From Loxodes magnus (taxonomy: Eukaryota > Ciliophora > Karyorelictea > Loxodida > Loxodidae), in assembly GCA_946699065.1 (NCBI GenBank), contig CAMPDV010000372.1, positions 1 to 64,000 of the forward strand: DNA of 64,000 nucleotides, written 5' to 3'. The first letter of the stretch is position 1, and the number at the start of each line of letters is the position of its first letter. The notes under the pieces are model-generated. The model did not search any database and was not told the DNA's origin. It worked only from the letters and a program-made list of their open reading frames with translations. Below, piece by piece: positions 1 through 64,000 of the stretch. The translations under genes were made by a program, and so were the position numbers.

Positions 1-1829
1 CCCATAGTCTCACCGTACAATCATAACTTCCCGATACGATGAACTCTGAATCACTGGATATAGCCACAGCATATACAGAATCTGTGTGACCACTCATGGT
101 CTTACAGGTTCCTGTCTTGACGTCTTATAGTCTCACCGTACAATCATAACTTCCCGATACGATGAACTCTGAATCACTGGATATAGCCACAGCATATACA
201 TTACTAGTGTGACCACTCATGGTCTTACAGGTACCTGTCTTGACGTCCCATAGTCTCACCGTATAATCACTTCCCGATACGATGAACTCTGAATCACTGG
301 ATATAGCCAATAGAATACAGAACTAGTGTGACCACTCATGGTCTTACAGGTACCTGTCTTGACGTCTTATAGTCTCACCGTATAATCACTTCCCGATACG
401 ATGAACTCTGAATCACTGGATATAGCCACAGATAATACATAACTAGTGTGACCACTCATGGTCTTACAGGTACCTGTCTTGACGTCTTATAGTCTCACCG
501 TATAATCGAAACTTCCCGATACGATGAACTCTGAATCACTGGATATAGCCACAGCATATACATAATCTGTGTGACCACTCATGGTCTTACAGGTACCTGT
601 CTTGACGTCCCATAGTCTCACCGTATAATCACTTCCCGATACGATGAACTCTGAATCACTGGATATAGCAACAGATAATACATAATCTGTGTGACCACTC
701 ATGGTCTTACAGGTACCTGTCTTGACGTCCCATAGTCTCACCGTACAATCATAACTTCCCGATACGATGAACTCTGAATCACTGGATATAGCCACAGAGA
801 ATACATTACTAGTGTGACCACTCATGGTCTTACAGGTACCTGTCTTGACGTCTTATAGTCTCACCGTACAATCATAACTTCCCGATACGATGAACTCTGA
901 ATCACTGGATATAGCCACAGCATATACATTACTAGTGTGACCACTCATGGTCTTACAGGTACCTGTCTTGACGTCCCATAGTCTCACCGTACAATCACTT
1001 CCCGATACGATGAACTCTGAATCACTGGATATAGCCACAGCATATACATAATCTGTGTGACCACTCATGGTCTTACAGGTACCTGTCTTGACGTCCCATA
1101 GTCTCACCGTATAATCACTTCCCGATACGATGAACTCTGAATCACTGGATATAGCAACATATAATACATAATCTGTGTGACCACTCATGGTCTTACAGGT
1201 ACCTGTCTTGACGTCCCATAGTCTCACCGTACAATCATAACTTCCCGATACGATGAACTCTGAATCACTGGATATAGCCACAGAGAATACATTACTAGTG
1301 TGACCACTCATGGTCTTACAGGTACCTGTCTTGACGTCTTATAGTCTCACCGTACAATCATAACTTCCCGATACGATGAACTCTGAATCACTGGATATAG
1401 CCACAGATAATACATAACTAGTGTGACCACTCATGGTCTTACAGGTACCTGTCTTGACGTCTTATAGTCTCACCGTATAATCGAAACTTCCCGATACGAT
1501 GAACTCTGAATCACTGGATATAGCCACAGCATATACATGACTAGTGTGACCACTCATGGTCTTACAGGTACCTGTCTTGACGTCCCATAGTCTCACCGTA
1601 CAATCACTTCCCGATACGATGAACTCTGAATCACTGGATATAGCCACAGCATATACATAATGTGTGTGACCACTCATGGTCTTACAGGTACCTGTCTTGA
1701 CGTCCCATAGTCTCACCGTATAATCACTTCCCGATACGATGAACTCTGAATCACTGGATATAGCCAATAGAATACAGAACTAGTGTGACCACTCATGGTC
1801 TTACAGGTACCTGTCTTGACGTCTTATAG

Positions 1830-4800
1830 TCTCACCGTATAATCACTTCCCGATACGATGAACTCTGAATCACTGGATATAGCAACAGATAATACATAAT
1901 CTGTGTGACCACTCATGGTCTTACAGGTACCTGTCTTGACGTCCCATAGTCTCACCGTACAATCATAACTTCCCGATACGATGAACTCTGAATCACTGGA
2001 TATAGCCACAGCATATACATTACTAGTGTGACCACTCATGGTCTTACAGGTACCTGTCTTGACGTCCCATAGTCTCACCGTACAATCATAACTTCCCGAT
2101 ACGATGAACTCTGAATCACTGGATATAGCCACAGCATATACATAATGTGTGTGACCACTCATGGTCTTACAGGTACCTGTCTTGACGTCCCATAGTCTCA
2201 CCGTATAATCATAACTTCCCGATACGATGAACTCTGAATCACTGGATATAGCCACAGCATATACATTACTAGTGTGACCACTCATGGTCTTACAGGTACC
2301 TGTCTTGACGTCCCATAGTCTCACCGTATAATCATAACTTCCCGATACGATGAACTCTGAATCACTGGATATAGCCACAGATAATACATTACTAGTGTGA
2401 CCACTCATGGTCTTACAGGTACCTGTCTTGACGTCCCATAGTCTCACCGTACAATCATAACTTCCCGATACGATGAACTCTGAATCACTGGATATAGCCA
2501 CAGCATATACATTACTAGTGTGACCACTCATGGTCTTACAGGTACCTGTCTTGACGTCCCATAGTCTCACCGTATAATAACTTCCCGATACGATGAACTC
2601 TGAATCACTGGATATAGCCACAGAGAATACATTACTAGTGTGACCACTCATGGTCTTACAGGTACCTGTCTTGACGTCTTATAGTCTCACCGTACAATCA
2701 TAACTTCCCGATACGATGAACTCTGAATCACTGGATATAGCCACATAGAATACAGAACTAGTGTGACCACTCATGGTCTTACAGGTACCTGTCTTGACGT
2801 CCCATAGTCTCACCGTACAATCATAACTTCCCGATACGATGAACTCTGAATCACTGGATATAGCCAATAGAATACAGAACTAGTGTGACCACTCATGGTC
2901 TTACAGGTACCTGTCTTGACGTCTTATAGTCTCACCGTATAATCACTTCCCGATACGATGAACTCTGAATCACTGGATATAGCAACAGATAATACATAAT
3001 CTGTGTGACCACTCATGGTCTTACAGGTACCTGTCTTGACGTCCCATAGTCTCACCGTACAATCATAACTTCCCGATACGATGAACTCTGAATCACTGGA
3101 TATAGCCACAGCATATACATTACTAGTGTGACCACTCATGGTCTTACAGGTACCTGTCTTGACGTCCCATAGTCTCACCGTACAATCATAACTTCCCGAT
3201 ACGATGAACTCTGAATCACTGGATATAGCCACAGATAATACATAACTAGTGTGACCACTCATGGTCTTACAGGTACCTGTCTTGACGTCCCATAGTCTCA
3301 CCGTATAATCACTTCCCGATACGATGAACTCTGAATCACTGGATATAGCCACAGCATATACAGAACTAGTGTGACCACTCATGGTCTTACAGGTACCTGT
3401 CTTGACGTCTTATAGTCTCACCGTACAATCATAACTTCCCGATACGATGAACTCTGAATCACTGGATATAGCCACAGCATATACATTACTAGTGTGACCA
3501 CTCATGGTCTTACAGGTACCTGTCTTGACGTCCCATAGTCTCACCGTATAATCACTTCCCGATACGATGAACTCTGAATCACTGGATATAGCCAATAGAA
3601 TACAGAACTAGTGTGACCACTCATGGTCTTACAGGTACCTGTCTTGACGTCTTATAGTCTCACCGTATAATCACTTCCCGATACGATGAACTCTGAATCA
3701 CTGGATATAGCCAATAGAATACAGAACTAGTGTGACCACTCATGGTCTTACAGGTACCTGTCTTGACGTCCCATAGTCTCACCGTACAATCATAACTTCC
3801 CGATACGATGAACTCTGAATCACTGGATATAGCCACAGATAATACATAACTAGTGTGACCACTCATGGTCTTACAGGTACCTGTCTTGACGTCCCATAGT
3901 CTCACCGTACAATCATAACTTCCCGATACGATGAACTCTGAATCACTGGATATAGCCAATAGAATACAGAACTAGTGTGACCACTCATGGTCTTACAGGT
4001 ACCTGTCTTGACGTCCCATAGTCTCACCGTATTATCTGAACTTCCCGATACGATGAACTCTGAATCACTGGATATAGCCACAGAGAATACATTACTAGTG
4101 TGACCACTCATGGTTTTACAGGTACCTTTCTTGACGTCCCATAGTCTCACCGTACAATCATAACTTCCCGATACGATGAACTCTGAATCACTGGATATAG
4201 CCACAGATAATACATAACTAGTGTGACCACTCATGGTCTTACAGGTACCTGTCTTGACGTCCCATAGTCTCACCGTATAATCATAACTTCCCGATACGAT
4301 GAACTCTGAATCACTGGATATAGCCAATAGAATACAGAACTAGTGTGACCACTCATGGTCTTACAGGTACCTGTCTTGACGTCCCATAGTCTCACCGTAT
4401 TATCACTTCCCGATACGATGAACTCTGAATCACTGGATATAGCCACAGCATATACATAATCTGTGTGACCACTCATGGTCTTACAGGTACCTGTCTTGAC
4501 GTCCCATAGTCTCACCGTACAATCATAACTTCCCGATACGATGAACTCTGAATCACTGGATATAGCCACAGCATATACATTACTAGTGTGACCACTCATG
4601 GTCTTACAGGTACCTGTCTTGACGTCCCATAGTCTCACCGTACAATCATAACTTCCCGATACGATGAACTCTGAATCACTGGATATAGCCACAGCATATA
4701 CATAATGTGTGTGACCACTCATGGTCTTACAGGTACCTGTCTTGACGTCCCATAGTCTCACCGTATAATCATAACTTCCCGATACGATGAACTCTGAATC

Positions 4801-6517
4801 ACTGGATATAGCCACAGCATATACATTACTAGTGTGACCACTCATGGTCTTACAGGTTCCTGTCTTGACGTCCCATAGTCTCACCGTATAATCACTTCCC
4901 GATACGATGAACTCTGAATCACTGGATATAGCCACAGATAATACATAACTAGTGTGACCACTCATGGTCTTACAGGTACCTGTCTTGACGTCCCATAGTC
5001 TCACCGTACAATCATAACTTCCCGATACGATGAACTCTGAATCACTGGATATAGCCACAGCATATACATTACTAGTGTGACCACTCATGGTCTTACAGGT
5101 ACCTGTCTTGACGTCCCATAGTCTCACCGTATAATAACTTCCCGATACGATGAACTCTGAATCACTGGATATAGCCACAGAGAATACATTACTAGTGTGA
5201 CCACTCATGGTCTTACAGGTACCTGTCTTGACGTCTTATAGTCTCACCGTACAATCATAACTTCCCGATACGATGAACTCTGAATCACTGGATATAGCCA
5301 CATAGAATACAGAACTAGTGTGACCACTCATGGTCTTACAGGTACCTGTCTTGACGTCCCATAGTCTCACCGTACAATCATAACTTCCCGATACGATGAA
5401 CTCTGAATCACTGGATATAGCCAATAGAATACAGAACTAGTGTGACCACTCATGGTCTTACAGGTACCTGTCTTGACGTCTTATAGTCTCACCGTATAAT
5501 CACTTCCCGATACGATGAACTCTGAATCACTGGATATAGCCATAGCATATACATGACTAGTGTGACCACTCATGGTTTTACAGGTACCTGTCTTGACGTC
5601 TTATAGTCTCACCGTACAATCATAACTTCCCGATACGATGAACTCTGAATCACTGGATATAGCCACAGATAATACATAACAAGTGTGACCACTCATGGTC
5701 TTACAGGTTCCTGTCTTGACGTCCCATAGTCTCACCGTACAATCATAACTTCCCGATACGATGAACTCTGAATCACTGGATATAGCCACAGATAATACAT
5801 AACTAGTGTGACCACTCATGGTCTTACAGGTACCTGTCTTGACGTCCCATAGTCTCACCGTATAATCACTTCCCGATACGATGAACTCTGAATCACTGGA
5901 TATAGCCACAGCATATACAGAACTAGTGTGACCACTCATGGTCTTACAGGTACCTGTCTTGACGTCTTATAGTCTCACCGTACAATCATAACTTCCCGAT
6001 ACGATGAACTCTGAATCACTGGATATAGCCACAGCATATACATTACTAGTGTGACCACTCATGGTCTTACAGGTACCTGTCTTGACGTCCCATAGTCTCA
6101 CCGTATAATCACTTCCCGATACGATGAACTCTGAATCACTGGATATAGCCAATAGAATACAGAACTAGTGTGACCACTCATGGTCTTACAGGTACCTGTC
6201 TTGACGTCTTATAGTCTCACCGTATAATCACTTCCCGATACGATGAACTCTGAATCACTGGATATAGCCAATAGAATACAGAACTAGTGTGACCACTCAT
6301 GGTCTTACAGGTACCTGTCTTGACGTCCCATAGTCTCACCGTACAATCATAACTTCCCGATACGATGAACTCTGAATCACTGGATATAGCCACAGATAAT
6401 ACATAACTAGTGTGACCACTCATGGTCTTACAGGTACCTGTCTTGACGTCCCATAGTCTCACCGTACAATCATAACTTCCCGATACGATGAACTCTGAAT
6501 CACTGGATATAGCCAAT
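1830..6517 (-). repeat. Block duplication in the array, shift 2,557 nt
   Basis: A run of units at about 1,830-3,960 recurs at about 4,387-6,517 with a constant offset of 2,557 nt. It has the same order of variant units and the same positions of 1-nt-deleted units (for example 2,867/5,424 and 3,591/6,149). Only a few unit-level differences separate the copies, so this is a recent multi-unit duplication. Confidence 0.8.
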
Positions 6518-7439
6518 AGAATACAGAACTAGTGTGACCACTCATGGTCTTACAGGTACCTGTCTTGACGTCCCATAGTCTCACCGTACAATCATAACTT
6601 CCCGATACGATGAACTCTGAATCACTGGATATAGCCACAGCATATACATAATGTGTGTGACGACTCATGGTCTTACAGGTACCTGTCTTGACGTCCCATA
6701 GTCTCACCGTATTATCTGAACTTCCCGATACGATGAACTCTGAATCACTGGATATAGCCACAGCATATACATTACTAGTGTGACCACTCATGGTCTTACA
6801 GGTACCTGTCTTGACGTCTTATAGTCTCACCGTATAATCACTTCCCGATACGATGAACTCTGAATCACTGGATATAGCCACAGATAATACATAACTAGTG
6901 TGACCACTCATGGTCTTACAGGTACCTGTCTTGACGTCCCATAGTCTCACCGTACAATCATAACTTCCCGATACGATGAACTCTGAATCACTGGATATAG
7001 CCACAGCATATACAGAATCTGTGTGACCACTCATGGTCTTACAGGTTCCTGTCTTGACGTCTTATAGTCTCACCGTACAATCATAACTTCCCGATACGAT
7101 GAACTCTGAATCACTGGATATAGCCAATAGAATACAGAACTAGTGTGACCACTCATGGTTTTACAGGTACCTGTCTTGACGTCTTATAGTCTCACCGTAT
7201 AATCACTTCCCGATACGATGAACTCTGAATCACTGGATATAGCCACAGCATATACAGAACTAGTGTGACCACTCATGGTCTTACAGGTACCTGTCTTGAC
7301 GTCTTATAGTCTCACCGTATAATCGAAACTTCCCGATACGATGAACTCTGAATCACTGGATATAGCCACAGCATATACATTACTAGTGTGACCACTCATG
7401 GTCTTACAGGTACCTGTCTTGACGTCTTATAGTCTCACC

Positions 7440-10400
7440 GTATAATCACTTCCCGATACGATGAACTCTGAATCACTGGATATAGCCACAGATAATACAT
7501 AACTAGTGTGACCACTCATGGTCTTACAGGTACCTGTCTTGACGTCTTATAGTCTCACCGTATAATCGAAACTTCCCGATACGATGAACTCTGAATCACT
7601 GGATATAGCCACAGCATATACATTACTAGTGTGACCACTCATGGTCTTACAGGTACCTGTCTTGACGTCCCATAGTCTCACCGTATAATCACTTCCCGAT
7701 ACGATGAACTCTGAATCACTGGATATAGCAACAGATAATACATAATCTGTGTGACCACTCATGGTCTTACAGGTACCTGTCTTGACGTCCCATAGTCTCA
7801 CCGTACAATCATAACTTCCCGATACGATGAACTCTGAATCACTGGATATAGCCACAGAGAATACATTACTAGTGTGACCACTCATGGTCTTACAGGTACC
7901 TGTCTTGACGTCTTATAGTCTCACCGTACAATCATAACTTCCCGATACGATGAACTCTGAATCACTGGATATAGCCACAGCATATACATAATGTGTGTGA
8001 CCACTCATGGTCTTACAGGTACCTGTCTTGACGTCCCATAGTCTCACCGTATAATCACTTCCCGATACGATGAACTCTGAATCACTGGATATAGCCAATA
8101 GAATACAGAACTAGTGTGACCACTCATGGTCTTACAGGTACCTGTCTTGACGTCTTATAGTCTCACCGTATAATCACTTCCCGATACGATGAACTCTGAA
8201 TCACTGGATATAGCCACAGCATATACATTACTAGTGTGACCACTCATGGTCTTACAGGTACCTGTCTTGACGTCTTATAGTCTCACCGTATAATCACTTC
8301 CCGATACGATGAACTCTGAATCACTGGATATAGCCACAGATAATACATAACTAGTGTGACCACTCATGGTCTTACAGGTACCTGTCTTGACGTCCCATAG
8401 TCTCACCGTACAATCATAACTTCCCGATACGATGAACTCTGAATCACTGGATATAGCCACAGCATATACAGAATCTGTGTGACCACTCATGGTCTTACAG
8501 GTTCCTGTCTTGACGTCTTATAGTCTCACCGTACAATCATAACTTCCCGATACGATGAACTCTGAATCACTGGATATAGCCACAGCATATACATTACTAG
8601 TGTGACCACTCATGGTCTTACAGGTACCTGTCTTGACGTCCCATAGTCTCACCGTATAATCACTTCCCGATACGATGAACTCTGAATCACTGGATATAGC
8701 CAATAGAATACAGAACTAGTGTGACCACTCATGGTCTTACAGGTACCTGTCTTGACGTCTTATAGTCTCACCGTATAATCACTTCCCGATACGATGAACT
8801 CTGAATCACTGGATATAGCCACAGATAATACATAACTAGTGTGACCACTCATGGTCTTACAGGTACCTGTCTTGACGTCTTATAGTCTCACCGTATAATC
8901 ACTTCCCGATACGATGAACTCTGAATCACTGGATATAGCCACAGATAATACATAACTAGTGTGACCACTCATGGTCTTACAGGTACCTGTCTTGACGTCC
9001 CATAGTCTCACCGTATAATCACTTCCCGATACGATGAACTCTGAATCACTGGATATAGCCAATAGAATACAGAACTAGTGTGACCACTCATGGTCTTACA
9101 GGTACCTGTCTTGACGTCTTATAGTCTCACCGTATAATCACTTCCCGATACGATGAACTCTGAATCACTGGATATAGCCACAGATAATACATAACTAGTG
9201 TGACCACTCATGGTCTTACAGGTACCTGTCTTGACGTCTTATAGTCTCACCGTATAATCGAAACTTCCCGATACGATGAACTCTGAATCACTGGATATAG
9301 CCACAGCATATACATTACTAGTGTGACCACTCATGGTCTTACAGGTACCTGTCTTGACGTCCCATAGTCTCACCGTATAATCACTTCCCGATACGATGAA
9401 CTCTGAATCACTGGATATAGCAACAGATAATACATAATCTGTGTGACCACTCATGGTCTTACAGGTACCTGTCTTGACGTCCCATAGTCTCACCGTACAA
9501 TCATAACTTCCCGATACGATGAACTCTGAATCACTGGATATAGCCACAGAGAATACATTACTAGTGTGACCACTCATGGTCTTACAGGTACCTGTCTTGA
9601 CGTCTTATAGTCTCACCGTACAATCATAACTTCCCGATACGATGAACTCTGAATCACTGGATATAGCCACAGCATATACATAATGTGTGTGACCACTCAT
9701 GGTCTTACAGGTACCTGTCTTGACGTCCCATAGTCTCACCGTATAATCACTTCCCGATACGATGAACTCTGAATCACTGGATATAGCCAATAGAATACAG
9801 AACTAGTGTGACCACTCATGGTCTTACAGGTACCTGTCTTGACGTCTTATAGTCTCACCGTATAATCACTTCCCGATACGATGAACTCTGAATCACTGGA
9901 TATAGCCACAGCATATACATTACTAGTGTGACCACTCATGGTCTTACAGGTACCTGTCTTGACGTCTTATAGTCTCACCGTATAATCACTTCCCGATACG
10001 ATGAACTCTGAATCACTGGATATAGCCACAGATAATACATAACTAGTGTGACCACTCATGGTCTTACAGGTACCTGTCTTGACGTCCCATAGTCTCACCG
10101 TACAATCATAACTTCCCGATACGATGAACTCTGAATCACTGGATATAGCCACAGCATATACAGAATCTGTGTGACCACTCATGGTCTTACAGGTTCCTGT
10201 CTTGACGTCTTATAGTCTCACCGTACAATCATAACTTCCCGATACGATGAACTCTGAATCACTGGATATAGCCACAGCATATACATGACTAGTGTGACCA
10301 CTCATGGTCTTACAGGTACCTGTCTTGACGTCCCATAGTCTCACCGTATAATCACTTCCCGATACGATGAACTCTGAATCACTGGATATAGCCAATAGAA

Positions 10401-10440
10401 TACAGAACTAGTGTGACCACTCATGGTCTTACAGGTACCT
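7440..10440 (-). repeat. Block duplication in the array, shift 1,692 nt
   Basis: Units at about 7,440-8,740 recur at about 9,132-10,432. Landmarks match at 7,547/9,239, 7,913/9,605, 8,275/9,967 and 8,518/10,210, always 1,692 nt apart and including the deleted units. The few differences are single variable codons (SNVYA versus SHVYA in the last pair). Confidence 0.8.
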
Positions 10441-13400
10441 GTCTTGACGTCTTATAGTCTCACCGTATAATCACTTCCCGATACGATGAACTCTGAATCA
10501 CTGGATATAGCCACAGCATATACATTACTAGTGTGACCACTCATGGTCTTACAGGTACCTGTCTTGACGTCCCATAGTCTCACCGTACAATCATAACTTC
10601 CCGATACGATGAACTCTGAATCACTGGATATAGCCACAGCATATACATTACTAGTGTGACCACTCATGGTCTTACAGGTTCCTGTCTTGACGTCCCATAG
10701 TCTCACCGTATAATCATAACTTCCCGATACGATGAACTCTGAATCACTGGATATAGCCACAGAGAATACATTACTAGTGTGACCACTCATGGTCTTACAG
10801 GTACCTGTCTTGACGTCCCATAGTCTCACCGTACAATCATAACTTCCCGATACGATGAACTCTGAATCACTGGATATAGCCACAGATAATACATTACTAG
10901 TGTGACCACTCATGGTCTTACAGGTACCTGTCTTGACGTCCCATAGTCTCACCGTATAATAACTTCCCGATACGATGAACTCTGAATCACTGGATATAGC
11001 CACAGAGAATACATTACTAGTGTGACCACTCATGGTCTTACAGGTACCTGTCTTGACGTCTTATAGTCTCACCGTACAATCATAACTTCCCGATACGATG
11101 AACTCTGAATCACTGGATATAGCCACAGATAATACATAACTAGTGTGACCACTCATGGTCTTACAGGTACCTGTCTTGACGTCTTATAGTCTCACCGTAC
11201 AATCATAACTTCCCGATACGATGAACTCTGAATCACTGGATATAGCCACATAGAATAAAGAACTAGTGTGACCACTCATGGTCTTACAGGTACCTGTCTT
11301 GACGTCCCATAGTCTCACCGTACAATCATAACTTCCCGATACGATGAACTCTGAATCACTGGATATAGCCACAGAGAATACATTACTAGTGTGACCACTC
11401 ATGGTCTTACAGGTACCTGTCTTGACGTCTTATAGTCTCACCGTACAATCATAACTTCCCGATACGATGAACTCTGAATCACTGGATATAGCCAATAGAA
11501 TACAGAACTAGTGTGACCACTCATGGTCTTACAGGTACCTGTCTTGACGTCTTATAGTCTCACCGTATAATCACTTCCCGATACGATGAACTCTGAATCA
11601 CTGGATATAGCCACAGCATATACATTACTAGTGTGACCACTCATGGTCTTACAGGTACCTGTCTTGACGTCCCATAGTCTCACCGTACAATCATAACTTC
11701 CCGATACGATGAACTCTGAATCACTGGATATAGCCACATAGAATACAGAACTAGTGTGACCACTCATGGTCTTACAGGTTCCTGTCTTGACGTCTTATAG
11801 TCTCACCGTATAATCACTTCCCGATACGATGAACTCTGAATCACTGGATATAGCCACAGATAATACATAACTAGTGTGACCACTCATGGTCTTACAGGTA
11901 CCTGTCTTGACGTCCCATAGTCTCACCGTACAATCATAACTTCCCGATACGATGAACTCTGAATCACTGGATATAGCCACAGCATATACAGAATCTGTGT
12001 GACCACTCATGGTCTTACAGGTTCCTGTCTTGACGTCTTATAGTCTCACCGTACAATCATAACTTCCCGATACGATGAACTCTGAATCACTGGATATAGC
12101 CACAGCATATACATTACTAGTGTGACCACTCATGGTCTTACAGGTACCTGTCTTGACGTCCCATAGTCTCACCGTATAATCACTTCCCGATACGATGAAC
12201 TCTGAATCACTGGATATAGCCAATAGAATACAGAACTAGTGTGACCACTCATGGTCTTACAGGTACCTGTCTTGACGTCTTATAGTCTCACCGTATAATC
12301 ACTTCCCGATACGATGAACTCTGAATCACTGGATATAGCAACAGATAATACATAATCTGTGTGACCACTCATGGTCTTACAGGTACCTGTCTTGACGTCC
12401 CATAGTCTCACCGTACAATCATAACTTCCCGATACGATGAACTCTGAATCACTGGATATAGCCACATAGAATACAGAACTAGTGTGACCACTCATGGTCT
12501 TACAGGTACCTGTCTTGACGTCCCATAGTCTCACCGTACAATCATAACTTCCCGATACGATGAACTCTGAATCACTGGATATAGCCACAGCATATACATT
12601 ACTAGTGTGACCACTCATGGTCTTACAGGTACCTGTCTTGACGTCCCATAGTCTCACCGTATAATCACTTCCCGATACGATGAACTCTGAATCACTGGAT
12701 ATAGCCACATAGAATACAGAACTAGTGTGACCACTCATGGTCTTACAGGTTCCTGTCTTGACGTCTTATAGTCTCACCGTACAATCATAACTTCCCGATA
12801 CGATGAACTCTGAATCACTGGATATAGCCACATAGAATACAGAACTAGTGTGACCACTCATGTTCTTACAGGTTCCTGTCTTGACGTCCCATAGTCTCAC
12901 CGTATAATCACTTCCCGATACGATGAACTCTGAATCACTGGATATAGCCACAGATAATACATAACTAGTGTGACCACTCATGGTCTTACAGGTACCTGTC
13001 TTGACGTCCCATAGTCTCACCGTACAATCATAACTTCCCGATACGATGAACTCTGAATCACTGGATATAGCCACATAGAATACAGAACTAGTGTGACCAC
13101 TCATGGTCTTACAGGTTCCTGTCTTGACGTCCCATAGTCTCACCGTATAATCACTTCCCGATACGATGAACTCTGAATCACTGGATATAGCCACAGCATA
13201 TACATAATGTGTGTGACAACTCATGGTCTTACAGGTACCTGTCTTGACGTCCCATAGTCTCACCGTACAATCATAACTTCCCGATACGATGAACTCTGAA
13301 TCACTGGATATAGCCACAGAGAATACATGACTAGTGTGACCACTCATGGTCTTACAGGTACCTGTCTTGACGTCCCATAGTCTCACCGTATTATCTACAC

Positions 13401-16239
13401 TTCCCGATACGATGAACTCTGAATCACTGGATATAGCAACAGATGATACATGACTAGTGTGACCACTCATGTTCTTACAGGTACCTGTCTTGACGTCCCA
13501 TAGTCTCACCGTATAATCACTTCCCGATACGATGAACTCTGAATCACTGGATATAGCCACAGCATATACATAATGTGTGTGACCACTCATGGTCTTACAG
13601 GTACCTGTCTTGACGTCCCATAGTCTCACCGTACAATCATAACTTCCCGATACGATGAACTCTGAATCACTGGATATAGCCACAGATGATACATAACTAG
13701 TGTGACCACTCATGTTCTTACAGGTACCTGTCTTGACGTCCCATAGTCTCACCGTATAATCACTTCCCGATACGATGAACTCTGAATCACTGGATATAGC
13801 CACAGATAATACATAACTAGTGTGACCACTCATGGTCTTACAGGTACCTGTCTTGACGTCCCATAGTCTCACCGTACAATCACTTCCCGATACGATGAAC
13901 TCTGAATCACTGGATATAGCCACAGAGAATACATAACTAGTGTGACCCCTCATGGTCTTACAGGTACCTGTCTTGACGTCCCATAGTCTCACCGTACAAT
14001 CATAACTTCCCGATACGATGAACTCTGAATCACTGGATATAGCCACAGCATATACATAATGTGTGTGACCACTCATGGTCTTACAGGTACCTGTCTTGAC
14101 GTCCCATAGTCTCACCGTATTATCTGAACTTCCCGATACGATGAACTCTGAATCACTGGATATAGCCACAGCATATACATTACTAGTGTGACCACTCATG
14201 GTCTTACAGGTTCCTGTCTTGACGTCCCATAGTCTCACCGTATAATCATAACTTCCCGATACGATGAACTCTGAATCACTGGATATAGCCACAGAGAATA
14301 CATTACTAGTGTGACCACTCATGGTCTTACAGGTACCTGTCTTGACGTCCCATAGTCTCACCGTACAATCATAACTTCCCGATACGATGAACTCTGAATC
14401 ACTGGATATAGCCACAGCATATACAGAACTAGTGTGACCACTCATGGTCTTACAGGTACCTGTCTTGACGTCCCATAGTCTCACCGTATTATCTGAACTT
14501 CCCGATACGATGAACTCTGAATCACTGGATATAGCCACAGCATATACATTACTAGTGTGACCACTCATGGTCTTACAGGTTCCTGTCTTGACGTCCCATA
14601 GTCTCACCGTATAATCATAACTTCCCGATACGATGAACTCTGAATCACTGGATATAGCCACAGAGAATACATAACTAGTGTGACCACTCATGGTTTTACA
14701 GGTACCTGTCTTGACGTCTTATAGTCTCACCGTACAATCATAACTTCCCGATACGATGAACTCTGAATCACTGGATATAGCCACATAGAATACAGAACTA
14801 GTGTGACCACTCATGGTCTTACAGGTACCTGTCTTGACGTCTTATAGTCTCACCGTACAATCATAACTTCCCGATACGATGAACTCTGAATCACTGGATA
14901 TAGCCACAGCATATACATTACTAGTGTGACCACTCATGGTCTTACAGGTACCTGTCTTGACGTCCCATAGTCTCACCGTATAATCACTTCCCGATACGAT
15001 GAACTCTGAATCACTGGATATAGCCACAGCATATACATAATGTGTGTGACCACTCATGGTCTTACAGGTACCTGTCTTGACGTCCCATAGTCTCACCGTA
15101 CAATCATAACTTCCCGATACGATGAACTCTGAATCACTGGATATAGCCACAGCATATACATAATGTGTGTGACCACTCATGGTCTTACAGGTACCTGTCT
15201 TGACGTCCCATAGTCTCACCGTACAATCATAACTTCCCGATACGATGAACTCTGAATCACTGGATATAGCCACAGCATATACATTACTAGTGTGACCACT
15301 CATGGTCTTACAGGTACCTGTCTTGACGTCCCATAGTCTCACCGTATAATCACTTCCCGATACGATGAACTCTGAATCACTGGATATAGCCACATAGAAT
15401 ACAGAACTAGTGTGACCACTCATGGTCTTACAGGTACCTGTCTTGACGTCCCATAGTCTCACCGTACAATCATAACTTCCCGATACGATGAACTCTGAAT
15501 CACTGGATATAGCCACATAGAATACAGAACTAGTGTGACCACTCATGTTCTTACAGGTTCCTGTCTTGACGTCCCATAGTCTCACCGTATAATCACTTCC
15601 CGATACGATGAACTCTGAATCACTGGATATAGCCACAGCATATACATGACTAGTGTGACCACTCATGGTTTTACAGGTACCTGTCTTGACGTCTTATAGT
15701 CTCACCGTACAATCATAACTTCCCGATACGATGAACTCTGAATCACTGGATATAGCCACATAGAATACAGAACTAGTGTGACCACTCATGGTCTTACAGG
15801 TTCCTGTCTTGACGTCTTATAGTCTCACCGTATAATCACTTCCCGATACGATGAACTCTGAATCACTGGATATAGCCACAGATAATACATAACTAGTGTG
15901 ACCACTCATGGTCTTACAGGTACCTGTCTTGACGTCCCATAGTCTCACCGTACAATCATAACTTCCCGATACGATGAACTCTGAATCACTGGATATAGCC
16001 ACAGCATATACAGAATCTGTGTGACCACTCATGGTCTTACAGGTACCTGTCTTGACGTCTTATAGTCTCACCGTATAATCACTTCCCGATACGATGAACT
16101 CTGAATCACTGGATATAGCCACAGCATATACATTACTAGTGTGACCACTCATGGTCTTACAGGTACCTGTCTTGACGTCCCATAGTCTCACCGTATAATC
16201 ACTTCCCGATACGATGAACTCTGAATCACTGGATATAGC

Positions 16240-19200
16240 CAATAGAATACAGAACTAGTGTGACCACTCATGGTCTTACAGGTACCTGTCTTGACGTCTT
16301 ATAGTCTCACCGTATAATCACTTCCCGATACGATGAACTCTGAATCACTGGATATAGCAACAGATAATACATAATCTGTGTGACCACTCATGGTCTTACA
16401 GGTACCTGTCTTGACGTCCCATAGTCTCACCGTACAATCATAACTTCCCGATACGATGAACTCTGAATCACTGGATATAGCCACATAGAATACAGAACTA
16501 GTGTGACCACTCATGGTCTTACAGGTACCTGTCTTGACGTCCCATAGTCTCACCGTACAATCATAACTTCCCGATACGATGAACTCTGAATCACTGGATA
16601 TAGCCACAGCATATACATTACTAGTGTGACCACTCATGGTCTTACAGGTACCTGTCTTGACGTCCCATAGTCTCACCGTATAATCACTTCCCGATACGAT
16701 GAACTCTGAATCACTGGATATAGCCACAGCATATACATTACTAGTGTGACCACTCATGGTCTTACAGGTACCTGTCTTGACGTCCCATAGTCTCACCGTA
16801 TAATCACTTCCCGATACGATGAACTCTGAATCACTGGATATAGCCACATAGAATACAGAACTAGTGTGACCACTCATGTTCTTACAGGTTCCTGTCTTGA
16901 CGTCCCATAGTCTCACCGTATAATCACTTCCCGATACGATGAACTCTGAATCACTGGATATAGCCACAGATAATACATAACTAGTGTGACCACTCATGGT
17001 CTTACAGGTACCTGTCTTGACGTCCCATAGTCTCACCGTACAATCATAACTTCCCGATACGATGAACTCTGAATCACTGGATATAGCCACATAGAATACA
17101 GAACTAGTGTGACCACTCATGGTCTTACAGGTTCCTGTCTTGACGTCCCATAGTCTCACCGTACAATCATAACTTCCCGATACGATGAACTCTGAATCAC
17201 TGGATATAGCCACAGCATATACATTACTAGTGTGACCACTCATGGTCTTACAGGTACCTGTCTTGACGTCCCATAGTCTCACCGTACAATCATAACTTCC
17301 CGATACGATGAACTCTGAATCACTGGATATAGCCACAGAGAATACATGACTAGTGTGACCACTCATGGTCTTACAGGTACCTGTCTTGACGTCCCATAGT
17401 CTCACCGTATTATCTACACTTCCCGATACGATGAACTCTGAATCACTGGATATAGCAACAGATGATACATGACTAGTGTGACCACTCATGTTCTTACAGG
17501 TACCTGTCTTGACGTCCCATAGTCTCACCGTATAATCACTTCCCGATACGATGAACTCTGAATCACTGGATATAGCCACAGCATATACATAATGTGTGTG
17601 ACCACTCATGGTCTTACAGGTACCTGTCTTGACGTCCCATAGTCTCACCGTACAATCATAACTTCCCGATACGATGAACTCTGAATCACTGGATATAGCC
17701 ACAGATGATACATAACTAGTGTGACCACTCATGTTCTTACAGGTACCTGTCTTGACGTCCCATAGTCTCACCGTATAATCACTTCCCGATACGATGAACT
17801 CTGAATCACTGGATATAGCCACAGCATATACAGAATCTGTGTGACCACTCATGGTCTTACAGGTACCTGTCTTGACGTCCCATAGTCTCACCGTATAATC
17901 ACTTCCCGATACGATGAACTCTGAATCACTGGATATAGCCACATAGAATACAGAACTAGTGTGACCACTCATGGTCTTACAGGTACCTGTCTTGACGTCC
18001 CATAGTCTCACCGTATAATCACTTCCCGATACGATGAACTCTGAATCACTGGATATAGCCACAGCATATACAGAATCTGTGTGACCACTCATGGTCTTAC
18101 AGGTACCTGTCTTGACGTCCCATAGTCTCACCGTATTATCTGAACTTCCCGATACGATGAACTCTGAATCACTGGATATAGCCACAGATAATACATAACT
18201 AGTGTGACCACTCATGGTCTTACAGGTACCTGTCTTGACGTCCCATAGTCTCACCGTACAATCATAACTTCCCGATACGATGAACTCTGAATCACTGGAT
18301 ATAGCCACAGCATATACATTACTAGTGTGACCACTCATGGTCTTACAGGTACCTGTCTTGACGTCCCATAGTCTCACCGTACAATCATAACTTCCCGATA
18401 CGATGAACTCTGAATCACTGGATATAGCCACAGCATATACAGAATCTGTGTGACCACTCATGGTCTTACAGGTTCCTGTCTTGACGTCTTATAGTCTCAC
18501 CGTACAATCATAACTTCCCGATACGATGAACTCTGAATCACTGGATATAGCCACAGCATATACATTACTAGTGTGACCACTCATGGTCTTACAGGTACCT
18601 GTCTTGACGTCCCATAGTCTCACCGTATAATCACTTCCCGATACGATGAACTCTGAATCACTGGATATAGCCACATAGAATACAGAACTAGTGTGACCAC
18701 TCATGGTCTTACAGGTTCCTGTCTTGACGTCTTATAGTCTCACCGTACAATCATAACTTCCCGATACGATGAACTCTGAATCACTGGATATAGCCACAGA
18801 TGATACATAACTAGTGTGACCACTCATGTTCTTACAGGTTCCTGTCTTGACGTCCCATAGTCTCACCGTATAATCACTTCCCGATACGATGAACTCTGAA
18901 TCACTGGATATAGCCACAGATAATACATAACTAGTGTGACCACTCATGGTCTTACAGGTACCTGTCTTGACGTCCCATAGTCTCACCGTACAATCATAAC
19001 TTCCCGATACGATGAACTCTGAATCACTGGATATAGCCACATAGAATACAGAACTAGTGTGACCACTCATGGTCTTACAGGTTCCTGTCTTGACGTCCCA
19101 TAGTCTCACCGTACAATCATAACTTCCCGATACGATGAACTCTGAATCACTGGATATAGCCACAGCATATACATTACTAGTGTGACCACTCATGGTCTTA

Positions 19201-22200
19201 CAGGTACCTGTCTTGACGTCCCATAGTCTCACCGTACAATCATAACTTCCCGATACGATGAACTCTGAATCACTGGATATAGCCACAGAGAATACATGAC
19301 TAGTGTGACCACTCATGGTCTTACAGGTACCTGTCTTGACGTCCCATAGTCTCACCGTATTATCTACACTTCCCGATACGATGAACTCTGAATCACTGGA
19401 TATAGCAACAGATGATACATGACTAGTGTGACCACTCATGTTCTTACAGGTACCTGTCTTGACGTCCCATAGTCTCACCGTATAATCACTTCCCGATACG
19501 ATGAACTCTGAATCACTGGATATAGCCACAGCATATACATAATGTGTGTGACAACTCATGGTCTTACAGGTACCTGTCTTGACGTCCCATAGTCTCACCG
19601 TACAATCATAACTTCCCGATACGATGAACTCTGAATCACTGGATATAGCCACAGATGATACATAACTAGTGTGACCACTCATGTTCTTACAGGTACCTGT
19701 CTTGACGTCCCATAGTCTCACCGTATAATCACTTCCCGATACGATGAACTCTGAATCACTGGATATAGCAACAGATAATACATAATCTGTGTGACCACTC
19801 ATGGTCTTACAGGTACCTGTCTTGACGTCCCATAGTCTCACCGTACAATCATAACTTCCCGATATGATGAACTCTGAATCACTGGATATAGCCACAGATA
19901 ATACATAACTAGTGTGACCACTCATGGTCTTACAGGTACCTGTCTTGACGTCCCATAGTCTCACCGTACAATCATAACTTCCCGATATGATGAACTCTGA
20001 ATCACTGGATATAGCCACAGATAATACATAACTAGTGTGACCACTCATGGTCTTACAGGTACCTGTCTTGACGTCCCATAGTCTCACCGTACAATCATAA
20101 CTTCCCGATACGATGAACTCTGAATCACTGGATATAGCCACAGATGATACATGACTAGTGTGACCACTCATGTTCTTACAGGTACCTGTCTTGACGTCCC
20201 ATAGTCTCACCGTATAATCACTTCCCGATACGATGAACTCTGAATCACTGGATATAGCCACAGCATATACATAATGTGTGTGACAACTCATGGTCTTACA
20301 GGTACCTGTCTTGACGTCCCATAGTCTCACCGTATAATCATAACTTCCCGATACGATGAACTCTGAATCACTGGATATAGCCACAGATAATACATAACTA
20401 GTGTGACCACTCATGGTCTTACAGGTACCTGTCTTGACGTCCCATAGTCTCACCGTACAATCATAACTTCCCGATACGATGAACTCTGAATCACTGGATA
20501 TAGCCACAGCATATACATTACTAGTGTGACCACTCATGGTCTTACAGGTACCTGTCTTGACGTCCCATAGTCTCACCGTATAATCACTTCCCGATACGAT
20601 GAACTCTGAATCACTGGATATAGCCACAGCATATACAGAATCTGTGTGACCACTCATGGTCTTACAGGTACCTGTCTTGACGTCCCATAGTCTCACCGTA
20701 TTATCTGAACTTCCCGATACGATGAACTCTGAATCACTGGATATAGCCACAGATAATACATAACTAGTGTGACCACTCATGGTCTTACAGGTACCTGTCT
20801 TGACGTCCCATAGTCTCACCGTACAATCATAACTTCCCGATACGATGAACTCTGAATCACTGGATATAGCCACAGCATATACATTACTAGTGTGACCACT
20901 CATGGTCTTACAGGTACCTGTCTTGACGTCCCATAGTCTCACCGTACAATCATAACTTCCCGATACGATGAACTCTGAATCACTGGATATAGCCACAGCA
21001 TATACAGAATCTGTGTGACCACTCATGGTCTTACAGGTTCCTGTCTTGACGTCTTATAGTCTCACCGTACAATCATAACTTCCCGATACGATGAACTCTG
21101 AATCACTGGATATAGCCACAGCATATACATTACTAGTGTGACCACTCATGGTCTTACAGGTACCTGTCTTGACGTCCCATAGTCTCACCGTATAATCACT
21201 TCCCGATACGATGAACTCTGAATCACTGGATATAGCCACATAGAATACAGAACTAGTGTGACCACTCATGGTCTTACAGGTTCCTGTCTTGACGTCTTAT
21301 AGTCTCACCGTACAATCATAACTTCCCGATACGATGAACTCTGAATCACTGGATATAGCCACAGATGATACATAACTAGTGTGACCACTCATGTTCTTAC
21401 AGGTTCCTGTCTTGACGTCCCATAGTCTCACCGTATAATCACTTCCCGATACGATGAACTCTGAATCACTGGATATAGCCACAGATAATACATAACTAGT
21501 GTGACCACTCATGGTCTTACAGGTACCTGTCTTGACGTCCCATAGTCTCACCGTACAATCATAACTTCCCGATACGATGAACTCTGAATCACTGGATATA
21601 GCCACATAGAATACAGAACTAGTGTGACCACTCATGGTCTTACAGGTTCCTGTCTTGACGTCCCATAGTCTCACCGTACAATCATAACTTCCCGATACGA
21701 TGAACTCTGAATCACTGGATATAGCCACAGCATATACATTACTAGTGTGACCACTCATGGTCTTACAGGTACCTGTCTTGACGTCCCATAGTCTCACCGT
21801 ACAATCATAACTTCCCGATACGATGAACTCTGAATCACTGGATATAGCCACAGAGAATACATGACTAGTGTGACCACTCATGGTCTTACAGGTACCTGTC
21901 TTGACGTCCCATAGTCTCACCGTATTATCTACACTTCCCGATACGATGAACTCTGAATCACTGGATATAGCAACAGATGATACATGACTAGTGTGACCAC
22001 TCATGTTCTTACAGGTACCTGTCTTGACGTCCCATAGTCTCACCGTATAATCACTTCCCGATACGATGAACTCTGAATCACTGGATATAGCCACAGCATA
22101 TACATAATGTGTGTGACAACTCATGGTCTTACAGGTACCTGTCTTGACGTCCCATAGTCTCACCGTACAATCATAACTTCCCGATACGATGAACTCTGAA

Positions 22201-25200
22201 TCACTGGATATAGCCACAGATGATACATAACTAGTGTGACCACTCATGTTCTTACAGGTACCTGTCTTGACGTCCCATAGTCTCACCGTATAATCACTTC
22301 CCGATACGATGAACTCTGAATCACTGGATATAGCAACAGATAATACATAATCTGTGTGACCACTCATGGTCTTACAGGTACCTGTCTTGACGTCCCATAG
22401 TCTCACCGTACAATCATAACTTCCCGATATGATGAACTCTGAATCACTGGATATAGCCACAGATAATACATAACTAGTGTGACCACTCATGGTCTTACAG
22501 GTACCTGTCTTGACGTCCCATAGTCTCACCGTACAATCATAACTTCCCGATATGATGAACTCTGAATCACTGGATATAGCCACAGATAATACATAACTAG
22601 TGTGACCACTCATGGTCTTACAGGTACCTGTCTTGACGTCCCATAGTCTCACCGTACAATCATAACTTCCCGATACGATGAACTCTGAATCACTGGATAT
22701 AGCCACAGATGATACATGACTAGTGTGACCACTCATGTTCTTACAGGTACCTGTCTTGACGTCCCATAGTCTCACCGTATAATCACTTCCCGATACGATG
22801 AACTCTGAATCACTGGATATAGCCACAGCATATACATAATGTGTGTGACAACTCATGGTCTTACAGGTACCTGTCTTGACGTCCCATAGTCTCACCGTAT
22901 AATCATAACTTCCCGATACGATGAACTCTGAATCACTGGATATAGCCACAGATAATACATAACTAGTGTGACCACTCATGGTCTTACAGGTACCTGTCTT
23001 GACGTCCCATAGTCTCACCGTACAATCATAACTTCCCGATACGATGAACTCTGAATCACTGGATATAGCCACAGCATATACATTACTAGTGTGACCACTC
23101 ATGGTCTTACAGGTACCTGTCTTGACGTCCCATAGTCTCACCGTATAATCACTTCCCGATACGATGAACTCTGAATCACTGGATATAGCCACAGATAATA
23201 CATAACTAGTGTGACCACTCATGGTCTTACAGGTACCTGTCTTGACGTCCCATAGTCTCACCGTACAATCATAACTTCCCGATACGATGAACTCTGAATC
23301 ACTGGATATAGCCACATAGAATACAGAACTAGTGTGACCACTCATGGTCTTACAGGTTCCTGTCTTGACGTCCCATAGTCTCACCGTACAATCATAACTT
23401 CCCGATACGATGAACTCTGAATCACTGGATATAGCCACAGCATATACATTACTAGTGTGACCACTCATGGTCTTACAGGTACCTGTCTTGACGTCCCATA
23501 GTCTCACCGTACAATCATAACTTCCCGATACGATGAACTCTGAATCACTGGATATAGCCACAGAGAATACATGACTAGTGTGACCACTCATGGTCTTACA
23601 GGTACCTGTCTTGACGTCCCATAGTCTCACCGTATTATCTACACTTCCCGATACGATGAACTCTGAATCACTGGATATAGCAACAGATGATACATGACTA
23701 GTGTGACCACTCATGTTCTTACAGGTACCTGTCTTGACGTCCCATAGTCTCACCGTATAATCACTTCCCGATACGATGAACTCTGAATCACTGGATATAG
23801 CCACAGCATATACATAATGTGTGTGACAACTCATGGTCTTACAGGTACCTGTCTTGACGTCCCATAGTCTCACCGTACAATCATAACTTCCCGATACGAT
23901 GAACTCTGAATCACTGGATATAGCCACAGATGATACATAACTAGTGTGACCACTCATGTTCTTACAGGTACCTGTCTTGACGTCCCATAGTCTCACCGTA
24001 TAATCACTTCCCGATACGATGAACTCTGAATCACTGGATATAGCAACAGATAATACATAATCTGTGTGACCACTCATGGTCTTACAGGTACCTGTCTTGA
24101 CGTCCCATAGTCTCACCGTACAATCATAACTTCCCGATATGATGAACTCTGAATCACTGGATATAGCCACAGATAATACATAACTAGTGTGACCACTCAT
24201 GGTCTTACAGGTACCTGTCTTGACGTCCCATAGTCTCACCGTACAATCATAACTTCCCGATACGATGAACTCTGAATCACTGGATATAGCCACAGATAAT
24301 ACATAACTAGTGTGACCACTCATGGTCTTACAGGTACCTGTCTTGACGTCCCATAGTCTCACCGTACAATCATAACTTCCCGATACGATGAACTCTGAAT
24401 CACTGGATATAGCCACATAGAATACAGAACTAGTGTGACCACTCATGGTCTTACAGGTTCCTGTCTTGACGTCCCATAGTCTCACCGTATAATCACTTCC
24501 CGATACGATGAACTCTGAATCACTGGATATAGCCACAGATAATACATAACTAGTGTGACCACTCATGGTCTTACAGGTTCCTGTCTTGACGTCCCATAGT
24601 CTCACCGTACAATCATAACTTCCCGATACGATGAACTCTGAATCACTGGATATAGCCACAGCATATACATTACTAGTGTGACCACTCATGGTCTTACAGG
24701 TACCTGTCTTGACGTCCCATAGTCTCACCGTACAATCATAACTTCCCGATACGATGAACTCTGAATCACTGGATATAGCCACAGAGAATACATGACTAGT
24801 GTGACCACTCATGGTCTTACAGGTACCTGTCTTGACGTCCCATAGTCTCACCGTATTATCTACACTTCCCGATACGATGAACTCTGAATCACTGGATATA
24901 GCAACAGATGATACATGACTAGTGTGACCACTCATGTTCTTACAGGTACCTGTCTTGACGTCCCATAGTCTCACCGTATAATCACTTCCCGATACGATGA
25001 ACTCTGAATCACTGGATATAGCCACAGCATATACATAATGTGTGTGACAACTCATGGTCTTACAGGTACCTGTCTTGACGTCCCATAGTCTCACCGTACA
25101 ATCATAACATCCCGATACGATGAACTCTGAATCACTGGATATAGCCACAGATGATACATAACTAGTGTGACCACTCATGTTCTTACAGGTACCTGTCTTG

Positions 25201-28200
25201 ACGTCCCATAGTCTCACCGTATAATCACTTCCCGATACGATGAACTCTGAATCACTGGATATAGCCACAGCATATACAGAATCTGTGTGACCACTCATGG
25301 TCTTACAGGTACCTGTCTTGACGTCCCATAGTCTCACCGTATAATCACTTCCCGATACGATGAACTCTGAATCACTGGATATAGCCACATAGAATACAGA
25401 ACTAGTGTGACCACTCATGGTCTTACAGGTACCTGTCTTGACGTCCCATAGTCTCACCGTCTAATCATAACTTCCCGATACGATGAACTCTGAATCACTG
25501 GATATAGCCACAGCATATACAGAATCTGTGTGACCACTCATGGTCTTACAGGTACCTGTCTTGACGTCCCATAGTCTCACCGTATAATAACTTCCCGATA
25601 CGATGAACTCTGAATCACTGGATATAGCCACAGCATATACAGAATCTGTGTGACCACTCATGGTCTTACAGGTACCTGTCTTGACGTCTTATAGTCTCAC
25701 CGTACAATCATAACTTCCCGATACGATGAACTCTGAATCACTGGATATAGCCACAGATGATACATAACTAGTGTGACCACTCATGGTCTTACAGGTACCT
25801 GTCTTGACGTCCCATAGTCTCACCGTATTATCTACACTTCCCGATACGATGAACTCTGAATCACTGGATATAGCCACAGCATATACATTACTAGTGTGAC
25901 CACTCATGGTCTTACAGGTACCTGTCTTGACGTCCCATAGTCTCACCGTACAATCATAACTTCCCGATACGATGAACTCTGAATCACTGGATATAGCCAC
26001 AGCATATACATTACTAGTGTGACCACTCATGGTCTTACAGGTACCTGTCTTGACGTCCCATAGTCTCACCGTATTATCTACACTTCCCGATACGATGAAC
26101 TCTGAATCACTGGATATAGCCACATAGAATACAGAACTAGTGTGACCACTCATGTTCTTACAGGTTCCTGTCTTGACGTCCCATAGTCTCACCGTACAAT
26201 CATAACTTCCCGATACGATGAACTCTGAATCACTGGATATAGCCACAGAGAATACATGACTAGTGTGACCACTCATGGTCTTACAGGTACCTGTCTTGAC
26301 GTCCCATAGTCTCACCGTATTATCTACACTTCCCGATACGATGAACTCTGAATCACTGGATATAGCAACAGATGATACATAACTAGTGTGACCACTCATG
26401 TTCTTACAGGTACCTGTCTTGACGTCCCATAGTCTCACCGTATAATCACTTCCCGATACGATGAACTCTGAATCACTGGATATAGCCACAGCATATACAT
26501 AATGTGTGTGACCACTCATGGTCTTACAGGTACCTGTCTTGACGTCCCATAGTCTCACCGTACAATCATAACTTCCCGATACGATGAACTCTGAATCACT
26601 GGATATAGCCACAGATGATACATAACTAGTGTGACCACTCATGTTCTTACAGGTTCCTGTCTTGACGTCCCATAGTCTCACCGTATAATCACTTCCCGAT
26701 ACGATGAACTCTGAATCACTGGATATAGCCACAGCATATACATAATGTGTGTGACAACTCATGGTCTTACAGGTACCTGTCTTGACGTCCCATAGTCTCA
26801 CCGTACAATCATAACTTCCCGATACGATGAACTCTGAATCACTGGATATAGCCACAGATGATACATAACTAGTGTGACCACTCATGTTCTTACAGGTACC
26901 TGTCTTGACGTCCCATAGTCTCACCGTATAATCACTTCCCGATACGATGAACTCTGAATCACTGGATATAGCAACAGATAATACATAATCTGTGTGACCA
27001 CTCATGGTCTTACAGGTACCTGTCTTGACGTCCCATAGTCTCACCGTACAATCATAACTTCCCGATATGATGAACTCTGAATCACTGGATATAGCCACAG
27101 ATAATACATAACTAGTGTGACCACTCATGGTCTTACAGGTACCTGTCTTGACGTCCCATAGTCTCACCGTACAATCATAACTTCCCGATACGATGAACTC
27201 TGAATCACTGGATATAGCCACAGATAATACATAACTAGTGTGACCACTCATGGTCTTACAGGTACCTGTCTTGACGTCCCATAGTCTCACCGTACAATCA
27301 TAACTTCCCGATACGATGAACTCTGAATCACTGGATATAGCCACAGCATATACAGAATCTGTGTGACCACTCATGGTCTTACAGGTTCCTGTCTTGACGT
27401 CTTATAGTCTCACCGTACAATCATAACTTCCCGATACGATGAACTCTGAATCACTGGATATAGCCACAGCATATACATTACTAGTGTGACCACTCATGGT
27501 CTTACAGGTACCTGTCTTGACGTCCCATAGTCTCACCGTATAATCACTTCCCGATACGATGAACTCTGAATCACTGGATATAGCCACATAGAATACAGAA
27601 CTAGTGTGACCACTCATGGTCTTACAGGTTCCTGTCTTGACGTCTTATAGTCTCACCGTACAATCATAACTTCCCGATACGATGAACTCTGAATCACTGG
27701 ATATAGCCACATAGAATACAGAACTAGTGTGACCACTCATGTTCTTACAGGTTCCTGTCTTGACGTCCCATAGTCTCACCGTATAATCACTTCCCGATAC
27801 GATGAACTCTGAATCACTGGATATAGCCACAGATAATACATAACTAGTGTGACCACTCATGGTCTTACAGGTACCTGTCTTGACGTCCCATAGTCTCACC
27901 GTACAATCATAACTTCCCGATACGATGAACTCTGAATCACTGGATATAGCCACATAGAATACAGAACTAGTGTGACCACTCATGGTCTTACAGGTTCCTG
28001 TCTTGACGTCCCATAGTCTCACCGTACAATCATAACTTCCCGATACGATGAACTCTGAATCACTGGATATAGCCACAGCATATACATTACTAGTGTGACC
28101 ACTCATGGTCTTACAGGTACCTGTCTTGACGTCCCATAGTCTCACCGTACAATCATAACTTCCCGATACGATGAACTCTGAATCACTGGATATAGCCACA

Positions 28201-31200
28201 GAGAATACAGAACTAGTGTGACCACTCATGGTCTTACAGGTTCCTGTCTTGACGTCCCATAGTCTCACCGTACAATCATAACTTCCCGATACGATGAACT
28301 CTGAATCACTGGATATAGCCACAGAGAATACATGACTAGTGTGACCACTCATGGTCTTACAGGTACCTGTCTTGACGTCCCATAGTCTCACCGTATTATC
28401 TACACTTCCCGATACGATGAACTCTGAATCACTGGATATAGCAACAGATGATACATAACTAGTGTGACCACTCATGTTCTTACAGGTACCTGTCTTGACG
28501 TCCCATAGTCTCACCGTATAATCACTTCCCGATACGATGAACTCTGAATCACTGGATATAGCCACAGCATATACAGAATCTGTGTGACCACTCATGTTCT
28601 TACAGGTACCTGTCTTGACGTCCCATAGTCTCACCGTATAATCACTTCCCGATACGATGAACTCTGAATCACTGGATATAGCCACAGCATATACATAATG
28701 TGTGTGACAACTCATGGTCTTACAGGTACCTGTCTTGACGTCCCATAGTCTCACCGTACAATCATAACTTCCCGATACGATGAACTCTGAATCACTGGAT
28801 ATAGCCACAGATGATACATAACTAGTGTGACCACTCATGTTCTTACAGGTTCCTGTCTTGACGTCCCATAGTCTCACCGTATAATCACTTCCCGATACGA
28901 TGAACTCTGAATCACTGGATATAGCCACAGCATATACATAATGTGTGTGACAACTCATGGTCTTACAGGTACCTGTCTTGACGTCCCATAGTCTCACCGT
29001 ACAATCATAACTTCCCGATACGATGAACTCTGAATCACTGGATATAGCCACAGATGATACATAACTAGTGTGACCACTCATGTTCTTACAGGTACCTGTC
29101 TTGACGTCCCATAGTCTCACCGTATAATCACTTCCCGATACGATGAACTCTGAATCACTGGATATAGCAACAGATAATACATAATCTGTGTGACCACTCA
29201 TGGTCTTACAGGTACCTGTCTTGACGTCCCATAGTCTCACCGTACAATCATAACTTCCCGATATGATGAACTCTGAATCACTGGATATAGCCACAGATAA
29301 TACATAACTAGTGTGACCACTCATGGTCTTACAGGTACCTGTCTTGACGTCCCATAGTCTCACCGTACAATCATAACTTCCCGATACGATGAACTCTGAA
29401 TCACTGGATATAGCCACAGATAATACATAACTAGTGTGACCACTCATGGTCTTACAGGTACCTGTCTTGACGTCCCATAGTCTCACCGTACAATCATAAC
29501 TTCCCGATACGATGAACTCTGAATCACTGGATATAGCCACAGCATATACAGAATCTGTGTGACCACTCATGGTCTTACAGGTTCCTGTCTTGACGTCTTA
29601 TAGTCTCACCGTACAATCATAACTTCCCGATACGATGAACTCTGAATCACTGGATATAGCCACAGCATATACATTACTAGTGTGACCACTCATGGTCTTA
29701 CAGGTACCTGTCTTGACGTCCCATAGTCTCACCGTATAATCACTTCCCGATACGATGAACTCTGAATCACTGGATATAGCCACATAGAATACAGAACTAG
29801 TGTGACCACTCATGGTCTTACAGGTTCCTGTCTTGACGTCTTATAGTCTCACCGTACAATCATAACTTCCCGATACGATGAACTCTGAATCACTGGATAT
29901 AGCCACATAGAATACAGAACTAGTGTGACCACTCATGTTCTTACAGGTTCCTGTCTTGACGTCCCATAGTCTCACCGTATAATCACTTCCCGATACGATG
30001 AACTCTGAATCACTGGATATAGCCACAGATAATACATAACTAGTGTGACCACTCATGGTCTTACAGGTACCTGTCTTGACGTCCCATAGTCTCACCGTAC
30101 AATCATAACTTCCCGATACGATGAACTCTGAATCACTGGATATAGCCACATAGAATACAGAACTAGTGTGACCACTCATGGTCTTACAGGTTCCTGTCTT
30201 GACGTCCCATAGTCTCACCGTACAATCATAACTTCCCGATACGATGAACTCTGAATCACTGGATATAGCCACAGCATATACATTACTAGTGTGACCACTC
30301 ATGGTCTTACAGGTACCTGTCTTGACGTCCCATAGTCTCACCGTACAATCATAACTTCCCGATACGATGAACTCTGAATCACTGGATATAGCCACAGAGA
30401 ATACATGACTAGTGTGACCACTCATGGTCTTACAGGTACCTGTCTTGACGTCCCATAGTCTCACCGTATTATCTACACTTCCCGATACGATGAACTCTGA
30501 ATCACTGGATATAGCAACAGATGATACATGACTAGTGTGACCACTCATGTTCTTACAGGTACCTGTCTTGACGTCCCATAGTCTCACCGTATAATCACTT
30601 CCCGATACGATGAACTCTGAATCACTGGATATAGCCACAGCATATACATAATGTGTGTGACAACTCATGGTCTTACAGGTACCTGTCTTGACGTCCCATA
30701 GTCTCACCGTACAATCATAACTTCCCGATACGATGAACTCTGAATCACTGGATATAGCCACAGATAATACATAACTAGTGTGACCACTCATGGTCTTACA
30801 GGTACCTGTCTTGACGTCCCATAGTCTCACCGTACAATCATAACTTCCCGATACGATGAACTCTGAATCACTGGATATAGCCACAGCATATACAGAATCT
30901 GTGTGACCACTCATGGTCTTACAGGTTCCTGTCTTGACGTCTTATAGTCTCACCGTACAATCATAACTTCCCGATACGATGAACTCTGAATCACTGGATA
31001 TAGCCACAGCATATACATTACTAGTGTGACCACTCATGGTCTTACAGGTACCTGTCTTGACGTCCCATAGTCTCACCGTACAATCATAACTTCCCGATAC
31101 GATGAACTCTGAATCACTGGATATAGCCACAGCATATACAGAATCTGTGTGACCACTCATGGTCTTACAGGTTCCTGTCTTGACGTCTTATAGTCTCACC

Positions 31201-34200
31201 GTACAATCATAACTTCCCGATACGATGAACTCTGAATCACTGGATATAGCCACATAGAATACAGAACTAGTGTGACCACTCATGTTCTTACAGGTTCCTG
31301 TCTTGACGTCCCATAGTCTCACCGTATAATCACTTCCCGATACGATGAACTCTGAATCACTGGATATAGCCACAGATAATACATAACTAGTGTGACCACT
31401 CATGGTCTTACAGGTACCTGTCTTGACGTCCCATAGTCTCACCGTACAATCATAACTTCCCGATACGATGAACTCTGAATCACTGGATATAGCCACATAG
31501 AATACAGAACTAGTGTGACCACTCATGGTCTTACAGGTTCCTGTCTTGACGTCCCATAGTCTCACCGTACAATCATAACTTCCCGATACGATGAACTCTG
31601 AATCACTGGATATAGCCACAGCATATACATTACTAGTGTGACCACTCATGGTCTTACAGGTACCTGTCTTGACGTCCCATAGTCTCACCGTACAATCATA
31701 ACTTCCCGATACGATGAACTCTGAATCACTGGATATAGCCACAGAGAATACATTACTAGTGTGACCACTCATGGTCTTACAGGTACCTGTCTTGACGTCC
31801 CATAGTCTCACCGTACAATCATAACTTCCCGATACGATGAACTCTGAATCACTGGATATAGCAACAGATGATACATGACTAGTGTGACCACTCATGTTCT
31901 TACAGGTACCTGTCTTGACGTCCCATAGTCTCACCGTATAATCACTTCCCGATACGATGAACTCTGAATCACTGGATATAGCCACAGCATATACATAATG
32001 TGTGTGACAACTCATGGTCTTACAGGTACCTGTCTTGACGTCCCATAGTCTCACCGTACAATCATAACTTCCCGATACGATGAACTCTGAATCACTGGAT
32101 ATAGCCACAGATGATACATAACTAGTGTGACCACTCATGTTCTTACAGGTACCTGTCTTGACGTCCCATAGTCTCACCGTATAATCACTTCCCGATACGA
32201 TGAACTCTGAATCACTGGATATAGCCACAGCATATACAGAATCTGTGTGACCACTCATGGTCTTACAGGTACCTGTCTTGACGTCCCATAGTCTCACCGT
32301 ATTATCACTTCCCGATACGATGAACTCTGAATCACTGGATATAGCCACATAGAATACAGAACTAGTGTGACCACTCATGGTCTTACAGGTACCTGTCTTG
32401 ACGTCCCATAGTCTCACCGTCTAATCATAACTTCCCGATACGATGAACTCTGAATCACTGGATATAGCCACAGCATATACAGAATCTGTGTGACCACTCA
32501 TGGTCTTACAGGTACCTGTCTTGACGTCTTATAGTCTCACCGTACAATCATAACTTCCCGATACGATGAACTCTGAATCACTGGATATAGCCACAGATGA
32601 TACATGACTAGTGTGACCACTCATGGTCTTACAGGTACCTGTCTTGACGTCCCATAGTCTCACCGTATTATCTACACTTCCCGATACGATGAACTCTGAA
32701 TCACTGGATATAGCCACAGCATATACATTACTAGTGTGACCACTCATGGTCTTACAGGTACCTGTCTTGACGTCCCATAGTCTCACCGTACAATCATAAC
32801 TTCCCGATACGATGAACTCTGAATCACTGGATATAGCCACAGCATATACATTACTAGTGTGACCACTCATGGTCTTACAGGTACCTGTCTTGACGTCCCA
32901 TAGTCTCACCGTACAATCATAACTTCCCGATACGATGAACTCTGAATCACTGGATATAGCCACAGCATATACATTACTAGTGTGACCACTCATGGTCTTA
33001 CAGGTACCTGTCTTGACGTCCCATAGTCTCACCGTACAATCATAACTTCCCGATACGATGAACTCTGAATCACTGGATATAGCCACAGCATATACAGAAT
33101 CTGTGTGACCACTCATGGTCTTACAGGTTCCTGTCTTGACGTCTTATAGTCTCACCGTACAATCATAACTTCCCGATACGATGAACTCTGAATCACTGGA
33201 TATAGCCACAGATGATACATAACTAGTGTGACCACTCATGGTCTTACAGGTACCTGTCTTGACGTCCCATAGTCTCACCGTATTATCTACACTTCCCGAT
33301 ACGATGAACTCTGAATCACTGGATATAGCCACAGCATATACATTACTAGTGTGACCACTCATGGTCTTACAGGTACCTGTCTTGACGTCCCATAGTCTCA
33401 CCGTACAATCATAACTTCCCGATACGATGAACTCTGAATCACTGGATATAGCCACAGCATATACATTACTAGTGTGACCACTCATGGTCTTACAGGTACC
33501 TGTCTTGACGTCCCATAGTCTCACCGTACAATCATAACTTCCCGATACGATGAACTCTGAATCACTGGATATAGCCACATAGAATACAGAACTAGTGTGA
33601 CCACTCATGTTCTTACAGGTTCCTGTCTTGACGTCCCATAGTCTCACCGTACAATCATAACTTCCCGATACGATGAACTCTGAATCACTGGATATAGCCA
33701 CATAGAATACAGAACTAGTGTGACCACTCATGGTCTTACAGGTACCTGTCTTGACGTCCCATAGTCTCACCGTACAATCATAACTTCCCGATACGATGAA
33801 CTCTGAATCACTGGATATAGCCACATAGAATACATAACTAGTGTGACCACTCATGGTCTTACATGTTCCTGTCTTGACGTCTTATAGTCTCACCGTACAA
33901 TCATAACTTCCCGATACGATGAACTCTGAATCACTGGATATAGCCACAGAGAATACATGACTAGTGTGACCACTCATGGTCTTACAGGTACCTGTCTTGA
34001 CGTCCCATAGTCTCACCGTATAATCACTTCCCGATACGATGAACTCTGAATCACTGGATATAGCAACAGATGATACATAACTAGTGTGACCACTCATGGT
34101 CTTACAGGTACCTGTCTTGACGTCCCATAGTCTCACCGTATTATCTACACTTCCCGATACGATGAACTCTGAATCACTGGATATAGCAACAGATGATACA

Positions 34201-37200
34201 TGACTAGTGTGACCACTCATGTTCTTACAGGTACCTGTCTTGACGTCCCATAGTCTCACCGTATAATCACTTCCCGATACGATGAACTCTGAATCACTGG
34301 ATATAGCCACAGCATATACAGAATCTGTGTGACCACTCATGGTCTTACAGGTACCTGTCTTGACGTCCCATAGTCTCACCGTACAATCATAACTTCCCGA
34401 TACGATGAACTCTGAATCACTGGATATAGCCACAGATGATACATTACTAGTGTGACCACTCATGGTCTTACAGGTACCTGTCTTGACGTCCCATAGTCTC
34501 ACCGTACAATCATAACTTCCCGATACGATGAACTCTGAATCACTGGATATAGCCACATAGAATACAGAACTAGTGTGACCACTCATGGTCTTACAGGTAC
34601 CTGTCTTGACGTCCCATAGTCTCACCGTACAATCATAACTTCCCGATACGATGAACTCTGAATCACTGGATATAGCCACAGCATATACATTACTAGTGTG
34701 ACCACTCATGGTCTTACAGGTACCTGTCTTGACGTTCCATAGTCTCACCGTCTTATCTCTACTTCCCGATACGATGAACTCTGAATCACTGGATATAGCC
34801 ACAGATGATACATAACTAGTGTGACCACTCATGGTCTTACAGGTACCTGTCTTGACGTCCCATAGTCTCACCGTATTATCTACACTTCCCGATACGATGA
34901 ACTCTGAATCACTGGATATAGCCACAGCATATACATTACTAGTGTGACCACTCATGGTCTTACAGGTACCTGTCTTGACGTCTTATAGTCTCACCGTACA
35001 ATCATAACTTCCCGATACGATGAACTCTGAATCACTGGATATAGCCACAGCATATACATAATGTGTGTGACCACTCATGGTCTTACAGGTACCTGTCTTG
35101 ACGTCCCATAGTCTCACCGTACAATCATAACTTCCCGATACGATGAACTCTGAATCACTGGATATAGCCACAGCATATACATTACTAGTGTGACCACTCA
35201 TGGTCTTACAGGTACCTGTCTTGACGTCCCATAGTCTCACCGTATAATCACTTCCCGATACGATGAACTCGTAATCACTGGATATAGCCACATAGAATAC
35301 AGAACTAGTGTGACCACTCATGGTCTTACAGGTTCCTGTCTTGACGTCCCATAGTCTCACCGTACAATCATAACTTCCCGATACGATGAACTCTGAATCA
35401 CTGGATATAGCCACAGAGAATACATGACTAGTGTGACCACTCATGGTCTTACAGGTACCTGTCTTGACGTCCCATAGTCTCACCGTATTATCTACACTTC
35501 CCGATACGATGAACTCTGAATCACTGGATATAGCAACAGATGATACATAACTAGTGTGACCACTCATGTTCTTACAGGTACCTGTCTTGACGTCCCATAG
35601 TCTCACCGTATAATCACTTCCCGATACGATGAACTCTGAATCACTGGATATAGCCACAGCATATACAGAATCTGTGTGACCACTCATGGTCTTACAGGTA
35701 CCTGTCTTGACGTCCCATAGTCTCACCGTACAATCATAACTTCCCGATACGATGAACACTGAATCACTGGATATAGCCACAGATGATACATAACTAGTGT
35801 GACCACTCATGTTCTTACAGGTACCTGTCTTAACGTCCCATAGTCTCACCGTATAATCACTTCCCGATACGATGAACTCTGAATCACTGGATATAGCCAC
35901 AGATGATACATAACTAGTGTGACCACTCATGTTCTTACAGGTACCTGTCTTAACGTCCCATAGTCTCACCGTATAATCACTTCCCGATACGATGAACTCT
36001 GAATCACTGGATATAGCCACAGCATATACAGAATCTGTGTGACCACTCATGGTCTTACAGGTACCTGTCTTGACGTCCCATAGTCTCACCGTATAATAAC
36101 TTCCCGATACGATGAACTCTGAATCACTGGATATAGCCACAGATGATACATAACTAGTGTGACCACTCATGTTCTTACAGGTACCTGTCTTAACGTCCCA
36201 TAGTCTCACCGTATAATCACTTCCCGATACGATGAACTCTGAATCACTGGATATAGCCACAGCATATACAGAATCTGTGTGACCACTCATGGTCTTACAG
36301 GTACCTGTCTTGACGTCTTATAGTCTCACCGTACAATCATAACTTCCCGATACGATGAACTCTGAATCACTGGATATAGCCACAGATGATACATAACTAG
36401 TGTGACCACTCATGGTCTTACAGGTACCTGTCTTGACGTCCCATAGTCTCACCGTATTATCTACACTTCCCGATACGATGAACTCTGAATCACTGGATAT
36501 AGCCACAGCATATACATTACTAGTGTGACCACTCATGGTCTTACAGGTACCTGTCTTGACGTCCCATAGTCTCACCGTACAATCATAACTTCCCGATACG
36601 ATGAACTCTGAATCACTGGATATAGCCACAGCATATACATTACTAGTGTGACCACTCATGGTCTTACAGGTACCTGTCTTGACGTCCCATAGTCTCACCG
36701 TACAATCATAACTTCCCGATACGATGAACTCTGAATCACTGGATATAGCCACAGCATATACATTACTAGTGTGACCACTCATGGTCTTACAGGTACCTGT
36801 CTTGACGTCCCATAGTCTCACCGTATTATCACTTCCCGATACGATGAACTCTGAATCACTGGATATAGCCACAGATAATACATAACTAGTGTGACCACTC
36901 ATGGTCTTACAGGTACCTGTCTTGACGTCCCATAGTCTCACCGTATAATAACTTCCCGATACGATGAACTCTAAATCACTGGATATAGCCACAGAGAATA
37001 CATGACTAGTGTGACCACTCATGGTCTTACAGGTACCTGTCTTGACGTCCCATAGTCTCACCGTACAATCATAACTTCCCGATACGATGAACTCTGAATC
37101 ACTGGATATAGCCACAGATAATACATAACTAGTGTGACCACTCATGTTCTTACAGGTACCTGTCTTGACGTCCCATAGTCTCACCGTATAATCACTTCCC

Positions 37201-40200
37201 GATACGATGAACTCTGAATCACTGGATATAGCCACAGAGAATACATGACTAGTGTGACCACTCATGGTCTTACAGGTACCTGTCTTGACGTCCCATAGTC
37301 TCACCGTATAATCACTTCCCGATACGATGAACTCTGAATCACTGGATATAGCCACATAGAATACAGAACTAGTGTGACCACTCATGGTCTTACAGGTACC
37401 TGTCTTGACGTCCCATAGTCTCACCGTCTAATCATAACTTCCCGATACGATGAACTCTGAATCACTGGATATAGCCACAGCATATACATAACTAGTGTGA
37501 CCACTCATGGTTTTACAGGTACCTGTCTTGACGTCCCATAGTCTCACCGTACAATCACTTCCCGATACGATGAACTCTGAATCACTGGATATAGCCACAG
37601 AGAATACATGACTAGTGTGACCACTCATGTTCTTACAGGTACCTGTCTTGACGTCCCATAGTCTCACCGTCTCATCTCTACTTCCCGATACGATGAACTC
37701 TGAATCACTGGATATAGCAACAGATGATACATAACTAGTGTGACCACTCATGGTCTTACAGGTACCTGTCTTGACGTCCCATAGTCTCACCGTATTATCT
37801 ACACTTCCCGATACGATGAACTCTGAATCACTGGATATAGCAACAGATGATACATAACTAGTGTGACCACTCATGTTCTTACAGGTACCTGTCTTGACGT
37901 CCCATAGTCTCACCGTCTCATCTCTACTTCCCGATACGATGAACTCTGAATCACTGGATATAGCAACAGATGATACATAACTAGTGTGACCACTCATGTT
38001 CTTACAGGTACCTGTCTTGACGTCCCATAGTCTCACCGTATAATCACTTCCCGATACGATGAACTCTGAATCACTGGATATAGCCACAGCATATACAGAA
38101 TCTGTGTGACCACTCATGTTCTTACAGGTACCTGTCTTGACGTCCCATAGTCTCACCGTATAATCACTTCCCGATACGATGAACTCTGAATCACTGGATA
38201 TAGCCACAGCATATACAGAATCTGTGTGACCACTCATGGTCTTACAGGTACCTGTCTTGACGTCCCATAGTCTCACCGTATTATCTACACTTCCCGATAC
38301 GATGAACTCTGAATCACTGGATATAGCCACAGCATATACATTACTAGTGTGACCACTCATGGTCTTACAGGTACCTGTCTTGACGTCCCATAGTCTCACC
38401 GTATTATCTACACTTCCCGATACGATGAACTCTGAATCACTGGATATAGCCACAGCATATACATTACTAGTGTGACCACTCATGGTCTTACAGGTACCTG
38501 TCTTGACGTCCCATAGTCTCACCGTACAATCATAACTTCCCGATACGATGAACTCTGAATCACTGGATATAGCCACAGCATATACATTACTAGTGTGACC
38601 ACTCATGGTCTTACAGGTACCTGTCTTGACGTCCCATAGTCTCACCGTATTATCACTTCCCGATACGATGAACTCTGAATCACTGGATATAGCCACATAG
38701 AATACAGAACTAGTGTGACCACTCATGGTCTTACAGGTTCCTGTCTTGACGTCCCATAGTCTCACCGTACAATCATAACTTCCCGATACGATGAACTCTG
38801 AATCACTGGATATAGCCACAGAGAATACATGACTAGTGTGACCACTCATGGTCTTACAGGTACCTGTCTTGACGTCCCATAGTCTCACCGTATTATCTAC
38901 ACTTCCCGATACGATGAACTCTGAATCACTGGATATAGCCACAGCATATACATAATGTGTGTGACCACTCATGGTCTTACAGGTACCTGTCTTGACGTCC
39001 CATAGTCTCACCGTACAATCATAACTTCCCGATACGATGAACTCTGAATCACTGGATATAGCCACAGCATATACATTACTAGTGTGACCACTCATGGTCT
39101 TACAGGTACCTGTCTTGACGTCCCATAGTCTCACCGTACAATCATAACTTCCCGATACGATGAACTCTGAATCACTGGATATAGCCACAGATGATACATA
39201 ACTAGTGTGACCACTCATGTTCTTACAGGTACCTGTCTTGACGTCCCATAGTCTCACCGTATAATCACTTCCCGATACGATGAACTCTGAATCACTGGAT
39301 ATAGCCACAGCATATACAGAATCTGTGTGACCACTCATGGTCTTACAGGTACCTGTCTTGACGTCCCATAGTCTCACCGTATAATCACTTCCCGATACGA
39401 TGAACTCTAAATCACTGGATATAGCCACAGAGAATACATGACTAGTGTGACCACTCATGGTCTTACAGGTACCTGTCTTGACGTCCCATAGTCTCACCGT
39501 ATTATCTACACTTCCCGATACGATGAACTCTGAATCACTGGATATAGCAACAGATGATACATAACTAGTGTGACCACTCATGTTCTTACAGGTACCTGTC
39601 TTGACGTCCCATAGTCTCACCGTCTCATCTCTACTTCCCGATACGATGAACTCTAAATCACTGGATATAGCCACAGAGAATACATTACTAGTGTGACCAC
39701 TCATGGTCTTACAGGTACCTGTCTTGACGTCCCATAGTCTCACCGTATTATCTACACTTCCCGATACGATGAACTCTGAATCACTGGATATAGCCACAGA
39801 TGATACATAACTAGTGTGACCACTCATGTTCTTACAGGTACCTGTCTTGACGTCCCATAGTCTCACCGTCTCATCTCTACTTCCCGATACGATGAACTCT
39901 AAATCACTGGATATAGCCACAGATAATACAGAACTAGTGTGACCACTCATGGTCTTACAGGTACCTGTCTTGACGTCCCATAGTCTCACCGTATTATCTA
40001 CACTTCCCGATACGATGAACTCTGAATCACTGGATATAGCCACAGATGATACATAACTAGTGTGACCACTCATGTTCTTACAGGTACCTGTCTTGACGTC
40101 CCATAGTCTCACCGTATAATCACTTCCCGATACGATGAACTCTGAATCACTGGATATAGCCACAGCATATACAGAATCTGTGTGACCACTCATGGTCTTA

Positions 40201-43200
40201 CAGGTACCTGTCTTGACGTCCCATAGTCTCACCGTATAATCACTTCCCGATACGATGAACTCTGAATCACTGGATATAGCCACATAGAATACAGAACTAG
40301 TGTGACCACTCATGGTCTTACAGGTTCCTGTCTTGACGTCCCATAGTCTCACCGTATTATCTACACTTCCCGATACGATGAACTCTGAATCACTGGATAT
40401 AGCAACAGATGATACATAACTAGTGTGACCACTCATGTTCTTACAGGTACCTGTCTTGACGTCCCATAGTCTCACCGTCTCATCTCTACTTCCCGATACG
40501 ATGAACTCTAAATCACTGGATATAGCCACAGAGAATACATGACTAGTGTGACCACTCATGGTCTTACAGGTACCTGTCTTGACGTCCCATAGTCTCACCG
40601 TACAATCATAACTTCCCGATACGATGAACTCTGAATCACTGGATATAGCCACAGATAATACAGAACTAGTGTGACCACTCATGGTCTTACAGGTACCTGT
40701 CTTGACGTCCCATAGTCTCACCGTATAATCACTTCCCGATACGATGAACTCTGAATCACTGGATATAGCCACATAGAATACAGAACTAGTGTGACCACTC
40801 ATGGTCTTACAGGTACCTGTCTTGACGTCCCATAGTCTCACCGTATAATAACTTCCCGATACGATGAACTCTAAATCACTGGATATAGCCACAGAGAATA
40901 CATGACTAGTGTGACCACTCATGGTCTTACAGGTACCTGTCTTGACGTCCCATAGTCTCACCGTATTATCTACACTTCCCGATACGATGAACTCTGAATC
41001 ACTGGATATAGCCACAGATGATACATAACTAGTGTGACCACTCATGGTCTTACAGGTACCTGTCTTGACGTCCCATAGTCTCACCGTACAATCATAACTT
41101 CCCGATACGATGAACTCTGAATCACTGGATATAGCCACAGCATATACATTACTAGTGTGACCACTCATGGTCTTACAGGTACCTGTCTTGACGTCCCATA
41201 GTCTCACCGTATAATCACTTCCCGATACGATGAACTCTGAATCACTGGATATAGCCACAGATGATACATAACTTGTGTGACCACTCATGGTCTTACAGGT
41301 ACCTGTCTTGACGTCCCATAGTCTCACCGTATTATCTACACTTCCCGATACGATGAACTCTGAATCACTGGATATAGCCACAGATGATACATAACTAGTG
41401 TGACCACTCATGGTCTTACAGGTACCTGTCTTGACGTCCCATAGTCTCACCGTATAATAACTTCCCGATACGATGAACTCTGAATCACTGGATATAGCCA
41501 CAGCATATACATTACTAGTGTGACCACTCATGGTCTTACAGGTACCTGTCTTGACGTCCCATAGTCTCACCGTATTATCTACACTTCCCGATACGATGAA
41601 CTCTGAATCACTGGATATAGCAACAGATGATACATAACTAGTGTGACCACTCATGTTCTTACAGGTACCTGTCTTGACGTCCCATAGTCTCACCGTATAA
41701 TCACTTCCCGATACGATGAACTCTGAATCACTGGATATAGCCACATAGAATACAGAACTAGTGTGACCACTCATGGTCTTACAGGTACCTGTCTTGACGT
41801 CCCATAGTCTCACCGTCTAAACATAACTTCCCGATACGATGAACTCTGAATCACTGGATATAGCCACAGCATATACATTACTAGTGTGACCACTCATGGT
41901 CTTACAGGTACCTGTCTTGACGTCCCATAGTCTCACCGTACAATCATAACTTCCCGATACGATGAACTCTGAATCACTGGATATAGCAACAGATGATACA
42001 TAACTAGTGTGACCACTCATGTTCTTACAGGTACCTGTCTTGACGTCCCATAGTCTCACCGTCTAAACATAACTTCCCGATACGATGAACTCTGAATCAC
42101 TGGATATAGCCACATAGAATACAGAACTAGTGTGACCACTCATGGTCTTACAGGTTCCTGTCTTGACGTCCCATAGTCTCACCGTATTATCTACACTTCC
42201 CGATACGATGAACTCTGAATCACTGGATATAGCCACAGCATATACAGAACTAGTGTGACCACTCATGGTCTTACAGGTACCTGTCTTGACGTCCCATAGT
42301 CTCACCGTCTAAACATAACTTCCCGATACGATGAACTCTGAATCACTGGATATAGCCAAAGCATATACATAATGTGTGTGACCACTCATGGTCTTACAGG
42401 TACCTGTCTTGACGTCCCATAGTCTTACCGTACAATCATAACTTCCCGATACGATGAACTCTGAATCACTGGATATAGCCACAGCATATACATTACTAGT
42501 GTGACCACTCATGGTCTTACAGGTACCTGTCTTGACGTCCCATAATCTCACCGTACAATCATAACTTCCCGATACGATGAACTCTGAATCACTGGATATA
42601 GCCAAAGCATATACATAATGTGTGTGACCACTCATGGTCTTACAGGTACCTGTCTTGACGTCCCATAGTCTTACCGTACAATCATAACTTCCCGATACGA
42701 TGAACTCTGAATCACTGGATATAGCCACAGCATATACATTACTAGTGTAACCACTCATGGTCTTACAGGTACCTGTCTTGACGTCTTATAGTCTCACCGT
42801 ATAATCATAACTTCCCGATACGATGAACTCTGAATCACTGGATATAGCCACATAGAATACAGAATCTGTGTGACCACTCATGGTCTTACAGGTACCTGTC
42901 TTGACGTCCCATAGTCTCACCGTATTATCTACACTTCCCGATACGATGAACTCTGAATCACTGGATATAGCCACAGCATATACAGAACTAGTGTGACCAC
43001 TCATGGTCTTACAGGTACCTGTCTTGACGTCCCATAGTCTCACCGTCTAAACATAACTTCCCGATACGATGAACTCTGAATCACTGGATATAGCCACAGC
43101 ATATACATTACTAGTGTGACCACTCATGGTCTTACAGGTACCTGTCTTGACGTCCCATAGTCTCACCGTACAATCATAACTTCCCGATACGATGAACTCT

Positions 43201-43978
43201 GAATCACTGGATATAGCCACAGCATATACATTACTAGTGTGACCACTCATGGTCTTACAGGTACCTGTCTTGACGTCCCATAGTCTCACCGTACAATCAT
43301 AACTTCCCGATACGATGAACTCTGAATCACTGGATATAGCCACATAGAATACAGAACTAGTGTGACCACTCATGGTCTTACAGGTTCCTGTCTTGACGTC
43401 CCATAGTCTCACCGTACAATCATAACTTCCCGATACGATGAACTCTGAATCACTGGATATAGCCACAGCATATACATTACTAGTGTGACCACTCATGGTC
43501 TTACAGGTACCTGTCTTGACGTCTTATAGTCTCACCGTACAATCATAACTTCCCGATACGATGAACTCTGAATCACTGGATATAGCCACAGATGATACAT
43601 AACTAGTGTGACCACTCATGGTCTTACAGGTACCTGTCTTGACGTCCCATAGTCTCACCGTATAATAACTTCCCGATACGATGAACTCTGAATCACTGGA
43701 TATAGCCACAGCATATACATTACTAGTGTGACCACTCATGGTCTTACAGGTACCTGTCTTGACGTCCCATAGTCTCACCGTATTATCTACACTTCCCGAT
43801 ACGATGAACTCTGAATCACTGGATATAGCAACAGAGAATACATAATGTCTGTGACCACTCATGGTCTTACAGGTACCTGTCTTGACGTTCCATAGTCTCA
43901 CCGTCTAATCTCTACTTCCCGATACGATGAACTCTGAATCACTGGATATATCAACAGCATATACATAACTAGTGTGAC
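16240..43978 (-). CDS. Giant WD40-repeat protein, main uninterrupted frame block
   Basis: This is the longest stretch of the array in one reading frame: about 27.7 kb, 9,246 codons, roughly 227 WD40 units. In the standard code it would be cut many times by TAA, found where the WD tryptophan should be (RL-TAA-DVKTG), and by TAG (for example at 25,461, 32,421, 37,431, 41,818, 42,062, 42,309 and 43,047, in GSYD-TAG-TV or GSYV-TAG-TV). Both codons read as Gln in this genome, which gives one frame. No in-frame TGA was noticed. Predicted role: a very large scaffold or binding protein made of many beta-propellers; partners are unknown. No signal peptide, membrane segment or other domain appears in the block. 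The start is undefined, because the block begins at a frame change near 43,978. It could be part of one larger gene, or a once-coding satellite. WD40 family is certain, expression is not. Confidence 0.6.
18430..24210 (-). repeat. Higher-order repeat, shift 2,565 nt with a third partial copy at 1,710 nt
   Basis: Units at about 18,430-20,610 recur at about 20,995-23,175 (shift 2,565). Part of the second copy, about 21,500-22,490, recurs at about 23,210-24,200 (shift 1,710). A private marker, GATATGATG for GATACGATG (Val to Ile in FIISG), sits at 19,861, 22,426 and 24,136 and confirms the register. The same marker returns at 27,064 and 29,260 in further rearranged copies. Confidence 0.8.
27370..30000 (-). 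repeat. Block duplication in the array, shift 2,196 nt
   Basis: The pair of short frames bounded by TAA-containing linkers at 27,402 and 27,645 recurs at 29,598 and 29,841, an offset of 2,196 nt. Flanking units and the GATATGATG marker (27,064/29,260) keep the same offset. Confidence 0.75.
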
Positions 43979-45840
43979 ACTCACGGTCTTACAGGTACCT
44001 GTCTTGAAGTCCCATAGTCTCACCGTATTATCTACACTTCCCGATACGATGAACTCTGAATCACTGGATATAGCCACAGCATATACATTACTAGTGTGAC
44101 CACTCATGTTCTTACAGGTACCTGTCTTGACGTCCCATAGTCTCACCGTCTCATCTCTACTTCCCGATACGATGAACTCTAAATCACTGGATATAGCCAC
44201 AGAGAATACATGACTAGTGTGACCACTCATGGTCTTACAGGTACCTGTCTTGACGTCCCATAGTCTCACCGTACAATCATAACTTCCCGATACGATGAAC
44301 TCTAAATCACTGGATATAGCCACAGATAATACAGAACTAGTGTGACCACTCATGGTCTTACAGGTACCTGTCTTGACGTCCCATAGTCTCACCGTATTAT
44401 CTACACTTCCCGATACGATGAACTCTAAATCACTGGATATAGCCACAGAGAATACATGACTAGTGTGACCACTCATGGTCTTACAGGTACCTGTCTTGAC
44501 GTCCCATAGTCTCACCGTATAATCACTTCCCGATACGATGAACTCTGAATCACTGGATATAGCCACAGAGAATACAGAACTAGTGTGACCACTCATGGTC
44601 TTACAGGTACCTGTCTTGACGTCCCATAGTCTCACCGTATTATCTCTACTTCCCGATACGATGAACTCTAAATCACTGGATATAGCCACAGAGAATACAT
44701 GACTAGTGTGACCACTCATGGTCTTACAGGTACCTGTCTTGACGTCCCATAGTCTCACCGTATAATCATAACTTCCCGATACGATGAACTCTGAATCACT
44801 GGATATAGCCACAGCATATACATTACTAGTGTGACCACTCATGGTCTTACAGGTACCTGTCTTGACGTCCCATAATCTCACCGTACAATCATAACTTCCC
44901 GATACGATGAACTCTGAATCACTGGATATAGCCAAAGCATATACATAATGTGTGTGACCACTCATGGTCTTACAAGTACCTGTCTTGACGTCCCATAGTC
45001 TTACCGTACAATCATAACTTCCCGATACGATGAACTCTGAATCACTGGATATAGCCACAGCATATACATTACTAGTGTAACCACTCATGGTCTTACAGGT
45101 ACCTGTCTTGACGTCTTATAGTCTCACCGTATAATCATAACTTCCCGATACGATGAACTCTGAATCACTGGATATAGCCACATAGAATACAGAATCTGTG
45201 TGACCACTCATGGTCTTACAGGTACCTGTCTTGACGTCCCATAGTCTCACCGTATCATAACTTCCCGATACGATGAACTCTGAATCACTGGATATAGCCA
45301 CAGCATATACAGAACTAGTGTGACCACTCATGGTCTTACAGGTACCTGTCTTGACGTCCCATAGTCTCACCGTCTAAACATAACTTCCCGATACGATGAA
45401 CTCTGAATCACTGGATATAGCCACAGCATATACATTACTAGTGTGACCACTCATGGTCTTACAGGTACCTGTCTTGACGTCCCATAGTCTCACCGTACAA
45501 TCATAACTTCCCGATACGATGAACTCTGAATCACTGGATATAGCCACATAGAATACAGAATCTGTGTGACCACTCATGGTCTTACAGGTACCTGTCTTGA
45601 CGTCCCATAGTCTCACCGTACAATCATAACTTCCCGATACGATGAACTCTGAATCACTGGATATAGCCACAGCATATACATTACTAGTGTGACCACTCAT
45701 GGTCTTACAGGTTCCTGTCTTGACGTCCCATAGTCTCACCGTACAATCATAACTTCCCGATACGATGAACTCTGAATCACTGGATATAGCCACAGATAAT
45801 ACATAACTAGTGTGACCACTCATGGTCTTACAGGTACCTG
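42420..45840 (-). repeat. Block duplication in the array, shift 2,330 nt
   Basis: The unusual units marked by GTCTTACCGT, GCCAAAGCAT and TGTAACCACT near 42,540-42,790 recur near 44,870-45,120. Landmarks 42,786 and 45,116 are 2,330 nt apart. The copies differ by small changes, including loss of three codons' worth of sequence near 45,253 (GSYDT). Confidence 0.7.
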
Positions 45841-46833
45841 TCTTGACGTCTTATAGTCTCACCGTACAATCATAACTTCCCGATACGATGAACTCTGAAT
45901 CACTGGATATAGCCACATAGAATACAGAACTAGTGTGACCACTCATGGTCTTACAGGTACCTGTCTTGACGTCTTATAGTCTCACCGTACAATCATAACT
46001 TCCCGATACGATGAACTCTGAATCACTGGATATAGCCACAGAGAATACATGACTAGTGTGACCACTCATGGTCTTACAGGTACCTGTCTTGACGTCTTAT
46101 AGTCTCACCGTACAATCATAACTTCCCGATACGATGAACTCTGAATCACTGGATATAGCCACAGCATATACATTACTAGTGTGACCACTCATGGTCTTAC
46201 AGGTACCTGTCTTGACGTCTTATAGTCTCACCGTATTATCTACACTTCCCGATACGATGAACTCTGAATCACTGGATATAGCCACAGAGAAAACAGAACT
46301 AGTGTGACCACTCATAGTCTTACAGGTACCTGTCTTGACGTCCCATAGTCTCACCGTATAATCACTTCCCGATACGATGAACTCTGAATCACTGGATATA
46401 GCCACAGATGATACATAACTAGTGTGACCACTCATGGTCTTACAGGTACCTGTCTTGACGTCTTATAGTCTCACCGTATAATCATAACTTCCCGATACGA
46501 TGAACTCTGAATCACTGGATATAGCCACATAGAATACAGAACTAGTGTGACCACTCATGGTCTTACAGGTACCTGTCTTGACGTCCCATAGTCTCACCGT
46601 CTCATCTCTACTTCCCGATACGATGAACTCTAAATCACTGGATATAGCCACAGAGAATACATGACTATTGTGACCACTCATGGTCTTACAGGTACCTGTC
46701 TTGACGTCCCATAGTCTCACCGTACAATCATAACTTCCCGATACGATGAACTCTGAATCACTGGATATAGCCACAGATAATACATTACTAGTGTGACCAC
46801 TCATGGTCTTACAGGTACCTGTCTTGACGTCTT
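43979..46833 (-). CDS. WD40 array, second frame block
   Basis: About 23 WD40 units lie in a frame shifted by one from both neighbouring blocks. The upstream border is a 1-nt deletion in the linker near 46,833, where the usual seven-base TTATAGT reads TTAAGT on the plus strand. The downstream border is a 1-nt deletion near 43,978 in the GHT codons, in a unit that also has other rare changes nearby (ACGG for ATGG, AAGT for ACGT, ATATCAAC for ATAGCAAC). The block is rich in rarer variants: SDLEF instead of SDSEF, SRDNT, SRDET and SVDNT. It also contains TAG in the YVQT form near 45,375. Whether the three blocks make one polypeptide depends on splicing or frameshifting that cannot be judged here. 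Confidence 0.5.
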
Positions 46834-49669
46834 AAGTCTCACCGTATTATCTACACTTCCCGATACGATGAACTCCGAATCACTGGATATAGCCACAGAT
46901 GATACAAAACTAGTGTGACCACTCATGGTCTTACAGGTACCTGTCTTGACGTCCCATAGTCTCACCGTATAATCACTTCCCGATACGATGAACTCTGAAT
47001 CACTGGATATAGCCACAGAGAATACAGAACTAGTGTGACCACTCATGGTCTTACAGGTACCTGTCTTGACGTCCCATAGTCTCACCGTATTATCTCTACT
47101 TCCCGATACGATGAACTCTAAATCACTGGATATAGCCACAGAGAATACATGACTAGTGTGACCACTCATGGTCTTACAGGTACCTGTCTTGACGTCCCAT
47201 AGTCTCACCGTACAATCATAACTTCCCGATACGATGAACTCTGAATCACTGGATATAGCCACAGATAATACAGAACTAGTGTGACCACTCATGGTCTTAC
47301 AGGTACCTGTCTTGACGTCCCATAGTCTCACCGTATAATAACTTCCCGATACGATGAACTCTGAATCACTGGATATAGCCACAGCATATACATTACTAGT
47401 GTGACCACTCATGGTCTTACAGGTACCTGTCTTGACGTCCCATAGTCTCACCGTATTATCTACACTTCCCGATACGATGAACTCTGAATCACTGGATATA
47501 GCCACAGATAATACATAACTAGTGTGACCACTCATGGTCTTACAGGTACCTGTCTTGACGTCCCATAGTCTCACCGTATAATCACTTCCCGATACGATGA
47601 ACTCTGAATCACTGGATATAGCCACAGAGAATACAGAACTAGTGTGACCACTCATGGTCTTACAGGTACCTGTCTTGACGTCCCATAGTCTCACCGTATT
47701 ATCTACACTTCCCGATACGATGAACTCCGAATCACTGGATATAGCCACAGATGATACAAAACTAGTGTGACCACTCATGGTCTTACAGGTACCTGTCTTG
47801 ACGTCCCATAGTCTCACCGTACAATCATAACTTCCCGATACGATGAACTCTGAATCACTGGATATAGCCACAGCATATACATTACTAGTGTGACCACTCA
47901 TGGTCTTACAGGTACCTGTCTTGACGTCCCATTGTCTCACCGTATTATCTACACTTCCCGATACGATGAACTCTGAATCACTGGATATAGCCACAGATGA
48001 TACATAACTAGTGTGACCACTCATGGTCTTACAGGTACCTGTCTTGACGTCCCATAGTCTCACCGTATAATCATAACTTCCCGATACGATGAACTCTGAA
48101 TCACTGGATATAGCCACAGATGATACATAACTAGTGTGACCACTCATGGTCTTACAGGTACCTGTCTTGACGTCTTATAGTCTCACCGTATAATCATAAC
48201 TTCCCGATACGATGAACTCTGAATCACTGGATATAGCCACATAGAATACAGAACTAGTGTGACCACTCATGGTCTTACAGGTTCCTGTCTTGACGTCCCA
48301 TAGTCTCACCGTATTATCTACACTTCCCGATACGATGAACTCTGAATCACTGGATATAGCCACAGATGATACATAACTAGTGTGACCACTCATGGTCTTA
48401 CAGGTACCTGTCTTGACGTCCCATAGTCTCACCGTATAATCATAACTTCCCGATACGATGAACTCTGAATCACTGGATATAGCCACAGATGATACATAAC
48501 TAGTGTGACCACTCATGGTCTTACAGGTACCTGTCTTGACGTCCCATAGTCTCACCGTACAATCATGACTTCCCGATACGATGAACTCTGAATCACTGGA
48601 TATAGCCACATAGAATACAGAACTAGTGTGACCACTCATGGTCTTACAGGTACCTGTCTTGACGTTCCATAGTCTCACCGTCTTATCTCTACTTCCCGAT
48701 ACGATGAACTCTGAATCACTGGATATAGCCACAGATGATACAACTTTAGTGTGACCACTCATGTTCTTACAGGTACCTGTCTTGACGTCCCATTGTCTCA
48801 CCGTATTATCTACACTTCCCGATACGATGAACTCCGAATCACTGGATATAGCCACAGATGATACATAACTAGTGTGACCACTCATGGTCTTACAGGTACC
48901 TGTCTTGACGTCCCATAGTCTCACCGTACAATCATAACTTCCCGATACGATGAACTCTGAATCACTGGATATAGCCACAGCATATACATTACTAGTGTGA
49001 CCACTCATGGTCTTACAGGTACCTGTCTTGACGTCCCATAGTCTCACCGTATTATCTACACTTCCCGATACGATGAACTCTGAATCACTGGATATAGCCA
49101 CAGATGATACATAACTAGTGTGACCACTCATGGTCTTACAGGTACCTGTCTTGACGTCCCATAGTCTCACCGTATTATCTACACTTCCCGATACGATGAA
49201 CTCTGAATCACTGGATATAGCCACAGCATATACATTACTAGTGTGACCACTCATGGTCTTACAGGTACCTGTCTTGACGTCCCATAGTCTCACCGTACAA
49301 TCATAACTTCCCGATACGATGAACTCTGAATCACTGGATATAGCCACAGCATATACATTACTAGTGTGACCACTCATGGTCTTACAGGTACCTGTCTTGA
49401 CGTCCCATAGTCTCACCGTATTATCTACACTTCCCGATACGATGAACTCTGAATCACTGGATATAGCAACAGATGATACATAACTAGTGTGACCACTCAT
49501 GTTCTTACAGGTACCTGTCTTGACGTCCCATAGTCTCACCGTATTATCTACACTTCCCGATACGATGAACTCCGAATCACTGGATATAGCCACAGATGAT
49601 ACATAACTAATGTGACCACTCATGGTCTTACAGGTACCTGTCTTGACGTCCCATAGTCTCACCGTATTA
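46834..49669 (-). CDS. WD40 array, 5'-most frame block
   Basis: About 23 WD40 units at the upstream (high-coordinate) edge of the array are in one frame apart from a Gln-coding TAA near 48,175. The first recognisable codons are [10 protein letters not shown] at 49,668 downward. There is no ATG in frame at the edge. The first in-frame Met is the internal MSGHI about 40 nt inside the first unit, so the natural start is either upstream and spliced in, or absent. This end has the most diverged units of the array (GHTKVV, GSRDKT, GSHDCT, VRQWD, GHI instead of GHT). That is what one expects at an array edge, where unequal exchange homogenises least. No N-terminal partner domain is directly attached in the same frame. 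Confidence 0.55.
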
Positions 49670-50190
49670 AATCATTTTATAATTTTCTGATATTATAATC
49701 TTAATTTTGTTTACTTTTTATATATAAAAAAAAGGTCTCGAATTTTTTCAAAACTTCGGATATTTTTTATTTTCAATATTTTTTAGTAAATGTAGAATGA
49801 ATCATGAATTGTTTTAATTCTTTATTAGCTGTAATAGCATAATATCCATTAACTTTACTTCGTTCTACAATAGAAAAGACTAAACAAAAAACTTTTTGTT
49901 TCTTTCGATTGAGAGATTATACAATTTTCAACAGTATTCGATGCTTTTGCAAGTAACACTTATATACGCTAGCTATTTGTTCATCACTTTATCTTCTCGA
50001 GTACTGGTTATTGACTATTTCAACTCTAAATATAATAATACTTTTATTAAAAATAAAAACAAGTTGTTTGAAATACTTAAAGATACTGGATATACACTTT
50101 TATTAACTATATCTCATTAATCTTCTCATCTCTATCATCTCAACTAACCTCTTTATTTACTTGTTAAATTATTGAAGAGTCATGGGTAGC
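49670..50190 (-). other. Possible N-terminal exon upstream of the WD40 array (weak)
   Basis: Read on the minus strand with the reassigned code, about 50,140 down to 49,670 gives a Lys/Gln-rich but varied sequence with segments such as VFCLVFSIVERSKVNGYYA and KYWKQKISEVLKKFETFFLY. It could form an N-terminal domain. It enters the array in a frame different from the adjacent WD40 block, but in the same frame (coordinate modulo three) as the large 16,240-43,978 block. A TATATATAAAAAG-like stretch sits near 49,716-49,730. I recognise no family. The plus strand of the same stretch also gives a plausible 74-codon frame at 49,896-50,120 starting with TTG, so this may simply be A+T-rich sequence. Weak. 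Confidence 0.22.
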
Positions 50191-51850
50191 TTTTAATATA
50201 TTTATATATTTATGTGATTAATATCATATTAGAGATATCAGCTCTTTTATTCTTAAAATTATTTTAATAAAGTAATTCTATATTATAATTATTTTGATCA
50301 TTTATCTAGCCCTTATATTTGAAGAAAAGGGAAAGAAATTATGATTAAAATCAAATATTATAAAAATATGGTTTAATAATATTTTAAATTTTCATCGATT
50401 AAGGATACTCTAAACAAAATAACTTAAATATATAATTTTAATTAACTTAATATAAATGTAATTAAAGTTATCTTTTAGTAAATGCTTAAATTTAATTAAC
50501 TACTAAATTTGCATAAAATTGAAAAAAAAATTAACTATAAATTTAATATAAAACATAAAATCAATAAATCTATAAACAAATAAATGAGTTTTTAGAGCTC
50601 GTAACACCTCCATAATGCACAGCTCTTTCCATATCTCAATATATGTCCGTTTCTTCAGGTAATAGAAATTCTTCTTTAATTAATTTAAAATATTTTTATA
50701 GCGATCAATTTATTTTTAAGTTTTAATTATAATTTAATTTCAAGAAATATCATTTTCAAATAAATTCTCTCTTTTTTATTAAGATATTGAATTCAAGCAT
50801 TTTTAATATTAAATATAAAATTTTAATTCATTTGTTTTAACAAAAATCTCTATTTAAATTTCAAATATTTAAGGACTATTTACTTTTAGAATTAAGTAAA
50901 ATCTCATATAATAATAAAAAAGTTATTTTTAATGGCTTTAAAAGGGTTATCTTTGATATTTATAAAGAAAATGCTTAAAGGAATAATTCTTAATTTCAAA
51001 TCTTTATTTTCAATTTTTTCGTAAATTATAAAACGATATGCAAATATGTTTAGAAAATGTAAGGAAATATTTACAAATTAAGCATAATGAATTTTATTAT
51101 TTCTAATAATGTAGATATAACTTAAAAATAGAATCTTAATCCAATTATGTAAATTTAACTCTTTTGTGTATAGATAACGAAAAATCTATTATAATCTTTA
51201 AGATTTTTTATTTTATTTCAAGATATATATATTAAAATTATCTTTAGGTATTATTTTAAAGTCATTATATTATATATTTATTTAAAAAATATTTCATTGT
51301 CACTCATGCTAAATTTCTTTAAATTTACTTTTATCTATAATTAGATAAAATTTATCTTTAATTTTTTTGTTTGGACTAATAGAGCTAATTTTCTTTATAC
51401 TTTTATAAAAGAAATGTTAATTTTTCTTTCTCATTCTATTGATTTTTTATATTTGATGCCGAACTAACTTAATTTTATACTCTAATGTAACTTTTATTAA
51501 TTAGACTAATTTTTCTTTTTATCTAAATATTTTTGTTTTTCTCTTTTTTTGTGATAATTTAATATTTGTATCTAAAACTTTCTTAAAGGATGTATTAATG
51601 TAATATTTTATAATAATTAACTAAAGTAATGAATCAGACCTATATAAATAAATTAATAGAGTGTAATTATTAAAGTAAATAGCTTAATTAATTATTTTAG
51701 TTTATTACTTAAATTACTTTAGGGTATTTAGAAAAAAATAAAAGATTAAGAGGAAATTTATGAAAATAAAGCATAAATCGCAGTAAATGAAAAAGGGCTC
51801 TTAAGATAGATGAAAAAGAAATTATAAACAATCTAATGAATTCATAACTA
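50190..51850. other. A+T-rich stretch with no supported gene
   Basis: Strongly A+T-rich sequence with many short homopolymer runs. I found no conserved domain, RNA gene or convincing coding frame on either strand. The only structured feature is the hairpin at 50,594-50,626 described separately. Confidence 0.6.
50565..50628 (+). repeat. Diverged terminal-repeat copy with hairpin
   Basis: The segment matches the end of the 51,851 element: an A+T-rich lead (AAATAAATGAGTTTTTAGAGC) followed by AGAGC, a CGTA-containing bulge and a closing GCTCT. The outer six bases AGAGCT/AGCTCT at 50,594-50,626 are perfectly complementary. The inner stem seen in the other two copies is poorly kept. It probably marks the end of another, older or solo copy of the same element family. 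Confidence 0.5.
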
Positions 51851-51876
51851 ATAAGTAAATAAATAAATTTGATTAT

Positions 51877-51910
51877 AGAGCGCGTAGCACTCTCGTTGGT
51901 GCGCAGCTCT
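51877..51910 (+). repeat. Left terminal hairpin of the TIR element
   Basis: 34 nt with outer stem AGAGC/GCTCT and inner stem GCAC(T)/(G)GTGC, an internal loop of GCGTA against GCA, and a T-G closing wobble. It is the same fold as the right end, where the wobble pair is C-G. Confidence 0.65.
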
Positions 51911-51926
51911 TTAAAAAAAATGTTTC

Positions 51927-52050
51927 ATACTGACAAGAATGTTTGTTACTGATAAGATTATCAGATACTGATAAACTTTGTTCAATACTGGCATAATTAT
52001 TCAGTACTGATAAAAATGTTCAATACTGATATAATTTCAGAATACTCGTA
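51927..52050 (+). repeat. Short tandem repeat of ATACTGATAA
   Basis: Six imperfect copies of a ten-base motif (ATACTGACAA, TTACTGATAA, ATACTGATAA, ATACTGGCAT, GTACTGATAA, ATACTGATAT) occur at intervals of about 14-22 nt just inside the left end of the element. They could be protein-binding sites for element mobility or an ordinary minisatellite. No function can be assigned. Confidence 0.6.
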
Positions 52051-52105
52051 ATCTTTAATACTTGTTGGAGGTTCAGGGACTTGGCAGGTTACGTCTTATA
52101 GCATC

Positions 52106-52316
52106 ACCAAAACAGAGGACATGTGTCAATTATGGGTACTTAAATTCCCTACCTCTGATGAAGCTCGCAAAAATAATTTCCTTTTATTTCCAGAATTAAA
52201 AATTAAAATAAGTCCGTGCCGAAGTCAAACTAGCAGATGTCTCGAGGCCAAGCCAAAACAGAGGAAGACATAAAGTCGATTATGGGTACTTAGCTTCTCC
52301 AACCTCTGATGAAGCC
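52106..52316 (+). repeat. 150-nt direct repeat with internal CAGAGG/CCTCTG inverted pair
   Basis: The block at 52,106-52,163 recurs at 52,252-52,316. Shared cores are CCAAAACAGAGGA, ATTATGGGTACTTA and ACCTCTGATGAAGC, with TATGGGTACT at 52,131 and 52,281. In each copy CAGAGG and CCTCTG can pair and close a loop of roughly 40 nt. The repeat lies upstream of the zinc-knuckle frame, in what would be its leader. Confidence 0.65.
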
Positions 52317-52487
52317 GTCCCTTGTTGTTCACCTTTGAACAACTATGGCGATTTAATAAATATATTATATATATATATAGTAATAAATGCTTTAATATGC
52401 AAATTATATTGCACACATAAATAAAAAGTTTATAAAAGAAAAAAAAAATAGTAAAAGAGAAAATTATTATAATATTAATATACAAAA

Positions 52488-53315
52488 AATGGCTGGCTTC
52501 AAGAAAGGTTTTTTACCACCTCCTCAGAGTAGGAGAGAAAACCTGAAGCATCATCTCTAACCACGTCTTAGCTTTAACTAACTCACTCTTCTTCCTAAGA
52601 TTTATTAGATCCTCAGAAAATAATTTTTGAAAACCTCTAAAAAATGCAAAATGATAATAACGAACTTTCCATACAACTTAATTCACTGAAAGAATAAATC
52701 TAATGCCTGATCAATAACGTGAACACGCTAAGATAAGAAAATAGTAACAACAAGACTGAACTCAGCAATCATCCTTAGTTATTAGAATTTAACTAGAGAA
52801 TCAAGCAGACAGAAGAAAAATTAAACTAATTCGCTGAGATTACTGAGAGTCTGTTTCTAAAAAATCTCTCTCACAACGATTCTATGGATATAGAGCTTGC
52901 AATTCAACCAGCAAAAAGAAATAGAATGAAGGAAAAACCTAAATGCTGGTTCTGCAGAAAACCTGGTCATTTTGTAAGACAATGCTTGAAATAATAAATT
53001 AAACAAAATGAAGAGAATAAAAGAATTTAAAAAACACTGAATAAATTAAGCAGATTGTATGTTACTCAAGAGGGTAAAATTTATAGACTTAAGATAACAA
53101 ACGTAAAAAATTAGTAAATCGGTCCTGAAGAAAATATATGATTTAGACCCTAGTAAATAATTGGAAAAGAACTAGATTTTAACCAAATCCCTATATCAAA
53201 ACCTGGAGAAAAAAGTAATAGTCGATATGTAATAATGAAGCATAAGACAGAAGAAGACTATGAAGAATATATCCAGAATACTTTTTTTTTACATTTATAA
53301 ACATTATATCAGTGA
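52488..53315 (+). CDS. Coiled-coil and CCHC zinc-knuckle protein, Gag/ORF1-like
   Basis: One plus-strand frame reads through this stretch with the reassigned code and closes with two adjacent TGA codons at 53,313-53,318. The first Met in frame is at 52,644 (223 codons). The frame is open back to at least 52,488, so the true start is uncertain. Residues after the Met include a heptad-like coiled coil (NELSIQLNSLKEQIQCLINN) and, at 52,944-52,985, a CCHC zinc knuckle CWFCRKPGHFVRQC (C-X2-C-X4-H-X4-C). A charged tail follows. CCHC knuckles behind a coiled coil are typical of nucleic-acid-binding Gag or LINE ORF1 proteins, where they coat the element RNA. No polymerase, integrase or protease is visible next to it, so any parent element is incomplete here. 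Treated as a fossil-like element part. A host CCHC protein is the alternative. Confidence 0.55.
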
Positions 53316-53369
53316 TGAACCTAATGAAAGGTGGTATCACTTTAATTAATTATTATAATTATATAAAAT

Positions 53370-53540
53370 GGATGTCGGCCGCGTCAGTCAAACTAGTAGG
53401 TAATCTGGTGCAGTGTTTACTGCATTGCGAGTAATCTCTCACTAGATGCCACCACGAGGAAGGGCTGATAAGCTCTGTTGAGACGTACCTAACTTACCCC
53501 GAGGGTTCTCTCTAGCAGTATGAAAGTTTGACTGACGGGT
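53370..53540 (+). ncRNA. G+C-rich segment with nested hairpins, candidate structured RNA
   Basis: About 170 nt stand out sharply from the A+T-rich surroundings. The ends pair perfectly over 13 bp: CGTCAGTCAAACT near 53,382-53,394 with AGTTTGACTGACG near 53,525-53,537. Inside are a perfect hairpin TGCAGT-GTTT-ACTGCA (about 53,409-53,424), an ATCT/AGAT pair closing around it, and short GAG/CTC hairpins toward the 3' side (near 53,475 and 53,503). It does not match the group I core, hammerhead, delta-like ribozyme, SRP or RNase P signatures as I know them. The same bases also sit inside a reading frame starting at 53,372, so coding constraint is an alternative explanation for the composition. 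Confidence 0.4.
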
Positions 53541-53827
53541 CTTCTAATTACCAACTTAATAACTATCTCTTATTTGGACCTTATTCAAGAAGACTGAAGC
53601 ATTTGACTCAAGACTTTAGAATAATTTTTAATAAGAAGATTCCCCATTTGGAGAAGCTGACACAACTCATCGGATCTCCAGAATTTAACAAGAATCATGA
53701 GAACATTTTTAAATATTAAATATTAATATTGAAAGAGCCACGCACCATCAAGGTGCTACACGCTCTATAATCATTTTTATTTATTTATAAGCATTTCCAA
53801 AGAAAAACTAAAAAAGATATTTAATGA
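53372..53827 (+). CDS. Hypothetical protein, 151 codons, overlapping the element's right end
   Basis: With TAA/TAG as Gln, an ATG at 53,372 opens a frame ending at TGA 53,825-53,827. It begins MSAASVKLVGNLVQCLLHCE and continues through TDGSSNYQLNNYLLFGPYSR and KKIPHLEKLTQLIGSPEF. The middle part (from about 53,528) is varied and protein-like. The last 40 or so codons run through the terminal inverted repeat and are probably not conserved protein. The start follows the TGA pair of the upstream frame by 54 nt. I recognise no family. A chance frame over a structured RNA is the main alternative, since open frames are common when stop codons are reassigned. Confidence 0.35.
53734..53766 (-). repeat. 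Right terminal hairpin of the TIR element
   Basis: 33 nt, inverted relative to the left end. On the minus strand it has outer stem AGAGC/GCTCT, inner stem GCACC/GGTGC, loop TTGAT, and an internal loop of GTGTA against GTG. It lies within the 3' part of the reading frame at 53,372. Confidence 0.65.
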
Positions 53828-53829
53828 AG

Positions 53830-56800
53830 ATTAAAGTTAAAACATATTTAAATAATCCAATTTTTTAATAGAGAATTATAGCTCACTAGCTATCTTTAAA
53901 AATAAAGTATCATAGCTACTTAAATTTAAGATTAGTAGAAAATATTAAATAATCAATAATAGCAAGTTATTCATTAAACATTTCGCTAATTTAATTTCAA
54001 ATAAATAAATAATTGTATAGCTTAAATTTTTCTTTATTAAAATGATTACTATAAAATTATAGAACTTTTCATATTTTATTTAATAACAAATCTTTAATAG
54101 GAGAGTATCAAGTTAGGAAACTAAATTTATTTTAAATGGATAAATTAGTGTTATCAAATGAAAATAATTGAGTTTGAAGGATCAAAGTAAAGAAGAAGCC
54201 TGAGGCCTATTATTACTGAAGGCAATACATTGACAGGTTGTAAAATATTATATTTATTTTTTAAATCAAGTTGGAGGAATTAATTATAAACACTCAATCT
54301 AAAGAATGATCATTTGAAAAATATAATATCTGAAATCTATTGCTAGTGATCTATATAATTTAAGTTTTTTCTTACTCTAAATAGATATATTTAATTTTTT
54401 AAATAATTTGCAAACATTTTTCTACATGATAGACCTTGAATTATAATCCTCATATATACATAGGAGTATAGCTGATCGAAATAATGATTTGTGAATTTTT
54501 AAATCTAAAAAGTATAAAAATTTAATTATAGTTATTAAATAGAAGCACTTTTAAATTAAAATATATATTTTGAGATATAACTAATGAATAAATTATTTAA
54601 AATTAATATATGAGCTTAGTTCATTAATCACTTTCATTTAATTAAAAACAAAAGTTTATTTTAACTTTCAGATTTTTCCTTAAAGCTGTGATGATTCTTC
54701 CATGAAAAAAATTAAAAATATCAATGTCTAAATTTGAATACTGCTGCATAATATTTTTAATATTGCTGTTTAGTCCAATAATTTAAATTTTTCGTTATTT
54801 GGAAGGACTTTCTCATGTACTTAAATTACTTTCAAATTTTTTAAATTTCATGAAAATTTGTATTTTTCTAAATGAAAGAAATATTAATCTCAAACAGAAT
54901 AAGATATTTCTACTTTATTTATTTTTCTAAAATTTACATTTGCTATCTATATTCATTTACCTCTCTCATTCGTTACATTTGTATATTAAATTTATCAAGC
55001 TTTTAAATTAATTTCCTATTTATTTCTATCTATTACAATTGAATAAAATAAAAAAATGTAAGTTCTATTAAGCTCTAGAAAGCTTTTCTTATCTAAAATC
55101 TATCTATAATTTTAATTCTAGTTATTATTTCTAATTTTATATAACTTCTAGTTGCATGCTTTTATTATATTTAGCTTATTATCTACCTCTATTTATTATT
55201 AAACATACATGATTATGCATGCTCCTTAGTTTGGCTATAATACAGACGCTAAATTTTTTTAAGGTGCTTATACATTTGTTGATTTAAATCTAATAATAAT
55301 TGATATAAATCGAACTTATTTCCAATTTAGATTATTTATTTCAAAGCATTGATATCTAACTTTTATTTTAGAAATATAGTTTAATTATACTTATCAAAAG
55401 TTTCTACTTTAAAGTTAAAATCAAAATGTGCTAATTAAGGTTCATTCAATTATTTAATTTTTATTAGTACATATTAATTATTATTCTCATATCTTGGTTT
55501 AGTGCTTTAAAGCATTGATTGAGGCATAACTTTTTTAATCTTGAGCAAATCTAACTAGCACTTTTAAGAGTTAGAATAAAATAGATTATAAGATATATTA
55601 ATGTAAAGATCTGCTTCATAATAGTTTAGGAATTTTTATCTATTTCTTAGTTCTATTTTACATATTTAATCTTGATTTTATACATTTTCTTTGCTTAGTT
55701 CTAAATTTTAATTTTATAATGATTATCTGTTATATAAAAATCATTTTATACACCTCATTCACTTCTATGATTTATCTTGCTTATTCTGTTTTCTATATTT
55801 TAGTCTGACTTATCACATTATAGTTAAAAATAGAAATTAAAGCAACTTCTTATTAATTTAAATTAGATATCTTTTTATTAAATAAATAACAACTACCTTT
55901 TATTTAATTTATGGGTACCTTAAGCTAAATAATTAATCATAAGTATATATTAAGATATATTAATTACCTAGTTATACCAATATAGCATTTAAAGTGTTCT
56001 GTCAATTGTAACTATCTAGAGATTGATTATTTTTATAGTTAAAGTACTTTTATGAATTTATTAAATAATAAGCTTAAATGATGTTTAATTTTATAAGCCT
56101 TATTATTTATTTAGATTTATGCTTCTATAATTTTAGTGGTATTTATTATACCGCTTAATCTATGTATTATTCCTTTTAATTTTAAATTTGTTCAACCTAT
56201 CTCATTTAATATTTTAAGACTTTGTATTTATACCACTTTAAAATTCTACTATCCAACTTTTAGATTATTGCTAATAGTAGTTATTCTTACTTAATCCTAG
56301 CTTTTATCTTTATTTCGTTATTATAGCAATAACTTAAGCAAGTCTAATAGAGTTTATGATTTCAAGTCTGATGAATATTTTTCTCCTTTATTTGCTTCTA
56401 AGATTTGTTTCTTTTTCAGAATTAGCTTATTTATCTTTCCTGGTTTTCTTATAGATTTTACTTATAACTTTTAAAATCTTAATTTAGTATGAGTAACTAC
56501 ATTTTCTTCAATGTTGTTTTGATTTTTCTTAATTTATTAATTACTTTCAATTCAGAAATCTTCAACTTATAGTTGTTACCTGCTATTTAATAGAATGGAT
56601 CTTTAAATGTTGCTGTTTAGTCTTTCGTATTCTAATTTCCAAAGGCTTTCTTAAATAGTGTAAGCTTAGAATTATAAACCAAATTCCTAGTAAGATATTG
56701 TTATTATTAACTACTCCTTTAGTAAAATGCTTATATTTTACTAGGTATATTAATATACTAAATTTAATAGAATTATTAGAATTATTTAGGCTATAAGATG

Positions 56801-57565
56801 CTTTCTTAGATCTACTAATATGAATGCAAAGAGAAACCTTCTTTATCAAAATTAAAGGATAAAACAGAAAAGTACTCAGATGATTTATCTTAGTTCATCA
56901 AACAGAGGAAAGTTTTTTATAGGTAGATATCAAAAGCTCTAATGCAGCTATTCGTTTCTTAACTTTTATATTTATCTATTTTCTTTCCTATTTAACCTAC
57001 TATTAATCTATTAATAGATACAAAGAACCTACTAATATTTGGAATAAACCATATGCTAGAAATCTCTAATTTTAATATCCCATTATCACTAAATTCCCAT
57101 CCTTTGCTCGCATTTCTACGGTATCTAAGTCAACATCAGAAATTTATTATCGCTATTTGAAACTTCAATTTTACTTTTGCTTTATGAGAAATATTAAACT
57201 ACCAGATTCAAATGTTTTAGGGACATTTATGAAAGTATTTACCAGAATAAGTTATGTAGTTAAGAGGAGAGTGAGCCTCTTACCAAAAACGCACAAGAAG
57301 AACCTATTAAAACTGTAAATATAGAAGAGCATACTACTCCTACTGCAAAAGCTTTTTCTTAAACAATTGTGTTGAGCCATACAACATTTCTCTGCTTCAG
57401 TTAGTTTAAAGTCAGCAAGTTTTATAGGTACTTTATCATATTTTTGAATTTTATCTTCCTTTTACTATTAATTTTCCTGTTTTAGTTCTAGTTTTACTCT
57501 TGCTTCTGTTCTTATTCTACCTCTTCTTTATTAGTTTAGCTTTTTTCTTAATTGCTATATGTTTA
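53830..57565. other. A+T-rich stretch with no supported gene
   Basis: About 3.7 kb of A+T-rich sequence. I found no motif-bearing frame, RNA gene or repeat I would defend. A minus-strand frame of 88 codons at 56,583-56,849 is low-complexity Asn/Ile/Lys sequence and is not called. Confidence 0.6.
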
Positions 57566-57569
57566 ATTT

Positions 57570-58100
57570 ATTAAAAATAGATCCATCTTTGCAATTTTAG
57601 CAAGTTTCATGATCTTTATCTCAGATAATTACTCATATATCGCTTTAGTCCTATTTTTTACATTAAATGCAGTTTTCTATCTCACTACAATTTGGATATT
57701 ACTTTTCAAGAAAAAATGCGCATCTGTATTTTGTTCGTCTTACTTTATCGCATTTTTCACAATATTCAAAAAGAAAGTGTCATTTTCTACAATCAATATT
57801 CCACTATACATAACTTCCCATTTCTCCCCTTCCATTAGTAAGATGTTTTAGTTGCATTGAGGGCATTTACTTCTATCTTAAATAGAGCGATTTTATTTTC
57901 ATCACTAGATTCAACACATAACTCATCTTATCCATAATATTACCTTAGTACTTATAGCATTAATCTCCTCTTTCACTACATTAATCACAAAAAGGAATTT
58001 TATTTGTACAATTTTCCCATACGAAGTCTCAGTTATAATCTGATTAAAAATTTAGACAACTTTGGCAGGATTAATTTCCAGTTAGTTTATATGAAAACTA
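57570..58100 (-). pseudogene. Decayed inverted relic of the cysteine-rich protein gene
   Basis: The minus strand is colinear with the plus-strand gene at about 63,440-63,900. Minus-strand ENCTNKIPFCDQCSERGDQC (near 57,940-58,010) matches ENCTVQIPFCDECDELGVYC (near 63,513-63,573). About 132 nt further on, the nucleotides around AATGCC..AATG..ATGGAAGG (57,825-57,865) match those near 63,668-63,705. Further down, minus-strand NCSEIENCIQC (about 57,660-57,694) and TCQNCKDG (about 57,590-57,615) keep the CxxC pattern. Between the matches the Cys frame changes and several Cys are lost, so it is not an intact gene. It represents a second, inverted member of the family. I could not follow homology beyond about 58,100 toward the LamG part. 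Confidence 0.6.
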
Positions 58101-60275
58101 GATTGCTAGTATTCAGTTTATTCTAAGGCTTTAATATATTTCAATTGCTATATCAAGCGTATTTAATAACTAAAACATTTGAATTATTAGAGATATATTA
58201 ATTTAATCAAATCCTTCTTTTCTTTCTACTAAGACTATTTTTAGGTTAATATCTTCTCTTTTCTTTTTAACCTAAATTTTTCAAAATTCTAGCAGCATTA
58301 AATTATACGAGTTATTCCTTGTATATATTTTATTTAATCTAATAACAGAGGAATGGCTTAATTTAAATAAATAGATGACTATTTATCTAGTAGTTTGATT
58401 TATAGATAGTAGATATAAAGAAGCTCTATATGTCTAAATAAAATAATAGCTGTGCTTATTAGTGCCTATTCTTTATACTCCTATTTTAACCATTTCTTAG
58501 TTAATGTTTTTCAGAATTATACATTAGCTACCTTTTAAGATAAATGCTAGATTATAAAGCTCTTTAATTTTAGAATTATTCCTAATTCTTCCCTAACATT
58601 TAAAGCTATTCTTTCCATTCAATTTATTATAACTATCATTATTTAAGTACAATTAATAAGTTTATTCCTTATACCATCAAAATTAAGTTTAACTTAGGCT
58701 CTTTTTACAGTCTTTCAAAATAAGAATAGACTTAGCTATATTTACTATGTTTGAAATAGTTTTATAGCAAAGCTAATATAGATAATATGAACTATTAATT
58801 CTATTATTATAAATAAATATCACCATTAACTAACGAAATTGATACACTTAGTCAATCTATTTAAGTATCAGAGCAATATTTTTAATTTAAGCTTTTGCTT
58901 CAAACATAGTAATACGCTTTTCATATATTATATTCCAACTATTAAAAGGAGATTTAATGCTGCATAGTCAATTATAGAATTGCATTTAAACGAAGTTCTA
59001 AATCTTAATTGTCTTAAACCTGAATAATATCAACTAAATCTAGGTTTATAGAAAAGGTGTATATAATAAGCTATGAATTTTGATTATAAAGAAAAAAGCG
59101 GAATTAAGTTTTATTTGACTTAGAATAAAAAATAATAAGTAAGCTTATTCTTTCTCCCTAAGCAAGAAGCTAATGAAAGAAAAGCCTTTATTAGCTTTTG
59201 AAGATTATAAAATAAACCTAATTTTTATTAATTTTAATTGATTTTATCTAAATAAAATAAATACAACTATTTATCTAGTTGCAATCAGATATGTTTTATA
59301 AGCTTAAATTTTAGATATTTTCATATAGTACAATGAATATGCTTTCTTTGGTATTTCAGCAATACAGAAATTAAATTTCATAGTTTTTAAAAGACTCTCC
59401 GTATTAAAATATTTGTATTATATATCTTCATCATTTACATATTTGGTGAATGTAAATTTTATTTTTATTAAGATTATCCATGCCGAATGACTGCCAAAAT
59501 TATTGTATAAGCACAGAAATGCTTTAAAGAAATAACTTCACTAATAGTAGTTAATTTTGTCAATCAGCTTTATTGAAATCTCTTAAAAATAGGCAGCTCT
59601 ATCTTTTTAAGACTTATAATTTGATCTAATTAAATTTAAAAGTTGAATAAATGGATTTAACCAAGTAGCAAAGGTTAAGAGTTTTGGATAAGTTTTATGA
59701 ATAGCTTAAAATATTTCTTTATATCAACTATTAAATTATGTTGCTCAAGCATTTATATTGCTATATGCACTACTAATAATTTAGTAAGAAAATAATCTTG
59801 CTTATGCTTTTCAATTACTTTATATCTATTTTTAATTTTTCGCTTGTTTATACAAATCTTATTTAATAAATTTCAATTTTCTTTAGCTTTAAATCCTTAA
59901 AGTTTACCTTTCTTAAGAAACTTTATAATTAAAGAAATAAATTTAGATTTTTATAAGTTTAAGCATTATTTTATAATTGATATTTGAGACATTCATAAAT
60001 CACACAAACCTTTGATTTTAATTATTGAGGTTCAAATATCGTTTTCAGTTTATATGAAGAAAAAAAAATTGAAGTCATTTCTCAACTTTGCTTCGACTTA
60101 AATTCCTTGTCTAGCAATAAATACTTTATATTTGACTAAGCATTTGCTCTGACTGATTTTAAGCCTCTTTATTTATTTTAATCTATGAACTAAGTTAAAT
60201 TAACTATTGCTTAAGAAATAAAGCCTTTGCTTTAAATAAATCTATTTAACTTAATATTTTCTTTATCTCTATTAA
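58100..60275. other. A+T-rich spacer upstream of the LamG/Cys-rich gene, with a possible LamG relic
   Basis: Mostly A+T-rich sequence without a firm call. On the plus strand, about 59,150-59,400 translates (TGA as Trp) to fragments such as AFISFWRLQNK and QWICFLWYFSNTEIKF. They resemble the two signature segments of the LamG-like domains of the next gene (SISFWLKNS and SKWIFLGLSNN) in the right order. The spacing is longer than in the intact copies and the rest is not recognisable. It may be a decayed paralogue or coincidence. No promoter element is distinguishable before 60,276. Confidence 0.3.
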
Positions 60276-63200
60276 ATGGAGTTGCTTGTCTAACTTCATG
60301 AGCTATTTATTCTCACAATTATTTTAGGCATCTAAGCTGTACAATCACTTAAGATTGAATATGTCTCCGATTATTATTTATCTAGTTAATGATAAAATTC
60401 AAGTTACTGAGTCAACAAAGTTTTATACTAAAACCTTTAACAATATGATCTTTCGTTAACGTTCTGACTTAATCATAGAAGCTAAGTGAATACCAATTTA
60501 TAAGTATTTTAATATAGAGAAGACTAATATATTCCTAGTGATAGACACTTCCATTCTGATTTAAGCATATAATGCTTTGAAAATAGCAATTTGATTCTAA
60601 TTATACAAACCATCGAATAATGTTGGGACTGCTATTCAATGGAAGTTTTTGACTTTAACTAATTTAGCTAATTTAATTTAGGAATTTAATGTAGTGAATG
60701 AGTATTAGTAGGTATAAAGTATTGAGAAGTGAGTAATAAGTGAGGATTAAATGTATGCTACTCTAAGTTTGAAATATAAGGATTTAATTTAATTTGTAAT
60801 AATACTTTTATTATAAATGATTCCTACTAATAAAAGACAACTTAAAGCTCAATATTGCAAAGAGATATCTAGTGAAATGAAGACTTATAAGTTGAAGCTA
60901 AGTATTTACAAGTTTTAATATTAAAAGACTAGTTTTTGCAAAATGATGATTGGATCTATTCAATTTTAAAAAGAACTCCTTGCTTATAATTTTGTGGAAG
61001 TTATTGCACTGGCCCCGAAATAAGTGATTGCTAGGACTATCAGTTTTACAAATTATATGACTAAAGCATTCCTTATTTATCTACTAATGGAAAAAATAAT
61101 AACCCAATTTAATTGATAGACAATGATAATAATTATCTTTTAAAATACTCCTTAAATCAATTTAGCTTCTCTGCTTGAATCAAAAGTGATTGTACTAACG
61201 ATGATATGCTGGCTATTTGATAAATTGATGCCTAGATCTTATGCTATTAAGCTACTTAAATATAGCAAAACTATCATAAATTTAAAATTTTATGGAGTTC
61301 TTCCTTAAATATTTATTAAGCATTAGAAATATACGAAAAGTCAGATTTTATTGAATGCTCAAAGTGAATATTCCTAGGCCTCTCAAATAATAGAGCTGAG
61401 AGTAAAATATAAATAGCAATTATTATTCCTTCCAACTGAAACGAAATTTATTTCAAGTAATATGCATATAACATCAACATAAGGGAAGATTCTTCTTAAT
61501 GATTGGGTGGATCAGATTTAAATCCTTTCGAAGGAATAATTTTGCAGCCTCGTTTTTATCTTTTCGATTAATTCCTAAGTAAAGCTAATTTTACTTAAAT
61601 TGCAGAATATTAAACTCCATGTTTACTTGAAACTAATTGTATTTGTAACTCACCTGAAATACAGAATTGCTAGACTAATTTAAAATTTATAGAACTATCT
61701 GATTATCCTTTATTAGCCTTAGAGTCTTCATAAATATAAAATCATATATTCGATAACTTTGGATATAATCCCTTAATTTATTCCTCAGAAAGATGGTCAA
61801 TAAGCTTTTGACTTAAAAATAGTGGCTTAATGAATTAGGAATAAATTTTAGTAGTAATAGGAAATAAATACTAAATCACTATATAGTATAATTCTGCCTA
61901 AGATACTTAAGATATATTTCTATATGATAATTAACTTTAAAGCTTAAAGCTTACAATTTAGACTGGCAAAAATAAATGATATTTCCTTTATTTTACTTTC
62001 GATAATGCTCTATAAGATGTTATAGCATGTTCAACTGATAAGCCTAATCCTTAAACCCTTAATTGTAAGAATGCTAGCTTTAACTTCAATCAGTTAAATT
62101 ACTTTGAATCAATAAAATGAGATAAAATTCCTCCATTTGATGGAAAAGTGATGTAGCCTAGATTTTATACTTACAACTAATAAATATCATAAAATGATTG
62201 AATTCAAATAATTACAAATGCTAGTCCTTGTGCTTTATATAGTCACTTGGAATGTATTTCTCCAGATCTATAAAATGATTAGCATTTTCGTTTCCTTAAT
62301 ATCACTTAGTCCTAGTAAGAAATTACTATTAATGACCTTTAAGATTCAATTCAATTTACATTTATAAATCTCGACTATGATCCTTATAAGTATTCATCAT
62401 AGAAGTTTTCTCTTACTTTATGGTTTTTAAACAATGAGACTAATAATTATTAAGATAAAAGGTAAAGAAGTTTAGAAAGCGATTAATACAAAATAATTTT
62501 CCAAATAGTTTAACTAAATAAACAGTCTATAAAACTAGGAATCTAGTAACTTAATCTATCTCACTCATAACTTTAGCTGTTTATATCACCAAACAATCCA
62601 AGCTTTACTTATATAAAGTAAATAGAAAATTAGTAATGATACTTTTTATCTCTTAGCATCTAGAAAAATGAAGAAAGCATAGTCTGCTTATAGAACTATT
62701 AATACAATGAAAGTGTAGAATGCGAAAATTATACTGTTAATTTAGATAAATTCGATAGGAAAAGCAAAGTAATATTGGGAGATCTAGACTAATAAAACAA
62801 TTTGAATGGTAAAGTTTATGATTTTAAGTTTTATATCTTTGACTCTTTTTTAAATATTCCAGATTCTTAGTCAATATACATAAACAACGACTGTGCTTTG
62901 TAATGCTTATAATAAACTTGTACAAGTCCAAATCCCAATAGTTGTGTTAAATGCAACTAAACTTGTAAAGACTGCCTTCCAGATGATTTAAACAAATGCA
63001 TCAACTGTCCTGATAATTATTTCCTCATAAATAGTTTTGAATGCATAAGCTGCGGAAATAAAATCTAGAACTGTTAAAATTGCAGTTTGCAAAATAGTGA
63101 AGTGATTTGTATTGAATGCAATGAAGAATTTTCGTTAAACTAAAGATCTAATTAATGTGAATCTTGTTAGCAGCAAATACAAAATTGTTAAAATTGTACT

Positions 63201-64000
63201 TACAACAATAGCTAAATAATTTGCAATTCTTGCTAGCATAGTTATCATCTTTTTAATAATTAGTGTGTTTCATGTCCTATTGACAATTGCTTACAATGTG
63301 ATGATTCAGGGACTTAATGCTTAAAATGTGCAGATGGATTCTTTATTAACTAGTTTGAAAAATGCTAATCTTGCCAGTAAATAGATAGAAATTGTAACAA
63401 GTGCTAGAATTAAAATGAGTGTCTTTAATGTTAAAACCCTTATAAGCTAACCAATAATAAATGCTCTCTAAGTTGCTAAAGTAATTAGTAGGATTCTAAC
63501 TAAGATTTCATATGCGAAAACTGTACAGTTTAAATTCCTTTCTGTGACGAATGTGATGAATTAGGAGTATATTGTGCTAAGTGCTAGAATTATTTTATAA
63601 GTAAGATAAGCTAGTGTATCAATTGTAGTGATGAAATCTAAAATTGTAAGGCTTGTGATAATAATTAATGCCTTTAATGTAGTGAGAACTATCTACTTAT
63701 GGAAGGAAAGTGTGTTGATAGTTGTCCATCTGAAAGTTATGCATTAAAAGGTTAAGAATGTATAAAATGTGACAAATTAGTAAATGATTGTGATAAATGC
63801 AATACACTACAATGCATAGAATGTAAAATAGGTTTCTAACTTATTGAATAATGTTCTACTTGTTTTAAGCAGGAACATTGTATTAAATGTAAGCAAGACC
63901 TAAGTTTAAAAAATATTTGCGTGATGTAATGCAATAAAAATTATGAAATTTGTAGTGAATGCAAAGAAGGATTTTTTATTGAGAATGAAAAATGTAAAGA
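60276..64000 (+). CDS. Large secreted LamG-like and cysteine-rich repeat protein (5' part)
   Basis: From ATG 60,276 one frame runs to the window end (about 1,241 codons, 3' end missing). Residues 1-23 look like a signal peptide (core LFILTIILGI). Four LamG/concanavalin-A-like domains follow, each with an early signature (LSLTFWLNH, FSFSAWIKSD, SISFWLKNS, FSLTLWFLNN; Trp at about residues 64, 301, 512, 716) and a later one (SEWVLVG, SKWIFLG, NKWYFLYF, QQWYFLSL; Trp at about 142, 364, 568, 788). From about residue 870 there are CxxC-rich repeats of the furin/growth-factor-receptor type (CVKCNQTCKDC, CIECNEEFSL, CLQCSENYLL), as in ciliate surface proteins. About 17 in-frame TGA and about 5 TGG encode Trp, and many TAA/TAG encode Gln. 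A membrane anchor and tail are expected beyond the window. Likely role: cell-surface or extracellular adhesion/binding; ligand unknown. Confidence 0.85.

Follow-up and report, generated by a model that had tools for sequence, protein, structure and literature searches.

The tandem array in the window (the whole stretch of DNA analysed, 64,000 bases long and corresponding to bases 1-64,000 of contig C372 in the 705.7-Mb, 7,843-contig assembly of Loxodes magnus) is best explained, with a probability of roughly four in five, as a coding-derived, neutrally evolving satellite of WD40 blades that shares its blades with diversifying sensor genes, and not as a gene for a giant protein. It occupied positions 1..49667 on the minus strand, as delimited by Tandem Repeats Finder, unit anchors and Pfam, and consisted of 123- and 120-bp units; the Tandem Repeats Finder score of 83,001 over 1-49,667 excluded that this repetition arose by chance. 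All of the 406 unit anchors lay on the minus strand, and the 405 intervals between them measured 123 bp in 266 cases and 120 bp in 117 cases, each unit coding for a single WD40 blade, 41 or 40 residues long. The frame at 46801-49662 matched the Pfam WD40 family (PF00400; E = 5.3e-243). An earlier note, made from the sequence of the window, had described tandem near-identical WD40 units on the minus strand at 16240-43978; the description was accurate but the real array was larger, and, as the window starts at base 1 of the contig, the array is truncated by the contig start. Higher-order repetition was limited to weak lags of 21 units in the window, 49 units in contig C269 and 23 units in contig C296, with 10-13% identical units. 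A Rfam scan of positions 49,000-64,000 and a tRNA scan over the whole window returned no match.

The longest frame of the array (9,275 aa with translation table 6, from the ORF list) spanned 16188..44015 on the minus strand and corresponded to the single 27.7-kb frame that had first been pointed out, but it was bounded by frame breaks at both ends. A 119-bp unit at 16191..16310 (minus strand) carried a 1-bp deletion that had been propagated to 20 window units in all, and a 122-bp unit at 43901..44023 (minus strand) carried an independent 1-bp deletion. Another independent frame break was located in a 245-bp double unit at 46720..46965 (minus strand). Overall, 22 of the 405 units in the window broke the frame (13 of 119 bp, eight of 122 bp, and the double unit), and a single propagated deletion was common to 20 of these 22. 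Length differences were of whole codons in most intervals, as had been proposed, but not in these units. The TAA and TAG codons had been assigned to glutamine-tolerant sites, which the counts contradicted: among the 383 frame-keeping units of the window, 58 of the 66 in-frame TAA/TAG codons replaced the signature Trp of the 'WD' motif, and the remaining eight were found at codon 40. Codon 4, which specifies this Trp, was TAA in 73 of the 405 window units, so that the statement that the WD motif is conserved in nearly every copy was overstated.

The genetic code reported for L. magnus is table 27, in which TAA and TAG encode Gln, and TGA encodes Trp or stop (PMC11441545). As TGA can be read as Trp under this table, a long open frame lends little support to coding. 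In-frame TGA codons were absent from the 383 frame-keeping units of the window, and were found in 2 of 44 units on contig C4, in 318 of 633 units on C269 (50%) and in 197 of 342 units on C296 (58%). The openness of the frame is thus a property of the window array, not of the repeat family as a whole, and a period divisible by three, together with a TGA-free unit frame and recent amplification, accounts for it. These observations bear on the reading that this array at least is translated into a giant protein of thousands of WD40 residues. The frame of 27.7 kb open under table 6 and the lack of TGA in the window units speak for such a protein, as does the retention of frame in 1,402 of the 1,435 sampled units of near-normal length on the four contigs C372, C269, C296 and C4. 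The Trp codon of the 'WD' motif was TGA (Trp or stop in table 27) 1,555 times compared to 1,178 times for TAG (Gln), a slight lean towards Trp retention in the same direction, with the places listed clustering in few contigs. Against it stand the 22 frame-breaking units, the loss of Trp in 73 units and the TGA codons of the sister arrays on C269 and C296, although table 27 could read the latter as Trp.

Seven consecutive units (287 residues; 48802..49662, minus strand), submitted to AlphaFold2 as one sequence, were predicted to form a seven-blade propeller with a pLDDT of 92.5 and a pTM of 0.90. The best PDB matches of the predicted propeller were 5yzv_B and 7bif_A (TM 0.90-0.92), 7bif being a designed propeller. 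The unit can thus still code for a good blade, a point in favour of the giant protein that does not, however, amount to translation. Both the blade pattern (PF00400) and the predicted propeller fold are those of a WD40 protein. With its frame breaks and no head upstream, the array did not, however, have the form of a WD40 gene with start, stop and a closed blade number.

Coding constraint was evaluated on 1,436 units sampled from C372, C269, C296 and C4, the variation counts being based on the 1,223 units of exactly 123 bp (only 44 of them from C4) and excluding the 213 units of other lengths. Outside the eight most variable codons, the single-base variants of the pooled units fell into 54 nonsynonymous and 19 synonymous types, a nonsynonymous fraction of 0.74 compared to an expectation of 0.73-0.76. 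At the genome level, an exact pattern was matched 392,840 times; when the third position of five fourfold codons was left free, matches rose to 407,022 (14,182 additional, synonymous), and when the second position of the same five codons was left free, they rose to 412,393 (19,553 additional, nonsynonymous). No purifying selection on a protein was evident from the pooled and genome-wide counts, which is the lack of coding constraint expected of a satellite. The window array taken alone gave a mild contrary signal in the form of a synonymous excess (12 nonsynonymous against 11 synonymous changes; uncorrected p = 0.033, with five groups and several frequency classes tested), a count in favour of a translated giant protein. 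The earlier note had named differences that ignore codon position as the mark of a noncoding satellite; this was nearly the case in the conserved codons, pooled and genome-wide, with the window array alone mildly deviating. It had also left a choice between selection on the giant protein and very recent amplification of a selected unit, and the evidence favours the latter.

Short clusters of units pointed to three genes of ordinary appearance (L049, L053 and L055). In each of them, a pentapeptide-like segment precedes seven WD40 blades, and the tails are similar. A protein kinase domain (Pfam PK_Tyr_Ser-Thr; E = 7.7e-30) was encoded upstream in L053. The pentapeptide segment is named after its apparent sequence pattern and was not among the best 25 Pfam families listed. 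Pfam scans of portions of the L053 and L055 proteins matched 41 and 43 families, respectively, of which the best 25 included the kinase (L053 only) and WD40 but not NACHT; a genome search gave 31 NACHT matches in the assembly. In L055, a TGA codon was found at the position of the WD-motif Trp of L053, which fits table 27. A query covering the pentapeptide segment and the first blade matched at least 150 places in the genome (150 of 150 scored places were matches, out of 71,610 first-look candidates), and a query covering the tail likewise matched at least 150 places (all 150 that were scored, from 790 candidates). On visual inspection, 16 or more of the 150 places matched by the head query agreed with another such place in score, frame length and stops (e.g. 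on C11, C4119 and C4499), and these may represent allelic or duplicated contigs. Among the matches listed, 42 heads could be paired with a tail; head and tail were 963 bp apart in 32 of these pairs and 958-967 bp apart in 38, and the other four pairs deviated by -3, -2, +1 and +8 blade lengths. Since L053 measures 960 bp and its seven blades include one that lacks a codon, the distance of 963 bp corresponds to seven blades. A near-constant blade number was seen only in this separate gene family and not in the array, and the seven-blade length held by 38 of the 42 paired genes also argues against a giant WD40 protein.

Gene heads were absent at the 5' ends read, those of three long arrays and one fragment. 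The 5' boundary of the window array, on the N-terminal side, lay at 49662..49674 (minus strand; sequence and motif search), where the homology began in the middle of a blade, at 'NTVRLWD'; an in-frame TGA was present at 49672-49674, two codons ahead of the first homologous codon, and the upstream ORF ended at 49672. The array on C4 followed a headless sequence, farther upstream of which a degenerate WD40-like stretch was found in a different frame, and may adjoin a decayed gene. On C6, the array started in the middle of a unit, after another minisatellite. The fragment on C2 (L051), three units long, likewise lacked a gene head. The head motif was found in none of the four upstream stretches searched on C372, C4, C6 and C2 (14,333, 1,250, 1,060 and 1,290 bases, respectively); the motif was taken from L053, and both genes used as controls were positive, one of them being the source itself. 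Moreover, C269, C296, C372 and C4 had no place among the 150 head matches listed. Taken together, the frame breaks, the loss of Trp, the missing heads (including upstream of 49,667 in the window) and the pooled variation pattern led to the rejection of the giant-gene reading, which is considered very improbable.

At the genome level, a 26-mer unit anchor was matched 491,597 times with at most two mismatches, and a 27-mer from another part of the unit 494,393 times with at most three mismatches, whereas the reversed-pattern controls of both anchors gave no match. An identical 51-mer was present 309,131 times in the assembly. About 0.49 million copies of about 123 bp amount to about 60 Mb, or about 8.5% of the assembly. 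The published MAC assembly of L. magnus (706 Mbp) was reported to contain 231 Mbp of tandem repeats (PMC11441545), of which the WD40-blade units would represent about a quarter; the main text of that paper leaves the nature of these repeats unstated and makes no mention of WD40, satellite, beta-propeller or WD repeat. On the 412-kb contig C269, the array was present in all 17 stretches sampled (seven adjoining stretches of 10 kb and ten of 1 kb, up to the last base), and on C296 wherever sampled between 57.0 and 215.1 kb. More arrays were found on C4, C6, C296 and C372, and in-register matches on C21, C29 and C74. Long head-to-tail arrays at many places and a very high copy number, as is typical of satellite DNA, were thus both observed.

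Array lengths may have been inflated or collapsed during assembly, and the size gap between two assemblies has been ascribed to misassembled low-complexity repeats (PMC11441545). It is nonetheless hardly credible that the arrays are an artefact, inflated or rearranged from a unit that is in reality far rarer, given the equal counts obtained from two parts of the unit, the different variant sets of different contigs, the other sequence that the C372 and C296 arrays adjoin (the 5' end of the latter being placed at 55.1-57.0 kb) and the 231 Mbp of tandem repeats reported for an assembly of such size (PMC11441545).

Residue entropy across the 1,223 pooled units was highest at codons 38, 22, 20 and 40, followed by codons 23, 19, 17 and 18. 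The same four codons led on C296, while codon 23 ranked above codon 38 on C372, codon 40 ranked seventh on C269, and codons 19 and 25 came first on C4 (44 units). In WD40 proteins, the binding hotspots of the top face described as R1-2, R1 and D-1 correspond to residues 16, 18 and 34 in G-beta (PMC3419727), and their spacing equals that of codons 20, 22 and 38 of the unit. These hotspots are a structural rule rather than a repeat family, and the correspondence was drawn from the spacing and the conserved Asp, not from a structure. The Asp at codon 39 was retained in 1,208 of the 1,223 units.

A similar arrangement is known from the hnwd genes of Podospora anserina (het-d, het-e and het-r), NACHT-WD40 genes of non-self recognition whose near-identical units undergo concerted evolution and in which the codon pairs 7/9 and 25/27 are under positive selection (PMC2873952). 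The spacing of the selected codons described there (2, 16, 2) is that of the pooled codons 20, 22, 38 and 40. The hnwd-type pattern, with four variable codons on the top face and homogenised positions elsewhere, was found in the pooled units and on C296, and C372, C269 and C4 deviated from it, so that the order of the variable codons differed among single contigs, a point of difference from hnwd. The hnwd genes possess about ten WD40 units and gain or lose whole units (PMC12222747); their repeats lie within genes, whereas those of L. magnus formed mostly headless arrays with unit numbers in the hundreds to thousands. The L. magnus genes further differed by their pentapeptide segment in the three genes read and by the kinase of one.

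When the frequency of the variants was considered, 31 of the 36 common minor alleles (present in at least 30 units) fell in the eight variable codons, compared to 7.0 expected, although a p value would only be descriptive as these codons were chosen from the same units. By contrast, alleles seen once fell in these codons in 4 of 29 cases, compared to 5.7 expected. Given the positions of the variable codons, older variation would seem to be marked by selection on the binding surface and new variation not. Of 90 rare units one base away from a common unit, 51 differed from it in the variable codons. This was initially read as ongoing change at these codons, a reading countered by the singletons; the allele-level count points instead to old alleles in new combinations. 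An A-directed hypermutation comparable to that of diversity-generating retroelements was also rejected, since the common variants were not limited to A and the singletons were not enriched in the variable codons.

The blades of the genes were compared to the sampled satellite units. Blades 2-4 of L049 had 97.6-98.4% DNA identity to a satellite unit, with no synonymous difference, whereas its blades 1, 5 and 6 had merely 55-69%. Blades 2-4 of L053 and L055 had 87-95% identity to satellite units, synonymous differences included, and blade 1 of L053 was likewise near a satellite unit (91.1%). Within L055, blades 2 and 4 read LRLYNI and blade 3 VRLWDV.

The satellite might serve as an archive, its approximately half million copies feeding variant blades by gene conversion into the seven-blade sensor genes (at least 150 places, some of them duplicates). 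The near-identity of the middle, but not the edge, blades of L049 to satellite units down to synonymous sites, the mosaic-like blades of genes such as L055, the peak of common pooled variants at the recognition codons 20, 22, 38 and 40, and the rare unit types that often recombine old alleles while singletons do not favour the variable codons would all agree with such a transfer. The idea is nevertheless rather improbable: the comparison covered three gene loci and agrees with exchange in either direction, the lower match of L053 and L055 includes synonymous differences, plain descent of the satellite from the genes predicts an identical pattern, and the amount of array is far above the apparent need of an archive.

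In the preferred reading of the array as a neutrally evolving satellite, the monomer would be a whole WD40 blade of 41 codons and the window array one block among many. The satellite would be derived from, or kept similar to, the middle blades of the (protein kinase)-pentapeptide-seven-blade-WD40 gene family, and would have been amplified through unequal exchange or a rolling-circle-type copying. The arrays would probably be untranslated. Their surface variation would have been produced by diversifying selection acting in the genes, either ahead of amplification or while it proceeded, and would now be mainly reshuffled within the arrays.

Human macrosatellites such as D4Z4/DUX4 and RS447/USP17 are likewise gene-derived, their tandem repeats containing coding sequence or descending from it. 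The L. magnus arrays share this coding origin and tandem organisation but differ in that their monomer is one 41-residue structural repeat and not a whole gene, and in their share of the assembly given above. The literature searches found no satellite DNA with a WD40-repeat monomer and an open reading frame, no report on WD40 in Loxodes or karyorelicts, no ciliate report combining WD40, pentapeptide repeat and protein kinase and, by title, none on satellite DNA in Loxodes.

A satellite whose monomer is a fold-competent protein repeat joins satellite turnover to the concerted evolution of recognition proteins, and offers a natural test case for sequence exchange between satellites and genes. 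The companion genes point to a large WD40 receptor-like family in a karyorelict ciliate, with a codon spacing shared with fungal non-self recognition genes. If the archive idea were true, satellite DNA would act as a diversity store for intracellular recognition in a single-celled eukaryote. The array also carries a warning for annotation, as long frames in tandem arrays are no evidence of giant proteins where TGA may be sense.

Concerning the contig ends that lie beside gene heads, it was also considered whether they consist of WD40 satellite, which was ruled out for 15 contig starts, all AT-rich; 13 of these 15 showed tandem repetition at lags between 77 and 107 bases.

The seven-blade WD40 genes shared a common architecture, in which a pentapeptide-like segment, preceded in at least one gene by a kinase, was followed by seven WD40 blades and a C-terminal tail that was similar in the three genes read (L049, L053 and L055). 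At least 150 places in the genome matched the head of this family (pentapeptide segment and first blade), though some of the matches listed may be duplicates. The regions upstream varied among the three genes, with a kinase in L053 and, as judged by eye, coiled-coil-like regions in L049 and L055. One additional member (G000:C1802:76833-78935) had a head-tail distance exceeding the standard one (963 bp) by eight blade lengths, and may be a transitional form linking the genes and the arrays.

Among the heads listed, all 16 of those lying no more than 50 kb from the low end of their contig (contigs C1 to C260 considered) were oriented towards that end (C6, C8, C11, C12, C31, C32, C49, C81, C97, C121, C126, C128, C141, C228, C243 and C256), which may reflect a subtelomeric arrangement. 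The 15 contig starts read beside such heads were AT-rich, and 13 of them were tandemly repetitive, with lags of 77 to 107 bases.

Isolated fragments, each comprising one to three units of the satellite, were also found inside other sequence (G000:C2:248158-248307, L051; C3:1484384-1484434, L054), and neither a head nor a tail was found with them. The WD40 satellite unit is therefore present in small pieces too.

Elsewhere in the window, a short tandem repeat of 19/38 bp was located at 51916-52036. An open frame under table 6 (52062-53141, plus strand) carried a CCHC zinc knuckle (CWFCRKPGHFVRQC) and appeared gag-like by eye; no Pfam match was found for it at E ≤ 0.001. A cysteine-rich frame with furin-like repeats (62775-63998, plus strand), containing numerous TAA/TAG codons read as Gln, matched Pfam Furin-like_2 (E = 0.00048, below the Pfam cut-off of that family). 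At the genome level, 31 NACHT-domain matches were detected at E ≤ 0.001 (e.g. loci L021-L028).
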